Below are positions 1 through 64,000 of a stretch of 64,000 nt of DNA, piece after piece. The stretch lies in contig CALHOI010000015.1 of assembly GCA_938035525.1 (NCBI GenBank), positions 1-64,000 of the forward strand. Direction: 5' to 3'. The notes beneath the pieces were generated by a model. The model was not told where the DNA came from and did not search any database. It was given only the letters and a program-made list of their open reading frames with translations. The translations under genes were made by a program, and so were the position numbers. The DNA comes from an uncultured Granulosicoccaceae bacterium (GTDB lineage: Bacteria > Pseudomonadota > Gammaproteobacteria > Granulosicoccales > Granulosicoccaceae). Every line of letters starts with the position of its first letter. Within the stretch, counting starts at the first letter, position 1.

Positions 1-1231
1 ATTCCGTTCCGGCTATTTGAATGGGACTTTGGTCGTTGACTGGTTTTTTGGCTTGTTTTATCCACGAATTAAACGGGCGTAGTGACGAGTAGCCTCCCAT
101 TGAAAACGGTTCGTTAGTCCAGTTGATTGACTCAACAAAACTGGGAGTTTGTCCTTTTCCGTTCAGTAGTTCGTTTACGTGTTCAACAATCACGTTTGTT
201 CGTGCTTGTTTGTCTGCTGGGAGTGACAGTGAGGTTTCGCCAGAGCTGATTGCCATCAACACGCCGTGCTCGGTGTTGGTTGGCGTTACGTTGTACAGCT
301 CGTTTACTGGCCCGGTTTCAGACATACCCATACCCGAAAAGCCATTGTCTTTCCACCATGCAGTGGGATAAACCAGCGCGGTTTTAGTTGCATGTGCAAC
401 AAGCGGGTTTTCAGGGTAACCCAATGTGCCGTTGCCCTCCAACACGCACGAGTCATCTGAACAGTTTAAAATCTTAAGACCAATTTGCGGCGGTACGGCA
501 AGCACCACTTGCTGGGCGTTAATGACATCTTCGTTGGTTTTAACCTGAACCTTATCTTCAACAACGTTTATACGCTGAACTTCGGTGTTGAGTTGAATGT
601 TTTGTTCTGATGCAAGGTGCTGTGCCAGCACCGACGCTCCGTTTTTCAGCATACTGACATCGGCAGAAACCAAACCGAGCATGCCTCCCATGCTGGACAT
701 GTGTTGCAGCGCTTCAAGCGCCGAGTATTGGCTGGCATCAAGACAGAACGAACGACTTGCTACAGAACGCCACACTTGAAATGCTTTGCCGGTATTGATG
801 CTGCTCAGCCAATCCGCGGCCGAAATATTATCCAGAAAAGCGGCATTCGGGTGTAGCCATGGTTTATCGGCGGGGGTGCGTTTAACTTCTTTTTGAATGC
901 GCCATGCCAACCGTGCTATTTGCACTCGGTCGGAGAACGACAAAGCCATACTTGGCTCTCGAAACGCACGGCCTTTGTGATTCAGGTTGATAATCTCAGC
1001 GCCAGCTTCTTTCGCCAAAAGGTTTATACGTTTTTGACGTGGTCCGATCAGTTGCGCGCCAAGATCGAGTGCCGTGCCGCCGGGCAGCGTCACAGTGTGT
1101 ACGCGCCCCCCGATGCGGTTTCGTGCTTCCAGTACCAAAGTATCCACACCGTGTTTGTTGAGTTCACGAGCGCATGCCAAGCCTGCCAATCCGGCACCAA
1201 CGACAACAACTTGAGTATCTGTAGCGTGCAA
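1..1231 (-). CDS. Flavin monoamine oxidase family protein, 3' end cut by window
   Basis: FAD-dependent amine oxidase of the MAO/polyamine oxidase type. Reading the minus strand, the N-terminus carries the dinucleotide motif [14 protein letters not shown] followed by [11 protein letters not shown], the classic FAD-binding start of this family. About 400 residues further on, the C-terminal FAD motif IQIAGTE lies at the window edge, preceded by G-G-Y-S-S, so only a short tail is missing. No ATG fits; I chose a TTG at 1231 because AAGAAGG lies eight bases upstream and the protein motif begins at once. It is divergent from the ThDP enzyme at 1380. The amine substrate cannot be told from sequence. 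Confidence 0.85.
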
Positions 1232-1379
1232 ATATAAAACCTTCTTTGTGATAAAGCTCGACGTTTATCTGTTCAACGCTTACCATAGAGAATAGAATAA
1301 CAACGTATGGCTCCAGCGATTTTTTTCAAGTTTTAATAACTAGCCTAGCACCCATAACAAATCCGACATATCTGACTCC

Positions 1380-3029
1380 ATGACAACAATCAGCGGTGGA
1401 CATCTATTAGTAAAAAGTTTGCAGGCTTTGGGTGCAAGCAAGTGTTTTGGTGTGCCCGGAGAAAGTTACCTCGATGTACTTGACGGTCTGCACGACACGC
1501 AAGGTCAGCTCGACTTCGTTTTGTGCCGAAACGAAGGTGGTGCGGCTTTTATGGCTGAGGCCTTTGGTAAGTTAACCGGTCAACCTGGTATATGTATGGT
1601 GACTCGGGGGCCGGGCGCCACTAATGCTTCAATCGGTGTGCACACGGCTATGCAAAATTCCACTCCCTTGTTGTTGTTTGTGGGCCAGGTGGGTACAGAT
1701 CAACAAGAACGCGAAGCTTTCCAGGAAATAAACTACCGGGCTTTTTACGGCTCTATTGCAAAGTGGGTTGTTGAGATAGACGATATCAATAGAATACCCG
1801 AGTTACTTAGTCGTGCCTGGAGCACCGCTTTGTCCGGCCGGCCGGGGCCGGTGGTTGTTGCCTTGCCAGAAAACATGCTCACGTCCCAGTCAAGTGCGCA
1901 GGCTTGTAAACCTATTCGTATTCCTGAGCCTGCTCCCAGCAACGCTGATATTGCCGAAATTGAGCGACGCTTACTGAAGGCGAAACAACCGTTGATTATT
2001 GTTGGTGGTGGTGGATGGAACGACGATGGCCGTAAAGCCATACAGCAGTTTGCTGAACAAAATGCTTTACCTGTGGCTGCCGCATTCAGGTTTAATGATC
2101 TTGTTGATAATCATAGCGGCAACTATGTTGGTGAAGCGGGCGTTGGTATGACACCTCAAATGCAAACAACCATGAAAGCTGCTGATTTAATTTTAGCGAT
2201 TGGTATCCGGTTTGGTGAAATGACCACCGGCGCCTATAGCCTGTTGGAAGTACCTTATGCCTCCAAAACGATTATTCATTTGCATGCTTCAGATCGTGAG
2301 TTGGGTAAAGTTTATGCGGCTGATTTGCCCATTCAAGCTGGTCCAAATCATGCGGCGCGCAGCTTGGCACAGCTTTCGTTAAAGGCAAACTGGCAAAGCT
2401 GGTTGCGTGATTCGCGTGAAAATTACTTAAGTGCTTTTGGTGCACCGCAGCAACCAGGCGATGTCGACATGGTTGCTATCATGGACTACCTGCGTGCCAG
2501 TTTGCCAGACGATGTCATCGTGACCAATGGGGCTGGAAATTTTGCGGTATGGCCAAACAAATTTTTACAATACCGTGCTAGTCAACGATTGTTGGCGCCG
2601 CAAAGTGGGGCAATGGGTTATGGCGTACCGGCAGCGGTCGCGGCCAAGATAGTAGCGCCGGATAAAATGGTTTTGTGTTTTGCCGGTGATGGTGACTTTC
2701 AAATGAATTGTCAGGAGCTGGGGACTGCCATGCAGGCGGGTGCACAGCCAATCATACTCATTTTAAATAACGGCAGCTACGGAACCATTCGTATGCACCA
2801 AGAGCGACATTACCCCGCTCGAGTATCAGCAACCGATTTGCTTAATCCCGATTTTGTCGGTTTGGCCAAAGCATACGGTTTTCATGCCGAAACAGTTGCT
2901 ACTACAAAGCAGTTTGTTCCCGCCTTTGAACGAGCAATAGCATCAAAAAGTGGCGCTGTAATCGAGCTCAAAATTTCTGTTGATGCTATTACACCGCGTC
3001 AAACACTGAGCCAAATTCGCAATAGTTAA
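1380..3029 (+). CDS. Thiamine diphosphate-dependent enzyme, acetolactate synthase-like
   Basis: A 549-residue protein with the three-domain layout of the acetolactate synthase/benzoylformate decarboxylase superfamily. The cofactor-activating glutamate is E52 in RNEGGAAFMAEAFG. The central domain contains a nucleotide-fold segment (IIVGGGGW). The C-terminal ThDP/Mg motif starts at GDGDF and ends about 28 residues later at NN. The family makes or breaks C-C bonds next to a carbonyl (decarboxylation, carboligation). It is unlikely to be the biosynthetic IlvB: no small regulatory subunit is adjacent and the setting is catabolic. A second ThDP enzyme lies 3 kb downstream. Exact substrate unknown. 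Confidence 0.85.
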   Translation: MTTISGGHLLVKSLQALGASKCFGVPGESYLDVLDGLHDTQGQLDFVLCRNEGGAAFMAEAFGKLTGQPGICMVTRGPGATNASIGVHTAMQNSTPLLLFVGQVGTDQQEREAFQEINYRAFYGSIAKWVVEIDDINRIPELLSRAWSTALSGRPGPVVVALPENMLTSQSSAQACKPIRIPEPAPSNADIAEIERRLLKAKQPLIIVGGGGWNDDGRKAIQQFAEQNALPVAAAFRFNDLVDNHSGNYVGEAGVGMTPQMQTTMKAADLILAIGIRFGEMTTGAYSLLEVPYASKTIIHLHASDRELGKVYAADLPIQAGPNHAARSLAQLSLKANWQSWLRDSRENYLSAFGAPQQPGDVDMVAIMDYLRASLPDDVIVTNGAGNFAVWPNKFLQYRASQRLLAPQSGAMGYGVPAAVAAKIVAPDKMVLCFAGDGDFQMNCQELGTAMQAGAQPIILILNNGSYGTIRMHQERHYPARVSATDLLNPDFVGLAKAYGFHAETVATTKQFVPAFERAIASKSGAVIELKISVDAITPRQTLSQIRNS

Positions 3030-3032
3030 TAC

Positions 3033-3551
3033 TTATTTTGCTGCTTGTGCGGCGGCCGCTCGAGCGCGAGACGCGAGTATATCCAACAAGCCCATCGCAA
3101 ATGCGGATACCACAAACGTCATGTGCAGTAACATGTACCACATGAGCTTGTCGTTGTCGGTGTTGACTGTGTTCATGAAAACTTTCAGTAAATGAATCGA
3201 AGAAATAGCAACAATGCTGGCTGCGATCTTGGCTTTCAATGATGACGAATCCATCTTGCCCAGCCAGCTTAGTTTTTCCTCACCGTCTTCGACATCAAGG
3301 GTTGAGACAAAATTCTCATAGCCCGACATCATGACCATCACGATCAAGCCGCCTACCATGGCCATGTCGATCAGTGATAACACCACCAACACCATATCGG
3401 CTTCTTTGAGCGAAATAATGTGAACAATCAGGTGTACCACTTCCTGAAAAAACTTAATGCCCAAAGCGATCAGTGCCAGGCTCAAGCCCAGGTAGATCGG
3501 AGCCAGTATCCAGCGCGAGCGGTACAGTAGCTGCTCAACAAACCTTTCCAT
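3033..3551 (-). CDS. UPF0114 (YqhA-like) inner-membrane protein
   Basis: Small membrane protein of the UPF0114/TIGR00645 family, 172 residues from the chosen ATG at 3551 (E. coli YqhA is of similar size). The start [14 protein letters not shown] is the family's normal N-terminus; the open frame runs further upstream but that part has no family character. I see about four hydrophobic segments: roughly residues 14-35, 50-80, 105-125 and 135-158. A conserved acidic loop lies near residue 90. The biochemical role of the family is unknown. It ends four bases from the stop of the convergent ThDP gene and is divergent from the methanethiol oxidase gene. Confidence 0.85.
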
Positions 3552-3680
3552 GCAGACAAATCTCAATAATCGTGTGTTGAGAGTAATTGTAGGCCACGCT
3601 TCTTGAATTTTGTTGATAATGCCAGGTGAGAGACTTTTGATGCATGATTTGGAATTTGGCTGAAAACGACGGTTACAAGG

Positions 3681-3711
3681 CATCGGTGGGTGGGGTTGCC
3701 CATTGCCGATG
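3681..3711. promoter_or_regulatory. Imperfect inverted repeat upstream of methanethiol oxidase gene
   Basis: CATCGG (3681-3686) and CCGATG (3706-3711) form a six-base inverted repeat, extended inward by TGGG (3687-3690) and CCCA (3699-3702) with a three-base bulge. It sits 42 bases before the start codon at 3754, in the divergent spacer. It could be an operator or a leader hairpin; nothing identifies the binding protein. Confidence 0.3.
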
Positions 3712-3753
3712 GAATTTGTGCCAATATCCACGTGTATTTTTTTGGGAATCGCT

Positions 3754-5115
3754 ATGAGTGACGCGCCAAGCACTTGCTGTGGGCCAGGGTATGCCTCTCC
3801 GACAGAGGCCATGCAAGCACCTCGGGAAAAAATCCTGTACACGATTGCTATTTACGTTGGCACGGGTATCCAGAAGCCTGACTACCTTGCCACGGTCGAC
3901 GCCGACCCCGACAGCTCAACGTATTCACAAGTTATCAGTCGTTGCGAAATGCCCGGTATCGGTGACGAGCTGCATCATATGGGCTGGAATGCTTGTTCAT
4001 CGTGTTTTGAAGACGGCAGCATGGAGCGCAAATACCTGATTGTTCCGGGCGTTCGTAGTTCCAATTTGCACATTGTTGATTGTGGAACCGACCCGCGCAA
4101 CCCAAGCGTGCACAAAGTAATTTCCGGTGACGAAATAAAAGCCAAAACCGATTTGTCGGCACCCCACACGGTTCATTGCCTGGGTTCTGACATTATCATC
4201 TCGATGCTTGGTGACGCCAAGGGCAATGCGCCTGGTGGCTTTTTGCATCTGAACAAAGACTTTGATATCGTTGGTCGATGGGAAAACGATTTAGGTGGTA
4301 TGAAGTTTAACTATGACTTCTGGTACCAGCCTAGACACAATGTGATGGTGTCCAGCGAATGGGCGGCCCCCAATACATTTATGCCTGGTTTTGATTTGGA
4401 AGAAGTCGGGCACCTGAAGTACGGTCGAGAAATTCACTTCTGGGACTTTGAAAAAAAGTGCGTAGAGAATACCGTTTATCTTGGTGAAGATGGTTTGGTG
4501 CCACTGGAAGTCAGATTCCATCATGACCCCGACTCCACACACGGTTTTGTTGGTGCGGCTATGTCATCCAACATTATTCACTGGTACAAAAAAGATCAGG
4601 AATGGATCGTTGAAAAAATCATCGACGTAGAAAACGAAAAGCACCCAGAGTGGCCAATACCATTACCCGGGCTTATCACGGTTATTCTAATTTCAATGGA
4701 TGATCGGTTCTTGTATTTTTGTAATTGGCTGCATGGCGATATTCGCCAGTACGATATAACTGATCCTCACAATCCAGTTATGACTGGGCAAGTGTGGATG
4801 GGTGGTATGTTAAAAAAAGCACCTGTGGTTAATGGCGTTGACATCGCCGGTGGGCCGCAAATGATACAACTGAGTCTTGATGGAAAGCGGCTTTACGTCA
4901 CTACCTCTTTGTTTTCCACTTGGGACAACCAGTTTTATCCAGACATTCGCCATAAAGGCGGCGTTATGTTGATGGTTGATTGTGATACCGATAAAGGTGG
5001 TATGGAAATAAACAAAGACTTTATTGTGAACTTCGGCAATGAACCCAACGGTCCATCGCGATGCCACGAAACCCGGTATCCCGGTGGCGACTGCACTTCT
5101 GATATCTGGCTGTAA
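3754..5115 (+). CDS. mtoX: Methanethiol oxidase, selenium-binding protein SBP56 family
   Basis: A 453-residue homologue of human SELENBP1 and bacterial MtoX. The family oxidises methanethiol to formaldehyde, hydrogen sulfide and hydrogen peroxide, using copper. Family landmarks seen: N-terminal [27 protein letters not shown] with the conserved cysteine pair C81/C84, [27 protein letters not shown], and C-terminal [12 protein letters not shown]. The open frame starts at 3703, but the ATG at 3754 gives the normal family N-terminus. No signal peptide is visible, unlike the periplasmic enzyme described from Hyphomicrobium (as I recall it), so a cytosolic site is likely. It heads a plus-strand run that ends with a DmdA homologue, which supports a role in consuming DMSP-derived methanethiol. 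Confidence 0.9.
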
Positions 5116-5160
5116 CGTGACTAGCGACTACGCTCACTGCTTTGCATAATGGAGTAACAC

Positions 5161-5610
5161 ATGAATCACTCTGAAGAATACCCAGAAGACTATCTGGCTG
5201 GTATTTTGGCCGAGGTCAAGACTATCGCCATGGTCGGTGCAAGCCCAGACCCAACCAAATTCAGTTACGGTGTATTACGTGTGTTGCACGAACAGGGCTA
5301 TAACATGATCCCAGTAAACCCGCGGGAAGCCGGTAACGAGATTCGTGGTTTAACCGTGGTGGCGTCACTGGCTGACATAAAAGAGCCGGTTGATATGGTG
5401 CAAGTGTTTCGAGCCGCCGAAGCCTTACCTGGCGTTGCCCAAGAAGCCATCGATATCGGTGCAAAAGTATTGTGGGGGCAAATAGGGGTGTATCACGAGG
5501 ATGCTGCAAAAATGGCCGAAGCTGCTGGCATGCGCGTTGTCATGGACAGGTGTCCCAAAATCGAATTGTTCAGGCCTTTTTGGAAGCCCAAGTTGAATCA
5601 GGAAATTTGA
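5161..5610 (+). CDS. CoA-binding domain protein (YccU-like)
   Basis: A 149-residue single-domain protein of the CoA_binding_2 family, a Rossmann-like fold related to succinyl-CoA synthetase alpha. The motif IAMVGASPDPTKFSYGVLR near residues 24-42 and VLWGQIGVY near 104-112 are typical. A conserved D-R-C-P segment with a cysteine appears near residue 135. Members may bind CoA, but no reaction is established for the stand-alone form. It follows the methanethiol oxidase gene by 45 bases. Its stop overlaps the ferredoxin start (TGATG), so the two are almost certainly co-translated. The context hints at a CoA thioester or thiol-linked step, which is inference. Confidence 0.85.
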   Translation: MNHSEEYPEDYLAGILAEVKTIAMVGASPDPTKFSYGVLRVLHEQGYNMIPVNPREAGNEIRGLTVVASLADIKEPVDMVQVFRAAEALPGVAQEAIDIGAKVLWGQIGVYHEDAAKMAEAAGMRVVMDRCPKIELFRPFWKPKLNQEI

Positions 5611-5966
5611 TGAGCGACGATTCATCTAAACGCGATGTCGCTCCAATGTATAAAGTCGAGCTTAAAAACGCCGGAGTAACGCTTAGCGTGTCTGCTGAGC
5701 AACCTATTTATCAGGCGGCACTGGAGGCCGGTGTGCAGCTGCCCATTGGTTGTGACTATGGCGGTTGCATTACCTGTGCAGCAAAACTCATCGAAGGCAG
5801 TGTTAGGCAACCGGGTGCTTCAGCTTTAAACAGCCGGCAATCCAAAGCCGGTTACGTGCTGCTGTGTGTTGCTCGACCAAAATCCGATTGCGTTGTAGAG
5901 GAGGGAGTAGAGTCGCATAACGAGCTCTACATGAATCCGTTCACAGGAAAGCTTTCATCCAACTAA
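5610..5966 (+). CDS. Plant-type 2Fe-2S ferredoxin
   Basis: An 118-residue ferredoxin. The four cluster ligands are C48, C53, C56 and C86, spaced C-x4-C-x2-C-x29-C, the standard plant/cyanobacterial pattern. The start ATG at 5610 overlaps the stop of the CoA-binding gene. There is no attached reductase or oxygenase domain, so it is a free electron carrier. In the same operon are methanethiol oxidase, a ThDP enzyme and a DmdA homologue. A ThDP enzyme that passes electrons to ferredoxin would be one use; a partner oxygenase encoded elsewhere is another. The C-terminus NPFTGKL is short and shows no other domain. Confidence 0.9.
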   Translation: MSDDSSKRDVAPMYKVELKNAGVTLSVSAEQPIYQAALEAGVQLPIGCDYGGCITCAAKLIEGSVRQPGASALNSRQSKAGYVLLCVARPKSDCVVEEGVESHNELYMNPFTGKLSSN

Positions 5967-6023
5967 TGTTTGTTTTTTAAATGGGGTCAGTGTGTAACAA
6001 CCCCGCTAAGCTGGGAATTAACT

Positions 6024-7745
6024 ATGAGTGTTCGCGGAGGTGCTTTATTGGCACGAGCGTTTCACGATAAAGGTGTAAAGCAAGTATTCACTTTGAGCGG
6101 TGGATTTTGTAATCCGGCGCTTGAGGGTTTTATGGAATGCCAAATTCCAGTCATAAATGCACCACATGAACAAGTTGCTGGGCACTTGGCCGATGGCTAT
6201 ACACGCGTTACGCGTGAACCGACAGTTTGTCTTGTCGGTCCCGAAGGCTTTGCCAATGCACTGCCGGCCATGATGGAAGCCTGGGGTGAACGCTCACCGG
6301 TCATATTTGTAACCGGTTCCAGTACCTTAAAACGCAAAGGAGCGGGTGGTTTTAAAGAAATCGATGACGTTGCTATTGCAGCGCCGCTTACCAAGCACAG
6401 CATTGAAGTAACCCATGGTGAACGTATACCCGAGTTCGTTGACCGGGCATACAAAATAGCCACTAGCGGATACCCTGGGCCGGTACATTTAAGTGTGCCG
6501 GTTGATATTATGTTCAGCTCTTTCGACGAGATGGTCAGTCGTGAAGAACGCCCATTTGATCACTCACGTAAGTCACCGCCGCGAGCCTGGCCAAATCCAG
6601 ACGACCTGCAACGCGTATTGACAATAATAGCATCGGCCAAAAAACCAGTATTAATAGGTGGTCATGGTGTGTGGTGGTCAGGTGCCGAAAAAAAGCTTGA
6701 ATTGGTTGCCAGGCAGTTGAGCATACCCGTGTTTAATGTGCCTTATCATCAAAAGCTTTTGGGTGAAGATGTCGATGTTTACATGGGCCTGGCCGATGTG
6801 CATCAGTATCACCCCTCTAAAGATGCCCTGCAAGAATCCGACGCGGTGATCATGGTTGGAGCCAGGCTCGACAACCAGATGAATTTTGGTAACCCGCCTT
6901 TTATACCTGCATCAACAACACTGATATGTGTGAATGGCTCCCACGAAGAGCTCGATTTAAATCGCGCAGCCGACGAAATACTATTAAGTGATCCAGGTGC
7001 ATTCTTCGATGCCCTGTTAGCCATGGCCAAAGATAATCAATGGACGCTAAACGCAGACTGGTTTAACGAAAACCGGCGCCGTCGTGGTATTTGGGTTGAA
7101 AAAATGATTGCCGATATACCCGGCAATGCGCAACTTAATGGTGCTATACATCCTTTGCAAGTGGCCATGGATGTGCAAGAGGCCATGGGCGATGAAGACT
7201 GGTTAGTTATCGACGGTGGCAATACGCACTTCTGGTCTGAAATAGCCGTTAATATCGCGGGCTGGCGTGGTCAGAAGCTTGGGAACATATTGCACCCGGG
7301 TACGTTTAGCTTGTTGGGTGTGGGTGTCTCCTTTGCGATTGCTGCAAAAATGAATCACCGTCAAAGCAACGTTGTGTTAATCAGTGGGGACGGGGCGTTT
7401 TTATCAGGTGGCTTGAGCGTTGAAGCGGCTTTTCAGGAAAACCTGCCTATCGTGGTTGTTATCGATAACAACGGTGGACTTGATTGTATTTCTCAACAAC
7501 AGGAGAGGCTGTTTGCAACAGAAACACATTTTGCCACTGATTTTCGTGATATCCCATTTCACTCAATGTTTGAGGGCCTTGGTGGTTATGGCGAGCTGGT
7601 TACAAGCCGAGAGCAACTCATCCCGGCTGTTCAGCGCGCCATCGCCAGCGGTAAAACAGCTTGTGTTAATGTCAAAACAAAAGGTCACATAAGCCCTATT
7701 GTGTTGGCAACAACCGACAAACGCGACAAAGCCTCTATTGAGTAG
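6024..7745 (+). CDS. Thiamine diphosphate-dependent enzyme, acetolactate synthase-like (second copy)
   Basis: A 573-residue ThDP enzyme, clearly diverged from the one at 1380. E49 in APHEQVAGHLADG is the cofactor-activating glutamate. The C-terminal GDGAF ... DNNGG motif binds ThDP and magnesium. A longer frame begins at 5970, but the ATG at 6024 starts directly with the family sequence (SVRGGALLARAF). The general fold resembles acetolactate synthase, 2-hydroxyacyl-CoA lyase and sulfoacetaldehyde acetyltransferase; none of the diagnostic stretches I know for Xsc is present. It lies 57 bases after the ferredoxin and 24 before the HIU-hydrolase-like gene. Reaction unknown; location argues for a step in C1/C3 sulfur or carbonyl metabolism. 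Confidence 0.85.
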   Translation: MSVRGGALLARAFHDKGVKQVFTLSGGFCNPALEGFMECQIPVINAPHEQVAGHLADGYTRVTREPTVCLVGPEGFANALPAMMEAWGERSPVIFVTGSSTLKRKGAGGFKEIDDVAIAAPLTKHSIEVTHGERIPEFVDRAYKIATSGYPGPVHLSVPVDIMFSSFDEMVSREERPFDHSRKSPPRAWPNPDDLQRVLTIIASAKKPVLIGGHGVWWSGAEKKLELVARQLSIPVFNVPYHQKLLGEDVDVYMGLADVHQYHPSKDALQESDAVIMVGARLDNQMNFGNPPFIPASTTLICVNGSHEELDLNRAADEILLSDPGAFFDALLAMAKDNQWTLNADWFNENRRRRGIWVEKMIADIPGNAQLNGAIHPLQVAMDVQEAMGDEDWLVIDGGNTHFWSEIAVNIAGWRGQKLGNILHPGTFSLLGVGVSFAIAAKMNHRQSNVVLISGDGAFLSGGLSVEAAFQENLPIVVVIDNNGGLDCISQQQERLFATETHFATDFRDIPFHSMFEGLGGYGELVTSREQLIPAVQRAIASGKTACVNVKTKGHISPIVLATTDKRDKASIE

Positions 7746-7769
7746 CATTAATCACTGCGGACCATTGTA

Positions 7770-8132
7770 ATGGCAACCATTTCATCTCATGTGCTTGACT
7801 CAGTGACTGGATCTCACGCGGCTGGTATACGTATCTCATGCGTACGTCGTGATAGTGAAGGTGCAACAACAGTGCTGTTTGATAAAAAAGCCTGTGAGCA
7901 GGGCAGGATTAGCGAATCTGTTGACACGACATTGCCCGGTAGTATCGAGTTGGTTTTTCACAGTAAAGATTATTTTGCTCACAGCTCAACTCACAGTTCA
8001 ACTCCCAACAGTGCCCACCACATTGTCAGCGAAGTGGTGGTTCGGTTAGATTTATCAGACGACAGTGGTCACTATCATTGTCCGATGATGTTATCTCCGC
8101 ACTCATACTCTATTTGGTGGTCGGATTCATGA
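7770..8132 (+). CDS. Transthyretin/5-hydroxyisourate hydrolase-like protein with altered C-terminus
   Basis: A 120-residue member of the transthyretin-like family. The N-terminal SSHVLD motif (H7), the arginine in GRI (R46) and H-Y-H-C-P (H101, H103) match catalytic residues of 5-hydroxyisourate hydrolase. The family's C-terminal signature, a terminal Y-R-G-S, is absent: this protein ends I-W-W-S-D-S and is one residue longer there. A loop near residue 72-80 has a small duplication (HSST HSST). No uricase or OHCU decarboxylase is nearby. It is co-translated with the DmdA homologue (ATGA overlap at 8129-8132). It may hydrolyse a different ring or lactone-like substrate; that is inference. Confidence 0.7.
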   Translation: MATISSHVLDSVTGSHAAGIRISCVRRDSEGATTVLFDKKACEQGRISESVDTTLPGSIELVFHSKDYFAHSSTHSSTPNSAHHIVSEVVVRLDLSDDSGHYHCPMMLSPHSYSIWWSDS

Positions 8133-9262
8133 GTGCAGCGGCATCGCCACAACCTGCAAAACTCGCTGTATCAAGACGGCAAAGATCAACTCCTTACACG
8201 CCTCGCATTGAAGCATTGGGTGTCAGCGACTACTCAGTCGTCAATCACACGGTGCTGCCCAAAGGCTTTGGTCGCTCCGTTGAAGAAGACTATTGGCATC
8301 TGCGCGAACACGTTCAGTTGTGGGATGTCAGTTGTCAAAGACAAGTCGAGTTGCACGGGCCTGATGCTGCTCGGTTAGCCCAGCTAATGACGCCGCGTGA
8401 TTTGCGCCGGGCCAAAGTAGGTCAATGCTTTTATGCGCCTGTGGTTGATCAGGCAGCGCGCATGCTAAACGACCCTATCATTTTGAAACTGGCCGACGAT
8501 CACTTTTGGTTCTCGATTGCCGACTCAGATTTGTTGCTATGGGCAAAGGGATTGGCATTGGGTTACGGTATGAATGTCGCTCTTGATGAGCCCGATGTAT
8601 CTCCATTGGCGGTACAAGGCCCCAAATCTGACGATCTCATGGCAACAGTATTTGGCGAGCAAGTCAGAGATATTGCTTTTTTCAACTACAGTAAACTCGA
8701 TTTTCAAGGTCATTCGTTATTGGTGGCGCGCTCTGGATACAGTAAACAAGGCGGGTTTGAGATTTATCTGGATAAGTCATCTTTGGGGTTGTCGTTGTGG
8801 GATACCTTGTGGGATGCAGGGCAGGCGCACAATGTTTTACCGGGTTGTCCTAATTTAATCGAACGGGTAGAAGGGGGGCTTTTATCCTATGGAAACGAAA
8901 TGACTCGTGCCAACAGCCCCTTGGAGTGTGGCCTAGGCGAGTATTGTAGTTTTGACCCAACGCTAAACTACATTGGTAAGCAAGCGTTGCTCAAAGAACA
9001 GCAAGCTGGTCCGCAACGTATTATTCGAGGGGTGTTGTTCGATGGCGATAAAACCCCGCCGTGTGCCAATACCTGGGATTTGCATGTGAGTGGACAATAC
9101 GCAGGCTATATCAGTACGGCTATATGGTCACCGCGTTTAAAACAGAATGTGGCCCTTGGCATGATTGAGCAGGCTTATTGGGATGAGGGTCAGACGCTTA
9201 GTGTGCAGTGCGCAGATGGCACTGAACGAAATGGTGTTGTCAGTTTGTTGCCAATGACATAA
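8129..9262 (+). CDS. dmdA: Dimethylsulfoniopropionate demethylase DmdA homologue (GcvT family)
   Basis: A 377-residue tetrahydrofolate-dependent methyltransferase-fold protein. DmdA moves a methyl group from DMSP to THF, giving methylmercaptopropionate. The N-terminal third follows the SAR11/roseobacter DmdA pattern closely: TPYTPRIEALGVSDYSV, NHTVLPKGFG, EHVQLWDV, RQVELHG, NDPIILKL and SIADSDL. Further on are AVQGPKS, SGYSKQGGFEIYL, and PGCPNLIERVEGGLLSYGN. These fit DmdA better than glycine-cleavage T protein, sarcosine or dimethylglycine dehydrogenases, and the length matches. ATG at 8129 overlaps the preceding stop. DmdB, DmdC and DmdD are not adjacent. The link with methanethiol oxidase in the same run supports the call; clade assignment needs a tree. 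Confidence 0.82.
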   Translation: MSAAASPQPAKLAVSRRQRSTPYTPRIEALGVSDYSVVNHTVLPKGFGRSVEEDYWHLREHVQLWDVSCQRQVELHGPDAARLAQLMTPRDLRRAKVGQCFYAPVVDQAARMLNDPIILKLADDHFWFSIADSDLLLWAKGLALGYGMNVALDEPDVSPLAVQGPKSDDLMATVFGEQVRDIAFFNYSKLDFQGHSLLVARSGYSKQGGFEIYLDKSSLGLSLWDTLWDAGQAHNVLPGCPNLIERVEGGLLSYGNEMTRANSPLECGLGEYCSFDPTLNYIGKQALLKEQQAGPQRIIRGVLFDGDKTPPCANTWDLHVSGQYAGYISTAIWSPRLKQNVALGMIEQAYWDEGQTLSVQCADGTERNGVVSLLPMT

Positions 9263-9277
9263 ATTTTACTCGCTGCA

Positions 9278-10312
9278 TCAAGAGTACATGCGTTTTTTTC
9301 TTTCTCGGGTTTCTTTCGTTGCAGTTTCACTGCCATCGTGAAAAGTGCCAAACCATCTGTCCCAAGGCATCTCCTGATTGCCGTAATTGCATTCGAAATA
9401 CCGATGATGTAATTGGTGATAAAAAGTACCGAGCGCAAGTCGGCGTTTGTTCTTTACCAGTAAATTTTCATAGCCTGTGTGTGTCATTGCTGCACCCGGA
9501 CCCAACCAGATAACGTGAAAGATCACATGCAGTGGGTGACTGGCAATCAGCCAATGAATGGCCAATGAACTTATATAAAGCAAGTGCTCAACAGGGTGCA
9601 TGGCCAAACCAGACCATGGGCCAACATTGATGTTTTTATGGTGTAGGCTGTGGAAACGCCGGTACATAAACGGCTGATGCAAAAAACGGTGTACCCAATA
9701 AAAGTGAAACGCAGACCAAATGGGCAGTAGCACGAAGCCAAGCAAGAACCACAGTGCTGTGCCAATTGACAATTCTTGAAGTTGAATGACTGGAATATAT
9801 TGGTTGGCCATAAGCCACATGGTCAGGCTTTGGAAAAAAGTTAAATGAAATACGCCGCTGGTTAAAGACCAAAACATGTTGTCTTTTACCTGGTCTGAAA
9901 ACAAAAAACTGCGATTGTTTCGAGTTTGTTCGCGGTGATCAAATTTCAGTTTTTTGCCCTGGCCCTGACGAATATAAAAGTACCAGTGTAATCCACCAGC
10001 CACTCCCAGCATTAGTATCAAATTACAAAACAAGTTTTGCGCAATCCAAGTCAATTGAAAAGTAGTGGCTTGATCGAGAGATGGATAGCAGAACGCCCAG
10101 AGCACGACCGCCAGTAAAACCAATATGATAAATTCAGACAAACTGAGCCAATTGCGGATAAACCAGCCCAAAACCAATTTTGGGCTCTTTATTTGGCTAA
10201 AGACAGAGGCGTCTTGTAGGGGCAGAGCCGGGTGGTAGTGCCAGTCTTTATTCGAGCTGGGTTGTTGGTTTGTGTGCTGATTGGATTTTATGCTCACAGG
10301 CTGGCTCTGCAA
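9278..10312 (-). CDS. Sterol desaturase/fatty acid hydroxylase family membrane protein
   Basis: Integral-membrane di-iron oxygenase of the fatty acid hydroxylase superfamily, 344 residues. The three histidine clusters are visible: HRFLH, HSLHH, and HQLHH, with an extra HP-E-H in the second membrane block. Hydrophobic segments at roughly residues 55-75, 85-110, 150-170, 185-205 and 235-260 fit a membrane enzyme. The family hydroxylates or desaturates lipids, sterols or carotenoids; the substrate here is not deducible. The only upstream start in frame is a TTG at 10312 without a clear ribosome site, so the true start is uncertain. It is convergent with dmdA (15-base gap) and divergent from the esterase gene. 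Confidence 0.82.
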   Translation of the reverse strand: MQSQPVSIKSNQHTNQQPSSNKDWHYHPALPLQDASVFSQIKSPKLVLGWFIRNWLSLSEFIILVLLAVVLWAFCYPSLDQATTFQLTWIAQNLFCNLILMLGVAGGLHWYFYIRQGQGKKLKFDHREQTRNNRSFLFSDQVKDNMFWSLTSGVFHLTFFQSLTMWLMANQYIPVIQLQELSIGTALWFLLGFVLLPIWSAFHFYWVHRFLHQPFMYRRFHSLHHKNINVGPWSGLAMHPVEHLLYISSLAIHWLIASHPLHVIFHVIWLGPGAAMTHTGYENLLVKNKRRLALGTFYHQLHHRYFECNYGNQEMPWDRWFGTFHDGSETATKETRERKKRMYS

Positions 10313-10421
10313 CGATACGCTGGTAAAGGCATATTATCTGTACTGTGGAGGCAATGCAATAAGACCGATGAGTCTGCATCGGTTTTTAAATGTCGGTATA
10401 TCAAGGAACTAATGACATCGA

Positions 10422-11384
10422 ATGAGTGAAGAACTTAATTACAAACAACTGATAGATGATGAAGTATGGGCCTTCATAGAAAAAACAGAGCAAAGTTACC
10501 CAGAAGATACTGTCAGCAAAACGGTTGCAGAGCAGCGTGAGTTATACAACGCCATGTGTAAATCATTTGCCAGCGAGCGTCCAATTGGCGTGACGGTCGT
10601 CGATGACCTGGTTGAGTCTGCCGAAGGTCATATTCCTGTTCGTCGCTACTTCCAAACAGAATCATTACCCTCTGTGTTAATCATATACATGCACGGGGGC
10701 GGGTTTGTTGTGGGTGATCTTGATAGTCACGATAGCGTCTGCGCCGAGCTATGCGATGCGACTGGGTATGCTGTAACCGCCATCGACTATCGTTTAGCGC
10801 CTGAGCACAAGCATCCCGCTGCGTTTAGTGATTGCTTGGCGGTTACCTTATCGGAGGCAGTCCGTGTTGCAGGGGCTTCCATTTTGCTTTGCGGTGATAG
10901 CGCAGGTGGTAATCTGTGCGCCGCAGTTTCTCATGCATTGCGCGCAATACCTAAGGCCCCGAAAATTGATGGACAGGTTTTGTTATACCCAGCGCTCGGT
11001 GGCGATATGAACCAAGGATCTTATCTACAACATGCAAATGCGCCGTTACTAAGCCTCGATGAAATCAAGCAATACATTAGCGCGCGTTTTGACGGTGCGG
11101 AACCCTTTGGTGATTCGACGGCCGCTCCGTTGCACGACACTGATTTTACGAATTTACCGCCCACTGTTGTTTTCAGTGCGCAATGCGATCCTTTATGCGA
11201 CGACGGTAAACAGTACTGTAAGGCCATTGAAAAAGCAGGTGGGGAGGCGCTGTCGATAGTGGACTCTGGTCTGGTGCACGGTCATGTCCGAGCGCGCCAC
11301 ATCAGCACCAAAGCGGCCGAGAGCTTCAGTGCGGTGATTAATACCCTAGAGAATCTGGCGCAAACACCCGATAAAACTATATGA
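10422..11384 (+). CDS. Alpha/beta hydrolase, hormone-sensitive lipase-like esterase
   Basis: A 320-residue carboxylesterase of the HSL (bacterial family IV) type. The oxyanion-hole motif HGGGF is at about residue 90 and the nucleophile motif GDSAGGN at about residue 160. The acid and histidine are likely in SAQCDPLCDDG (about 255) and G-L-V-H-G-H near 287. No signal peptide, so cytosolic. It probably hydrolyses short-chain esters. Its last eight bases overlap the end of the convergent CocE-type gene. The start ATG at 10422 has AAGGAA some distance upstream. Confidence 0.85.
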   Translation: MSEELNYKQLIDDEVWAFIEKTEQSYPEDTVSKTVAEQRELYNAMCKSFASERPIGVTVVDDLVESAEGHIPVRRYFQTESLPSVLIIYMHGGGFVVGDLDSHDSVCAELCDATGYAVTAIDYRLAPEHKHPAAFSDCLAVTLSEAVRVAGASILLCGDSAGGNLCAAVSHALRAIPKAPKIDGQVLLYPALGGDMNQGSYLQHANAPLLSLDEIKQYISARFDGAEPFGDSTAAPLHDTDFTNLPPTVVFSAQCDPLCDDGKQYCKAIEKAGGEALSIVDSGLVHGHVRARHISTKAAESFSAVINTLENLAQTPDKTI

Positions 11385-13470
11385 ACTTGCGTGGAATATT
11401 GTCGTTATAGATTTGCTCAAAAATAAGCTCATCATTGTTATAGGCTTTGAGTGAGGCAGACAAGTAAAAATATGCCTTGTCGCAGCTGATGCTCACACAT
11501 GAATCGGTTTTCCAATTCCAGTCATCACGGCCACCAGTTTGCTGCCAATGTATGTTACCGCGTGCCGATAACGGGTCGTCTGGCTTTATTGACCAGCGTT
11601 CGTTAGTAATGCTACCGCTGCGTAGGTCATGGGTTAAATCGCGGTTTTCTCCAAAGTCGTTTTCAATTAATGTGACCTGCTCATTGCTTGCTTCATCGAC
11701 TAATACTTTCCTTGACGAGCTAGCTTCTCGAAGTACTTCAGTTTGCCAGCCAGCGGCGGTAACTGGTGGTTCGAACTGGACGGGTAGGGAGTGTTCCGTT
11801 GTTCTTACAGGCAAAGTCATGCTGCCTGCACTGATGCTTAACGTGACCGTTTGCGGGGATGGCCATATAAAGGGCCAACATGCTGTTGACAATGCCAATC
11901 GCAGAGAATGACCCACGGGAACACGATAAGCAATTTGGTCTAGCGCAAATTCGATACTAAATGAGTTTCCAGGTTGTATTAAGGAAGGGTGCTCAAACGA
12001 TTCTCTGTGTGCCAGATTCAGCATCCCTGATGTGATATGAGCAGAGCTGCCATCGGGTCTTAGGTCGCATAGTCGGGCAACAATGAGCCCCATTGGTTTA
12101 TCGGCACTGAGTGTTAACTTTACGGTGGGAGCGCCAATGATGGTCATTGGCTCGCTCAGTACTGATGTGTCTGCGCAGCAGCTGAGCAAATCATCGGCTA
12201 ATTGGTCATCTGGGAATTCGGGTCCGTAAGAAAACGGGAAATATTCACCCGATGTTTTGCCACAGTCTTGCGCAGACGATACCGAAAACTTGCACGCGCC
12301 TGCAACATCCGAGAGCATTAAATCATTGTCTTTGTCGCTGGCCTTATCGACGTTGCTATCTTTGTTTCGATTGTTAGCAGGTTGATCCTCGCAAACGCTG
12401 ATGCTTTTATTAGCGTTGCTACGCTCGCCAACGATATGCAATTGTTTTTCATTTATGTTTTCAGATGGCCAGTGCTGTTCTCCAACCCATTCACCTGGGC
12501 GTTCAGGCAACCAGCGCTTAGGCTTCACGCTATCCATTACCCACACGCGATAAGCTGGGTCATCTTCAACACCGGTGTCGGCGTTTTTCAGCCATCTGTC
12601 CCACCATCGTAACGATTCTTGTAAAAATCCGATGGCTGGTGTAGGTGCCGCGTAGTGTGGGTATTTATGTATCCAAGGTCCCACAATGCCTTTAACCGGT
12701 GAAGATAAATTTGTAACCAGGTGACTGATAGTATTGCGATAACCATCATGCCAGCCACCCACTGATAAAACGGCTGCTTTAATAGCTGTGTAGTCTTCGC
12801 ACACCGAACCATGCTGCCAATAGGCGTCTCTTTTTTGATGGCGCATCCAGGTGGATGCTAAAAAAGGCATGTTGTTCAAACGCATCTTCCACATGTCCAT
12901 CCAGGACTCACCGACTAACGCCGGATCGGGTGGTCTGGACGAATACGACAACATGTTGGCTGCCCACCCGATGTTTTCAGTCAGTAAACAGCCACCCTTA
13001 TAGTGAATATCATCAGCAAAGCGATCAACCGTAGAGCACACACTGATAACCGCTTTTAAAGCCGGGGGTTGCAGGGCCGCAACTTGCAGGCTGTTAAATC
13101 CACCCCAGGAAATACCCATCATGCCCACACTACCGCTGCACCAGGATTGCTCGGTTGCCCATTGAATGACATTGCAAGCGTCTTGTAACTCCTGCGGCGT
13201 GTATTCGTCGTCCATTAAACCCTGTGACTCGCCGTTTCCTCGCATGTCCACTCTTATGCAGGCATAACCTCGCGCTGCAATGTAAGGATGACCCAACTCA
13301 TCACGATGCACAGTGCCATCACGTTTGCGATAGGGCAGGTGTTCCACAATGGCTGGCACGGGCGCATTATCAGCATTTTTCGGCATCCAGATTCGAGCTG
13401 ACAAACGACACCCATCGGGCGTCACAATGCCAACGTCAGGTAAGTCGATGATGTCCAGTACATGAGTCAT
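11377..13470 (-). CDS. CocE/NonD family hydrolase (X-Pro dipeptidyl-peptidase S15 type)
   Basis: A 697-residue alpha/beta hydrolase related to cocaine esterase and X-prolyl dipeptidyl acyl aminopeptidases. Near the N-terminus are the family segments V-E-H-L-P-Y-R-K and R-G-N-G-E-S. The nucleophile elbow is GISWGG, serine at about residue 120. The second half has the beta-jellyroll XPD C-terminal domain (VGHSLRLALS near 545). A polar, low-complexity insert (many N, D and K) lies around residues 365-390. Without a signal peptide it is probably cytosolic. It hydrolyses esters, amides or peptides; the substrate is not evident. Confidence 0.85.
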   Translation of the reverse strand: MTHVLDIIDLPDVGIVTPDGCRLSARIWMPKNADNAPVPAIVEHLPYRKRDGTVHRDELGHPYIAARGYACIRVDMRGNGESQGLMDDEYTPQELQDACNVIQWATEQSWCSGSVGMMGISWGGFNSLQVAALQPPALKAVISVCSTVDRFADDIHYKGGCLLTENIGWAANMLSYSSRPPDPALVGESWMDMWKMRLNNMPFLASTWMRHQKRDAYWQHGSVCEDYTAIKAAVLSVGGWHDGYRNTISHLVTNLSSPVKGIVGPWIHKYPHYAAPTPAIGFLQESLRWWDRWLKNADTGVEDDPAYRVWVMDSVKPKRWLPERPGEWVGEQHWPSENINEKQLHIVGERSNANKSISVCEDQPANNRNKDSNVDKASDKDNDLMLSDVAGACKFSVSSAQDCGKTSGEYFPFSYGPEFPDDQLADDLLSCCADTSVLSEPMTIIGAPTVKLTLSADKPMGLIVARLCDLRPDGSSAHITSGMLNLAHRESFEHPSLIQPGNSFSIEFALDQIAYRVPVGHSLRLALSTACWPFIWPSPQTVTLSISAGSMTLPVRTTEHSLPVQFEPPVTAAGWQTEVLREASSSRKVLVDEASNEQVTLIENDFGENRDLTHDLRSGSITNERWSIKPDDPLSARGNIHWQQTGGRDDWNWKTDSCVSISCDKAYFYLSASLKAYNNDELIFEQIYNDNIPRKFI

Positions 13471-13511
13471 GGCAACAGATTATCTAGAATATTCATGTCA
13501 AAGTAGAGCGC

Positions 13512-13547
13512 AAAAAAATGCCGATGGTTACCAAAAACCATCGGCAT
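13512..13547 (-). terminator. Intrinsic terminator after ABC substrate-binding protein gene
   Basis: A perfect 12-base stem, ATGCCGATGGTT (13518-13529) with AACCATCGGCAT (13536-13547) and a six-base loop, is flanked by a run of A at 13512-13518. Read on the minus strand this is a GC-containing hairpin followed by seven T, about 70 bases after the stop at 13616, and before the next minus-strand gene. Confidence 0.9.
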
Positions 13548-13615
13548 CTTTAAAACGTGTCAGTTAAATGCAGTTGTGATAGCAAACCAACTGAGCACGG
13601 TTGACTTAACGCAGC

Positions 13616-15235
13616 TTAGGCAAACCACCAACGCTCGGCAATCTTGTTGCCATCATTAATCCAGTTTGCCGCAACGTTTTCACCGTGGGTCAATTTCTTT
13701 GAATGCGCATGAATGTAGTTTGCCCACATCGCAACAATCGCTCCGCCGTCATCATGCAGCAATTGTTGGGCTTCAAAGTATTGTGCCTTGCGCTTGGTGT
13801 CATCCGTTTCGGAACGAGCACTGACAACCACTTCGTTAAAGCGTTTGGCGTCATCGGTTTCTTTCCAGCTGGTGTCGTTCCATTCTGTATCAGCGGTGTA
13901 TGCAGCGGAATACATCCAGTCTTGGGTGGGTCGACCACCCCAATAGCAGGCGCACCAGCCTTTCTTGTTCCAAACATTTGACCAATAGCCATCGCTGGGC
14001 TCTCTAACCACTTCAATCTCAATGCCAGCCTGTTTAGCTGATGCTGCAATTAATTGTGCCGCGTCAACTGCGCCTGCAAAAGCAGCATCGGAGGCGGACA
14101 ATTGGATTGGTCCAGAGTGGCCGGATTTCTTATAGTGCTCTGCGGCCTTTTCTGGGTCGAATTCACGTTGCGGAATATCGGTATTCAAAAACGGCATGGC
14201 ACTGGATACTGGAATATCATTGCCAGCCAGTCCGTGACCTAATAAAATTTTGTCCACCAGTTCCTGGCGATTAATGGCGTATTTCAACGCTAATCTCAAA
14301 TCGCGATTACCAAACGGTTCCACATCTAAACGCATGGGGAATGTGTAGTGTTGTGTGCCAGTGGTTTCTAATATGTTCAGATTGGGTGCACGAGCAAGCA
14401 GTGCAACGGTTTTGGGATCCACATTGTCAATTACATCGACATCACCGTTCATTATTGCGTTTTGACGAGCAGTAACATCAAGAATAGCCAACAGTTCGAT
14501 TTCGTCAAAGTGTGCACGGCCCTCTTTAAAATAGTTAGGGTTTCGCTTTGACACAGCACGAACGCCAGGTTCAAAATTCTCCAGCACGTAGCCACCGGTG
14601 CCAATGCCAGATAAGGCATCGATCTTTCCGTCTTTTGAGGGTTGGATAATCAGGTGATAATCGCTAACAATGTATGGAAAATCGGCGTTTCCACTATCGA
14701 GTTCAAAGATAATGCGGTTGTCACCATCTTTCTTCATGGATTTGATTGCGGTCAGTAATCCTTTTGCCGCAGATTTTGAATTTTCGTCACGGTGATAGTT
14801 GTACGTAGCAATGACATCATCAGCGGTTAAGGTTTTGCCATTATGAAATTCGACACCTTGGCGTAAATTAAACACCCATGATGAAGCGCCGTCGGCAGGT
14901 TCGAAACTTTCAGCCAGTTCACTTATTAATTGGCCGTCGCTGTCAACTTCAGTAAGCTGATTACCGTAGGTGTAGTGCAGTGCTTGCGTAAAGCCGTTTT
15001 CCGATGTGCCGGGGTCCAGAGTATCGGTTGTTGAACCGTATCCAATACCTTGTCGTAGTTTTCCACCTTTTACCGGCGTTGCCGCCATTGCGTTTGTGGC
15101 CATTGACATAGCCATGGGCAGGGTTGCGCCAGCGGCCAGGGCTGTCATGATGAACTGGCGGCGTGATACGTTTCCGGCCGTCAGGCGGCTGGCCTGATTT
15201 AAAATAACGTCTTTTTTCAATGTACTGTTCTCCAT
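13616..15235 (-). CDS. ABC transporter substrate-binding protein, oligopeptide/dipeptide (SBP_bac_5) family
   Basis: A 539-residue periplasmic binding protein of the DppA/OppA class. The N-terminus has a twin-arginine signal (SRRQFIMTALAAG, about residues 24-36) followed by a hydrophobic stretch and an AMA cleavage site near residue 51, so export by Tat is likely. Mature-domain landmarks include FNLRQGVEFHNGKTLTADDV near 125 and the E-P-F-G-N-R-D-L-R-L-A region near 300. It is divergent from the two permeases and the ATPase of the same importer, 271 bases away, and ends at a strong terminator. The ligand could be a peptide, opine or sugar derivative. Confidence 0.9.
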   Translation of the reverse strand: MENSTLKKDVILNQASRLTAGNVSRRQFIMTALAAGATLPMAMSMATNAMAATPVKGGKLRQGIGYGSTTDTLDPGTSENGFTQALHYTYGNQLTEVDSDGQLISELAESFEPADGASSWVFNLRQGVEFHNGKTLTADDVIATYNYHRDENSKSAAKGLLTAIKSMKKDGDNRIIFELDSGNADFPYIVSDYHLIIQPSKDGKIDALSGIGTGGYVLENFEPGVRAVSKRNPNYFKEGRAHFDEIELLAILDVTARQNAIMNGDVDVIDNVDPKTVALLARAPNLNILETTGTQHYTFPMRLDVEPFGNRDLRLALKYAINRQELVDKILLGHGLAGNDIPVSSAMPFLNTDIPQREFDPEKAAEHYKKSGHSGPIQLSASDAAFAGAVDAAQLIAASAKQAGIEIEVVREPSDGYWSNVWNKKGWCACYWGGRPTQDWMYSAAYTADTEWNDTSWKETDDAKRFNEVVVSARSETDDTKRKAQYFEAQQLLHDDGGAIVAMWANYIHAHSKKLTHGENVAANWINDGNKIAERWWFA

Positions 15236-15506
15236 GTGATGATGTTTTTAGCAGGCATGTAGCTTTGCTTGGTGTGCCGTTGTGTCTGCTGTTATGTAGC
15301 GCGGCCCTGCTGCATTTGCAGTGTATGCGCATTCTTAATAGTCAATCGCATTGTTTGAAAACGAATTGTTGAAATTGAACTGTAGCTAAAAGTACCATAT
15401 CAAGGCCAAATATTGAAATTTGGTCCGAAAGCGGTTAATTTTTACTTTGCTCTAAGCCACAGGCGTTTGTATACTTGCTGGCCTAAACCACTAGAGTGAA
15501 TACCGC

Positions 15507-16487
15507 TTGCATCCTGTTCTAATCACTATTATCAAACGCTTAGGCTTAGGACTGGTTACGCTTTTTGTCGTGTCGGCAATCATTTTCAGCTCAGTGACCA
15601 TGTTGCCGGGTGATTTTGGCGAAGCCGTACTGGGTCAGGCTGCTACCGAAGAAACAGTGGCTGCGTTTCGAGAAGAGCTGGGTTTAGATAAACCGGCCTG
15701 GCAGCGTTATTTTAGTTGGGCAGGGTCGGTATTAAAAGGTGATCTGGGAACGTCATTTTCCGGCCGATCAGCATCTGGTGTAGATCGTTCACGCTCGGTG
15801 GCAGAAATGATCGCGCCGCGCTTGAAGAACACGCTGTTTTTAGCCGGTGTCACCGCGATAATTGCAGTTCCTTTGGCCATCCTTTTGGGTTTGTCTGCAG
15901 CACTTTACAGAAATACGCTGTATGACCGCACCGTCAATGTGACAACGTTAACTACTATTTCGATGCCTGAATTTTTTGTGGCGTACGTATTGATATTACT
16001 GTTGTCTTCACTCTATAAAGTCTTTCCTTCGCTGGCAACGGTAGACCCGGACATGTTATTGGGTGAGCGCCTCAATAGAATAGCGTTACCCGCAATTACT
16101 TTAACTCTGGTTATCGTCGCTCACATGATGCGCATGACCAGGGCGGCCATCATTAATTTACTGGCTAGTCCTTACATAGAAATGGCGCGACTAAAAGGTG
16201 CTTCGCGTTCAGAAATAATTTTAAAGCATGCTTTGCCCAACGCGTGGGCGCCGATTGCCACGGTGGTCGCATTCAATCTGGCTTACCTGGTGGTAGGGGT
16301 CGTGGTGGTAGAAGTCGTGTTTGTTTATCCAGGGATAGGTCAGCTAATGGTTGATTCGGTATCATCGCGCGACATACCAGTAGTGCAAGCCTGTGCACTT
16401 ATTTTTGCCGGTACTTATATTTTGCTTAATCTAATTGCAGATGTGATTGGTATTGCCACTAACCCCAGGTTGCTACATCCACGATGA
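15507..16487 (+). CDS. ABC transporter permease, DppB-like
   Basis: A 326-residue inner-membrane permease with six predicted membrane segments. The first lies at residues 10-30 with the family motif LPGDFGEAVLG just after it; the EAA loop reads E-M-A-R-L-K-G-A-S near residue 230. The reading frame is closed by a TAG at 15492, so initiation must be at the TTG at 15507, an unusual start, or further in. Its stop overlaps the next permease (ATGA at 16484). It works with the substrate-binding protein encoded divergently at 13616. Confidence 0.9.
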   Translation: MHPVLITIIKRLGLGLVTLFVVSAIIFSSVTMLPGDFGEAVLGQAATEETVAAFREELGLDKPAWQRYFSWAGSVLKGDLGTSFSGRSASGVDRSRSVAEMIAPRLKNTLFLAGVTAIIAVPLAILLGLSAALYRNTLYDRTVNVTTLTTISMPEFFVAYVLILLLSSLYKVFPSLATVDPDMLLGERLNRIALPAITLTLVIVAHMMRMTRAAIINLLASPYIEMARLKGASRSEIILKHALPNAWAPIATVVAFNLAYLVVGVVVVEVVFVYPGIGQLMVDSVSSRDIPVVQACALIFAGTYILLNLIADVIGIATNPRLLHPR

Positions 16488-17413
16488 CTGATTCTAATCA
16501 AACGCCGTCGGGATATTCCGCATCTGCAGAAGTGGGTGCAGTGCGTAAGCGCCGTAGCAAGGCAGAGCGATGGTGGCTGGCTTTAAAAAAAGCGCCACTC
16601 TCGGCCTGGTTTGGCATGATTGTTATAGGCGGGTACCTTATAGTTGCTTTGTTCGCACCGCTTATTGCGCCGTATGGCGAAGCACAGATTTTCCCGACAC
16701 CCTATGCCCCTTGGGATGACACACATAGATTCGGTACCGATCAAATTGGTAGAGATATTTATACGCGTTTAATCTATGGTGCAAGAAACACAATGGGTAT
16801 TGCGTTAGTGACGACCTTTCTGTCTTTTTTAATTGGTGGTTCTTTGGGCTTGGTTGCAGCCATTAATCGATCATGGCTTGATCAATTACTGAGTCGCACA
16901 ACCGATGTTTTTATGGCTATCCCTGGGCTCATCTTTGCACTGATGCTGCTTTCTATTTTCAAACCCAGTGTATTGAGTTTAATTTTTATTATTGCGGTAC
17001 TCGATAGCACACGGGTTTTTCGGCTTACGCGCTCTGTGGCTATTAATGTGGCCGTTATGGACTATGTAGAAGCTGCGAAACTTCGTGGAGAAAAGCTAGC
17101 CTGGGTGATGCGGCGTGAGATTTTACCCAATATCATGCCTCCTTTGGTTGCCGAGTTTGGGTTGCGTTTTTCGTTTGTGTTTTTAACGATTGCCGCCCTG
17201 TCTTTTTTAGGGGTCGGTATCCAACCGCCAACGGCAGACTGGGGCTCAATGGTCAGAGAAAATGCGTCACTGATACAGTTCGCCCAATATGATTTGAAAG
17301 CCGGACTAACGCCTTTATTGCCAGCTGCAGCTATTGGCTTGCTAACCGTAGCGGTTAACTTTGTGGTTGACTGGTTTTTGCATAAATCCAGCGGATTGCG
17401 CGATGAGCATTAG
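16484..17413 (+). CDS. ABC transporter permease, DppC-like
   Basis: A 309-residue partner permease. The N-terminal 35 residues are basic and cytoplasmic, followed by a first membrane helix at about 40-60. The motif H-R-F-G-T-D-Q-I-G-R-D-I-Y-T-R near residue 85 is characteristic of the OppC/DppC group. The EAA loop is V-E-A-A-K-L-R-G-E near 200. Four-base overlap with the upstream permease indicates translational coupling. The ATPase gene follows after 15 bases. Confidence 0.9.
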   Translation: MTDSNQTPSGYSASAEVGAVRKRRSKAERWWLALKKAPLSAWFGMIVIGGYLIVALFAPLIAPYGEAQIFPTPYAPWDDTHRFGTDQIGRDIYTRLIYGARNTMGIALVTTFLSFLIGGSLGLVAAINRSWLDQLLSRTTDVFMAIPGLIFALMLLSIFKPSVLSLIFIIAVLDSTRVFRLTRSVAINVAVMDYVEAAKLRGEKLAWVMRREILPNIMPPLVAEFGLRFSFVFLTIAALSFLGVGIQPPTADWGSMVRENASLIQFAQYDLKAGLTPLLPAAAIGLLTVAVNFVVDWFLHKSSGLRDEH

Positions 17414-17428
17414 ACATGGGTATCAGGC

Positions 17429-19033
17429 ATGAGTGCCAGTGATGACGTTTTGCTAGAGATGCGCGATGTGCACATTGAAGGGTTCTCTGACGAGCAATGG
17501 CACCCAATCATAAAAGGCGTTGATCTTGTCCTGAAGCGTGGGCAGATTATGGGTTTAATTGGCGAATCTGGAGCAGGCAAATCCACGTTGGGTTTGGCTG
17601 CCATGGGGTTTGCCAGAGCAGGCTGTCGATTCACCCAGGGTAGCGTCACATTTGACGGCACAAATTTGTTGTCATTAAAAGATTCCCAGAAGCGAAAATT
17701 ATGGGGAACCCGAATTGCGTATGTGGCGCAATCAGCCGCGGCCGCATTTAACCCGGCGCATCGTTTAATAGATCAAACTATTGAGTCGGCAAATCGAGCG
17801 CAAGTTAGGCCGGAAAGCGAGTCTCGACAAGATGCCGTTGATCTGTTCCAGTCTTTAAACCTGCCGGACGCAGGTAATATTGGTTCTCGGTATCCACATC
17901 AAGTTTCGGGTGGTCAGTTGCAGCGCGTCATGACAGCGATGGCTATTTCAGCAAGGCCTGATCTGATTATTTTTGATGAGCCAACAACGGCGTTGGATGT
18001 CACCACCCAAGTAGAGGTGCTGGCCGCGATGCGCGATATGGTAGAAAAACACAATACGGCAGCTATTTACATCACACACGATTTAGCAGTGGTGGCTCAA
18101 ATGGCGGATGTTATAAAAGTGTTGCGTTACGGAGAAGAAGTAGAAGAAGCAGAAACGCGCACAATGCTGAACTCACCTAAACAAGCTTATACACGTTCAT
18201 TGTGGTCAGTAAGGTCGTTGGAAAAACCGCAGGAAAAGGGTGATGATATTGTGTTGTCCATGCAAGGTATTCATGCTGGCTATGGCAAGGTCAGAGTTTT
18301 ACATGGTATCGATATCAATTTACCTCGGGGTAAAACAGTGGCCGTTGTGGGCGAGTCAGGTTCAGGAAAATCAACCGCCGCGCGAGTGATCACCGGATTG
18401 CTACCCCCAAGCGAGGGTGCTGTACATTTTAATGGTCATCCCTTGCCTGCAGCACTTAAAGATCGCAGCACAGAGCAGCTTCGCCAAATTCAGATGATCT
18501 ACCAAATGGCAGACACTGCCATGAATCCAAGGCAAACGGTAGAGGAAATAATAGGCCGGCCTTTGGAATTTTATCATCAACTGACTGGTCGAGAGAAAGA
18601 GGCGCGTATTGCACAGTTGTTGGAAATGATAGAGCTCGATGAGACCTTTCTAGATCGTTTGCCTTCAGAATTATCGGGAGGGCAGAAGCAACGTATCTGT
18701 ATTGCGCGGGCGTTGGCGGCAAATCCTGATGTCATTATTTGCGACGAAGTGACATCAGCGCTTGATCAAATTGTGCAAGAGGGCATTTTAAAGTTATTGC
18801 TGCGCTTACAAAAAGAATTCAACATCAGTTACCTGTTTATTACACACGACATTGCTACTGTTAAAGCCATCTCAGATGAAATCGTTGTGATGTACAACGG
18901 TAAGGTGGTAGAGCAGGGGCTTAAAAACGACATACTGCAGCCTCCCCATCCAGAATACACAGAGTTACTTTTATCATCGGTACCAGAGATGGACCCCGAT
19001 TGGCTAACGCAGCTACTGGCGTCCAGAACCTAA
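17429..19033 (+). CDS. Fused two-domain ABC ATPase of oligopeptide importer (DppD-DppF type)
   Basis: A 534-residue protein carrying both ATPase halves that are usually separate. Half one: Walker A GESGAGKST (about residue 48), signature VSGGQLQRV, Walker B LIIFDEPTTALD. Half two: Walker A GESGSGKST (about 310), signature LSGGQKQRI, Walker B VIICDEVTSALD. The junction lies near residue 270. It powers the importer formed with the two permeases just upstream. Fusion of the pair is common in Proteobacteria. The gene ends in a short tandem repeat shared with the intergenic space. Confidence 0.92.
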   Translation: MSASDDVLLEMRDVHIEGFSDEQWHPIIKGVDLVLKRGQIMGLIGESGAGKSTLGLAAMGFARAGCRFTQGSVTFDGTNLLSLKDSQKRKLWGTRIAYVAQSAAAAFNPAHRLIDQTIESANRAQVRPESESRQDAVDLFQSLNLPDAGNIGSRYPHQVSGGQLQRVMTAMAISARPDLIIFDEPTTALDVTTQVEVLAAMRDMVEKHNTAAIYITHDLAVVAQMADVIKVLRYGEEVEEAETRTMLNSPKQAYTRSLWSVRSLEKPQEKGDDIVLSMQGIHAGYGKVRVLHGIDINLPRGKTVAVVGESGSGKSTAARVITGLLPPSEGAVHFNGHPLPAALKDRSTEQLRQIQMIYQMADTAMNPRQTVEEIIGRPLEFYHQLTGREKEARIAQLLEMIELDETFLDRLPSELSGGQKQRICIARALAANPDVIICDEVTSALDQIVQEGILKLLLRLQKEFNISYLFITHDIATVKAISDEIVVMYNGKVVEQGLKNDILQPPHPEYTELLLSSVPEMDPDWLTQLLASRT

Positions 19034-19067
19034 GTGGCCATCTTAAGTGATCATCTAAGTGATCATC
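19031..19067. repeat. Three tandem 12-base near-repeats at gene end
   Basis: TAAGTGGCCATC (19031-19042), then after one base TAAGTGATCATC twice in tandem (19044-19055, 19056-19067). The last two copies are identical; the first differs at two positions and supplies the stop codon of the ABC ATPase gene. Each later copy holds the palindrome TGATCA. Probably replication slippage in the convergent spacer. Confidence 0.8.
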
Positions 19068-19095
19068 GATTTGGGCACTGGCTAGCCCGAGCGAA

Positions 19096-19989
19096 TCATG
19101 CTTTGGGTTTTAGCACTTCTGTTAATGCACCCGCAATAATCAAGATAGTGCCGGCAAATTCTATCAGGCCAAATGGCTCACCCAATAATATTGCGCTGGA
19201 TATAACGGCAGCAATAACTTCAATAGTGAGTAAGAAACTCATCATTGCAGGTGGAATAACCGTAGCACCCCATAGCGTGATAGCCGTAACGGGTGCCAGA
19301 TAAAAAATAGCTAAAAGCGAGCACGCCAGCAGTAGCGGTTTCCAGTGCGTTTGCATGTGTGCTAAACCCGCGCTGATGGGTTCGTTAAGTAAAACCAGAC
19401 AAGCGACACTGACAACAGTGGCTCCTACATAACTTAATATGGTCATGGCGGGCACGCTGATTTTATTTGATGAAAACATCAGCGCCGAACCCGTGGACCA
19501 ACACAAACCAGCGCCAAGTGCCATCCAGTCTCCTAAAGCACCCAAGCCGTCCAGAGGTAACTCGCCTCTGAAAATAACGACGATACCCAGGAACGAAAAA
19601 AACAAGCCGAGCATGCTTTTTAATGTGAATACACGTTTGTAAAATAAGCATTCAATAATGGTGCTCCAAGCGGGAGCCAGGTAGAACAGTAAAACCACAC
19701 GGACAATTTCTGAGTAGGTCAGGGCTATTGCATAAAGTGTGAAAGCGATGCCAATGATCAGTGCGCCGAGAATATGTTGCCAGCCGATTTTACCAGTGCG
19801 TCCCCAGACCAACAGCGGAATCGAGGCTATCAGTCCGGACACGGAAAACAGTAAAGCCGTCCAGACACCAGATACCCCGAAATTTTCCAACGCTCGAACC
19901 GGCATCCAGTAGACACCCCACAACAGCGCGCTGGCACAGACAAGACCAACCGCTCGTGGAGATACTTTGCTTTGAATTGCAACTGGCAT
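19096..19989 (-). CDS. EamA/DMT family transporter
   Basis: A 297-residue membrane protein with about ten hydrophobic segments in two repeated halves, the layout of the drug/metabolite transporter superfamily. The repeat ends G-E-P-F-G-L-I-E-F-A-G are characteristic of EamA. The frame extends to 20100, but the first 37 residues are polar and not typical; the ATG at 19989 places the first helix at residues 12-30. Substrate unknown; relatives export amino acids or metabolites. It is convergent with the ABC ATPase gene. The region 19990-20280 upstream holds no recognisable gene. Confidence 0.8.
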   Translation of the reverse strand: MPVAIQSKVSPRAVGLVCASALLWGVYWMPVRALENFGVSGVWTALLFSVSGLIASIPLLVWGRTGKIGWQHILGALIIGIAFTLYAIALTYSEIVRVVLLFYLAPAWSTIIECLFYKRVFTLKSMLGLFFSFLGIVVIFRGELPLDGLGALGDWMALGAGLCWSTGSALMFSSNKISVPAMTILSYVGATVVSVACLVLLNEPISAGLAHMQTHWKPLLLACSLLAIFYLAPVTAITLWGATVIPPAMMSFLLTIEVIAAVISSAILLGEPFGLIEFAGTILIIAGALTEVLKPKA

Positions 19990-20280
19990 CAGGTCATTTT
20001 CATTTTTTACACACTCATAATCTGTAAAGCGTTGGTATACATCAGTACGGCACGTTCGCCATCGGAGCTGGCTGTCCGATTTGAAGGCCGAATAAGTCAA
20101 GAATAGCAGTATTACGCAGGCTATTTGTCAGTAGTTAACAATGGCGAGGCAAGTATCGAGTAGCAGCTGACCTAGTCGACACACAGTTTTACAACGCCAG
20201 GCCGGGTTTCTTAAGACACTATCAACAGGTAAATGTGTGATTGGAACAATCGATGAGCATGCTATTGGCAATCACAATCG

Positions 20281-21447
20281 ATGAACCCTACTGTGGACGA
20301 AACATCTAAGATCTGTCGTATGAACTTCACTTTAATAAGCACGTGCAATCTTGGCAGGCTGGCCGATACAAATTTGTTTAAGCCGGATGCCGGCAGGCGG
20401 CGTATTGTCGCGATGTCGCTCGCCCTAGTGCTAAGCTTATTGGGTGCCTCGTGTTCTTTTGGAGATGGGCCAGAGTTAGTAACAGAAGAAACCAGTGACG
20501 TAGCAGCTGAATCTGCTCAGTCTGGTACTGAGGCCTCGCAAATCAATGCAGATCAGAGCGTTGCAGATCAGAGCGTTGCTGATTCAGATTCAAACTCGTC
20601 TGATGAAGACAATGCCGCAGTAGAAAATGTTCCACCCGTTGCGAATCCTGATCTAGATGGCGGTGGCTCTGACACCGAACAGCTTACCACTGACAATAAC
20701 CCCATTGTCCGTATCCCTCGTACCGATACACTTAACGCGCCAAAAATTGACGGTCAAACCATAGACTACTTACCCGGTAGTCTATTGCTGGCCGGGGAAT
20801 GGCGCTTTGCAGCCCAATTTGACAGCGTTGGTAAAACCTTGGGTGTCAATCAGTTTATGTTTGGTGAGCCAGATAGTGATCGCCGCTCCTTCCATCATTG
20901 GGCGGCTATGCATGACGGCGTTTATCTTTACTTACTGGTTATCTCTGACGATGCAGGCATCCATTTTCAGGATACCAATGAAAGTCGTAAGCCGTGGAAA
21001 GATGACAGCATTGAGTTGTTTATAGACGGTAACCACAGCCTATTAAGTGAGTACGATGGTGTGGATGATTTTCATATGACCGTAAACCTGCTGTCATCCC
21101 CCGAGGTGATTAATAGCAGCTTCATCAACAGTCCACTTATTACGCAATCTGATGCGTCCGCTACATTGCCATCAGATTTGCTTTTTTCAACAGGTCCGCA
21201 ACAAGGGCCGTTGGGTGTTGATACAGGCAGAGGGCGTAAGGATATTTATGAGTTTCGAATTAAACTCAGTGAGCTGAATATCGTTGTGGATGCGCCTTTT
21301 GGAATTGAAATTCAAATCAATGACGATGACAATGGTGGAACACGTGACGCAAAGTGGGGATGGAATCACCCGCAGGGCAATGATTCGGCAAATGATCTTA
21401 CGTGGCAGAATCCGTCAACCATGGGTACGGCAGTGCTTTTACAATAG
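20281..21447 (+). CDS. Secreted protein with CBM9-like sugar-binding domain
   Basis: A 388-residue protein. Residues 40-60 (RRRIVAMSLALVLSLL then GASC) look like a signal sequence with a poor lipobox, so a lipoprotein is possible. A low-complexity acidic linker, rich in D, S and E, follows to about residue 140; it contains a 15-base direct duplication (ADQSV ADQSV). The C-terminal half resembles the CBM9/DOMON-like fold: NAPKIDGQ, H-D-G-V-Y-L-Y-L-L-V, W-K-D-D-S-I-E-L-F-I-D-G. Such domains bind sugars on the cell surface. The start is unsure: ATG at 20320 or 20404 would place the signal closer to the N-terminus. Confidence 0.65.
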   Translation: MNPTVDETSKICRMNFTLISTCNLGRLADTNLFKPDAGRRRIVAMSLALVLSLLGASCSFGDGPELVTEETSDVAAESAQSGTEASQINADQSVADQSVADSDSNSSDEDNAAVENVPPVANPDLDGGGSDTEQLTTDNNPIVRIPRTDTLNAPKIDGQTIDYLPGSLLLAGEWRFAAQFDSVGKTLGVNQFMFGEPDSDRRSFHHWAAMHDGVYLYLLVISDDAGIHFQDTNESRKPWKDDSIELFIDGNHSLLSEYDGVDDFHMTVNLLSSPEVINSSFINSPLITQSDASATLPSDLLFSTGPQQGPLGVDTGRGRKDIYEFRIKLSELNIVVDAPFGIEIQINDDDNGGTRDAKWGWNHPQGNDSANDLTWQNPSTMGTAVLLQ

Positions 21448-21532
21448 CTGAGTTCTTTCACAATAGCAGCTTGCGAATTTAGACAGAGCTGCATTTGTGA
21501 TTTGGGTAAGCTGCTGTAGGTTAGAGGTGCTT

Positions 21533-21826
21533 CTAGCCGATCTTTCGCCGTTGACCACTTGCCTTGGAAGTTGAGCCAAAAACAAAGCCAATTAAATTTG
21601 CCAGCACCGTTGGCATAACAAGATAAACCACCAGAACAGCAATGAAATACCATTTAAGGTAAATCAGATCCCACATTTTGTCGTTGCCATTCAAAAATGT
21701 AGCCATCATACCCACAAGCACATAGATGACACCTGCAATCATGGCAGAGACCATACCACCACCAACGAGGTTCCAGATAAAATCTGACGCACCACCATTG
21801 CGGCTGCTTTTTTCCGTGTTGCTCAT
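21533..21826 (-). CDS. Small membrane protein, unrecognised
   Basis: A 97-residue protein with three hydrophobic segments at about residues 20-44, 57-75 and 72-88, and a polar basic tail. I do not recognise a family. The start at 21826 is preceded by AAAGGA-like sequence on the minus strand, which supports translation. It stands alone between a convergent CBM9-like gene and the crotonase gene. Confidence 0.55.
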   Translation of the reverse strand: MSNTEKSSRNGGASDFIWNLVGGGMVSAMIAGVIYVLVGMMATFLNGNDKMWDLIYLKWYFIAVLVVYLVMPTVLANLIGFVFGSTSKASGQRRKIG

Positions 21827-21925
21827 GTCATTTCCTTTTACTGCTGTTCCCCGTTATCGTCGAATGCACTTGTTAAATTGAATGGTGGATGACCAGAACT
21901 ACGATCAGGTCTCAAAAAGGCCTGT

Positions 21926-22720
21926 CTATTCACCTGTAAAAACCGGCTTTCGTTTTTCATTGAATGCCAGAATGCCCTCCAGCCGGTCAGCAGTAGGAAT
22001 ACACTTATTGTAAGCTTCTATTTCGTAGTCCATTGCGTCTGACAAGCTCATCTGCATACCTGCATGGATTGCATTTTTTGCTTGTGTCACCGCAATCGGG
22101 GCATTGCTGGCTATATCAGTTGCAATATCAATGGTGGCGTCCTGGAGTTTGTCGCCAGGGTAAACTGCGTTTATCAGTCCCCAGGCCAGCGCTTGTTCAG
22201 CATTGAATATCCTGCCGCTTAAAATAAGTTCTTTTGCTCTTCGTTCGCCTACTGCGCGCGACAGCGTTTGTGTGCCGCCTGCACCTGGAATAATGCCCAG
22301 GCGAACCTCGGTTTGTGCGAATCGCGCAGCCTCTGATGCATAACTGAAATCCAGCGCGCTAGCCAATTCACAACCGCCGCCAAACGCACTGCCATTTATA
22401 GCCCCGATAGTGGGCAGTGGGCATTGAATAATGGCGCGAATCATTGTTTCGAATACGAGGTGTTGCGCTTGCCATTGTTGGTCGCTCATACCTTTGCGTT
22501 CTTTTAAATCTGCACCGGCGCAAAACGTTGTTTCTCCGGCACCAGTTAAAATGACTACTCGATACTGATTTTTTTCTTGCCTAAGCATTCTAAACACGTC
22601 AATTAAATCAGAGGCCATTTGAGTATTAAATGCATTCGCCGATTTGGGTCGATTCAGCATCACACGCACAACATGCTGATCAGGTAAGTCGATGGAAAGT
22701 GTGTCAGTCGATGAAATCAT
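21926..22720 (-). CDS. Enoyl-CoA hydratase/isomerase (crotonase) family protein
   Basis: A 264-residue crotonase. The oxyanion loops are seen in C-A-G-A-D-L-K-E (about residue 66) and GSAFGGGCELA (about 108). Both hydratase glutamates are present: E in GGGCELA and E in QTEVRLGIIPGAGGTQ. So it should hydrate an enoyl-CoA rather than only isomerise. It follows the PLP trans-sulfuration gene by 15 bases, and that pair is divergent from the DMSP lyase gene. Candidate roles are acryloyl-CoA hydratase (AcuH-like) or methylthioacryloyl-CoA hydratase (DmdD-like), but ordinary fatty or branched-chain acid breakdown cannot be excluded. Confidence 0.88.
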   Translation of the reverse strand: MISSTDTLSIDLPDQHVVRVMLNRPKSANAFNTQMASDLIDVFRMLRQEKNQYRVVILTGAGETTFCAGADLKERKGMSDQQWQAQHLVFETMIRAIIQCPLPTIGAINGSAFGGGCELASALDFSYASEAARFAQTEVRLGIIPGAGGTQTLSRAVGERRAKELILSGRIFNAEQALAWGLINAVYPGDKLQDATIDIATDIASNAPIAVTQAKNAIHAGMQMSLSDAMDYEIEAYNKCIPTADRLEGILAFNEKRKPVFTGE

Positions 22721-22735
22721 GTTGTGCTCGCGTGC

Positions 22736-23914
22736 TTAGGTGAATGCTTGTAATGCCTGGCGCAGGTCGTCAATTAAATCCTCTGCGTCTTCAATACCGG
22801 CTGAATAGCGAATCAGGCTTTCTGGTATGCCCATGGCTGCGCGCTCTTCAGCGCTGCATTCAACGTGACTCGTTGTGGCCGGAGGACCAATGGTTGTTTC
22901 AACTGCCCCCAGATTTGCCGCGGCATGGGCGTATTTTAATCGTGGAACAAACTGTCGAACAGCATCAAAGCTATTTTCACGCAACATGAAACTGAGCATA
23001 CCGCCGAAGCCTGTCATTTGCTGCTTTGCAATCTCGTGACCACTGTGTGATGGCAGCCCCGGATAAAATACGTGTTCTATGGCTTTGTGATTTTCCAGGA
23101 ATTGAGCAACTTGCATTGCGTTGTGGTTTTGCGCACGAATACGAAGCGCCAGTGTTTTCATTCCACGTAACAACAAATAGGCTGCCATTGGGTGTAGCGT
23201 AGCGCCATTGATTTCCCGGTAATGATAAATCTGTTTGATCAGGTTGTCCGGCCCGCATGCTACACCGCCCAACGCATCGGCGTGCCCGCCCAAGAATTTT
23301 GTTGCACTGTGCAAAACAATATCAGCACCCAAGCGCAAAGGCTGCTGGTTGATCGGTGTAGCAAACGTGTTGTCAACAATAACCGTTGCACCATTTTCCT
23401 TTCCAGCGCTGGCCAGTCGTTTTATGTCCATGACTTTTGTAGTGGGGTTGGTCGGGCTTTCCAGATAAAGTACATCGCAACCCTTGGCTATTTCAGTTTC
23501 TATCTGATTGTGATCAGTGGTGTCGCACAGGGTGACGTCGATATTGAACTTAGGCAGAAACTCAGTAAATAAGACGTTGGTTCCACCGTAGGTGTCTTTC
23601 ACTGACACAACACGTTGACCGGGTGCCAGTAGCCCAAACAGGGTGCTACTGATAATACCCATGCCTGTCGATGCGCTGGTCACGGCGTCAGCGCCTTCAA
23701 GTTGCTTTACCTTTTGTTCAAATGCGTGAACGGTTGGATTAGTGTTGCGACCGTAGATGTGGCCCGGCTTTTCGCCCAAAGCCACTTTTTGCCACTCGTC
23801 AACATCGTTATAGCCGAAGCCGACGCTGTGAACAACGGGCACTTGAGTCGCGCCTTGTAATAAATAAGTTTCTTCACCCGCCCAGATACATTGGGTGCTG
23901 TTCGAAATAGACAT
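22736..23914 (-). CDS. Cystathionine gamma-synthase family PLP enzyme
   Basis: A 392-residue trans-sulfuration enzyme of the Cys/Met metabolism PLP family. Landmarks: YGRNTNPTVHAFE near residue 55, the phosphate-binding S-T-G-M near 82, D-N-T-F-A-T-P near 180, and the PLP lysine in SATKFLGGHADALGG near 205. At the position where methionine gamma-lyase has its diagnostic cysteine (Y-G-C-T), this protein has Y-G-G-T, so classical methanethiol-forming MGL activity is less likely. Reactions to consider are cystathionine gamma-synthase, O-acyl-homoserine sulfhydrylase or cystathionine gamma-lyase. It is the first gene of a minus-strand pair with the crotonase and is divergent from dddP. Confidence 0.88.
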   Translation of the reverse strand: MSISNSTQCIWAGEETYLLQGATQVPVVHSVGFGYNDVDEWQKVALGEKPGHIYGRNTNPTVHAFEQKVKQLEGADAVTSASTGMGIISSTLFGLLAPGQRVVSVKDTYGGTNVLFTEFLPKFNIDVTLCDTTDHNQIETEIAKGCDVLYLESPTNPTTKVMDIKRLASAGKENGATVIVDNTFATPINQQPLRLGADIVLHSATKFLGGHADALGGVACGPDNLIKQIYHYREINGATLHPMAAYLLLRGMKTLALRIRAQNHNAMQVAQFLENHKAIEHVFYPGLPSHSGHEIAKQQMTGFGGMLSFMLRENSFDAVRQFVPRLKYAHAAANLGAVETTIGPPATTSHVECSAEERAAMGIPESLIRYSAGIEDAEDLIDDLRQALQAFT

Positions 23915-24063
23915 CGCGTAGTTGGTTCATAAATGGAAACGCCAAATTATCCCACACAAGTGTTATCTACGATGTCGCATAAAGGCCAGTTGTGTGACAG
24001 AAATACCTTTGGTTTGAAACAATGTAGGGCTACAATCGTGGTATACACGCGGCAGACTCGAAC

Positions 24064-24076
24064 AGGAGGTGCTCCT
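24064..24076 (+). promoter_or_regulatory. Strong ribosome binding site of dddP, within a small inverted repeat
   Basis: AGGAGG at 24064-24069 lies seven bases before the ATG at 24077 and decides the start of the DMSP lyase gene. AGGAG (24064-24068) and CTCCT (24072-24076) are complementary around a three-base loop, so the site could fold into a small hairpin. Whether that matters for translation is unknown. Confidence 0.7.
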
Positions 24077-25555
24077 ATGGGAGGCGACCAACTTAATAAA
24101 ATTGGCGACACTATCAGCAGCAATCCTATTGGCAGCTTAAGCAGCAGTGAGGGCAGTCACACTATTAGCAACGTGCATACTGGCTCCGGTACCAATACTG
24201 AGAATGCAACGCACGCAAGAGCGTACTGTGAAGGACGCAAGATCGACCCCAGTCGTGGTGCAACCCTGGCAGACGGCTCCCCAAACGACGACAACCGAGT
24301 TGAAATCGGCCCGACTCAGCTAGCATTTACAGAGTGGTCTGCAGCAGGACTTGAGCTGCCAAACTTACTGGCCATGCGTGAATATCGCTGGACGCGACTA
24401 ACGCAGCACATTGTAGATCGTGCTTACGGCGGTTTGCTGGTGTTTGACCCCCTGAATATTCGGTACGCAACTGACAGTACAAACATGCAGCTGTGGAATA
24501 CCCACAACCCGTTCAGGGCAGTGCTGCTATGCGCCGATGGCTACATGGTCATTTGGGATTATAAAAACTCGCCTTTTCTGTCCACGTTTAATCCACTGGT
24601 AAAAGAACAACGATCAGGTGCTGATCTGTTTTATTTTGACCGTGGCGACAAAGTGGATGTGGCTGCGGATAAATTTGCCAATGAAGTGCGTGTATTAATA
24701 GAAGAGCATGGTGGAAACAACAAACGCCTCGCTGTTGATAAAATCATGTTGCATGGTTTGCGCGCGCTGGAGGCACAAGGCTTCACGATTTGTGACGGTG
24801 AAGAAGTTACCGAGAAAAGCCGCTCTGTTAAAGGCCCTGATGAAATTCTTGCTATGCGTTGTGCTTCGCATGCGTGTGAGACATCGGTGCGTGTCATGGA
24901 AGACTATGCACGTACAAAGGTGCCAGTTCAAGATACATCAGAAGATGATATATGGTCTGTGCTGCATGCCGAAAATATCAAGCGTGGTGGGGAGTGGATT
25001 GAAACCCGGTTACTGGCATCCGGTCCAAGAACCAACCCATGGTTCCAGGAATGCGGTCAACGCATTGTACAAAACAACGAGATCGTCAGCTTTGATACCG
25101 ACCTAGTCGGCAGTTATGGCATCTGTGTAGACATCTCGCGCAGCTGGTGGATCGGTGATCAACCACCACCAAAAGCCATGATTGATGCCATGCAGCACGG
25201 GCACGAACACATCATGACCAACATGTCCATGCTTAAGCCCGGTGTCAATATTCAAGAATTATCGCGAGGCTCTCATACGCTTGAACCGCAATACCAAAAA
25301 GGCAAATACGGTTGCTTGATGCACGGTGTTGGTTTGTGCGATGAATGGCCACTGGTTGCTTACCCTGATCAAATGGTTGAGGGGGCTTACGATTACGAAC
25401 TGCAGGCAGGTATGGTGTTATGCGTAGAAGCACTTGTTAGTCCTGAGGCTGGTGACTTTTCCATAAAGCTTGAAGATCAAGTGTTGATAACTGAAACCGG
25501 ATATGAAAACCTGACCACGTACCCCTACGACCCGAGGCTGATGGGCCTTGAGTAG
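24077..25555 (+). CDS. dddP: DMSP lyase DddP (M24 metallopeptidase fold)
   Basis: DddP cleaves DMSP to dimethyl sulfide and acrylate. From residue 53 on (RKIDPSRGATLADG) the sequence follows the known family almost throughout, including RYATDSTNMQLWNTHNPFRA and KRGGEWIETRLLASGPRTNP. The five metal ligands are D340, D352, H416, E451 and E466. Y411 and the proposed catalytic D422 are also there; all seven keep the spacing I recall from the Ruegeria enzyme with an offset of 45. The frame opens at 23933, but the AGGAGG site supports ATG 24077 (492 residues). That still leaves about 45 extra N-terminal residues rich in S, G and N. It is divergent from a PLP enzyme and crotonase, and upstream of a TRAP importer. 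Confidence 0.93.
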   Translation: MGGDQLNKIGDTISSNPIGSLSSSEGSHTISNVHTGSGTNTENATHARAYCEGRKIDPSRGATLADGSPNDDNRVEIGPTQLAFTEWSAAGLELPNLLAMREYRWTRLTQHIVDRAYGGLLVFDPLNIRYATDSTNMQLWNTHNPFRAVLLCADGYMVIWDYKNSPFLSTFNPLVKEQRSGADLFYFDRGDKVDVAADKFANEVRVLIEEHGGNNKRLAVDKIMLHGLRALEAQGFTICDGEEVTEKSRSVKGPDEILAMRCASHACETSVRVMEDYARTKVPVQDTSEDDIWSVLHAENIKRGGEWIETRLLASGPRTNPWFQECGQRIVQNNEIVSFDTDLVGSYGICVDISRSWWIGDQPPPKAMIDAMQHGHEHIMTNMSMLKPGVNIQELSRGSHTLEPQYQKGKYGCLMHGVGLCDEWPLVAYPDQMVEGAYDYELQAGMVLCVEALVSPEAGDFSIKLEDQVLITETGYENLTTYPYDPRLMGLE

Positions 25556-25766
25556 TTGGTTTTATAGCAACGCTTGAGGAAGTGTGAAGCTGGTCGATCT
25601 GTCTGCATTTTCGTTCTTTTAGTGCTTTTGATGAATAGATAAGCATGTATTCGTTGGTTTAGTGTTGCGACTGAGGGTAATGTATTTAACTAAGCAACAA
25701 TTTCGTCGCTTTGCCAAGCTAAAAAAGATATGCTCCAAAAGGTTGATCTAACCCTTGGAGACATAC

Positions 25767-26813
25767 ATGAAGCTAGTTAAATCGCTGATAGCGCTGGGCT
25801 TGACAGTGGCGATCAGCTCCACCGCAAACGCCGCGGAAAACCTAACGGGAGAGACTGCGTCGCCTGGCGGCTCAATCCACTTATCTATGGTGCACTTGGC
25901 GGAAGCAGCAGCGGCTGCCGGCGTTGCCAATATTCAAGTAGCCGATGGGCAAACACTCACTAACTCAATACAAAACGTCGCGGAAGGCAAAACCGATATT
26001 GCGGGCACACCTTACATTTTACCGTTTCTGTTATCCAAAGGCCGCGGTCCGTACGCGAAGCTGGGTGAGGAGAAAGGCGCAGAGCTGGCTGATAATTTGC
26101 GCGCGCTTTACCCGGTTACCTTGGGTATCTTTGCGCTGTATGCGTTTGACTCAAAAGGTCTTGGTGGTTGGGATGACCTGGAAGGAAAAAATATTTACAA
26201 CGGCCCACCACGAGGTGCGGCTCTGAGTAATGCGCGCTCGCTTTTGCAGTTGGTTACCGGCCTTAAAGACGGTGATGGCTACAAAGGTATTCAGGTTAAT
26301 TGGGGGCAAGCCGTGAAAACCATCACCGATGGTTCGGCAGATGCAGTCGTGTTACCTATCTTGTTTCCGGACAGCCGAATTACCCAATCACTTGCATCGG
26401 GTAACATGACTGTGTGGTCGATACCAAAAGATAAGTACGAGTCTGAGCCACTGCAGAAATATTTGCGCGCGCCGGGTTCAGCTCCCTTTGAACTCGATGC
26501 TGCAGATGCCGGTTTGGGCGAAGGTGTAACACTGGTCACCGAAGACGGTACTTTCCGAGGGCTTGCTACCATTGGTGGTGATATTGTCAACAAGAATATG
26601 TCGTTCGATCTTGCTAAGGCATTGACTAAGGCCCACATTGACACGCTTGACCAGCTAAAGAGTAAAGCCCCATTTGCGCGGTACGCAGGTTATGGTGTTG
26701 TTGACTCGGTTAAATCCGGTATGTGCGGTCCCAACCCGCTGAAATATCATGCTGGAGCCGTGGCTGCTTGGGAAGAGGCCGGTTACACAATAGATGATTG
26801 TGCCAAACCTTAA
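25767..26813 (+). CDS. TAXI-family TRAP transporter substrate-binding protein
   Basis: A 348-residue periplasmic protein. The start ATG at 25767 has TTGGAG six bases upstream; it opens with a Sec signal peptide (KLVKSLIALGLTVAISSTANAA, cut near residue 23). TAXI features include GETASPGGSIHLSM near the N-terminus and G-K-T-D-I-A-G-T-P near 80. A pair of cysteines (CGPNP near 318 and DDCAKP at the end) may form a disulfide. It delivers ligand to the fused TRAP permease 157 bases downstream. The gene follows dddP by about 210 bases. The ligand is not known; TAXI proteins usually bind organic acids. Confidence 0.88.
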   Translation: MKLVKSLIALGLTVAISSTANAAENLTGETASPGGSIHLSMVHLAEAAAAAGVANIQVADGQTLTNSIQNVAEGKTDIAGTPYILPFLLSKGRGPYAKLGEEKGAELADNLRALYPVTLGIFALYAFDSKGLGGWDDLEGKNIYNGPPRGAALSNARSLLQLVTGLKDGDGYKGIQVNWGQAVKTITDGSADAVVLPILFPDSRITQSLASGNMTVWSIPKDKYESEPLQKYLRAPGSAPFELDAADAGLGEGVTLVTEDGTFRGLATIGGDIVNKNMSFDLAKALTKAHIDTLDQLKSKAPFARYAGYGVVDSVKSGMCGPNPLKYHAGAVAAWEEAGYTIDDCAKP

Positions 26814-26825
26814 GTTGATTTAATG

Positions 26826-26856
26826 GTGCCGGTTCTAATCCAGAACCGGTGCTTTT
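26826..26856 (+). terminator. Hairpin terminator or attenuator between TRAP binding protein and permease
   Basis: CCGGTTCT (26829-26836) pairs with AGAACCGG (26842-26849), extended by wobble and G-C pairs to 26826/26852, and is followed by TTTT. Located 13 bases after the binding-protein stop. Partial termination here would give more binding protein than permease, as is usual for such importers. Confidence 0.7.
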
Positions 26857-26970
26857 AATAGCACGTTTTATTGCACGTTTTTTCAATCGCACTGTTTTAA
26901 ATAGCGTTAGTTTGTTTGACGTTAGTGCTTTTATTGTTACCGCAAAAATCAGTATTAGCTATTTCTCTTT

Positions 26971-29334
26971 ATGACAGACGAATCGTCTACACCCCAAGCG
27001 CCAACTGATCTTGGTCAGAAATGGGTTTATTGGTTAGCGCTGGGGTTGGTTATTGTTGGTTTGCTCAACGCCATGCCGGGCATTCCTGGCGTTGACAACG
27101 CCGTAGCCGGTTGGTTTGGCTTTAAACACTTCACCATTCGCAAATACCCTTACGAATTTTTCTATCCGATCGCGTTTGGCGTCATGATGATCATTGTCGC
27201 GCTAAAGCACTCTCTATGGCGAGAATTCGCCAATAGCTCGCCAGCGCGACGTCGATGGGGCTTGGTACTGGACGTTGCACTTGTGTTGGCAGCGATCGCC
27301 ATATCACTAACCTACATGGTTGAGATTGAGGCTGTGTGTCTGGTTGATCAGATCACTGGCGAGCGCGCGGCTTTAATCGCGGAGAGTCTAAAAGCGGAAA
27401 TTCAGTTTGCTGAAGACTTTGGTTTGCCTGTACCAGATTCGGTCGAAGACCCACAATGCATCAACACCACTGGTCCTTGGTTGGCCGCTATTTTCTTTTT
27501 CTGTGTTGCTGTTTTCCTGGCTTATAACGTCAAGGTATGGGGATTGCCATTGGTGTTGGTGGCTATCGCGATTGCTACGTACACCGTTGTTACTGTTATG
27601 GTTTGGTATTTTCACGGGCCAGACGATATTAATAAATACCTGATGACCAAGCTCGGTGGCGAACCACGCTTGCTTGCTGATGGTCGGCCGCGGTTGCACG
27701 ATGCGCTAGTCAACAATTCCTCGGGCTTGTTAGGCCGGTTTATGGATATTATTTTAAACACGGTATTCCCGTACATTGTGCTTGGCGGGTTGTTTGGTGC
27801 GTCTGCTGGTGGTCGCTCTTTAATAAAGCTTGCGTTTTTATGGACTCGAAAACTGCGTGGCGGTCCTGCCCATGCGGCCATAGTTTCTTCGGCTATGTTT
27901 GGCACTATCTCAGGTGGCCCGGTTGTCAACGTATTATCAACGGGTGTGCTGACCATACCAATGATGATGAAGCGTGGGTTTTCAAAAGTGTTTGCCGGTG
28001 GCATGGAAGCAGCGGCTTCATCTGGTGGTTCTATCATGCCGCCAGTCATGGGTGTGGCGGCTTTTGTGTTGGCGGCATTAACGGCGGTGCCTTATCGCGA
28101 AGTCATCATCGCAGCCGCTATCCCAGCTGTTTGTTATTTTTTCTGTATGTTTTTATCGGCGGTTTTTCAGTCCAGAAAGCAGGGTATAGAAGCCATAGGT
28201 GAAGTAACAGAAGACATGGTCTTAAGCCGCACCGATAAGCTTAATCTGGTGATGATCTTTGGGCCCATACTATTAATTCTGGTTTTGCTACTGACACCAA
28301 AAGAAGCCGTGGGCTGTGGTTTTATTTCAAAACTATTTGGGGTGGCAAGCTCGGGCGAAGGCGCTGCCTGTCTGGCAACTGACTTACCTTGGTTTCTGCA
28401 AATAGTTCAAAATTCTGCAGGTGATGCCGGTAGTGCCGGTTGGTGGGCCGTTATTCTATTATGCTTTTTATTGTTTCTTGATAAAGGTATGCGGCAAAAT
28501 CCCAAGCGACTGCTGGATGCCTTATCCGGCTCAGGCGTTCTAATATCGACGCTGTATTTGATGTTTTTGGCTGTGTCCATCATCGATTTTTGTTTGAATT
28601 TTACAGGCTTGTCTGACTTCATTGCACTCGATGTGTTGGGTTGGTTGCGCTCTCTTGATTTAGGTGGCAGCGGTTCGGGTGTGTTCCAGTTTATTGCCTT
28701 GCTTACGACCATGGCATTGGCTGTGTTGCTGGGCATGGGTATGCCAGCTGTGCCTGCTTATATAAACGTGGCCTTACTCATGGGCCCCGTGCTGGCTGGA
28801 TTAGGTCTGTCTATATTCACCGCTCATATGTTCATATTTTATTTTGCAGTTGCTTCGGCCATTACGCCGCCGGTCGCCATAGCCGCGTTCACCGCTGCAA
28901 CCATTACCAAGGCAGAGCCCATGTCAACGGCATTTTCAGCCGTGCGATCGGGTATAGTCATGTTTGTTATTCCGTTTGTGTTTGCTATTTACCCTGAGCT
29001 GCTGTTGATAGAAGCTGCCGTGCTTGACCCCAAGTCTATGGCTTCGGCAGCACAATATTTACCAGGCTATGATGGCCAACTGCATTTGGCGGCGTTGGCC
29101 TGGTTGCTGTTGCGACTTATACTGGCCTTGTATCTGTTGGCCAGTGCCCTGGCTTTTTATGATCGCAAAGCCTTAAGTGGCATAGAGGTAGTCTGTCGTT
29201 TAGGGCTAACGGTGTTGATATTGTTTAAACCAATGGAAATACATATTCCCGCGATGATTGCCGCAGCAGCTCTCTTGTTCTGGCATTACACCAGCGGTAA
29301 CAATGCTGTTAACACTAAGCAGGCTGCAAACTAG
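26971..29334 (+). CDS. TRAP transporter fused permease (TAXI type, 4TM + 12TM)
   Basis: A 787-residue polytopic membrane protein joining the small (DctQ-like) and large (DctM-like) TRAP subunits, the normal form for TAXI systems. The small part has helices near residues 15-35, 60-80, 95-115 and 165-185. The large part carries the family stretches S-G-G-P-V-V-N-V near 310, SSGGSIMPPVMGVAAF near 350, and G-M-G-M-P-A-V-P-A-Y near 590. A cluster of TM helices closes the C-terminus. It imports the ligand of the binding protein encoded just upstream, using a sodium or proton gradient. Confidence 0.92.
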   Translation: MTDESSTPQAPTDLGQKWVYWLALGLVIVGLLNAMPGIPGVDNAVAGWFGFKHFTIRKYPYEFFYPIAFGVMMIIVALKHSLWREFANSSPARRRWGLVLDVALVLAAIAISLTYMVEIEAVCLVDQITGERAALIAESLKAEIQFAEDFGLPVPDSVEDPQCINTTGPWLAAIFFFCVAVFLAYNVKVWGLPLVLVAIAIATYTVVTVMVWYFHGPDDINKYLMTKLGGEPRLLADGRPRLHDALVNNSSGLLGRFMDIILNTVFPYIVLGGLFGASAGGRSLIKLAFLWTRKLRGGPAHAAIVSSAMFGTISGGPVVNVLSTGVLTIPMMMKRGFSKVFAGGMEAAASSGGSIMPPVMGVAAFVLAALTAVPYREVIIAAAIPAVCYFFCMFLSAVFQSRKQGIEAIGEVTEDMVLSRTDKLNLVMIFGPILLILVLLLTPKEAVGCGFISKLFGVASSGEGAACLATDLPWFLQIVQNSAGDAGSAGWWAVILLCFLLFLDKGMRQNPKRLLDALSGSGVLISTLYLMFLAVSIIDFCLNFTGLSDFIALDVLGWLRSLDLGGSGSGVFQFIALLTTMALAVLLGMGMPAVPAYINVALLMGPVLAGLGLSIFTAHMFIFYFAVASAITPPVAIAAFTAATITKAEPMSTAFSAVRSGIVMFVIPFVFAIYPELLLIEAAVLDPKSMASAAQYLPGYDGQLHLAALAWLLLRLILALYLLASALAFYDRKALSGIEVVCRLGLTVLILFKPMEIHIPAMIAAAALLFWHYTSGNNAVNTKQAAN

Positions 29335-29374
29335 GCGGGTTCAGTCCGCCAGACAAACACAGGTATAAGCCGAA

Positions 29375-31006
29375 ATGAATGTATTGTGGATTATGGCTGA
29401 CCAGCTTAGGTTTGATTATCTGAGTTGCTATGGCGCTAAACACATAGACACACCCAACATTGATGCTTTGGCGCAGCGAGGGGTCAGGTTTAATCGCACT
29501 TATGTGCAGTCGCCTATATGCGGGCCCAGTCGCATGAGTTTTTATACTGGACGGTATGTGCGTAGTCACGGTTCTACCTGGAATGGCTTTCCTTTGCGCG
29601 TTGGTGAACCCACGCTGGGCGATCACTTGCGCGAGCTCGGTGTCAAATGTTCGCTGGTAGGAAAAACCCATATGACACCCGATGAGGAAGGTATGCAGCG
29701 TCTGGGTATCGATCCTGAAAGCACGATAGGTGCTTTAGTCAGTCAGTGTGGTTTTGATGAATTTGTTCGTGACGATGGCACAAACCCAACCATCTACCCG
29801 GGGCGTCGTGGAGAAGACTACGATCAATACCTGCGTGATCACGGCATGGATGGTGATAATCCTTGGGAGGAGTGGGCCAATACCGCGTTAGGTCCCAACG
29901 GTGAGTTACGCTCGGGTTGGTTGTTGGAGAATGCGCCTTATGCTGCTCGCGTACCAAAAGAACATTCTGAAACCGCTTGGTTAACCACCCGTGGAATTGA
30001 ATATATAGAGCAGCAGGGCGATCAGCCTTGGTTGTGCCATTTAAGCTACATTAAACCTCACTGGCCATACCTTGTGCCGGCACCATATAACGATATGTAT
30101 TCCCCCGCCGACTTGCCACCGGTTAATCGCTCTCAAACCGAACGTGATTCTGACCATCCTTTAATGCAAGCGTGGATGAGCATGCGTGTCAGTGAAACCT
30201 TCTCACGAGACGATGTGCGTGACATTGTTGCACCGGTTTACATGGGTTTAATCAAAGAACTTGATGATCAAATGGGCCGCCTGTTTGACTACCTGGAGTC
30301 CTCTGGCAGGTTCAACGATACAATGGTGATATTTTGCTCGGACCATGGCGATAATATGGGCGATCATTGGATGGGTGAAAAAGACCTGTTTCATGATTGC
30401 TCGGCGCGTGTACCACTGATTGTTTATGACCCAAGAAGCTCTGCAGATGTCACACGAGGCACTAACACCGATAAATTGGTGGAAGGAATTGATTTAGCAC
30501 CTACGTTTATAGAGTTTTTTGGTGGTCAACCCAAAGCTCATATACTTGAGGGTCGGTCTTTAACACCATTATTGAGCACACCAGAGTCACAACAGCAAAA
30601 AATCCAGTGGCGTACACATTGTGTTTCTGAATACGATTATTCAACCCGAGAAGCCAGAAGAACAGTTAACGTTGATCAAAGCGATGCACGGCTGGTTATG
30701 GTGTTTGATGGAAGATGGAAGTACATCTACGTTGAAACCATGCGACCAATGTTGTTTGATTTAAAAACCGACCCCAATGAGCTCAATGATTTAGGTGCTC
30801 ATCCCGATTATGCCGATCAGCTTGCCACTATGCGCGAGCTGCATTTCGATTGGACAAGACAACATCACAGCCGAATTACTCGCAGTGCCGAAACTATTGA
30901 AGCCATGACAGATGATGGAGAGCCTCAAGGTATTTTAATTGGTTATGTTAATGAAGAAGAGTTGGCAGCCAAAGGGTATAAGCTGCCACCGCATGTGTCT
31001 GATTAA
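29375..31006 (+). CDS. Formylglycine sulfatase / phosphonate monoester hydrolase-like enzyme
   Basis: A 543-residue alkaline-phosphatase superfamily enzyme. The N-terminus has the metal-binding MADQLRFD (D at about residue 9). The sulfatase motif C-x-P-S-R is present as ICGPSR near residue 50; its cysteine would be converted to formylglycine. The second metal site is SDHGDNMGDH near 325. No signal peptide, so cytosolic. Architecture and C-terminal third (F-D-L-K-T-D-P-N-E-L) resemble phosphonate monoester hydrolases and choline sulfatase-like enzymes. It lies 40 bases after the TRAP permease, so the importer's ligand may be a sulfate or phosphonate ester. No choline-sulfatase diagnostic stretch was recognised. 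Confidence 0.88.
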   Translation: MNVLWIMADQLRFDYLSCYGAKHIDTPNIDALAQRGVRFNRTYVQSPICGPSRMSFYTGRYVRSHGSTWNGFPLRVGEPTLGDHLRELGVKCSLVGKTHMTPDEEGMQRLGIDPESTIGALVSQCGFDEFVRDDGTNPTIYPGRRGEDYDQYLRDHGMDGDNPWEEWANTALGPNGELRSGWLLENAPYAARVPKEHSETAWLTTRGIEYIEQQGDQPWLCHLSYIKPHWPYLVPAPYNDMYSPADLPPVNRSQTERDSDHPLMQAWMSMRVSETFSRDDVRDIVAPVYMGLIKELDDQMGRLFDYLESSGRFNDTMVIFCSDHGDNMGDHWMGEKDLFHDCSARVPLIVYDPRSSADVTRGTNTDKLVEGIDLAPTFIEFFGGQPKAHILEGRSLTPLLSTPESQQQKIQWRTHCVSEYDYSTREARRTVNVDQSDARLVMVFDGRWKYIYVETMRPMLFDLKTDPNELNDLGAHPDYADQLATMRELHFDWTRQHHSRITRSAETIEAMTDDGEPQGILIGYVNEEELAAKGYKLPPHVSD

Positions 31007-31165
31007 CCTGTTATTCTACATCGTGCAGAACGTTCGCATTTGCGCAACCAACTTACTGACATCAATTTACTGTCCTCATATGGCATCATCTTGGAGACCA
31101 CCGGGCGCTAATTCTACTTCTATGAGATATGGGCAGTTATCCTGTGTGAACAAGAGTCAGTCAAA

Positions 31166-31756
31166 GTGGAAGCTATGGAAGTGAATCTTAGAGAAATTCT
31201 TGTGGCGGGTGTAGATCAGTATGGATCTGTCGTGGAAAAACCTCTGCCAGAAGCATCCGAAAAACAAGTTGTCAATTTTGAGAGATTAATCGGCACCAAA
31301 CTGCCGTTAGACTATCGTGAGTTTTTACTAACGATTAATGGAGGCTCGCCCAATTTAAACAAGTGGGAAGGCGTGCAGTACAAGGTTACTCCTGTCACCG
31401 ATGACCCAATGGCGTTAAGTGGGACTAATCTATTAGAGCATTTATACCCATTAGGTGACGATGGCATACATGCTGAGCTGTTGGGAGTTAGCATTCCCAC
31501 GCTGACCCTTATAGATAGATTTGATTTTTTTACTTGTTTGAAATTAGATACCCCTTTTGTTCCTGCTGGCTGTATGCCTATAGGCACGCCATATGGCAGT
31601 CAGAGTATGTTGCTATTATGCCTTAAAGGTGAATTCGAGAATCATATTCTTGACTATGAACATCGAAGAGATCCTAAAATAAAGAACGGAAATATCAGTA
31701 TTGCAGGAACCAGTTTCACTGATTTTGTCAGTGGCTGGAATGTGATTGGTCAGTAG
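31166..31756 (+). CDS. SMI1/KNR4 (SUKH) domain protein
   Basis: A 196-residue protein of the SUKH superfamily, seen in L-P-L-D-Y-R-E-F-L-L-T-I-N-G-G near residue 50 and hydrophobic strands near 105-125 and 135-155. SUKH proteins are often immunity proteins against secreted nuclease toxins, and also occur as orphans. No toxin gene is adjacent: neighbours are the sulfatase and the DoeA homologue. The start may be the GTG at 31166 or the ATG at 31175. Function is therefore open. Confidence 0.75.
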   Translation: MEAMEVNLREILVAGVDQYGSVVEKPLPEASEKQVVNFERLIGTKLPLDYREFLLTINGGSPNLNKWEGVQYKVTPVTDDPMALSGTNLLEHLYPLGDDGIHAELLGVSIPTLTLIDRFDFFTCLKLDTPFVPAGCMPIGTPYGSQSMLLLCLKGEFENHILDYEHRRDPKIKNGNISIAGTSFTDFVSGWNVIGQ

Positions 31757-31834
31757 TATTGCGTAGTTATCGATATAGCCGCGTATGCTAACAAGCGAAT
31801 TTCTTTCGGTTTTAACAAGAGTCATTTTCTAATT

Positions 31835-33010
31835 ATGGCAGCACCATTTGATCAAGCAGAATACGATAACCGCCTGTCACGTGTCCGGACATCAATGAGT
31901 AAAAAAAATGTTGATGCGCTGGTTATTGGGGATCCCAATAACATTAACTGGTTATGTGGCTACGATGCATGGTCTTTCTATACGCCGCAGATTATGGTTG
32001 TAGGGCTGAACACTGGCCCAACGTGGATTGGACGTGACATGGACGCAGGTGCGGCCAGCTTTTCCAGTTGCTTAAAGCCAGAGCAGGTTGTCCCTTTTCC
32101 AGAACACTATGTTCAGCAAAAACACATACATCCAGCGCAGTTCATGGCGCAGTGGATGCGCGACAACGGCTATGACAACAAAAGTATTGCCTATGAAAGC
32201 GATGTTTATTATCTCACTCCGGCAGCCGTCGAACACTTAAAGGTCGGGTTGCCTAACAGCACATGGATAGACAGCGAGCGCTTGGTTAACTGGGTGCGCT
32301 TGGTAAAAAGCGAAGCTGAAATTGCCATGTTAAAACAAGCAGCAACCATTGCCGAACTGACTATGCAAGCCGCCTACGATGGCGTTAGTCCCGGAGTCCG
32401 CCAATGCGATCTTATGGCTGAGGTACTTGCGGCACAAGTTAAGGGTACGCCAGACTTCGGTGGCGATATGACGGCCTTGTATCCCTTGGTGCTGGCTGGC
32501 GAGGCGGCCTCAACAGCACACCCCATGTGGACAGATGCACCGTTTGAAAAAAACCAGACGGTAGCGTTTGAATTGGGTGGCTGTCGTAAACGTTATAACG
32601 CAGGCCTTGCCAGAACCGTGCACTTGGGCAAGCCATCGGATACCTTAACGACAACCGCAAAGGCAGTTGGTGAGGGGATGGAGGCAGTATTAAACAGCAT
32701 GCGTTCCGGCGTCGCCTGTTGTGATGTGCACGCAGCGTGGCAATCTGTGCTAGATCAATACGGTTTGGAAAAAAAGAGTCGTATAGGCTACTCAATAGGC
32801 GTTGGCTACGCGCCAGACTGGGGGGAACACACCATTAGTTTTCGCCCCGACGATCAAACGTTGTTACCAACAAATGCTGTTGTGCACATTATCTTGGGTA
32901 TGTGGATGGAAGGTTGGGGTATGGAGCTCAGTGAAACCATTCATGTGCGTGAAAAAGACGCGGTCTGTTTAACGCAGTTTCCACGCGATGTCCATTTGAT
33001 AGATGTTTAA
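31835..33010 (+). CDS. doeA: Ectoine hydrolase DoeA-like (M24 fold, metal ligands lost)
   Basis: A 391-residue M24-fold protein matching DoeA/EutD, which opens the ectoine ring to N-acetyl-diaminobutyrate. Matching stretches: D-P-N-N-I-N-W-L-C-G-Y-D-A-W-S-F-Y, F-P-E-H-Y-V-Q, LVNWVRLVKSEAEIAMLKQA, and G-V-G-Y-A-P-D-W-G-E-H-T with R-P-D-D-Q-T. The metal aspartates and histidine of M24 peptidases are replaced (FELGGCRKRYNAGLART in place of the D/D segment). So a metal-free, creatinase-like mechanism is expected, as I recall reported for ectoine hydrolases. No signal peptide. DoeB, DoeC and DoeD are absent here; a convergent M20 deacylase follows. Creatinase or another amidinohydrolase is the alternative. 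Confidence 0.78.
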   Translation: MAAPFDQAEYDNRLSRVRTSMSKKNVDALVIGDPNNINWLCGYDAWSFYTPQIMVVGLNTGPTWIGRDMDAGAASFSSCLKPEQVVPFPEHYVQQKHIHPAQFMAQWMRDNGYDNKSIAYESDVYYLTPAAVEHLKVGLPNSTWIDSERLVNWVRLVKSEAEIAMLKQAATIAELTMQAAYDGVSPGVRQCDLMAEVLAAQVKGTPDFGGDMTALYPLVLAGEAASTAHPMWTDAPFEKNQTVAFELGGCRKRYNAGLARTVHLGKPSDTLTTTAKAVGEGMEAVLNSMRSGVACCDVHAAWQSVLDQYGLEKKSRIGYSIGVGYAPDWGEHTISFRPDDQTLLPTNAVVHIILGMWMEGWGMELSETIHVREKDAVCLTQFPRDVHLIDV

Positions 33011-33104
33011 AGTGCTTTTGCTTTTATGGCCTAAAGTAAAAAGTCAATAATGTAAAGCCGATAGTGTAGTGCTGATATTTTTTAGATAGTGTAAGCGTGG
33101 ACTC

Positions 33105-34268
33105 TTAAGCCGATAAACGTTGCGCAACTTTTTTCAAAAAAGCCAGGCCTTGCTCCAGCTCTTTTATCTCGATGTATTCATCAGCCTTATGCGCGCGATT
33201 GATATCGCCAGGACCAATCACCACAGTCGACAGATCCTCGTTACTAAAGTAGCCTGCGTCCGTACCAAATGATACTACGTCGCGACTGTTCAAGCCGGTA
33301 AGATGGCTGACGAATTCAGCGGCTAAATCTGCATTACGGTCATCCAGTGCCGGCACAGGTGCCAGCGTCATCATCTCAATGTTGGCATCGGTACTGATGT
33401 TTTTCATGGCTGGAAGAATTTCCTGTTGGGCGTATTTATCTATTTCATCGATAATTATTTGCCCATCCTCACCAGGCATTGGCCTGAACTCCCAATTAAA
33501 ATGACACCAGCCTGCCGTTGCATTTGAAGCTGTTCCACCTTCGATGGTGCCAACGTTAAACGTGCAATAGGGTGGTTCAAAAGGTGTGTTGGCAACAGGT
33601 TTTGCTGCCATGCGTGCTGCTATTTCCTCAATTTTAGTAATGAGTTTGGTTGCAGCCACAATGGCGTTTGCACCCAGAGTTGGATTGCAGGCATGTACAG
33701 CGTGACCTGTTATTTCCGTGCGCATTTCATAGCCGCCTTTGTGTGCGGTAATCAGCTGCATGTCAGTGGGTTCGCCAACAATGGCCATGGCAGGCTTAAA
33801 AGTCAATTGCGCCATGCTATCCAGTAAATAGGGCATGCCAAAGCCTCCGGTTTCTTCATCGAAGGAAAAAGCCAGGTGTATGGGCAGTTGCAATCGACTG
33901 GCTTTAAAAAAAGGCACAGATGCCAAAACACAAGCCAGAAAACCTTTCATATCCACCGAACCGCGTCCATACAGACGTTGCTCGATTTGCGTTAATAAAA
34001 AGGGATCGGTTGACCAGTTTTGGCCATCAACTGGTACTACATCTGTGTGACCATTCAGTATCAGGCCGCCGTCTATTTCCGGTCCAATAGTCGCAAATAC
34101 ATTTGCTCGCTCTTTGGCTTCATCATAACTGATGATTGAATCGACACCATGCTGGTTAAGGTATTGGGTTATGTATGAAACGATATCGTGGGTGGGCTTG
34201 CCCGATACACTTTCAAAACCAACGAGCTTACTCAGTATATTTATTGTGCTGTTGAGTGTGTCTGTCAT
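33105..34268 (-). CDS. M20 family metallohydrolase, acetylornithine deacetylase (ArgE)-like
   Basis: A 387-residue di-zinc deacylase. Metal and catalytic residues: H in L-N-G-H-T-D-V-V-P-V near 74, D in G-R-G-S-V-D-M-K-G near 104, the E-E pair in FDEETGGFG near 137, and H in R-A-H-K-A-D-E-Y near 363. The size and G-E-P-T-D-M segment fit the ArgE/DapE group. It removes an acyl group from an amino acid. Its convergent neighbour is a DoeA-like ectoine hydrolase that would make N-acetyl-diaminobutyrate, so it could act on that product; but the known DoeB belongs to another family, so this is inference. It is followed by the TauE/SafE exporter gene upstream by 22 bases. Confidence 0.88.
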   Translation of the reverse strand: MTDTLNSTINILSKLVGFESVSGKPTHDIVSYITQYLNQHGVDSIISYDEAKERANVFATIGPEIDGGLILNGHTDVVPVDGQNWSTDPFLLTQIEQRLYGRGSVDMKGFLACVLASVPFFKASRLQLPIHLAFSFDEETGGFGMPYLLDSMAQLTFKPAMAIVGEPTDMQLITAHKGGYEMRTEITGHAVHACNPTLGANAIVAATKLITKIEEIAARMAAKPVANTPFEPPYCTFNVGTIEGGTASNATAGWCHFNWEFRPMPGEDGQIIIDEIDKYAQQEILPAMKNISTDANIEMMTLAPVPALDDRNADLAAEFVSHLTGLNSRDVVSFGTDAGYFSNEDLSTVVIGPGDINRAHKADEYIEIKELEQGLAFLKKVAQRLSA

Positions 34269-34290
34269 GGTTGATGCTATTACGTGGGCT

Positions 34291-35055
34291 TCAGGCTTGT
34301 ATCGCTGATATAACCAGCTTAATGGAAATTATAAATAAGGCAATTTGAACCGCCAGATAAAACCATTTTTCTGAAAGCTTTTCTATCAGTTTTTTACCAC
34401 AAAGGGTACCGATGGCGGCTACCGGTAGTAAAAGTACACACACTTTCAATGTGGAGGTAGTGTACGGATAAAGATTGGAATAGGGAATAATTTTTGCCAG
34501 ATTAATCGCTGCAAAAACCAACGTGCTGGTTCCGGCAAAAACCATTTTGGGTAACTTTTGCGGCAAGGTGTAAACCTGAAAAGGCGGTGCTCCAGCATGG
34601 GATACAAAACTGGTAAAACCCGATAACGTGCCCCAAAACAGACCCTTACCCATATTCGCAGGTTTGGCCGAACCGGTCGCTTGTTTTTTTAGCCACGTGT
34701 ATAAACAAAACGTGATACCCATAACACCAATCAGAAAGCTAACCATAGTATCTGATACGTGTGAAGCAGTTTGCCATCCAATCAGCACGCCAAGAAACCC
34801 TGCCGGTATCAACACTTTGATGTTAGGTGCACTGTATTCACGTCTGTAGAGCCAAACACCTACCACGTCAGACAATATGTATATGGGGAGAATGAGAATC
34901 GCTGCAACCATCGGCGACATAACCAGCGATAAACTAGGCACACTCAGCATACCCACAGCGGGCAATCCACCTTTAGACAACCCAACTAAAAAGGCTGCCA
35001 TGATTAACAGGCCAAACAACAGTGGGCTGTTGAGTAATGAGTCTAAGGTTGGCAT
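34291..35055 (-). CDS. TauE/SafE family sulfite/sulfonate exporter-like membrane protein
   Basis: A 254-residue membrane protein with seven or eight hydrophobic segments. The paired family motif is visible as G-L-S-K-G-G-L-P near residue 26 and G-F-T-S-F-V-S-H-A-G-A-P-P near 152. TauE/SafE proteins move sulfite, organosulfonates or other anions. It is the first gene of a minus-strand pair with the M20 deacylase (22-base gap). A sulfite role would fit sulfur released from methanethiol or sulfate esters in this window, but the family is broad. Confidence 0.88.
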   Translation of the reverse strand: MPTLDSLLNSPLLFGLLIMAAFLVGLSKGGLPAVGMLSVPSLSLVMSPMVAAILILPIYILSDVVGVWLYRREYSAPNIKVLIPAGFLGVLIGWQTASHVSDTMVSFLIGVMGITFCLYTWLKKQATGSAKPANMGKGLFWGTLSGFTSFVSHAGAPPFQVYTLPQKLPKMVFAGTSTLVFAAINLAKIIPYSNLYPYTTSTLKVCVLLLPVAAIGTLCGKKLIEKLSEKWFYLAVQIALFIISIKLVISAIQA

Positions 35056-35145
35056 TAATCAGTATCAGTGGGGGCAAAGTGTTGATTTGGTTGGCGCTTA
35101 ACGGGCAATTGACTGTGTTAACTTAATATCGCGTATTATGCCTGA

Positions 35146-36357
35146 ATGTCTCGCCCCAGCCCAACGCCGTGGCCGATGCCCTGGCCGTTGGTTGTTGCCG
35201 CCGCCATTGGTATGTTCGCCGCCACTTCAACCGGTAGCACCCGTGCGCCGTTTCTCACCGACATGGCGACAGACCTTAATGTGTCTTTGCCTGCCATAGC
35301 AAACTTATTTGGTGTCACAGCCACAACCTGGGGCATCTCCTCGTACTTGGTCGGTTATGCATCCGATCGAATAGGTCGGCGTGTATTCTTGCTGGCCTCA
35401 CCGGCGCTGCTTGCCCTTACCATGATTGCGGCAGCGCTTGCAGGTAGTTATGGCATGTTGATTGTCTTTATTGTGCTTGCCGCGATATGCTGTGGTGCGT
35501 TCACTTCTTCGGCAATGGCAGAGGTATCGTTGCGTACTAACAATACGCATCAGGGTCGCGCACTGGGGTATGTGATGAGTGGCCAATCGTTGACCCTGCT
35601 CATTGGCGTGCCTGTATCTGCATGGGTTGGTGCCAAAATCGGTTGGCGAGGTACTCACTTTGCTTTGGCTGGTTTATCTGTGTTTGCTGTGGTTTGCATG
35701 TTGTATGCGCTTTACTGGGCTTCAAAAAACACGCAACCCAGCTCACAAGTTAGCAAATCCAAAAATGCCACTACGATAAAGCAGGCCATGACCGGACCAG
35801 TAGTGCGTCTGTTTATCGCGCTTGGTATCGAGCGCCTATGTTTTGGTTTGGCCGCATTTTATTATGCATCTTATTTACGCACGGCTTATCATTTACCTGT
35901 GCAGGCCGTGGCTATACCCTTAGCGATTTTTGCTGTCGGTAATATAGTGGGTACAGTGCTAGGTGGTCAGTTAGCTGATCGGTTTGCGTATCGTCGCATT
36001 AGTTTTTCTGTGCCGTTAGTTATAGCCGGCTTCATCGCGTTACCCTGGTTTTATTGGCGCGGTGGTTTGCAAGTCACCATCATCTTTGGGTTTTTATTTG
36101 CTTTTTTTAATGCCTTGGGTCGTCCTTCTTTATTGGCTGCAATGGCCGATGTACCAGGCGATGTACGTGGTGTTATTATGGGTTTAAACAGCTCTATTGC
36201 CAGTATTGGTTGGCTTTGTGCAGCCTTGATAGGCGGTTGGCTGTATGCGTTTATCGGTTTTAGTGCTTTTGGTCTTGTTATGGCGGGCGCCTCAATTGTG
36301 GCAGCTATGGTCGTCATCCCGGACAGCCGTCTGCAATCAAGGTTCGGCAGTGATTAA
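35146..36357 (+). CDS. Major facilitator superfamily transporter
   Basis: A 403-residue carrier with about twelve membrane helices. The loop motif between helices 2 and 3 reads G-Y-A-S-D-R-I-G-R-R, and the mirrored loop in the second half reads G-Q-L-A-D-R-F-A-Y-R-R. Two 200-residue halves are split by a polar loop near 205. No substrate can be assigned. It sits 39 bases before the extradiol-dioxygenase-like gene and may import an aromatic or related acid used by the next two enzymes. Confidence 0.88.
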   Translation: MSRPSPTPWPMPWPLVVAAAIGMFAATSTGSTRAPFLTDMATDLNVSLPAIANLFGVTATTWGISSYLVGYASDRIGRRVFLLASPALLALTMIAAALAGSYGMLIVFIVLAAICCGAFTSSAMAEVSLRTNNTHQGRALGYVMSGQSLTLLIGVPVSAWVGAKIGWRGTHFALAGLSVFAVVCMLYALYWASKNTQPSSQVSKSKNATTIKQAMTGPVVRLFIALGIERLCFGLAAFYYASYLRTAYHLPVQAVAIPLAIFAVGNIVGTVLGGQLADRFAYRRISFSVPLVIAGFIALPWFYWRGGLQVTIIFGFLFAFFNALGRPSLLAAMADVPGDVRGVIMGLNSSIASIGWLCAALIGGWLYAFIGFSAFGLVMAGASIVAAMVVIPDSRLQSRFGSD

Positions 36358-36396
36358 AGTCTAAACTCGCTAACTAACGTAAGGAGTTGCCCCAAT

Positions 36397-37371
36397 ATGG
36401 CTATTTGCGCTCTTGGGTATTTGGGTATCCGATCTGATAAAACCAACGACTGGCGTAAGCTGTCTTGCGACATGCTCGGGCTGCAGGAAGTTGACAAAGG
36501 CGCTGGAACAGTAGCGTTTAGAATGGATGACCATAAACAACGCTTTATTGTCACCGATGAAGGTGGTGATGAGCTTGCCTTCATTGGTTGGGAAGTAGAA
36601 TCGAAAGACGACTTGTCGCACTATGCCGGGACACTCTCTAACGCCGGTCACAAAGTTGAGGCAGGTTCAACTCAGTTAGCAGACCAGCGCTGTGTCGAGC
36701 AACTCATTGTGTTTAAAGACCCAGACAACAACCGCATCGAGTTATATTACAACCCATTACTGGCCAGCGATCCCTTTAAACCAGGTCGGCCAATCTCAGG
36801 ATTCAAGACGGGTCCTGTGGGTATGGGGCATGCGGTTTTACATGTTAAAAATGTTGACGCATTAGTACCGTTTTACCGCGATGTTCTTGGATTCTCGCTA
36901 AGTGATTTTGGCATGCAGCCCATTCCCATGTACTTCTTTCATGTCAACGAGCGGCATCATAGCTTCGCTATAATAGGATCCGGGCAGTCTGGTTTTCATC
37001 ACTTCATGATTGAGTACAATAATCTAGATGATGTAGGCCAGGGCTATGACATTGCACAGCTTCAAGATAATGGCATTGCGTACACGTTGGGTCGACACAC
37101 TAATGACTACATGACCAGCTTTTATGCCAATACGCCGTCAGGCTTTTTTATCGAAAGCGGTTGGGGTGGACGATTGATTAAACCCGACGAGTGGGAAGCT
37201 TGCGAAACCACGGGTGGACCAAGTTTTTGGGGGCATGATCGTCTTCAATTACCTGATAATGCGCGACAAAAATTCAAAGACATGCGCATGAATTTGGCTA
37301 AACAGGGCATCAGAACACCTCCTGTTGTCGACTGTCCTTGGTTGTACAACGAACTGTGGAATTCTAAATAG
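36397..37371 (+). CDS. VOC family ring-cleavage dioxygenase-like protein (type I extradiol)
   Basis: A 324-residue protein made of two vicinal-oxygen-chelate modules, as in BphC/DHBD. The ATG has AAGGAG ten bases upstream. Candidate iron ligands are H in G-M-G-H-A-V-L near 148, H in G-F-H-H-F-M-I-E-Y near 210, and E in GFFIESGWGG near 260. The catalytic tyrosine region reads N-D-Y-M-T-S-F-Y. Such enzymes open catechol-type rings using Fe(II). The next gene is a flavin hydroxylase of the type that makes those catechols, so the two probably form a hydroxylation/ring-cleavage pair. Confidence 0.85.
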   Translation: MAICALGYLGIRSDKTNDWRKLSCDMLGLQEVDKGAGTVAFRMDDHKQRFIVTDEGGDELAFIGWEVESKDDLSHYAGTLSNAGHKVEAGSTQLADQRCVEQLIVFKDPDNNRIELYYNPLLASDPFKPGRPISGFKTGPVGMGHAVLHVKNVDALVPFYRDVLGFSLSDFGMQPIPMYFFHVNERHHSFAIIGSGQSGFHHFMIEYNNLDDVGQGYDIAQLQDNGIAYTLGRHTNDYMTSFYANTPSGFFIESGWGGRLIKPDEWEACETTGGPSFWGHDRLQLPDNARQKFKDMRMNLAKQGIRTPPVVDCPWLYNELWNSK

Positions 37372-37383
37372 CCATTGCGCACA

Positions 37384-39036
37384 ATGGCTAAGCCCGATAT
37401 GACTTCGTCGCATTTCAATAGCTTCACCAATGGTTATTCCAGTCGTGGTTTCCGCAGCCAAAGCACTCGTCGTTCTGACGATGATCGTAATGAAACAATT
37501 GAGTACGATGTTGCTGTGGTTGGATGCGGACCCACTGGCGCCACGTTAGCCAACTTGCTGGTGCGCTCTGGTGTAAAGGTGCTTGTATTGGACAAAGAAC
37601 CACGAATTTACCCTTTGCCGCGTGCCGTACACTTTGACGATGAAACCATGCGTATTTTTCAATGTGTTGGTATTGCGGAAGCGTTACTGAAGAAAAGTCG
37701 GATTATGCCTGGCATGCGTTTCGTCGACGAGCAAGGCAAATTGCTGCTGGATTGGCCGCGCTCCACAGCAGTTGGACGACATGGCTGGCATGGTGGTTAT
37801 CGACTACATCAACCCGCACTTGAAGCATTACTTCGTGGCGGGTTAGTTGATAATCCCTTGTGCACGCTGGTATTAGCGGCAGAGCTGGTCGACGTGACAG
37901 AACACAGTAGTGGTTTGAGCATAACCTACTGCGAGCCATTGAATAAAGAAACAAACCCAGTGGGTAATCCTACTCAGAACAAACAAGCTGTGGCAAAGTT
38001 TGTGGTGGGTTGTGATGGTGCGAATTCGACTGTTCGTAAGCTCATTAACACCAACATGGAAGACTTGGGCTTTAAAGAGCGTTGGTTGGTTGTTGATGTT
38101 CTGTTAAAGCAAGACATGCCCGAACTCGGCGACTACACCGTGCAGTACTGTAGCGCATCGCAGCCCATGACTTATTGTCGTAATCCAGGTTTGCGTCGGC
38201 GATGGGAAATGGCCTTACCTGATAATATAACCGATGAACAAGCCTCACAACCGGCCCGCATATGGACATTGCTATCTCGCTGGATAAACCCGGAAAATGC
38301 CAAATTGGAGCGAACTGCAGTTTACACATTCAGATCTGAAATCGCTCCGCAGTGGCATAAGGGCCGACTCTTTATAGCTGGAGATGCTGCGCATTTAACA
38401 CCACCTTTTATGGGGCAGGGCATGTGTGCGGGTATCCGTGATGCCAGTAATCTGGCATGGAAACTAGCGCATTGCGTAAAGTTTGGTAGCGACGATGCAT
38501 TGCTTGCCAGTTATCAGCAGGAACGTGCGCCTCATGCTCGCGAGTATATAGAAACTGCCATCTCGTTGGGAGAGCTGATTGGCACCATGGACGCAAGTAA
38601 AGCGTCTGCTATGTCACACAGCAAACCGACATCAGCAGCATCTTCTGAACAAACAACCAATAAGAAAATCGCATCCCCGGAACCCAGGCTGGGTGCTGCA
38701 GCTTGCTTTTCTCACCCTCACATGAATTCAGAACACACGGGTTTTTTGTTTAGTCAACCCTGTTTACTTGACGGCACTCGGCTCGATGATTTTTGTGGGT
38801 ATGAAGCTGTTTTAATTGTTTGTGCGCGCACGCTTCTTGGACAAGGCGACTTACAAGATAACGCGCTTACGCTACTGTTTGCAGAAGAGCACCCTCTGTT
38901 AGCCGATGAGCTGGAAAAGCTAGGCGTGCTGGCGGTGCTGCTCAGGCCTGATCGCTATATATTGGCAACGGCTAAAAAAGACGAAGATATAGCAGGCCTT
39001 GCCAATATGTTGTACCCCAAAATCACAGCATCGTAG
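37384..39036 (+). CDS. FAD-dependent aromatic-ring hydroxylase (MhpA-like)
   Basis: A 550-residue class A flavoprotein monooxygenase. Dinucleotide fold VAVVGCGPTGATLANLL near residue 45; the D-G motif reads V-V-G-C-D-G-A-N-S-T near 210; the second FAD motif is F-I-A-G-D-A-A-H-L-T-P-P near 330. A thioredoxin-like C-terminal domain, as in MhpA/PheA types, lies beyond about 440. A polar linker rich in S, T and K sits near 405-425. The frame allows a TTG at 37375, but the ATG at 37384 is simpler. It hydroxylates phenolic acids; with the dioxygenase 13 bases upstream it suggests a meta-cleavage route. Confidence 0.88.
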   Translation: MAKPDMTSSHFNSFTNGYSSRGFRSQSTRRSDDDRNETIEYDVAVVGCGPTGATLANLLVRSGVKVLVLDKEPRIYPLPRAVHFDDETMRIFQCVGIAEALLKKSRIMPGMRFVDEQGKLLLDWPRSTAVGRHGWHGGYRLHQPALEALLRGGLVDNPLCTLVLAAELVDVTEHSSGLSITYCEPLNKETNPVGNPTQNKQAVAKFVVGCDGANSTVRKLINTNMEDLGFKERWLVVDVLLKQDMPELGDYTVQYCSASQPMTYCRNPGLRRRWEMALPDNITDEQASQPARIWTLLSRWINPENAKLERTAVYTFRSEIAPQWHKGRLFIAGDAAHLTPPFMGQGMCAGIRDASNLAWKLAHCVKFGSDDALLASYQQERAPHAREYIETAISLGELIGTMDASKASAMSHSKPTSAASSEQTTNKKIASPEPRLGAAACFSHPHMNSEHTGFLFSQPCLLDGTRLDDFCGYEAVLIVCARTLLGQGDLQDNALTLLFAEEHPLLADELEKLGVLAVLLRPDRYILATAKKDEDIAGLANMLYPKITAS

Positions 39037-39052
39037 ATGCTCTCAGAGAGTC

Positions 39053-39940
39053 TCAGGGCTGGTTTTTAGCGACTGACTCACGATGAGCAATATAGCTTGT
39101 CGATGCCACCAGAATGGTACCGCCAAGAATAACGTAAGCGTCGATTGATTCACCAAATAACAACACCCCAAACATCGTTGCCCACAGTAGTTGCAGAAAA
39201 GTCACCGGCTGCAGAACTGATATCGGGGCCATTTTTAACGCCTGGGTTAGTGTGAAGTGACCAGCAGTGGCAAAAACCGCCGTGAGCGATAGCAGCATCA
39301 GTTCTGTTGCATTTGGCTTCACCCAGTTGAGCAAGGCTAATGGCAGCAAGGTAAAAGCGCAAATGACGGACAACGTTGCCACGATGACTGTGAGCTGTTC
39401 TGTACCGGTTAATTTTTTTGTGACCAGGATGGATGCTGCAAACAAAGGTGCTGTGAGTAGCTGAGCAACTTGCCCGATAGAGATCGGGCTGAGTCCGGGG
39501 CGTAGAATAATAAACACACCAATAAGCCCAAATACAATGGCTAAAATACGGCGCGTGTACAGCTTTTCACCGAAGAATAGAGCAGCTCCAATGGTCATTA
39601 ACACAGGCGTCAAATAACTTAACGCTGTGACTTCGGCAATAGGAACCCGTGCCATGGCAAAAAACCATAGGCAAACACCAATGCCATGTATGACTCCACG
39701 AACACTGATAAGCGCCCAATTATGAACTTGCAATTTACCGCGGGCAATATTGAATAGCACCGGAGCCAGTAACAGCGAACCAACGGCGTATCTGATAAAT
39801 GAAGCTTCTGGTGCCGGTATGCGGGTACCGATATAACGCACTATTACCGTAACGGCAACAAAGCACACTCCTGATAACAGCATCCACAACATTCCAAGGC
39901 TGGTGGTGGATATTGCGCTTTTGCCAAATTTTGTAGTCAA
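39053..39940 (-). CDS. EamA/DMT family transporter, last gene of Cpx-like operon
   Basis: A 295-residue carrier with about ten hydrophobic helices in two EamA halves. The first half has R-Y-I-G-T-R-I-P-A-P-E, typical of this branch, and the second ends F-G-E-S-I-D-A-Y-V-I-L-G-G. The only start in frame near the head is a TTG at 39940 with no clear ribosome site; an internal ATG at residue 17 is possible. It follows the histidine kinase gene by 14 bases, so it is probably part of that operon and may be an export target of the stress response. Confidence 0.82.
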   Translation of the reverse strand: MTTKFGKSAISTTSLGMLWMLLSGVCFVAVTVIVRYIGTRIPAPEASFIRYAVGSLLLAPVLFNIARGKLQVHNWALISVRGVIHGIGVCLWFFAMARVPIAEVTALSYLTPVLMTIGAALFFGEKLYTRRILAIVFGLIGVFIILRPGLSPISIGQVAQLLTAPLFAASILVTKKLTGTEQLTVIVATLSVICAFTLLPLALLNWVKPNATELMLLSLTAVFATAGHFTLTQALKMAPISVLQPVTFLQLLWATMFGVLLFGESIDAYVILGGTILVASTSYIAHRESVAKNQP

Positions 39941-39954
39941 AGAGTCTGGTTTGC

Positions 39955-41310
39955 TCAGTGAGGGTCGGGGAGGGTCAGCGGTAAACTAATGACGACGTCT
40001 GTCCCGGATGTTCCTTTTTTTGCGGTGGAGCTACTGATGTACAAGTTGCCATTGTGTGCTTCTGCAATCAGTTTTGCAAGGTGCAGTCCAAGCCCAAAAC
40101 CGCCGGTACTTCTGGTTCTTGATTGATCAATACGATAAAACGGTTCGGTGATGGTGCTGATGTGTTCTGCTGCAATGCCTGGTCCTGTATCACTGACCGT
40201 GATTTTTACCTGATCTTTAGTGGTTTCAAGTGCCAGTAAAACAGTAGCGCGTGCATCATCGTTGTGCTTTATGGCATTGCTAATAATATTTCGGAATAAT
40301 ATTTTGAGCCTTGTTTCATCGGCCTGAATGGGGGCAACCGACTCGGGAAATTGCACCGTTATATTATCGGTGTGCATGTCATTGGCAACAGTATTCAGGA
40401 GTGTTATTAAATCAACTGAGGTGTAGTGCAACGCTGCATGCCCCGTTCTCATTTTTTCGCTTTCAAGGATGTCGGCAATAAGCCGCTCCATTTCAGCAAG
40501 GTCCTCCTCAAGCAGCTGGCGCTCCTTAGATTCGTCCAACAATTGCACAGCGACTTTGGCACGGGTGAGTGGGGTACGTAATTCGTGGCTTGCCCCTAGT
40601 AGCAATTGACGTTTGGCATCGAGCATTTGCTCAATATCATTTGCCATGGTGTTGATACTGCCGGCCAACTGTCCTAAATCGTTATCGTGACGTACTGGTA
40701 CCCGGTGCGATAAATCTCCATTACCCATCAGCTTTACGCCGTCGCGAATATCCCTAACCGGCCTTAACATTCGTTTTATAGCCAAAAAACACAGAGCAAG
40801 CATCAGGAGTGCGATGAGCAAAGCTGGTGTGATGAATCCTCGACGTTGCCTTGCATCGTTGATGTGATCAAGCTCGTAAAAAACCTGGTAATCACCGACC
40901 TCACTTCTTAGCAGTGTTCTGTTCTCATCACCACCAAATGCATAGTTAGCGTTTTTTGGTACCCGGTGTTTGTAAGCGCGGTGGTCTCGTTGGGTGAACG
41001 ATTCATCATCGATGTTAAGTTCTTTGCCATTGGTGGAATAATTTCCATCTGGCCCGATAATGTAAATGTTGACTGGTAGTCTTCTGGCTAAATCATCTGC
41101 GCTTTCTGTGTTGGGTGGGTCACCAATTTCCTGGCTGATAAAGTCGAGAACTTGTTCCAGATGGGGCCGTACATTAGCTCGCCAATTGCTGGTAAATGCA
41201 TGTGCAATGGCGATAAATAAAAGTAAGCTTAGCAGGATGCTAGTGATCGCAAACACAGCCAGTAACCGAGCAGACAATGAGCGTTTTAATTGTAGAAGCA
41301 GGTTTTTCAT
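39955..41310 (-). CDS. Sensor histidine kinase, CpxA/RstB-like
   Basis: A 451-residue membrane sensor kinase. Helix 1 is at about residues 15-38, a periplasmic domain of roughly 125 residues follows, then helix 2 near 165-183. The HAMP region is R-P-V-R-D-I-R-D-G and the phosphorylated histidine is in GASHELRTPLTR near 242. The ATP-binding part shows N (RNIISNAIKHN), G1 (SDTGPGIA) and G2 (FGLGLHLAKL) boxes. It pairs with the response regulator 26 bases upstream. The adjacent Spy/CpxP-like gene suggests sensing of envelope stress or metals. Confidence 0.9.
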   Translation of the reverse strand: MKNLLLQLKRSLSARLLAVFAITSILLSLLLFIAIAHAFTSNWRANVRPHLEQVLDFISQEIGDPPNTESADDLARRLPVNIYIIGPDGNYSTNGKELNIDDESFTQRDHRAYKHRVPKNANYAFGGDENRTLLRSEVGDYQVFYELDHINDARQRRGFITPALLIALLMLALCFLAIKRMLRPVRDIRDGVKLMGNGDLSHRVPVRHDNDLGQLAGSINTMANDIEQMLDAKRQLLLGASHELRTPLTRAKVAVQLLDESKERQLLEEDLAEMERLIADILESEKMRTGHAALHYTSVDLITLLNTVANDMHTDNITVQFPESVAPIQADETRLKILFRNIISNAIKHNDDARATVLLALETTKDQVKITVSDTGPGIAAEHISTITEPFYRIDQSRTRSTGGFGLGLHLAKLIAEAHNGNLYISSSTAKKGTSGTDVVISLPLTLPDPH

Positions 41311-41336
41311 GGCATTTATAAGTTGGCTGCTATCGA

Positions 41337-42020
41337 TTACCCGGATAACTTTTTATTAACAAAAGCGTAACCTGCGCCATACACGGTAATAATTGGCTCG
41401 GCTGGTTTTAATTTTGAACGCAAGCGACTAACAAGAATATCTACCGACCGACTAAACAACTCGGTTTCTGTGCCTTTAAGCTGATTCAATATATCGTCTC
41501 GACTGAAGTCTTTTCCGGGTTCCTGGGCCATCATAATCAGTAGTTGATACTCCATAGTGGTCAGTGTTATGGGTTTTTTATCTACCGTAACTTGTCGTTG
41601 GTCCAGATCAATAGTGAGTTGTTCAAATACCAGAACAGATTCAGCTTTTTCGCGTTGTGGAGACTTACGTTTTGCGATGGTATTGATTCGCGCAACCAAT
41701 TCTCTGGGATCAAACGGTTTTGGCAGGTAGTCGTCAGCACCAATTTCCAAACCAACCACTCTGTCTGTAACCTCACCTCTGGCGGTGAGCATGATCACGG
41801 GTATGTCGCTGCTGGCTCTGATGGTACGGCAAACTTCAAAACCATCCATCTCCGGTAACATAACGTCGAGAATAACAGCATCGAAATGCTCGTTTTTTAA
41901 TTTGGCCAAGCCTGTAGATGGTTTTAGCTCAGCGCTAATGTCGATGTCGTAGCGAGCACAATACTCAGTCAGCAATGGAGCCAATTTTTCATCGTCATCT
42001 ATAAGCAGCACTTTTAGCAT
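41337..42020 (-). CDS. OmpR-family response regulator, CpxR-like
   Basis: A 227-residue two-domain regulator. Receiver: acidic cluster D8-D10, phospho-acceptor D52 in V-I-L-D-V-M-L-P-E-M-D-G, and the lysine in L-P-K-P-F-D-P near 101. The C-terminal winged helix (about 130-225) includes S-R-D-D-I-L and R-S-V-D-I-L-V-S-R-L-R. It would be phosphorylated by the kinase encoded just downstream. It lies 160 bases after the Spy/CpxP-like gene on the same strand, and likely regulates that gene. Confidence 0.92.
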   Translation of the reverse strand: MLKVLLIDDDEKLAPLLTEYCARYDIDISAELKPSTGLAKLKNEHFDAVILDVMLPEMDGFEVCRTIRASSDIPVIMLTARGEVTDRVVGLEIGADDYLPKPFDPRELVARINTIAKRKSPQREKAESVLVFEQLTIDLDQRQVTVDKKPITLTTMEYQLLIMMAQEPGKDFSRDDILNQLKGTETELFSRSVDILVSRLRSKLKPAEPIITVYGAGYAFVNKKLSG

Positions 42021-42180
42021 TCTTGATTAACCCGTTCTTTAAAATGACTCAATCAGCTGTATCCTGTTTCACGTGGTGTTGTTCAGCATAAAGCGCAGTG
42101 AGCTCTGTGCCCACCGCGCTTGCACTACGATTAGTAAAACTGAACAACCGCAAACTATTGCGTTTGGTGCAGCTTAGCGA

Positions 42181-42633
42181 TTAGTGTCGCCATTTACCAC
42201 GTTTGTGACCACGAGATTCCATGAATTCCATGATTTGCGCTTTTTGCTCCGAGTCCAGGCTGTCCAGAAAGGTGCCTAATGCGACCACGATTTCGGGAGC
42301 AAATTGGTCGACGGTGGCCGTTTTCGTATTGATCATTTCCAGCGCTTTTGCCTGATCAAAACTTTCGGCACTCATCAAAGACTGGATGTCCGCTTTGGTG
42401 GTTTCCATCTGTGAATGCATGGCCGCTTTGGCCTTTAGCACTTCGTCCTTTAACGCCGTTAGTGCTTGCTCCTGGGTTGTGTCTAATTCCAGTTTTCCGG
42501 CAATGACACCCACAGCAATATCGGCGTGCATTTCGTGGCCGTGACGCCACTTTTTTGCGTATACAACCCCGGAGGTGCCGATCAGGGTTAAAACAACGAT
42601 TACGGCGGTGGTAATCTTGGTCGATTTTTTCAT
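42181..42633 (-). CDS. Periplasmic Spy/CpxP-like protein
   Basis: A 150-residue exported protein. The ATG at 42633 has AGGA upstream and starts a clear signal peptide (KKSTKITTAVIVVLTLIG, cut after V-Y-A near residue 26). The mature part is helical and contains repeated D-T/S-x-Q (LTxxQ-like) elements near 58 and 128, the mark of Spy/CpxP. Basic histidine-rich patches open and close the mature protein (KKWRHGHEMH and GHKRGKWRH), which could bind metal. The longer open frame upstream of 42633 is not coding. It likely restrains the neighbouring kinase or acts as a chaperone. Confidence 0.78.
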   Translation of the reverse strand: MKKSTKITTAVIVVLTLIGTSGVVYAKKWRHGHEMHADIAVGVIAGKLELDTTQEQALTALKDEVLKAKAAMHSQMETTKADIQSLMSAESFDQAKALEMINTKTATVDQFAPEIVVALGTFLDSLDSEQKAQIMEFMESRGHKRGKWRH

Positions 42634-42746
42634 GATATGTCCTATTTGTTCAGTGAATGAATGTTTGTGGTGCATAATCAGTATCGGTATTTGTGGGCGT
42701 AGAAGCATTTCGCTGCTGGAACAGCTTGTAACAGGGTGTAACGAAA

Positions 42747-44165
42747 ATGAAGAAATCTGAGTTTGAGAAATGGTCGGCCAGGGCGGCGCAATGGTCAGCC
42801 CAGTACATGGATACGCTCGACGAGCGACCTGTGCGAGCACAGACCCAGCCAGGCGATATTGCAAAATTGATTGACTCTGTGCCGCCTGAATCGGGCGAGT
42901 CCATGGAAACCATACTCAAGGACTTTGAAAACATCATTCCTGATGGCATGACGCATTGGCAGCACCCACGATTCTTTGCGTATTTTCAGAGCAATGCAGC
43001 ACCCGCCTCAATGATTGCCGAACAGCTGGCAACAACACTGGCGGCGCAATGTATGTTGTGGCAAACCTCACCGGCGGCTACCGAACTGGAAACCTGCATG
43101 ATCGATTGGCTGCGTCAGTCAGTGGGCTTGTCAAAGGAGTTTAAAGGTGTGCTGCAAGACACTGCGTCCAGTGCAACCTTGTCGGCCATATTAACCATGC
43201 GAGAGCGAGCACTGAATTGGCGGGGCAATGTTGAAGGGCTCTCAGGACAGCCTCGCGTTCGTATCTATGCTTCATCGCGTACGCATTCCTCTATCGACAA
43301 AGCCATGTGGATAGCGGGTTTGGGCCAGGATAATCTGGTGAAAATCCCAACCGACGAGCACTTTGCTTTAGACGAACACGCGCTTGAAAAGGCCATTGCT
43401 GATGATCGCGCTGCTGGCTATTTGCCAGCCGGTATTGTTATTTGTGTGGGCGGCACGTCCATGGGAGCAACGGATCGCGTCGCAAACGTATGCAAAATTG
43501 CCAAGCAGGAAAACCTGTATACGCATGTCGATGCGGCCTGGGCAGGTTCAGCGATGATTTGCGAAGAGTTAAGAACTTTGTGGGATGGTGTGGATGAAGC
43601 CGATAGCCTGGTGTTAAACCCACATAAGTGGTTGGGTGCATCCATGGAGTGTTCAGCACATTTTATTAAAGACCCTACTGTGTTGGTTAAAACCCTGGCT
43701 ATTCAACCGGAGTATTTAAAAACCCATGGTCAAGATGGTTTGGTTAATTACAGCGAGTGGGGCATTCAACTTGGCAGGCGGTTCAGGGCGCTTAAATTGT
43801 GGTTTCTGATACGCGCTTATGGTCTTGATGGCTTGCGAACACGTATTCGTCATCACATACAGTGGTCAGAAAAACTTTGCAAGCGTTTACGTAGCGAACC
43901 TGACTTTGAAATTGTCACCGATCCTATTTTATCGCTGTTTACTTTTCGCTATGTGCCACAGCATATTGCTGATCACGACGAATTAAATTTGCAACTGGTT
44001 AATGCGATTAATGATGATGGCAGAATCTACTTGACCCAAAGTGAGCACGATGGCAAACGCGTTATCCGTTTTGTCAGTGGTCAATTCGATATGGAGGAAA
44101 AGGATGTTGATATCGCCTTTGAGGCCATCACGGATATCGCGAAACTGGTATTGCCAACGACCTGA
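42747..44165 (+). CDS. Pyridoxal-dependent decarboxylase (group II, aromatic amino acid type)
   Basis: A 472-residue PLP decarboxylase. The N-terminus shows H-W-Q-H-P-R-F-F-A-Y-F, conserved in aromatic L-amino acid decarboxylases. The histidine that stacks on PLP is in SSRTHSSIDKA near 177, the aspartate is in H-V-D-A-A-W near 258, and the PLP lysine is in L-N-P-H-K-W-L-G near 296. Start ATG at 42747 lies behind AGGG. Substrates of the family include tryptophan, DOPA and phenylalanine; specificity cannot be read here. It is divergent from the Spy/CpxP-like gene. Confidence 0.88.
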   Translation: MKKSEFEKWSARAAQWSAQYMDTLDERPVRAQTQPGDIAKLIDSVPPESGESMETILKDFENIIPDGMTHWQHPRFFAYFQSNAAPASMIAEQLATTLAAQCMLWQTSPAATELETCMIDWLRQSVGLSKEFKGVLQDTASSATLSAILTMRERALNWRGNVEGLSGQPRVRIYASSRTHSSIDKAMWIAGLGQDNLVKIPTDEHFALDEHALEKAIADDRAAGYLPAGIVICVGGTSMGATDRVANVCKIAKQENLYTHVDAAWAGSAMICEELRTLWDGVDEADSLVLNPHKWLGASMECSAHFIKDPTVLVKTLAIQPEYLKTHGQDGLVNYSEWGIQLGRRFRALKLWFLIRAYGLDGLRTRIRHHIQWSEKLCKRLRSEPDFEIVTDPILSLFTFRYVPQHIADHDELNLQLVNAINDDGRIYLTQSEHDGKRVIRFVSGQFDMEEKDVDIAFEAITDIAKLVLPTT

Positions 44166-44194
44166 ACCAGTATGAGCAATAGGCTAGTGATTGG

Positions 44195-45301
44195 CTAACC
44201 AGCCGACATCACGGGTTCAGTGAACAACGATTCGTCTGGTGTGATACCAAGGCCAGGGCTGGTGGGTACATCGATGTGACCACCAATAATCTCTATGCCT
44301 TTGTTTGAATCGTAGTGTCCTTCAATATATGGCGCGGCCAGCCATACGCCTTCAAGTAAATGCGGCTGCACAGTGGCCCCCATGTGAGTACAGGCAGCAG
44401 CAATAATATCGCCTCCCCATGAATCGTCACAGGTGTGGGGTAAATTGCGGGCCTCGCAAATATCCCGAAAAGCAACCATTTGCTGCAAGCCGCCCAAGCG
44501 AGTGACTTTCATACCAAAGCCATCCACCAGGTTGGTTCCGGCTGCTGTGATCACGGTGTTAAGGTCGACGCTGTTTTCATCCATGTAAATAGCATGATTG
44601 ACACTATTACGAATACTTTTCAATTCTTCAATGGTATTGCACGGTTGTTCCATAATAAAGGGAATCTGTTGGCATTCGCGGCTCACCCTTAAGGTGTCTC
44701 GGGTTGTCCAGCCACGGTTACCATCAACTGCCAGGCGGACACCTGTGGTGCCAACGGCTTCCCACACTTTATGAATTGTTTCTATGTCAAGCTCTACTGG
44801 TCTGCCGCCCACTTTAATTTGCAAGCGTGGGTATCCCTCACGCTGCTTTTCTCTTGCCAGTCGAGCAATGTCATCTGGTTCACCAACCCCTGTTGCATAA
44901 TAAGACGGGATACGATCGGTCGTTGCTCCACCAAGCAATTGTGCTACAGATAACTTAGTGGCTTTACCCAGCAGATCATGCACGGCTATGTCGATTGCGG
45001 CTTTTGCATAGTTGTGGCCATGAAGTATTGTATTGAGTTTTCGGCGCACGGTTAGCGGCAATGCCTGCACACCGATTAACTCGGGTGCCATTAGTGTAAT
45101 GGCAGCTCGAGCACCTTGGGCGTGCGCTTCGGCATACGTTGGGCCAACAGGGCAAGTCTCACCCCAGCCGACCAGACCAGTGTTGGTGATGAGTTTGACC
45201 AGCGTTGTATCCAGCGACCAGACTTGAGCGTTGGCCATAGTGTACGGCCCGTTTTTTACTGGCAATTTGTGCTGGTATAGATGGACTTCGGTAATTTTCA
45301 T
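44195..45301 (-). CDS. hpbD: 4-hydroxyproline betaine 2-epimerase HpbD (enolase superfamily)
   Basis: A 368-residue mandelate racemase/muconate lactonising enzyme family member. It fits HpbD of Pelagibaca bermudensis from end to end: [22 protein letters not shown] near the N-terminus, [10 protein letters not shown] near 135, and [11 protein letters not shown] near the end. The acid/base lysines are K163 and K265, and the metal ligands D193, E218 and D241; all fall at the numbers I recall for HpbD. It inverts C2 of trans-4-hydroxy-L-proline betaine (and proline betaine), the first step of its use as carbon source. It is the last gene of a minus-strand run with a demethylase and ABC importer. 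Confidence 0.9.
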
Positions 45302-45366
45302 GGACTAATTTTTTGTTAAAGACCGGTGTTATGGATAGAGCAGGCCGGTGAGTCGGTCCTATAACT

Positions 45367-47439
45367 TCAGTCGATTTGTAGCTCAGTTATCTCACGCCGA
45401 AACGCCAATGCATCGCCAATGTCGGGCATGTCAAGTTCTCTGGCGTAGCGATGCCCGGCGTAAGTGGCCCAGGCGATAGGGCCCGGCGCTTCAGCATCGC
45501 CAATAATCTTGACACTACTGATGCCGTTTTCTGCCCACTTGCTCTCTTGCAATAGCAATTCACTGTAAACGGCTGAACGAGGTAGTCGAGACGCTACCAT
45601 GACCACGGCATCAGTGGCGAAGTCTTGTTTTGAATCGGTATAAACGCAATTACTGACAACATGGTCTGCGGCAATTGCTGCGACCCCGCGGTTCAGCACA
45701 ATGTTGACGCCCATTTCTGCCAATCGTTTGTGAATAGCGGCTTGTTCAAGCGTGTTGTTTGTCCATTCAGAGACATAAGCCGACGTAGTAATCAGAGTCA
45801 CTTGAGCACCATTGCCTTGTAGTAATTCGGCTAGTACACCACCCATATAATAGTGGTCGTCATCAAACAGCACGACACGACCGTTGGGCATATTGCCGCT
45901 CATCAAATCATCCGGCGTATACAAAGGCATAGCATTGTCTATTGGCATGGGTACGACGTGTTGACGCGAGACACCGTCTCGACACCAGGTTGAACCTGTT
46001 GCTATAGCAACATGCTCAAAACCGAAATCAAGAATGTCGCTGGCGGTGAGTTCACTATCAAAATATATGTCAACGTTAGCCATTTGACTTAGCTGGTATT
46101 CGCGATAATCAGCCACTCGCCCCCACGCTGATAAACCTGGTAGCTTTCTTTCCAGTGCAACACGACCACCCAGTTGTTTACCAGCTTCGGCCAGCGCCAC
46201 TTTATAACCGCGCATGCCCAATGCTCGAGCTGCTTCGAGTCCTGTAGGTCCTGCGCCGATAATAAGCACGTTATTGGACGAGCCTTTTTCCTGCATACGT
46301 TCGGGATGCCAGCCTTTGCGCCATTCTTCCATAAAGGTTGGGTTTTGCGTGCACCGAGAAATAGACATGGTCATATCCCCGGTTATGCAAATGTTACATC
46401 CGATACACTCACGAATATCCTCGATACGACCTTCCTCGATTTTCTTTGGCAGGAATGGGTCGGCAATAGAAGGGCGGGCACAGCCGATAAAGTCGAGCGT
46501 GCCAGAATTTATTTGTTTGATCATCACATCGGGTGAAGTGAATCGCCCAACGCCAACAACTGGTTTGTCGGTGAGTTTTTTAATGCCGCTAACCAGATCA
46601 TGTTGTGCGGCTTCTTCTTTAAAGCGCGATGGGCCAGAACAATCTTCCCACGCACCGTGGGCCAAATCCCATAGATCGGGCAGGTCTTTGTGCATTTCGA
46701 TAAAGTCACGCACTTCGCTATTGGCAAAACCCAATTCCCCTACCAGTTCATCGAGTGAGAGCCTTAAGGTGATACCCATGGTGTCGCCGATCGCATCTTT
46801 GGCATCGCTAACGACTTCTCTAACAAAGCGTGCGCGATTCTCAAGGCTACCACCGTATTCATCGCTGCGTTGATTCGTTGCAGTGGACAAGAAATGCTGA
46901 AACACGCCAAAGCCATGTGCGCCGTATAAGCACACCAAGTCGAACCCGGCAGTTTTTGAACGCTTTAAAGCGTTAACAAACCAGCGACGTAAATCTTTAA
47001 TGTCTTTTTTAGTCATCGACCGCGCTTGTACCGGGTCGTTGGTAAACGTACGAATGGGAAGTGCAGTGGGCGCCAATGGGACCTCTTTAGTGTAAAGGTT
47101 AGGTCCGTTTATGCCCGAGTAAGCTAATTGAATTCCGGCAAGCGCACCGTGCTCTTTGATTTTTTGGGCCATCTTGGCCAATTGGGGGATGTCTTTGTCT
47201 TCCCAAAGTCGCAATTCGATAAAGGGTGTGATCTCAGACGAATGATGCATTTCGCATTGTTCAGTAAAGACCACACCCCAACCGCCTTCGGCTTTGGTTC
47301 CACGCATAACAGCGGCGGCTGATGGGTCACGATAGCCGCCACCATTGCAGTGAGGTACTTGATAGAACCGGTTTTTGGCTACCACCGGGCCTATGGCCAT
47401 GGGTTCGAATAAAATATCGTACCGCTTGTCGTGTGCCAT
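45367..47439 (-). CDS. FMN/4Fe-4S/FAD demethylase, old yellow enzyme-TMADH type
   Basis: A 690-residue flavoprotein. Residues 1-350 form the FMN barrel (L-F-E-P-M-A-I-G at the start; FDLVCLYGAHGFGVFQHFLS near 165). The 4Fe-4S cysteines follow the order C-x2-C-x2-C-x11-C at ECIGCNIC ... SRC near 345. From about 390 the ADP-binding domain begins (VLIIGAGPTGLEAARALG). This is the architecture of trimethylamine dehydrogenase, dimethylamine dehydrogenase and N-methylproline demethylases. Lying 65 bases upstream of hpbD, it probably removes an N-methyl group from N-methyl(hydroxy)proline, as in known hpb clusters. Trimethylamine or dimethylamine are other possible substrates. Confidence 0.85.
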   Translation of the reverse strand: MAHDKRYDILFEPMAIGPVVAKNRFYQVPHCNGGGYRDPSAAAVMRGTKAEGGWGVVFTEQCEMHHSSEITPFIELRLWEDKDIPQLAKMAQKIKEHGALAGIQLAYSGINGPNLYTKEVPLAPTALPIRTFTNDPVQARSMTKKDIKDLRRWFVNALKRSKTAGFDLVCLYGAHGFGVFQHFLSTATNQRSDEYGGSLENRARFVREVVSDAKDAIGDTMGITLRLSLDELVGELGFANSEVRDFIEMHKDLPDLWDLAHGAWEDCSGPSRFKEEAAQHDLVSGIKKLTDKPVVGVGRFTSPDVMIKQINSGTLDFIGCARPSIADPFLPKKIEEGRIEDIRECIGCNICITGDMTMSISRCTQNPTFMEEWRKGWHPERMQEKGSSNNVLIIGAGPTGLEAARALGMRGYKVALAEAGKQLGGRVALERKLPGLSAWGRVADYREYQLSQMANVDIYFDSELTASDILDFGFEHVAIATGSTWCRDGVSRQHVVPMPIDNAMPLYTPDDLMSGNMPNGRVVLFDDDHYYMGGVLAELLQGNGAQVTLITTSAYVSEWTNNTLEQAAIHKRLAEMGVNIVLNRGVAAIAADHVVSNCVYTDSKQDFATDAVVMVASRLPRSAVYSELLLQESKWAENGISSVKIIGDAEAPGPIAWATYAGHRYARELDMPDIGDALAFRREITELQID

Positions 47440-47472
47440 GAGTACCTACTCTTAAACGTGAAAACATTGGCT

Positions 47473-48522
47473 TTATTTACGAAGTCGTGTCCATAACTGG
47501 TCATACACTTCTTGTGTTGCCTGATCGCAGACAGCGATAAACGCTCCTGGAGCGGAACCTTCCGGCGGGGCAGACTCCGGTTGTTTTGCTAGTTCCGGGT
47601 CGGTAAATGCTTCAGCCCCGGTGACGCCTGCGGAGTATTGTGCGTAGTTGGTGACGGCTGCGATGTTTTCAGGTTCAAGCATGAAGTCCATGAACTTCAG
47701 TGCGTTGTCACGATTTGGAGCGTCTTTTAACAGCACCACGTTATCCATCCAGACAACATAGCCTTGCTTTGGATAGGCGTATTCAACGTTGGCACCTTCA
47801 GCGCGAGCCTTTGCCGAGAACCCGTTATAAATTTGTCCAGCTGCAGCATCACCCGAAACCAGAACGTCTTTAGCCACATCTGATCCGAATGATGCCCAGT
47901 TCGCTTTAGCTGATTGTAAAAGCTCGTCTAGTGCTTTGAGCTTGTCGCGATCGGTGCTGCATTGCTCCATTCCCAGGTGCAGCGCTGCCATCAGTAACAC
48001 TTCGCCCTGTGAATCGAGCATATTGATTTTTCCTGCCAGTTCAGCGGGCGGATTAAAAAGAATATCGGTTGTGTTTATGTCGCCGGTATAGACGTCGCGA
48101 TTCACAGCAAAGCTGGTAGAGCCCCACTGATAAGGAATAGAGTGCTTGCGGCCATTATCAAATGGTACATCGACCCATTGCGGCTGAATGTTGCCCTTAT
48201 TGGCTAGCTCGCCTTCGGCAATGGTGTCTAACAGGCCCTCGTTGGCCATAATCTCTACCATGTAATCACCTGGCACGGCTAAATCGTAAGAACCGAGCTT
48301 GCCGGCCTTTAACGACGCCAGTAAGGATTCATTACTTTCGTATGTATCCATGGTGACTTCTACATCGTTTTCTTCAGAAAACTTGTCTAGCAGTTCTTGT
48401 GGAATGTACTCAAACCAGTGGTACAAAGACAGTTTTCCCTCGGCTTGCGCTGAGCCTGCGATCAACGCCGCAGAGAGGCCGATGCTGACTGCCAGTGATT
48501 TTCTAACACAGTGTTTAAACAT
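47473..48522 (-). CDS. ABC transporter substrate-binding protein, PotD/PotF-like
   Basis: A 349-residue periplasmic protein. The ATG at 48522 has a GGAG site and begins a Sec signal peptide (FKHCVRKSLAVSIGLSAALIAG, cleaved after A-Q-A near 26). The mature start LSLYHWFEYIPQELLDKF matches spermidine/putrescine-binding proteins. Aromatic and acidic ligand-pocket residues include the W in L-Y-H-W and Y-Q-W-G-S. It serves the permeases encoded just upstream. Given the betaine-degrading genes downstream in the run, the ligand may be hydroxyproline/proline betaine rather than a polyamine; that is inference. Confidence 0.9.
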   Translation of the reverse strand: MFKHCVRKSLAVSIGLSAALIAGSAQAEGKLSLYHWFEYIPQELLDKFSEENDVEVTMDTYESNESLLASLKAGKLGSYDLAVPGDYMVEIMANEGLLDTIAEGELANKGNIQPQWVDVPFDNGRKHSIPYQWGSTSFAVNRDVYTGDINTTDILFNPPAELAGKINMLDSQGEVLLMAALHLGMEQCSTDRDKLKALDELLQSAKANWASFGSDVAKDVLVSGDAAAGQIYNGFSAKARAEGANVEYAYPKQGYVVWMDNVVLLKDAPNRDNALKFMDFMLEPENIAAVTNYAQYSAGVTGAEAFTDPELAKQPESAPPEGSAPGAFIAVCDQATQEVYDQLWTRLRK

Positions 48523-48541
48523 GGTGGTGTCTCCAAGTAAG

Positions 48542-49375
48542 TTAGTTGGCATCGTTTTTTTCTTTGTCAGTTCTGCCAATAAAATAGGACAGAGAGACCA
48601 GCAACACCGAAAACAACAGCATCAGCGTGCTGAGCGCCATAATATTTGGTTTGATGCCTTGTTTAACCGCACCAAAAATGGCAGTGGGTAACGTTTCAAC
48701 ACCTGCACCCTTAATAAAATTGGTAATAATAAAATCGTCAAGTGAAATAATAAATGCCAATAAAAACCCGGACAACATGCCAGGAAGCATCAGTGGCATT
48801 AGCACATAGCGAAACGCTTTCCAGCGATCTGCATAGAGATCCTGAGCTGCCTCCTCAAAACTGGCCTCAATACCTTGCAGTCGGGCCGAAATGGGCAAGT
48901 AGGCAAACGGAATGCAGAACACAATATGTGCAATCAATATTGACAGATACCCCAGTTTTAATCCAATCATGGAAAAAAATATCAGCATGGCAACAGCAGT
49001 AACAATTTCGGGAACCATGATCGGGATTGAAATAAGGCCGAAGCTGAGGGTTTTTCCGTTAAAAGCGCCACCTCTTACCATGCCAATGGCAGCAGCGGTT
49101 GCAAAACTGGTGGCAACCAAGGCTGCACTTAAAGCAATGGATAATGAATTCCAAGCGGCTTTTTTAAATTTTGCAGCTTCTGGTCCGGTGAACACATCGG
49201 TGTACCATCGCAGGGAAAAACCGCTCCATTTAGTTATTGATAAGTTGTCGTTAAACGAATAACCCATAACAACCAGCAATGGTGCGTACAAGATGAGCAG
49301 GCACACAAGCGTAATGAAAAGGAAACCGGGGTAGCGGCGGGGATTATAAGTGCGATTATTATTGCCGGTAAACAT
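48542..49375 (-). CDS. ABC transporter permease, PotC/PotI-like
   Basis: A 277-residue inner-membrane permease with six helices, beginning with [14 protein letters not shown] near residue 20. Family stretches: [21 protein letters not shown] near 100 and the EAA loop [10 protein letters not shown] near 175. The PotF-like gene follows after 19 bases and the partner permease ends two bases before it. It forms the membrane channel together with the 304-residue partner. Confidence 0.9.
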
Positions 49376-49377
49376 GC

Positions 49378-50292
49378 CTACACTTGCTCTTTCGTTTGCG
49401 CGCGTGCGTAAAATAACAACGCGATCAAAACCAGCGTCAGTAAAATCATGGCTGACGCTGCGCCAAAAGGCCAGTTACCAGCATTACCCTTGAACTGTTC
49501 TTCTATTAACGACCCAATCATGAATGTCTTCGCACCGCCAAGTAAGTCGGGTGCCAGGAATGCGCCGAGACTTGGAACGAAAACCAGTATGCAGCCGGCA
49601 ATAATGCCAGGCTTTACAGCGGGTATGACGATGCGTCGAAGTATGGTCCAGCGACCAGCGTATAAATCGGCTCCTGCTTCTGATAAAGAAAAGTTGTAGC
49701 GTTCGACAGCCGCGTAAATGGGCAAAACCATAAACGGTAAATAGGAATAGAACAAACCCAACTGCACCGCAATGTTGGTATTGATCAGTTGCAGAGGTGT
49801 ATCAATTAAGCCGCTGCCGAGTAGTGCCTGATTGAGCGGTCCATTTTCACGAATTAAGAATTTCATGGATACTGTGCGTATCAGCAAATTAACCCAATAG
49901 GGAATGGTGACCAAAAACAACCACATTGAGCGAGTCGATGGTGATCGCGTGGCAATAAAAAAAGCAGTCGGAAAACCAATAAGCAAACAAAGCAAAGTGG
50001 CCATGCTGGCCTGTACCAGTGATCTGAAGTAAATAGTGATGTAAGTCCACTCGATACTGGGTGCCTCATCGCCAAATAAACCACGATCAAACACAAATTG
50101 ATCATAAGCGGCCAGAGTAAATTCCCATATAACGCCACCACGAAATTCTTTGGTTAAAAAGGAATACACCAGCATAAGCGCAATCGGCAACAACATGAAA
50201 ATGCCGACGGTGAGCCAGGTTGGAAGCAGCAACCAATTACGCACTGGAGCAAAGGTGTTTGATACCGTTCTGCCTGAGCCTGCTGCAGCCAT
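49378..50292 (-). CDS. ABC transporter permease, PotB/PotH-like
   Basis: A 304-residue permease with six helices. Helix 1 is near residues 22-44 ([19 protein letters not shown]). The segment [10 protein letters not shown] near 150 and the EAA loop [10 protein letters not shown] near 205 are typical of PotB/PotH. Its start overlaps the stop of the ATPase gene by one base, indicating coupled translation. Confidence 0.9.
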
Positions 50293-51389
50293 CAGTGACT
50301 TAGAAACCTAGCGCTATTTGGAGCAAAGCTTACGTTGACTTTGTTGCCAATACTGAAATTGTGTTGTTGATTGCCGCTGTTTTGTGTGCGCGTGAACAGG
50401 TTAACTCCACTGTCTAGCTTAATTTCGTATTGTGTATCGGTACCAAGATAGGTTGTATTGCGTATGGTTCCGGCCAGGTCATTGGTGGTACTCAGTGCGT
50501 TTAGTGTGATGTGTTCGGGCCTTATGGATAGATGGCCTCGTGCGCCGTTTTCCAGTGCATGGGGTGATGCAGCAGTGGCTGGAATGCATTCACCAGAGTC
50601 CAGTTTGACGTCTACCTGATTGTGTTGATTGCTTTGTGCGCTGACAACACTAGCGTCGAGCAGGTTAGTGTCACCAATGAATTCGGCTACAAATCGACTG
50701 GCTGGTTGCTCATAGACTTCAGATGGTGACCCAATTTGTTGTACTTCTCCGGCGGACATAACGGCAATACGATCTGACATAGTCAGTGCTTCTTCTTGAT
50801 CGTGGGTGACAAAAATGAATGTTATGCCGGTTTCTTTTTGTAACGCCTTTAATTCGGCACGCATTTGTTGGCGTAATTTTAAATCCAGGGCAGACAAAGG
50901 TTCATCCAATAACAGCACCTTGGGTTTAGGTGCCATAGCTCGTGCCAATGCGACACGTTGTTGTTGCCCACCGGATAACTGTGCCGGTTTTCGATTAATA
51001 AACTCTTCGAGCCTGACCGTCTTGACCATTTGGTCTACGCGATCGTCAATGTCTTTTCGGGACCAACCTAACATGTGCAATCCAAAGCCGATATTGTTGG
51101 CGACACTCATGTGGGGAAACAATGCGTAGTTTTGGAAAACAGTATTTACTGGCCGTTGATTGGGTGGCAGGTTTTTAAGTTCTTCATTAAAAAGCAGCAC
51201 CGTTCCGCTGGTTGTGTTTTCGAAACCAGCAATGATGCGAAGCAATGTCGTCTTGCCACAGCCAGATGGCCCTAGAAGGGTGAAGAACTCATTGTCAGCG
51301 ATATCAAAGCTCATCTCGCGAATGGCTACAAATTGGCCAAAATGTTTGGCAACGGCTCGGATTGAAACGGCTGTGGGGATGCTGTTCAT
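50292..51389 (-). CDS. ABC transporter ATP-binding protein, PotA/PotG-like
   Basis: A 365-residue ATPase. Walker A GPSGCGKTTL near 43, Q-loop V-F-Q-N-Y-A-L-F-P near 86, signature LSGGQQQRV near 138, Walker B V-L-L-L-D-E-P-L-S-A-L-D near 160, and the switch histidine in V-T-H-D-Q-E-E-A. The C-terminal third is a TOBE regulatory domain (S-I-R-P-E-H-I-T-L). It is the first gene of a minus-strand run of six: ATPase, two permeases, binding protein, demethylase, HpbD. Transcription likely starts in the 123-base spacer shared with the divergent nitroreductase gene. Confidence 0.92.
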   Translation of the reverse strand: MNSIPTAVSIRAVAKHFGQFVAIREMSFDIADNEFFTLLGPSGCGKTTLLRIIAGFENTTSGTVLLFNEELKNLPPNQRPVNTVFQNYALFPHMSVANNIGFGLHMLGWSRKDIDDRVDQMVKTVRLEEFINRKPAQLSGGQQQRVALARAMAPKPKVLLLDEPLSALDLKLRQQMRAELKALQKETGITFIFVTHDQEEALTMSDRIAVMSAGEVQQIGSPSEVYEQPASRFVAEFIGDTNLLDASVVSAQSNQHNQVDVKLDSGECIPATAASPHALENGARGHLSIRPEHITLNALSTTNDLAGTIRNTTYLGTDTQYEIKLDSGVNLFTRTQNSGNQQHNFSIGNKVNVSFAPNSARFLSH

Positions 51390-51512
51390 AGCTGTATACT
51401 ACACAAAATATTCGTGAGACTAAAACCGTTTTAATGTGGCGATTCTTTTGTCTTTCGTTTTTCTGTCTTTGATGCGACATATGATAATTATACCGATCTT
51501 GGAACTATAGCC

Positions 51513-52184
51513 ATGGCAAAGCATACCGGTTTCGCACCACTGCAGTTCGACACACAAAGCGAGTCCAGTCTTGTCGATCGCAGTCATCAGTTCTTGCAAA
51601 TGATGAAACAGCGCAGAACAGTGCGTGACTTCAGTGCGGCTGCTGTTCCGCAGGATGTGATTCGTTGTGCGATTGAGGCAGCTGGCAGTGCACCAAGTGG
51701 TGCCAATATGCAGCCTTGGCATTTTGTCGCTGTAAGCAATGCGCAAATTAAAAAACAGATTCGAGAAGCTGCGGAAATCGAAGAGCGCGAACTCTACGAA
51801 CACAGAGCATCTGATGAATGGTTGAAGGCGCTGGCTCCTTTAGGCACTAATGCTGATAAACCTTTTTTGGAATCTGCTCCATGGTTAATTGCGGTGTTTG
51901 CTCAGAAACACACAATTGATAGCCAAGGAAACAAGCACAAGCATTATTACACGCCCGAGTCAGTTGGTATTGCCACTGGGTTTTTAATTGCCGCCCTGCA
52001 CCAGGCTGGTTTAGCAACACTAACGCACACGCCGAGCCCGATGGGTTTTTTACGCGATATTCTTGGTAGGCCAAAGCACGAAAAACCGTTTCTATTGTTG
52101 GTTACCGGGTATCCGACAGACGATGCGATGGTGCCTGTCATAACAAAAAAATCAGGTGATGATTTACTGACCTGGAAAACCTGA
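51513..52184 (+). CDS. Nitroreductase-fold flavoprotein, iodotyrosine deiodinase-like
   Basis: A 223-residue FMN enzyme. The FMN-binding R-R-T-V-R-D-F is near residue 32 and [10 protein letters not shown] near 66. The lid segment between about 87 and 120 keeps the E, Y and K that in iodotyrosine deiodinase bind the halotyrosine zwitterion: E-R-E-L-Y-E and T-N-A-D-K-P-F-L. The [18 protein letters not shown] stretch also fits this branch. The likely reaction is reductive dehalogenation of halotyrosines. It stands alone and is divergent from the Pot-type importer. Generic nitroreductase function remains possible. Confidence 0.82.
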
Positions 52185-52218
52185 TTGTAGGAAACTGCAA
52201 ACGGAAAACAATAAAAAG

Positions 52219-53508
52219 TTAACCGTAGCGTAACTGTGCTTCCATGAGTAGTCCGCTGCCCACGCTGTTATACAAGTCGCCGGCAATGTGTTGTGCATCG
52301 GGAAAAGCTGTGTCAATACAAGCTTGTATCATCGGTAGTGCAGTTGAGCCGCCTGTTGTAAATACGGTATCTATTTGCTTATGTGTTACGCCAGCCTGAT
52401 TCAATGTTTCGTCCAGAGTGCTAAATATCTTACTCACATCACGTTGCAGTGAATTTTGAAGTTGCGTTTGTGTTATTGCACATGAGTCTATCTCTTGATA
52501 CTCATTAAATAAGGCTGCCAAGTCAACGTGCGCTTCGGGTTGTAAAGAGAGCGCTATTTTTGCTTGTTCCACCATGCTGGCTAATTGGTGACCTTTGCGG
52601 AGGGCCAGTATTTCCAGAAGTCTGTCCAGCCGTAGTTTATTGCTAACTAGTGGGCGCAGGTTTTTGAGTTCGCGAAGCACACGTCGGTCGTAAAGTAGGT
52701 GAATCTTGTGCCAGGTCGCCAGATCAAAGTAATAGGCAGATGGCATGCTTAAGCCCTCTTTGTCTGTTAAAGGCATCCCCATGCCAAAAGCGGGCATCAC
52801 AGTATTGACTGATAACTGAGTGTCAAAATCGGTGCCACCCAAATGCACGCCGTGATTGGCAAGAAAATCTTCCTCTCGGTTGTTCTGACCATGTCGTTCG
52901 GGTGAGAGTTTAATCAACGTAAAATCAGATGTGCCACCACCAATATCGATAATAAGCGCTAATTCTTCCCGTTTAACCTGCCGCTCGTAGTCCATGGCTG
53001 CGGCTATGGGTTCGTACTGAAATGAAACTTCTTTAAAGCCAGCTAAGCGAGCAATTTGCGCCAGATGATCTTCGGCAGCTTTATCAAGTTTTTTGTCGGT
53101 ATCGTTAAAATAGACTGGTCGGCCCATAACCACTGATACCAGTTCAGATGATTCTGATCCAGTGAATTTATCAGCTTGGGATTTCAGGCTTTGAACAAAG
53201 AAACCAATGATTTCATCGAATGTGTACTGCCGATTTTTTACCTGAGTTTTATCTCCCATGAAAGAGCCACCCAGCAAACTTTTCATTGAGCGCAATAGTC
53301 TCCCCGGTTCTCCCGCCGTGTAGCGACTGATTGCCTGGCGGCCAAAATCGATTTGATCATCTTCGAAGCCGAAAAATAACGCGCTGGGCAGCGTAGTCTG
53401 CCATTGGCCTGACGTGTCTTGCTCTAAAGGGACCATAACAGGACGTTGGTCTTTAATGACACCGACCGTCGAATTTGACGTGCCGAAGTCCAATCCACAA
53501 AGTGACAT
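52219..53508 (-). CDS. Hsp70-family protein, YegD-like
   Basis: A 429-residue protein equal to the ATPase half of Hsp70, with no peptide-binding domain. Phosphate 1 motif GLDFGTSNSTVG at the N-terminus, phosphate 2 LIIDIGGGTSDFT near 190, and the adenosine motif T-G-G-S-T-A-L-P near 390. This matches E. coli YegD, an uncharacterised putative chaperone. It is divergent from the DbpA gene with about 110 bases between them and convergent with the nitroreductase gene. Confidence 0.9.
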   Translation of the reverse strand: MSLCGLDFGTSNSTVGVIKDQRPVMVPLEQDTSGQWQTTLPSALFFGFEDDQIDFGRQAISRYTAGEPGRLLRSMKSLLGGSFMGDKTQVKNRQYTFDEIIGFFVQSLKSQADKFTGSESSELVSVVMGRPVYFNDTDKKLDKAAEDHLAQIARLAGFKEVSFQYEPIAAAMDYERQVKREELALIIDIGGGTSDFTLIKLSPERHGQNNREEDFLANHGVHLGGTDFDTQLSVNTVMPAFGMGMPLTDKEGLSMPSAYYFDLATWHKIHLLYDRRVLRELKNLRPLVSNKLRLDRLLEILALRKGHQLASMVEQAKIALSLQPEAHVDLAALFNEYQEIDSCAITQTQLQNSLQRDVSKIFSTLDETLNQAGVTHKQIDTVFTTGGSTALPMIQACIDTAFPDAQHIAGDLYNSVGSGLLMEAQLRYG

Positions 53509-53617
53509 ATTGGTTTTTAGTTCAGTTCAGGGCTTAGTTGAAGATTCGGTAGGTGGTTCTATTGTTTGTTCTGCTGATGATTGATATTCGTCGAACTGTT
53601 ATTATGCCCCAACGCTG

Positions 53618-55048
53618 ATGTTGTTATCCGTGCAGCGCCCCCATCCAACCCGAGTGAGTCACTTGAGCCAGTCTTCAGCCTTCAGTTCACTGCAATTGCT
53701 TCCGGTGCTACACGATAATCTGGCGTCTCTGGGCTACGAATCAATGACGCCCGTCCAATGCAAAAGTTTGCCACCAATTTTGGCAGGTCATGACGTCATA
53801 GCTCAGGCGGAAACGGGTTCTGGTAAAACCGTTGCCTTCGGTCTGGGTATTTTATCCAGACTCGAACCCAAGCGCTTTCGCGTGCAGGCAATGGTGCTGT
53901 GCCCAACTCGCGAGCTGGCTGATCAAGTGGCCGAAGAAATTCGTAAACTGGCAAGGTCACTGTCCAACGTCAAAGTCATTACACTTTGCGGTGGTGTGCC
54001 AGTGCGATTACAAGCCACTTCATTGGAGAAGGGCGTTCATATCGTGGTTGGAACGCCTGGTCGTGTAGAAGACCACTTAAAAAGAGAAACGCTGGACTTA
54101 AGCCATGTGCAAACATTGGTGTTGGACGAGGCCGATCGTATGTTGCAAATGGGCTTTGAAGAGTCACTCGATGCCATTATGTCTTTCGTGCCGGTCACCC
54201 GGCAATCTCTGCTGCTAAGCGCCACCTTTCCCGAAGAAATTGAGCGTATTGCTAGCAGAATCTTATGTAACCCCACAATGATTGTGGTTGAACCCAGTAT
54301 CAACAAACAGGGCATAGACCAGCATTTTTATCAGGTTAAAAATAACGAACAAAGAATTGAAGCGCTACGGTTGTTGTTGCTCAAGCACCAGCCCACTTCG
54401 TCGTTGGTATTTTGTTCAACCAGACAAGATGTGCGTGACGTCACCGCTTGGCTCGACGAGTTCGGTTTCAGTGTGCTGATGTTGCATGGAGAAATGGAAC
54501 AACGTGAGCGCGATCAAACACTCGTCCGTTTTGCCAACGGCAGTGCCACGGTATTGGTTGCCACCGATGTGGCAGCGCGTGGGCTGGACATTGACGCTTT
54601 GGACGTTGTGGTTAATTACCAGTTAGGCCGAAACTTCGAAGACCACGTGCACAGAGTTGGCAGAACAGGCAGAGCAGGGGTTAGCGGTACGGCATGGTCT
54701 TTTTATGATGCAAGTGACGCAGGCAAAATTGAACAAATACAAGATAGCTTGGGTATCAGTATTGCGAATAGCATGCTGCCTGCAAAAAGCACGTTAAAAC
54801 GGCATGCAGCAGAAGCTCCCATGCAAACCATTCAGATTGATGGCGGTAAGAAACAGAAGCTGCGTCCTGGCGATATATTAGGTGCTTTAACCGGTGATAA
54901 TGGTATCAAGGGCTCAGATGTTGGCAAAATCAAAATAGTCAGTAATCGCAGCTATGTGGCAGTTCGTCGCGAAGCATTGCAAGCGGCACTAAAAAAACTT
55001 GGCTCAGACAAGCTAAAGGGCCGTTCCTATCGGGTGCGCGTGCTTTAA
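53618..55048 (+). CDS. dbpA: ATP-dependent RNA helicase DbpA
   Basis: A 476-residue DEAD-box helicase that acts in 50S ribosome assembly by binding a 23S rRNA hairpin. Motifs in order: Q motif T-P-V-Q, I AETGSGKT, Ia P-T-R-E-L-A-D-Q, II V-L-D-E-A-D-R, III S-A-T, V ATDVAARGLD, VI H-R-V-G-R-T-G-R-A-G. The C-terminal 75 residues match the DbpA RNA-binding domain (DGGKKQKLRPGDILGALTG and GRSYRVRVL). The start ATG at 53618 may be early; a GTG at 53654 would give an N-terminus closer to E. coli DbpA. Confidence 0.93.
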   Translation: MLLSVQRPHPTRVSHLSQSSAFSSLQLLPVLHDNLASLGYESMTPVQCKSLPPILAGHDVIAQAETGSGKTVAFGLGILSRLEPKRFRVQAMVLCPTRELADQVAEEIRKLARSLSNVKVITLCGGVPVRLQATSLEKGVHIVVGTPGRVEDHLKRETLDLSHVQTLVLDEADRMLQMGFEESLDAIMSFVPVTRQSLLLSATFPEEIERIASRILCNPTMIVVEPSINKQGIDQHFYQVKNNEQRIEALRLLLLKHQPTSSLVFCSTRQDVRDVTAWLDEFGFSVLMLHGEMEQRERDQTLVRFANGSATVLVATDVAARGLDIDALDVVVNYQLGRNFEDHVHRVGRTGRAGVSGTAWSFYDASDAGKIEQIQDSLGISIANSMLPAKSTLKRHAAEAPMQTIQIDGGKKQKLRPGDILGALTGDNGIKGSDVGKIKIVSNRSYVAVRREALQAALKKLGSDKLKGRSYRVRVL

Positions 55049-55140
55049 GTGCGGCGCATAGGTAAGCGATAGTCACTTTCAGAACCATTGGATATACCAA
55101 TCTGGGTGAGAATGGCGCACTTTCTTAACGTGCCAATGTC

Positions 55141-56592
55141 ATGTCAATACTGCAAAAAAACCTGATTGCCGGTGAATGGGTTTCAGGTGAGTCTGAAATT
55201 GAAAACCACAACCCCTCCGACCTCACTGACCTGGTTGGTGTCTACGCGCAGGCAAGTTCTGATCAACTCAATGCGACTCTCGAGCAAGCACGCCTGGCGC
55301 AAAGCCAGTGGGCAGCCGTTGGTATGGAAAAAAAGCAAGCCGTTTTGATGGCCATTGGCAATGAAATGATGGAGCGAAGCGAAGAGTTGGGCACCTTGCT
55401 GAGTCGTGAAGAGGGCAAGCCTTTGGCTGAAGGTAAAGGTGAAGTGTTTCGTGCTGGGCAGTTTTTTACTTACTATGCCGCTGAATGCCTTCGTCAGCTA
55501 GGCGAAAATGCTGATAGCGTGCGCGACGGAATCGAAATCGATGTACGTCGTGAGCCAGTGGGTGTAGTGTCGATTATCTCACCGTGGAATTTTCCAACAG
55601 CAACTGCGTCATGGAAAATCGCACCGGCTCTGTGTTACGGCAATGCCGTCGTTTGGAAACCAGCGAACGTGACGCCTGCATCTGCTGTCGCTTTGAGCGA
55701 AATCATTGCAAGGCAAGATATACCCAAAGGGCTCTTTTCATTGGTCATGGGCTCCGGCAGCGCCATAGGTAGCCAGCTTGCAGCAAGCCCTCTGATAGAC
55801 GCCGTGTCTTTTACCGGCTCCGTGCCTGTTGGTAAACAGATTGCTGGCGCTGCTATCGCAAACTTGACCCGTGTGCAATTGGAAATGGGTTCCAAGAATG
55901 CGCTGGTGGTAATGGATGATGGCGACCTTGATTTGGCAGTCGGTGTTGCGCTGGGTGGGGCATTTGGTGGTTCGGGTCAAAAATGCACCGCATCATCAAG
56001 ATTAATTGTCCACGATGCTGTTCATGATGAATTTGTTGAGAAGCTTGTAAAAGGTGCGCAGGCCATGAAAGTGGGACACGCGCTAGAAGAAGGCACACAA
56101 ATTGGCCCAGTGGTCAGTGAACAGCAATTAAAAGAAAACCTGGCGTATGTTAAGTTGGGCCGTTCCGAAGGTGCTGAATTGGTGTGTGGCGGCACACGGG
56201 TAGATGCAGATCACAATGGACATTACATGTGCCCGGGTGTGTTCATAAACACCAATAACACTATGCAAATAAATAGGGAAGAAATGTTCGCGCCACTTGC
56301 GGCAGTGATAAAAGTTGATGGATACGAAGAAGCACTCAGCGTCACCAATGACACTCACTTTGGTTTGACATCCGGAATTGTCACTCGAAGCCTGGCGCGC
56401 GCCACTCACTTTCGTCGACATGCACGCACCGGTGTGGTTACGGTTAATTTACCCACCGCCGGTACCGACTATCATGTGCCCTTTGGCGGCAGGGGGGAGA
56501 GTTCCTACGGTCCAAGAGAGCAGGGCAAAACCGCCGCAGAGTTTTATACCATAGTAAAGACAGCTTACATTAGTTCAGGGTTGCCAGAATAG
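55141..56592 (+). CDS. Aldehyde dehydrogenase, probable alpha-ketoglutaric semialdehyde dehydrogenase
   Basis: A 483-residue NAD(P)-dependent aldehyde dehydrogenase. The general-base glutamate is in Q-L-E-M-G-S-K-N near 250 and the nucleophile cysteine in SGQKCTASSR near 284. The N-terminal I-A-G-E-W-V-S-G-E-S-E-I-E-N-H-N-P-S-D and the V-R-R-E-P-V-G-V-V-S-I-I-S-P-W-N-F segments fit the KGSADH branch. That enzyme oxidises 2,5-dioxopentanoate to alpha-ketoglutarate, the last step of hydroxyproline (and some pentose/glucarate) catabolism. It is 10 kb from hpbD, and a link with hydroxyproline betaine use is reasonable but not proven by linkage. Confidence 0.88.
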   Translation: MSILQKNLIAGEWVSGESEIENHNPSDLTDLVGVYAQASSDQLNATLEQARLAQSQWAAVGMEKKQAVLMAIGNEMMERSEELGTLLSREEGKPLAEGKGEVFRAGQFFTYYAAECLRQLGENADSVRDGIEIDVRREPVGVVSIISPWNFPTATASWKIAPALCYGNAVVWKPANVTPASAVALSEIIARQDIPKGLFSLVMGSGSAIGSQLAASPLIDAVSFTGSVPVGKQIAGAAIANLTRVQLEMGSKNALVVMDDGDLDLAVGVALGGAFGGSGQKCTASSRLIVHDAVHDEFVEKLVKGAQAMKVGHALEEGTQIGPVVSEQQLKENLAYVKLGRSEGAELVCGGTRVDADHNGHYMCPGVFINTNNTMQINREEMFAPLAAVIKVDGYEEALSVTNDTHFGLTSGIVTRSLARATHFRRHARTGVVTVNLPTAGTDYHVPFGGRGESSYGPREQGKTAAEFYTIVKTAYISSGLPE

Positions 56593-56820
56593 TTTCGCGG
56601 AAGCTCAGGAAATAAGACTGATGGGCTGAGGCAGGCGTTTTCAACTGACCTTATAAATGCGTGTGTGAAGTTAGCTTCATCACTACCAGAACGTATTAGA
56701 TAACCAATCTGATGCGGCGCAAAACCAGAGTCAATTCACATTTTCTCTAAAAGCGTTAAACACGTGCCAGAAACTACCGACCTTGTTAGTTACTAGTGGT
56801 AACTACAAGGAAAGACTGGC

Positions 56821-58281
56821 GTGTTTAAAAAAGGCAACTCTACTGCGGGCTATACATCTTTATCGAGCGCATTGCTTATATGCTCTTCACTGGCGTTGGT
56901 GTCATGTGGTGAAAGAGATGAATCCCAGAATGGGCCAGAATTTCAAACTGCCGGTGAATCGGCGAATACCAGCTCGACAGACACACTGCAACGCAATGCT
57001 GCCGATAATACCAGCGCCAGTCTTGGCGTTACGCTTCAAAGTATCGTGGAAACAATGAATGGCTCGGCGGCGATTGGATCTGCGTTTACGGTTCCGGGGA
57101 TTGGTTTAACAGCTGATCAACCAAGTCCAGATGGTGTATTTAATGACCCTGCCGATTCTGGGCCTCTGATTAATGAATCATTTGATACGCGCGTCAGAGA
57201 CGAATCGGGGAGCTTGTTTGAAACCTCATTAGGTCTGGCAGGCAATGCCACAACCGAACGCAATGGCAACCTTATTACTATTGATCCTGATGAGTCAGAT
57301 ATGTGTGCCCAGCAGGGTGACTTGGTCGGTGATAGTGTTTGCGAGCAACTGTTTGCTGATCTGCGTGTCACCATTAATGCACTCACCGACTCCAGCGGCA
57401 CAATTAACTATTTATTCCGTGACCAATCTGTATTGGAAATAGTTTATTCCCCCGAGTTGGGAAGCTATGAGTTAAGTCTTGCTGGTATACAGAGTATGAT
57501 TTTACGCACAAACGAGCTTGATACGCAGTCTGAGCCTGCTCCCGATAGCATGTCTGGTGCGGTCAAGTTTGAAGCTCGTGTTTTAAATTCAACCGTTGGC
57601 GCAGAATCCGCGTCCATGGCCATGTCGGTATCCGAAACCATGACCATTGTAGACTCAGCCACGGGTACCGATATTTCAATAGCACCATCAACGTTATTGG
57701 AATTAACGGCTGACGCAGGTTCCGGCACTGCCAGCATCGCAATTGGCATTGGCGCTATGTCGATAACATCGCGTAGCGATTCCTTAGCAGGTAACCCGTT
57801 ACAGAACCTGATGCTATCTGGTATCACTGCTCGCGCAGATATCAGCAATAATGGCGATGTACTAACAGTCAGCAATGTTGGTCTTGGTAATGGGCCGTTG
57901 GTTATGAGCGTTGATTCTTTGGAATCTGTGCGAGCAACACTGGATACGTTTGGTTTTACGGTTGATGCCAGTAACAACACCATTGAATTAAATGGTGATT
58001 TAAATTACGCAGCAGCATTTAATAATATCCTGGGTTCGCTGGACGAAACTGCATCACACGACTCGTCGTCGAGCTTTAGTTTGTCAGCTGCCTCAGGCAC
58101 CACGTTTGCAGAAATGGCCAGTGGTGTTATGCGAATTGATCAGGGTGGCCCACTAAACCTGGTATATGCATTGTTTGATGGCAGCTCTGCCACCAATGGT
58201 TCTGTTACTGTTAATCAGGGGCAGTGTTTCGGGGAACAATTTAATACCGATTCGCCGATCGATACAGTAACCTGTAATTAG
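56821..58281 (+). CDS. Putative lipoprotein, unrecognised
   Basis: A 486-residue secreted protein that I do not recognise. It starts at a GTG with GGAAAG upstream; the signal sequence at residues 12-28 ends in the lipobox L-V-S-C, so the mature lipoprotein would begin at C29. The rest is acidic, rich in S, T, N and D, with alternating hydrophobic residues (beta-rich, e.g. M-S-V-S-E-T-M-T-I-V near 270) and few charged patches. Cysteine pairs lie near 161/172 and at the C-terminus (Q-G-Q-C ... V-T-C-N). It is preceded by a 228-base spacer and convergent with an ABC operon. Confidence 0.65.
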   Translation: MFKKGNSTAGYTSLSSALLICSSLALVSCGERDESQNGPEFQTAGESANTSSTDTLQRNAADNTSASLGVTLQSIVETMNGSAAIGSAFTVPGIGLTADQPSPDGVFNDPADSGPLINESFDTRVRDESGSLFETSLGLAGNATTERNGNLITIDPDESDMCAQQGDLVGDSVCEQLFADLRVTINALTDSSGTINYLFRDQSVLEIVYSPELGSYELSLAGIQSMILRTNELDTQSEPAPDSMSGAVKFEARVLNSTVGAESASMAMSVSETMTIVDSATGTDISIAPSTLLELTADAGSGTASIAIGIGAMSITSRSDSLAGNPLQNLMLSGITARADISNNGDVLTVSNVGLGNGPLVMSVDSLESVRATLDTFGFTVDASNNTIELNGDLNYAAAFNNILGSLDETASHDSSSSFSLSAASGTTFAEMASGVMRIDQGGPLNLVYALFDGSSATNGSVTVNQGQCFGEQFNTDSPIDTVTCN

Positions 58282-58304
58282 TTTTAAAACCGTTGGGTCA
58301 GGGC

Positions 58305-59045
58305 TCAGTTTTTCAGTACTGACGACAAAAATTCGCGGGTGCGGGGCTCTTCCGGGTTGCTGAATAGTTTATCCGGTGCAGCTTTTTCAATTATCCGACC
58401 CTGATCCAACATACATACCGTGTCTGCAGCTTCGCGTGCAAAGCCGATTTCGTGAGTGGCTAAAATCATTGTCATTCCCTGACGCTTTAATTGTCTTAGT
58501 ACGTCCAGAACCTCTTCTATAAGCTCCGGATCCAGCGCCGATGTGACCTCATCGAACAGCATTATTTGTGGATTCATGGCCAGTGCTCTAATAATGGCAA
58601 CGCGTTGTTGCTGGCCGCCAGACAGTTGATCAGGGTAATGATTCATTCTGTCTTCAAGACCAAACTTGGTGAACAGCTCGGTTGCGTTGTTAAAAAGTTG
58701 CTCTTTAGGCTGGCGTAAAACACGACGAGGCGCCAGTGTGACATTTTCAAGCGCGCTCATATGCGGAAATAAATTGAAGCTTTGAAACACCAGGCCAATT
58801 TTTTGTCTGATCGGTTGTGGATTGAGTCCGGGTTCTGATATTTCTTGCGAGTTATAAACAATTTGCCCGTTGTCAATGGGTTCTAGTAAATTGATGCAGC
58901 GCAACAAGGTTGATTTGCCCGAGCCCGACGAACCTATGAGGCAGACCATTTCGCCTTCAGCAACGGACAAGTCTATGCCTTGTAGTACGGGAATATCACC
59001 GAATGACTTATGTACGTCAATCAATTGAAGTTTTGTCAGTGCCAT
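58305..59045 (-). CDS. Polar amino acid ABC transporter ATP-binding protein (GlnQ-like)
   Basis: A 246-residue ATPase of the PAAT group. Walker A GSSGSGKST near 38, Q-loop V-F-Q-S-F-N-L-F-P-H near 87, signature LSGGQQQRVAI near 140, Walker B I-M-L-F-D-E-V-T-S-A-L-D near 160, and switch H in A-T-H-E-I-G-F-A. The start shares one base with the permease stop. It energises the importer made with the permease and binding protein encoded upstream on the same strand. Confidence 0.92.
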   Translation of the reverse strand: MALTKLQLIDVHKSFGDIPVLQGIDLSVAEGEMVCLIGSSGSGKSTLLRCINLLEPIDNGQIVYNSQEISEPGLNPQPIRQKIGLVFQSFNLFPHMSALENVTLAPRRVLRQPKEQLFNNATELFTKFGLEDRMNHYPDQLSGGQQQRVAIIRALAMNPQIMLFDEVTSALDPELIEEVLDVLRQLKRQGMTMILATHEIGFAREAADTVCMLDQGRIIEKAAPDKLFSNPEEPRTREFLSSVLKN

Positions 59046-59866
59046 CAGCTACGCTCTCGATGCTGCTTCGCCAGCAGGTAATCGGCATAACGGGTAGCAG
59101 GGATAGTGATGGCAAGGAAAATAATGGCAGCACCAACATAGGGTGTGAAGTTAGCAAGTAATGATTTGTGCACCCCAGCTTGACGCAGAATCTCGACGGG
59201 GCCTATAAACGACAGTAGAGCCACATCTTTTTGTAATGCCACCAACATATTCATGTTTGCGGGAACAACTCGGCGCAAAGCTTGCGGTAAGACTATGTAT
59301 CGCATGGTGTCACCATGGCTAAGCCCTAAAGAGTGGCCGGCCGCTCGTTGGCTTTCGTGTACTGACTCAATACCGCTTCTGATGACCTCTGCAACGTAGG
59401 CTGAATAAGTTAATACTAAAGCCAGTGTGCCCCAGATGTACGGACTGTTCCAGGGACGGGGCAGGCCAAGTCCTGGTACCCCAAAACCAATGAGAAAAAT
59501 CGTCAGGATAACGGGCACACCACGAAATATATCGGTGTACAAAATACCGAACATCCGCAGTGGAAACATCACCGCAGATTTCTGGTCTCGGCAGAGTGCA
59601 ATTAATAACCCGAGTATAGCGATAGCCGGTAGTGACCATAGAAATATGGCGATATCGAGAGTAAATGCTTTTAGTAAAGACGGGAAAGTTGAAACCAGAA
59701 TGTCGCCATTGAAAAAACTGTTTTTGACTTTGGTCCAGCCAGGGGCTTGCGGAACAAGCACCACCAGAGCACTTAAAACCAGCAAGGTACTGAGCGTGGC
59801 AATAGCCACGCCCTTGCGTTTTTGCTTTTTCTCGAATGCAACTCGTGTTGCGCTGCGACTTTTCAT
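59045..59866 (-). CDS. Polar amino acid ABC transporter permease
   Basis: A 273-residue HisM/GlnP-family permease. A first helix lies at residues 19-40, and further ones near 65, 100, 145 and 245. The EAA-type loop reads E-S-V-H-E-S-Q-R-A-A-G-H-S-L-G near 185, followed by LPQALRRVVPANMN, the family hallmark. Only one permease is present, so it probably works as a homodimer. It is six bases after the binding protein gene. Confidence 0.9.
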   Translation of the reverse strand: MKSRSATRVAFEKKQKRKGVAIATLSTLLVLSALVVLVPQAPGWTKVKNSFFNGDILVSTFPSLLKAFTLDIAIFLWSLPAIAILGLLIALCRDQKSAVMFPLRMFGILYTDIFRGVPVILTIFLIGFGVPGLGLPRPWNSPYIWGTLALVLTYSAYVAEVIRSGIESVHESQRAAGHSLGLSHGDTMRYIVLPQALRRVVPANMNMLVALQKDVALLSFIGPVEILRQAGVHKSLLANFTPYVGAAIIFLAITIPATRYADYLLAKQHRERS

Positions 59867-59872
59867 TAGGTT

Positions 59873-60712
59873 TTATTTAATCAATGGTACCCCAGTGGTT
59901 TCTTGCAACCATTGCGCTTCGATGCTGGCAAGTGTTCCGTCCTCAGTCATGGCATTCACCGCCATATCAACGCATTCTTTCAGTGCACTACCATCTTCCA
60001 TTAGCAAGCCGAACTGATCAGGTGTTTCGGTTCGATCAGCAGGAAACTGACCTAAAACAACACCGTCTTCAAGCACTACCGCGCCAAGGTATAGAGCGGT
60101 TGGCAGATCAAACATGGCCGCATCGATCTGATTGGCTTTCATGGCTTCGGTGACGTTGACATTGTCGTCATACAGAAGTGGGTCGCTGTCGGGCTTAATG
60201 TTGTCTTGCAGCATTTTCAATGCAGTAGTATTGGCATCTATTCCCCACTTAAGTTTTTTTAAAGACGCAACGGTTGCCTCTGCACCGTTGTCTACAGCCG
60301 ACTTACGCACCAGTATGGCCATGGCCGCTGAATAGTACGGGGCAGAAAAATCGACAACTTTTTCGCGTTCCTCGGTGATAGAGAACTGTTGCAGGTTAAA
60401 GTCGAAGTCTTTAGTACCGGGTTGAATGGATTGGTCGAATGATGCCGACGTCCACTCGACCTTGTCTTTATCAAAACCCATGCGACTTGCAACTTCGTAG
60501 GCGACCGCGGCTTCAAAGCCTTCACCTGAAGACGGGTTGTTGTCCATGACCCACGGATAGTAAGCCGGGTTGCCTGTGGCAATAGTCAGCACATTTTCTT
60601 TCAAGGTTTTACCCGCTGCGCATTCGCTGGCTGTGCTGGCGTTGCTGGTGGAAGCCAGTAGCAGTGCGAATGCTGCTACCGCGACTTTAGGTGATCTGCT
60701 AGGGAATTTCAT
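59873..60712 (-). CDS. Polar amino acid ABC transporter substrate-binding protein
   Basis: A 279-residue SBP_bac_3 family protein. The signal peptide ends after S-N-A-S near residue 26. A disulfide is likely between C31 and another cysteine near 257 (A-L-K-E-C). The ligand-binding lobes show N-P-A-Y-Y-P-W-V near 50, F-E-A-A-V-A-Y-E-V near 68 and DFNLQQFSITEEREKVVDF near 118, the spot of the family motif. It may bind an amino acid or small acid. The gene lies 120 bases downstream of the idonate dehydrogenase gene, same strand. Confidence 0.9.
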   Translation of the reverse strand: MKFPSRSPKVAVAAFALLLASTSNASTASECAAGKTLKENVLTIATGNPAYYPWVMDNNPSSGEGFEAAVAYEVASRMGFDKDKVEWTSASFDQSIQPGTKDFDFNLQQFSITEEREKVVDFSAPYYSAAMAILVRKSAVDNGAEATVASLKKLKWGIDANTTALKMLQDNIKPDSDPLLYDDNVNVTEAMKANQIDAAMFDLPTALYLGAVVLEDGVVLGQFPADRTETPDQFGLLMEDGSALKECVDMAVNAMTEDGTLASIEAQWLQETTGVPLIK

Positions 60713-60832
60713 GGTGTACGCTCCGTTTATATTTGGCTTGTAGCCGCGCTATGCGGACCAATATGAACGATACTATTGGGTTTTAGCTGAATGAGCAAAT
60801 CTGGAGCTGGCCGTGGTGTTTTCTGCTCGCAC

Positions 60833-61873
60833 TCACGCGTTAAATTGAATTTGGGTTTTCATTGCGATACTTCGGTCGTTGGCTATTTTAAACGCCTCTT
60901 CAAAGCTATCCAGCGGCAGGGTATGGGTAACAAGCGGCTTTACATTGACGCGCTTGTTTTGCATCAGTGTCACAGCCGTTTCAAATTCGGGGTGAAAGCG
61001 AAAAGAGCCTCTTAAATCAATTTCTTTTGCAGTCATTTGCATCAGTGGTAGTGACATATCGCCACCCAAGCCCACTTGCATCAATATGCTACGGGGTCGC
61101 AATGCCGCGATGCCATCTCTTAATGCTTGCTCGTTACCTGAACATTCGAACATCACATCAAAATAACCTTTGCCTTTTGAGTAAGATGCCAGTGCATCCT
61201 TGTTGTTCAATACATTGATGGCTTGGTCCACACCGCACTCTTTTCCCATAGCCAGTGCATTGTCTGCAATGTCGGTAGCAACTATTTCTGCTGCACCTGA
61301 TAAGCGAGCAGTGATTGCACACAGCACGCCTATAGGCCCACAGCCGGTAATTAAAACGCGTTTACCAACCAAATCTCCCGCTCGTTGCGTTGCGTGTAAT
61401 GCGACAGCTAAAGGCTCGGCGGTTGCAGCTTCTGCGGGTGTTAGTCCCTCGGCCTTTACACACTGGATTGCCTTAACAGTAAGTTGTTCTCTAAAAACAC
61501 CTTGTATATGCGGCCATGGCATCGCCGAGCCATAAAATTGCATGTCAATACAATGATTTTGTTGACCCTTCAAACAGTATTGGCATTGATAACAGGGTCG
61601 GGAAGGGGAAACAGCAACCAGTTCGCCCGGATGAAAGTCAGTGACGTTTGACCCAGTAGCTTTAACGTACCCTGAGACTTCGTGTCCCAGTATCATCGGT
61701 TGTTTTAACTTGACCGGACCAAAGCCGCCGTGGTTGTAATAGTGTAAATCGGAACCGCAAACGCCTCCGATTGCCGTTTCAATAATAACTTCGTCGGCTT
61801 GTGGAGTTTGATCATCCAACTCGACCTCTTCCAGTCTTAAATCAAGCGGCGCATGAATAACAAGTGTTTTCAT
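60833..61873 (-). CDS. idnD: L-idonate 5-dehydrogenase (zinc alcohol dehydrogenase family)
   Basis: A 346-residue medium-chain dehydrogenase that oxidises L-idonate to 5-ketogluconate with NAD(P). Catalytic zinc site: C in GGVCGSDLHYY near 39 and H-E in LGHEVSG near 64. The structural zinc cysteines have the spacing C-x2-C-x2-C-x7-C near 95. The Rossmann motif is G-C-G-P-I-G near 175. M-Q-F-Y-G-S-A-M and D-L-R-G-S-F-R-F follow E. coli IdnD closely. A GntR-type operator lies in the spacer with the divergent SDR gene (61996-62011), fitting co-regulation by gluconate or idonate. Confidence 0.9.
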   Translation of the reverse strand: MKTLVIHAPLDLRLEEVELDDQTPQADEVIIETAIGGVCGSDLHYYNHGGFGPVKLKQPMILGHEVSGYVKATGSNVTDFHPGELVAVSPSRPCYQCQYCLKGQQNHCIDMQFYGSAMPWPHIQGVFREQLTVKAIQCVKAEGLTPAEAATAEPLAVALHATQRAGDLVGKRVLITGCGPIGVLCAITARLSGAAEIVATDIADNALAMGKECGVDQAINVLNNKDALASYSKGKGYFDVMFECSGNEQALRDGIAALRPRSILMQVGLGGDMSLPLMQMTAKEIDLRGSFRFHPEFETAVTLMQNKRVNVKPLVTHTLPLDSFEEAFKIANDRSIAMKTQIQFNA

Positions 61874-61995
61874 TGGGATTTTTCCATTTTACCTTTGCGG
61901 CGATTAAGGTCATTAGTCGTTTAGAGAACAGATTGGTGCCTTTCTGCAGAAATTAACACGATAAAAGAGTTGCAGTTTGATACACAAATAGTGTA

Positions 61996-62011
61996 ATGTT
62001 ACCGGTAACAT
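61996..62011. promoter_or_regulatory. GntR/IdnR-type operator between idnD and idnO
   Basis: ATGTTACCGGTAACAT is a perfect 16-base palindrome equal to the operator consensus of the LacI-family gluconate repressor GntR (and IdnR). It lies 122 bases before the idnD start and 49 before the idnO start, so it can serve both genes. The repressor gene itself is not in the window. Confidence 0.9.
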
Positions 62012-62060
62012 AAATCAAGTGAAAGTCTCCCTTAAGGCTTCTGAGCAGAGAACGTACTAA

Positions 62061-62834
62061 ATGACCACGGGTATTGCACGCTTCGACTTAACCGGTAAAC
62101 GAGCCTTGATCACTGGGTCTAGCCAAGGTATCGGTCTGACTCTGGCACGTGGGCTTGGTGAAGCAGGCGCCAGCATTATTGTCAATGGCAGAGACAAAGA
62201 TAAGTTATCTGCCGCAGCAAAGTCACTAAGCGACAATCAAATCGATGTTGCTGAACTGCCGTTTGATGTCACAGATCATGCTGCAGTTGCCGAGGCGTTA
62301 AACGGTGCAACCAGTACCATTGGTGATATCGATATCCTGATTAACAATGCCGGTATGCAGCATCGTACGCCTTTGGAAGACTTCGATCCGGTTATGTTTG
62401 AAAAACTGCTGCAAACCAATATTTCTTCGGTCTTTAATGTTGGTCAAGCCGTTGCAAAACACATGATTTCCAGAGGTTCAGGCAAAATAATCAATATTGC
62501 ATCGGTGCAAACAGCCATGGCCAGGCCGGGCATAGCACCGTATACCGCAACAAAAGGAGCGGTCGCTAACCTGACAAAAGGCATGGCAACTGATTGGGCG
62601 CAATATGGCTTACAGGTTAACGCTATTGCCCCGGGTTATTTTGATACACCGCTCAACGCGGCATTGGTTGCCGATGATACATTTAGCGACTGGCTGGCCA
62701 AGCGCACACCAGCTGGTAGGTGGGGGCAATTAGACGAGCTCATTGGAGCATCCATTTTCTTAAGTTCAGATGCATCCAGTTTTATTAATGGTCATACTTT
62801 ATTTGTAGACGGTGGTATCACAGCTTGTTTGTAA
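62061..62834 (+). CDS. idnO: Gluconate 5-dehydrogenase (short-chain dehydrogenase)
   Basis: A 257-residue SDR. The cofactor motif is T-G-S-S-Q-G-I-G near 18, N-N-A-G near 97, the catalytic serine is in I-A-S-V near 149, and Y-x3-K is Y-T-A-T-K near 160. The closing A-S-S-F-I-N-G-H-T-L-F-V-D-G-G is normal. It reduces 5-ketogluconate to gluconate, the step after IdnD. The pairing with a divergent idnD and shared GntR-type operator makes IdnO the best assignment; SDRs of other specificity look much alike. Confidence 0.82.
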   Translation: MTTGIARFDLTGKRALITGSSQGIGLTLARGLGEAGASIIVNGRDKDKLSAAAKSLSDNQIDVAELPFDVTDHAAVAEALNGATSTIGDIDILINNAGMQHRTPLEDFDPVMFEKLLQTNISSVFNVGQAVAKHMISRGSGKIINIASVQTAMARPGIAPYTATKGAVANLTKGMATDWAQYGLQVNAIAPGYFDTPLNAALVADDTFSDWLAKRTPAGRWGQLDELIGASIFLSSDASSFINGHTLFVDGGITACL

Positions 62835-62931
62835 GCCGTGAGTCGTCTTTATCGAGTGAGGGCAAAATAGGGTTTTGGTAACAAACGTACGATGTAATAA
62901 AGCGGTGTGGCATTTCCGGCTTTTTTTGGGT

Positions 62932-62955
62932 AAAAATGTTACCGGTAACATTTTT
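62932..62955. promoter_or_regulatory. GntR/IdnR-type operator upstream of ABC ATPase gene
   Basis: The same 16-base palindrome (core 62936-62951) is flanked on both sides by four A/T pairs, giving a 24-base perfect palindrome. It lies 57 bases before the MalK-type ATPase start at 63012, placing that importer in the same regulon as idnD and idnO. Confidence 0.9.
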
Positions 62956-63011
62956 CGAATTAAACAGCTTGGCGTAACAGCGAAGCTAAATGAGCAAATT
63001 TAAGGCTAAAA

Positions 63012-64000
63012 ATGCCAAAGATTAAACTTGAAAATCTATCCAAAAGTTACGGCGACTTTGAAGTGCTGCACAGCATCGACCTGGAAATGCAGGATGCTGA
63101 ATTCACTGTATTGGTTGGGCCTTCTGGATGCGGTAAGTCCACTACATTGCGCATGATTGCCGGGTTGGAATCAGTCAGTGCGGGTGAGATATACATTGAC
63201 GACAAACCCGTGAGTAAGTTGGAGCCCAAGGAACGCGATTTGGCAATGGTGTTCCAGGACTATGCGCTTTACCCACACATGAACGTAGCAAAGAATATGT
63301 CTTTCGCCTTACGTTTGGAAAAGCGACCAAAGAAAGAAATCAATACCAAGGTTAACGAGGTGGCTGAAATTCTTGGGTTAACAGAATTTCTTCATCGCAA
63401 GCCTGCAGAACTTTCCGGAGGCCAGCGACAACGCGTGGCCATGGGTCGAGCACTGACGCGTGATAGTTCAACCTTTTTGTTTGACGAGCCCTTGTCAAAT
63501 TTGGATGCCAAGTTGCGTACTCAAATGCGGGCAGAACTTGCAATGATGCGTCAACGTGTACACAAGAACATGATTTACGTAACACACGATCAAATTGAAG
63601 CCATGACGCTGGCAGATCGTATAGTGGTCATGCACGGTGGAAAAATTCAACAAGAAGGCACACCGGAACAACTGTTCAAACATCCAGCCAACAAGTTTGT
63701 TGCCAGCTTTCTGGGGACACCGCCAATGAATCTCCTGCAAGCCAGTGTGCAAGGCACCAGTGACATTACAAGTTTGATTGGTTCTGGGTTTTCATTGCGC
63801 TGCGACGACAACACAAAGCAAAGACTGGGTCGTGCTAGCAGTAAAGAAGTGTTGCTGGGTATAAGGCCATGCGATCTTGTATTTGATCCATCCGCGCCAG
63901 AAGCATCTTCTATCGATATTAATGTTGTTGTATCTGAATACGTCGGAGCACAGTCGGTGTTGATTGGTGACTGCTCAGGGCAAAAAGTCATGGTGGAGTT
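63012..64000 (+). CDS. ABC transporter ATP-binding protein, MalK/UgpC type, 3' end cut by window
   Basis: The first 329 residues of a sugar-type importer ATPase. Walker A GPSGCGKST near 38, Q-loop V-F-Q-D-Y-A-L-Y-P near 83, signature LSGGQRQRVAMGRAL near 135, Walker B F-L-F-D-E-P-L-S-N-L-D near 157, switch H in V-T-H-D-Q-I-E-A. The TOBE/OB domain begins near 240 (G-I-R-P-C-D-L). Such ATPases serve CUT1 importers of sugars or sugar acids. The GntR-type operator upstream suggests uptake of idonate, gluconate or a related sugar acid; other subunits would lie beyond the window. Confidence 0.9.
   Translation, partial: MPKIKLENLSKSYGDFEVLHSIDLEMQDAEFTVLVGPSGCGKSTTLRMIAGLESVSAGEIYIDDKPVSKLEPKERDLAMVFQDYALYPHMNVAKNMSFALRLEKRPKKEINTKVNEVAEILGLTEFLHRKPAELSGGQRQRVAMGRALTRDSSTFLFDEPLSNLDAKLRTQMRAELAMMRQRVHKNMIYVTHDQIEAMTLADRIVVMHGGKIQQEGTPEQLFKHPANKFVASFLGTPPMNLLQASVQGTSDITSLIGSGFSLRCDDNTKQRLGRASSKEVLLGIRPCDLVFDPSAPEASSIDINVVVSEYVGAQSVLIGDCSGQKVMVE

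Follow-up and report, generated by a model that had tools for sequence, protein, structure and literature searches.

A six-gene operon joining a DmdA-family protein to an SBP56 protein suggests a route not yet described for a methylated compound other than DMSP

Ocean surveys estimate bacterial DMSP demethylation from the gene dmdA, and the conversion of methanethiol to formaldehyde, sulfide, and peroxide is a reaction known for MtoX and SELENBP1. The locus analyzed here encodes relatives of each of these proteins. The GcvT-family protein at its downstream end resembles the DMSP demethylases DmdA of P. ubique (3TFH) and P. inhibens (PGA1_RS19020) in fold family, in length, and in the compared folate and core residues, and the protein at its upstream end belongs, like MtoX of Hyphomicrobium sp. 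VS (NF052453), to the SBP56 family and has the HH pair and the CSSC motif. Human SELENBP1-type SBP56, which we take to be cytosolic like the protein studied here and to have similar N-terminal motifs, differs in that the latter is bacterial and encoded in an operon with a demethylase. The remaining points of comparison are 5-hydroxyisourate hydrolase and transthyretin, for a small protein of the same fold, and 2-hydroxyacyl-CoA lyase, benzaldehyde lyase, and oxalyl-CoA decarboxylase, for a ThDP-dependent enzyme. DmdA relatives of unassigned function have been noted beside DmdA as 'non-DmdA' clades (PMC7487153); these were compared by description only, and the part of that paper describing them does not mention ThDP or TTR partners. 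With regard to substrates, SAR92 DmdAs that are only 35-40% identical to the reference DmdAs are reported still to act on DMSP (PMC10746254), and dimethylsulfonioacetate is reportedly not accepted by DmdA (PMC7221440).

The window, meaning the whole 64,000-nucleotide stretch of DNA that was analyzed, comes from a marine, seaweed-associated bacterium, and an earlier note had read six plus-strand genes within it as an operon joining a methanethiol oxidase with a DMSP demethylase. The genes and their spacing were confirmed by reading of the sequence and by Pfam and NCBIfam typing (Table 1): 45 bases separate the SBP56 and CoA-binding genes, the latter overlaps the ferredoxin (Fer2) gene by 1 base, spacers of 57 and 24 bases lie on either side of the ThDP gene, and the TTR and DmdA genes overlap by 4 bases. 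A consensus scan returned 7 promoter-like sites, no excess over the mean of 8.9 in shuffled sequence. Two further MAGs of the genus carry the SBP56, CoA-binding, Fer2, TTR, and DmdA genes in the same order on one strand, without the ThDP gene; in one (G010, locus L074) the five are contiguous, and in the other (G020, loci L072/L091) approximately 1 kb between Fer2 and TTR holds a 232-aa ORF on the opposite strand. Because the arrangement recurs in these two MAGs and in loci of public genomes, the grouping is more than chance, a fortuitous neighborhood is ruled out, and we regard the predicted six-gene operon at positions 3754-9262 as real. Comparison with other genomes suggests that a different methylated compound is handled here by a route not yet described. 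More specifically, the operon may encode a route that demethylates and demethiolates a methylated onium acid different from DMSP, with a dimethylsulfonio acid as the most likely candidate; we hold this reading as tentative, just short of an even chance.

Table 1. Genes of the operon and of the adjoining part of the window
Feature	Positions	Strand	Basis or remark
SBP56 family protein	3754-5115	+	Pfam SBP56, 699 bits (cut-off 34)
CoA_binding_2 (YccU-type) protein	5161-5610	+	Pfam, 137 bits
Plant-type [2Fe-2S] ferredoxin, Fer2	5610-5966	+	Pfam Fer2, 54 bits
ThDP-dependent enzyme	6024-7745	+	Three TPP domains (Pfam)
Transthyretin/HIUase family protein (TTR)	7770-8132	+	Pfam Transthyretin, 68 bits
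GcvT/DmdA family protein	8129-9262	+	NCBIfam PRK12486, 550 bits (cut-off 410)
CocE/NonD-family hydrolase	11377-13470	-	65% identical gene near the triad in G021; shared with L026; possibly accessory
ABC transporter binding protein, peptide/opine-type	13616-15235	-	By look; no NCBIfam match at E 1e-60
ABC permease, peptide/opine-type	15507-16487	+	By look
ABC permease, peptide/opine-type	16484-17413	+	By look
Double ATPase of ABC transporter	17429-19033	+	Typed by profile

The last three genes of the operon form a triad, ThDP-TTR-DmdA, whose DmdA-like member is named DmdA by the NCBIfam model, as are the 6 other proteins of the triad clade that were scanned, all of which exceed the cut-off. The window's protein is 45% identical to P. 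ubique DmdA, 51% identical to P. inhibens DmdA, and up to 57% identical to other members of the canonical clades. In a 73-row tree, it lies outside the clades of both reference enzymes: 48 triad-clade rows stand on one side of a branch with support 100/98, and roseobacter-type DmdAs (10 rows, including P. inhibens) and SAR11 DmdAs (5 rows, including P. ubique) form separate clades, each with support 100/100. P. ubique and P. inhibens supply the reference DmdAs of this tree, without R. pomeroyi SPO1913, the SAR92 DmdA, or the named clades A-E as such, and the P. inhibens plasmid DmdA is taken as the gene deleted in PMC12366255. The 48 rows include one locus with no ThDP or TTR within the stretch examined (L136), one with ThDP/TTR on the other strand (L127), and one cut by a contig end (L092). 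The tree was derived from an 87-row tree by omission of 14 rows (L172, a distant GcvT-like sequence with a long branch, and 12 rows closely related to others that were kept), L152 and L173 having been left out of the larger tree as too short; of the 80 scan loci, 46 were entered for the trees, 45 of these were usable, and 41 appear among the 73 rows. V38 and K45 are specific to the triad clade (48 of 48 rows), whereas these positions hold Y and A/S/T in the 15 canonical rows. The residues compared as presumed folate and core positions agree with canonical DmdA: the window's protein has S205, Q207, E211, Y213, Y102, N114, D115, and R246 in common with all or nearly all canonical rows. W197 of P. 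ubique was discarded as a diagnostic residue, as Tyr occupies this position in 9 of the 10 roseobacter DmdAs as well. Given that the compared residues are shared and that W197 is not diagnostic, no residue proves another substrate.

These data bear directly on the first alternative, namely, that the protein is a true DMSP demethylase producing methylmercaptopropionate, that DmdB- and DmdC-like genes elsewhere finish the path, and that SBP56 removes the methanethiol. The score against the DmdA model and the identities to canonical enzymes are in its favor, and, since the more divergent SAR92 DmdAs are functional according to PMC10746254, activity of the window's protein on DMSP is still conceivable. 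The window's genome encodes DmdB-like (48%) and DmdC-like (40%) proteins and no second DmdA above the cut-off, and the DMSP lyase DddP (NF043017, 883 bits, cut-off 600) is found in the same window, 15 kb from the operon and outside it. An R. pomeroyi mtoX mutant is also said in PMC5739008, as an unpublished result, to release more methanethiol on DMSP. Against this alternative, the clade is separate and has near-constant partners of its own, and 15 of the 22 triad genomes examined also carry a canonical DmdA (14 placed in the 87-row tree, one by score only), seven of them being SAR11 genomes of 1.0-1.3 Mb. Within the 64-kb window there is no match to DmdB, DmdC, or DmdD, and no dmdB, dmdC, dmdD, or acuH neighbor. 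In the genus, the DmdB-like gene goes with another clade, of five other DmdA paralogues, each with a DmdB-like gene beside it, and three genomes (G004, G010, and G014) carry both the triad DmdA and the DmdB-linked paralogue. Adjacency of dmdB is not universal for canonical DmdA, because none lies beside the canonical gene of G024 within the stretch examined (L069); there is likewise none within the stretches examined at L080, L081, L083, and L088, four further loci of paralogues in the family. On this evidence, we consider a DMSP demethylase rather unlikely, and the earlier note's reading of the operon as a DMSP demethylase module is half supported. The joining of a DmdA-family demethylase to a protein of the methanethiol oxidase family in the window is borne out, whereas the DMSP identity is not supported, given the clade, the different neighbors, the frequent co-resident canonical DmdA, and the lack of DmdB/C/D matches in the window. 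Placement of the protein outside DmdA, which the note had named as an outcome that would count against it, was seen in part, with respect to both reference clades.

The linkage within the triad is strong. A DmdA search of public genomes found ThDP-TTR-DmdA, in this order and on one strand, in 74 of 80 loci, and in 51 of 78 loci an FMN 2-hydroxyacid dehydrogenase gene is immediately upstream of ThDP; no such gene is next to ThDP in the window or in most of the Granulosicoccaceae loci examined, and in Pelagibius an FAD-linked oxidase adjoins a second ThDP-TTR pair. Among the carriers of the triad are the culturable Leisingera sp. ANG-Vp and Pelagibius sp. Alg239-R121. By the same test, ThDP/TTR genes accompany 14 of 14 triad loci and 0 of 19 canonical DmdA loci, a comparison in which the flanks were at most 1.5 kb for most loci and in which two of the 19 (L172 and L173) are classed as canonical by score only. 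Among 398 drawn Pseudomonadota genomes, with the best 3-4 candidates per genome scored, the ThDP family (E 1e-200) occurs in 2, the window's own and G427; DmdA matches above 600 bits occur in the same 2, adjoining ThDP in both, and no such ThDP is present in the further 19 genomes in which a DmdA-family match (E 1e-100) was obtained. The ThDP enzyme has no match in plasmid records at E 1e-120, and a literature search by title and abstract found no description of the cluster among the matches listed.

The ThDP enzyme shares three ThDP domains with 2-hydroxyacyl-CoA lyase, benzaldehyde lyase, and oxalyl-CoA decarboxylase, along with Glu49 and a GDG...NN stretch, both invariant, which we take to be ThDP motifs. 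It differs from that group in forming a highly conserved, unnamed family of its own (74% mean column identity over 21 sequences), which is under the NCBIfam cut-off of every family among the 25 of 50 matches listed, with 219 of 600 bits for 2-hydroxyacyl-CoA lyase and 215 of 557 bits for oxalyl-CoA decarboxylase. The closest solved structures are 8vzc and formolase 4qpz, and the structure model has a pLDDT of 71. Glyoxylate carboligase (Gcl) is not known to have the Glu, and this identity was set aside because the ThDP enzyme keeps it. For the TTR-like protein, the model (pLDDT 92) has its best PDB match in the HIU hydrolase 4q14 (TM 0.80), and the His7, Arg46, and His103 that it has in common with 5-hydroxyisourate hydrolase are invariant in 21 sequences. 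In contrast to that enzyme, a C-terminal W-x-S replaces YRGS, which is present in 0 of 73 relatives, and the score against TIGR02962 is 69 bits with a cut-off of 87. A second, weaker match is found in 11 of the 12 family genomes carrying the W-x-S type. We know of no role for the TTR-like protein that follows from known sulfonium chemistry.

The SBP56 protein, presumably SELENBP1-like, is a candidate methanethiol oxidase. Its HH pair lies at 74-75 and its CSSC motif at 81, and it scores 401 bits to Sulfolobus 2ECE. It differs from MtoX in scoring 137 bits against NF052453 (cut-off 650), in starting at an ATG with no leader, periplasmic or other, seen by eye, and in having a CoA-binding protein and a ferredoxin as neighbors instead of the SCO1 and mauG described for mtoX in PMC5739008. 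Together, SBP56, the CoA-binding protein, and the ferredoxin make up a near-constant unit: of 28 contexts, 27 have CoA_binding_2 in a cluster with SBP56, and 25 have Fer2 there; the one context counted as lacking CoA_binding_2 is the window, whose gene is present and was missed by the ORF picker. The recurring synteny of a DmdA-like gene with SBP56, proposed previously as a check, was found, as SBP56 is linked to the DmdA-like gene in 3 Granulosicoccus MAGs and is near the triad in 5 of another 50 triad genomes; among the 26 of these having both, the 5 compare with a chance expectation of 0.16 (20 kb in 3.2 Mb).

In a route for a non-DMSP onium acid, the DmdA-like enzyme would, by its family and conserved residues, transfer one methyl group to THF and so form 5-methyl-THF. 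The 2-hydroxy or 2-oxo acid stage could be prepared in many relatives by the FMN or FAD 2-hydroxyacid dehydrogenase, and the order of the genes points to the ThDP enzyme and the TTR-like protein as the ones that may cleave or decarboxylate this acid, a step that would yield methanethiol. SBP56, with its ferredoxin and CoA-binding companions, might subsequently oxidize methanethiol to the products known for MtoX. It is possible, and on balance doubtful, that SAR11, SAR116, roseobacters, and seaweed-associated gammaproteobacteria have in ThDP-TTR-DmdA a dedicated pathway for a non-DMSP dimethylsulfonio acid, for example 4-dimethylsulfonio-2-hydroxybutyrate or dimethylsulfonioacetate. Were this the case, a transthyretin-fold enzyme would be at work in sulfur metabolism, the triad could supply the enzymes missing for bacterial methanethiol release from such compounds, and some of the dmdA genes counted in surveys would not encode a DMSP demethylase.

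Alternatively, the triad may serve to demethylate a betaine that passes through a 2-hydroxy/2-oxo acid stage, in which case the substrate would be a quaternary ammonium compound and SBP56 would be nearby for some other reason, such as thiol disposal in C1 metabolism. Of the 50 triad genomes, 22 lack any SBP56 match and 2 others have just a distant or partial one, so the triad may not yield methanethiol in general. The triad is also carried by Comamonadaceae, which include a Limnohabitans-like record and are therefore probably freshwater; MttB-like genes are near 8 loci (one was typed, under its cut-off); and the transporters beside the triad loci vary, all of which fits this alternative. However, the SBP56 unit adjoins the triad in several lineages and arrangements, SBP56 also adjoins a second DmdA-like subfamily (at L235 and, by coordinates, in G033 and G035), and at L123 the neighbors of one triad are a DmdB-like gene and another DmdA-like gene, so we hold a quaternary ammonium substrate to be unlikely. 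That the SBP56 unit and the TTR-DmdA genes are mere neighbors in Granulosicoccus with no common function is very improbable: no SBP56 lies with the triad in the 19 kb examined in G009, G015, G021, and G029, SBP56 is often in a context of its own (IclR-like, rhodanese), and the 1-kb gap parts the two halves in G020, but order and strand are alike in three MAGs, other arrangements occur elsewhere, and, among family genomes, SBP56 of at least 85% identity is found in 9 of the 11 that have the triad DmdA versus 5 of the 25 that lack it (p 0.0008; at 70% identity, 9 of 11 versus 14 of 25, p 0.13).

The preferred reading, a route for an onium acid other than DMSP, has implications for the use of dmdA in surveys, as the standard DmdA model also accepts a large sister clade, which nevertheless has near-constant partners of its own and is often present in genomes that also have a canonical DmdA. 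If this clade acts on another compound, survey estimates of DMSP demethylation may be inflated. The operon also provides defined candidate genes for a process still lacking an explanation, the formation of methanethiol from dimethylsulfonioacetate, which R. pomeroyi DSS-3 carries out, and the recurring SBP56 unit provides a handle on the working of cytosolic SBP56 in bacteria. Further downstream, the peptide/opine-type ABC transporter is a candidate importer; genes 85-90% identical to it adjoin the triad in L026, and transporter genes of this look are present at 21-25 of 85 loci.

The DmdA-like protein of the operon belongs to a clade of its own, which travels with a ThDP enzyme and a transthyretin-family (TTR) protein, and this triad is most likely the core of a demethylation route for a methylated acid, perhaps one other than the DMSP that the earlier note proposed. 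The six plus-strand genes lie where that note placed them, as the sequence and domain typing bear out, with spacers, in order, of 45 bases, a 1-base overlap, 57 bases, 24 bases and a 4-base overlap. Contig C15, on which the window lies, comes from a 3.6-Mb genome in 114 contigs (88% complete); the bacterium is presumably a Granulosicoccus, a genus described from kelp (PMC9238374). A second, different ThDP enzyme, of the PRK08199 family, is encoded upstream of the operon; in genome G010 a relative immediately precedes these genes, and in G020 one lies ~14 kb upstream of them.

Features of the operon and its contig
Feature	Position	Strand	Basis
ThDP enzyme, PRK08199 family	1380-3029		
SBP56	3754-5115	+	window sequence and domain typing
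CoA-binding protein	5161-5610	+	window sequence and domain typing
[2Fe-2S] ferredoxin	5610-5966	+	window sequence and domain typing
ThDP enzyme	6024-7745	+	window sequence and domain typing
TTR-family protein	7770-8132	+	window sequence and domain typing
GcvT/DmdA-family protein	8129-9262	+	window sequence and domain typing
Cystathionine gamma-synthase-family protein	22736-23914		
DMSP lyase DddP	23933-25555		
TRAP fused permease, PehA/sulfatase-like protein, DoeA-like M24 protein	26971-33010	one strand	

The identification of the demethylase as DmdA stands insofar as the protein passes the curated NCBIfam cut-off (550 bits vs 410), but the tree sets the triad clade apart from the clades of the P. 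ubique and P. inhibens enzymes. Scores on that model overlap between six triad-clade proteins (532-561 bits) and canonical-clade DmdAs of roseobacter and SAR11 genomes (539-668 bits), so the model fails to split the subfamilies. A tree was built from 73 rows: 48 of the triad clade, 10 DmdAs of roseobacter type including P. inhibens, 5 from SAR11 including P. ubique 3TFH, and 10 other Granulosicoccaceae paralogues. A single branch separates the triad clade from all other rows (support 100/98), and the roseobacter-type and SAR11 DmdAs are each set apart likewise (100/100). Against P. ubique DmdA the window protein has 45% identity, against P. inhibens DmdA 51% and against other canonical-clade members at most 57%; a SAR11 triad protein reaches 54% and one from Rhodobacteraceae 60%. 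The core residues of canonical DmdA that were compared are also found in the triad clade; all 48 of its rows carry V38 and K45, positions occupied by Tyr and by Ala/Ser/Thr in the 15 canonical rows. P. ubique W197 was rejected as a diagnostic residue. A canonical DmdA is also present in 15 of 22 triad genomes searched (14 placed by a separate tree, one by score), two others having a truncated, unplaceable match and five no other match over the cut-off. A "non-DmdA" sister group of DmdA (PMC7487153) and SAR11 paralogues of the demethylase with no assigned substrate (PMC3160333) have already been reported.

The triad is a recurrent unit. Among the best 80 of 581 relatives found by scanning public genomes with a DmdA alignment, 74 loci have ThDP and TTR-like genes upstream on the same strand. 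The exceptions are two Granulosicoccaceae loci with TTR only (L089 in G004 and L091 in G020, both genomes with a ThDP gene elsewhere), two at the end of their contig (L092, L157), one whose ThDP-TTR pair is 2.6 kb off on the opposite strand (L127) and one with neither gene (L136). Such neighbours occur at 0 of 19 canonical DmdA loci vs 14 of 14 triad loci, with most flanks at most 1.5 kb per side. In an even draw of 398 Pseudomonadota genomes, with the best three or four candidates scored per genome, the ThDP family (E 1e-200) was found only in the window's genome and G427, the same two with DmdA matches above 600 bits, and the ThDP and DmdA genes of G427 are 349 bases apart, leaving room for a TTR gene. 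No such ThDP enzyme was found in the 19 other genomes of this draw with a DmdA-family match (E 1e-100).

The commonest further partner within the 80 loci is an FMN 2-hydroxyacid dehydrogenase (52 of 80); of the 78 loci with a clustered ThDP, 51 have it immediately before that gene. The usual order in Pelagibacteraceae is PepE-like, FMN dehydrogenase, ThDP, TTR, DmdA, thiolase. This dehydrogenase is absent beside the window's ThDP and, by clustering, from that place in seven loci of the window's family (L025, L026, L030, L090, L093, L134, L135), and it lies near ThDP-TTR in an eighth, L031. Pelagibius carries a second ThDP-TTR pair (L251:8279-11901) with FAD-linked oxidase and TctABC-look transporter genes; the stretch examined contains no DmdA, and the pair may act without demethylation. 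A triad DmdA 66% identical to the window's occurs in a record labelled Anaerolineales (L094), by transfer or mis-binning.

The product of the first gene, a candidate methanethiol oxidase, scores 699 bits to the SBP56 family but 137 of the 650 bits required by the MtoX model; it resembles the cytosolic SELENBP1 type. In 28 contexts, clustering places the CoA-binding protein (27) and ferredoxin (25) with SBP56, along with a rhodanese-like gene (10; domain typed in one locus), an IclR-type regulator by sequence (10) and a thiolase-like gene (6). Of 50 triad genomes, 26 have SBP56 at 70% identity or more, two a distant or partial match and 22 none. SBP56 lies near the triad in five of the 26 (L117, L124, L140, L147, L154) vs 0.16 expected, L140, L147 and L154 having one arrangement and further neighbours in common. 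Placement of SBP56 varies from divergent behind the FMN dehydrogenase to convergent behind DmdA or divergent from ThDP; the Granulosicoccus genes all run in the same direction. A second DmdA-like subfamily also has SBP56 beside it, in L235 and, judged by coordinates, in G033 and G035, and SBP56 lies ~6 kb from the second Pelagibius pair. Within the family, SBP56 at 85% identity or more accompanies triad DmdA in 9 of 11 genomes vs 5 of 25 without it (p 0.0008; two partial matches are included, and the genomes are related to one another), a difference not significant at 70% (9 of 11 vs 14 of 25, p 0.13). A second SBP56 gene, 43% identical to the first, occurs in the window's genome (G000:C111:19616-20992).

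The TTR-like protein is modeled with the HIU hydrolase fold (pLDDT 92, TM 0.80), and all 21 sequences compared retain His7, Arg46 and His103. The YRGS end is found in 0 of 73 sequences, and 11 of 12 family genomes with this TTR type, the window's included and G020 excepted, have a second, weaker TTR-family match; given this fold without YRGS and the second match, the protein is probably a paralogue with a different function.

From the observed anatomy, clade and linkage, we infer every reaction of the route. Most likely, the DmdA-like enzyme would transfer a methyl group from a methylated acid to THF, the ThDP enzyme and TTR-like protein would process a 2-hydroxy or 2-oxo acid stage, and SBP56 would oxidize methanethiol. 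In R. pomeroyi, methanethiol oxidase has a reported part in the metabolism of methanethiol and DMSP (PMC5739008). DMSP itself is a possible substrate, since DmdAs of SAR92 are active on it at 35-40% identity to the reference enzymes, and a GcvT-like protein of strain H455 is reported to have no such activity (both PMC10746254). A nitrogen compound is also possible, and it is the SBP56 linkage, together with a triad that neighbours a DmdB-like and a further DmdA-like gene (L123:518-6737), that favors a sulfonium compound. This record, labelled Sulfurimonas, may be a mis-binned contig. Among sulfonium compounds, 4-dimethylsulfonio-2-hydroxybutyrate would suit, as a 2-hydroxy acid would fit the dehydrogenase, and dimethylsulfonioacetate attracts interest since R. 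pomeroyi forms methanethiol from it though DmdA reportedly does not accept it (PMC7221440). In the part of the literature covered, we found no description of the ThDP-TTR-DmdA linkage or of its link to SBP56.

No DmdB, DmdC or DmdD match occurs in the window, and the window's genome, at 88% completeness, yielded no other DmdA over the cut-off, with DmdB-like (48%) and DmdC-like (40%) proteins outside the window. Within the best 80 of 581, a strong DmdB-like gene occurs at one triad locus (L123, 53%), a DmdC-like gene (40%) at two (L131, L133) and weaker matches at seven more. Five other DmdA paralogues of the genus (L076, L077, L078, L079, L087) form one clade in an earlier, separate tree (99/95), each adjoining a DmdB-like ligase with 49-53% identity to P. 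inhibens DmdB and a second common neighbor, which in L076 was identified as a 3-hydroxyacyl-CoA dehydrogenase/hydratase (3HCDH-ECH fusion). This clade is a candidate for the DMSP demethylation cluster of Granulosicoccus itself, and G004, G010 and G014 have both it and the window's DmdA type. DmdB beside DmdA is not universal, as the stretches of paralogue loci L080, L081, L083 and L088 and of the canonical locus of G024 (L069) have no DmdB match.

The operon's contig also encodes the DMSP lyase DddP (883 bits vs a cut-off of 600). Among 24 genomes of the genus, DddP at about 870 bits or more occurs in 8 of 9 with triad DmdA vs 2 of 15 others, 4 of these 15 having DddP over the cut-off, and in genus genomes other than the window's the two lie on different contigs. 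Divergent from DddP is a cystathionine gamma-synthase-family gene (677 bits vs 600), possibly a sulfur-assimilation partner, and the TRAP fused permease, PehA/sulfatase-like and DoeA-like M24 genes lie together on one strand beyond DddP.
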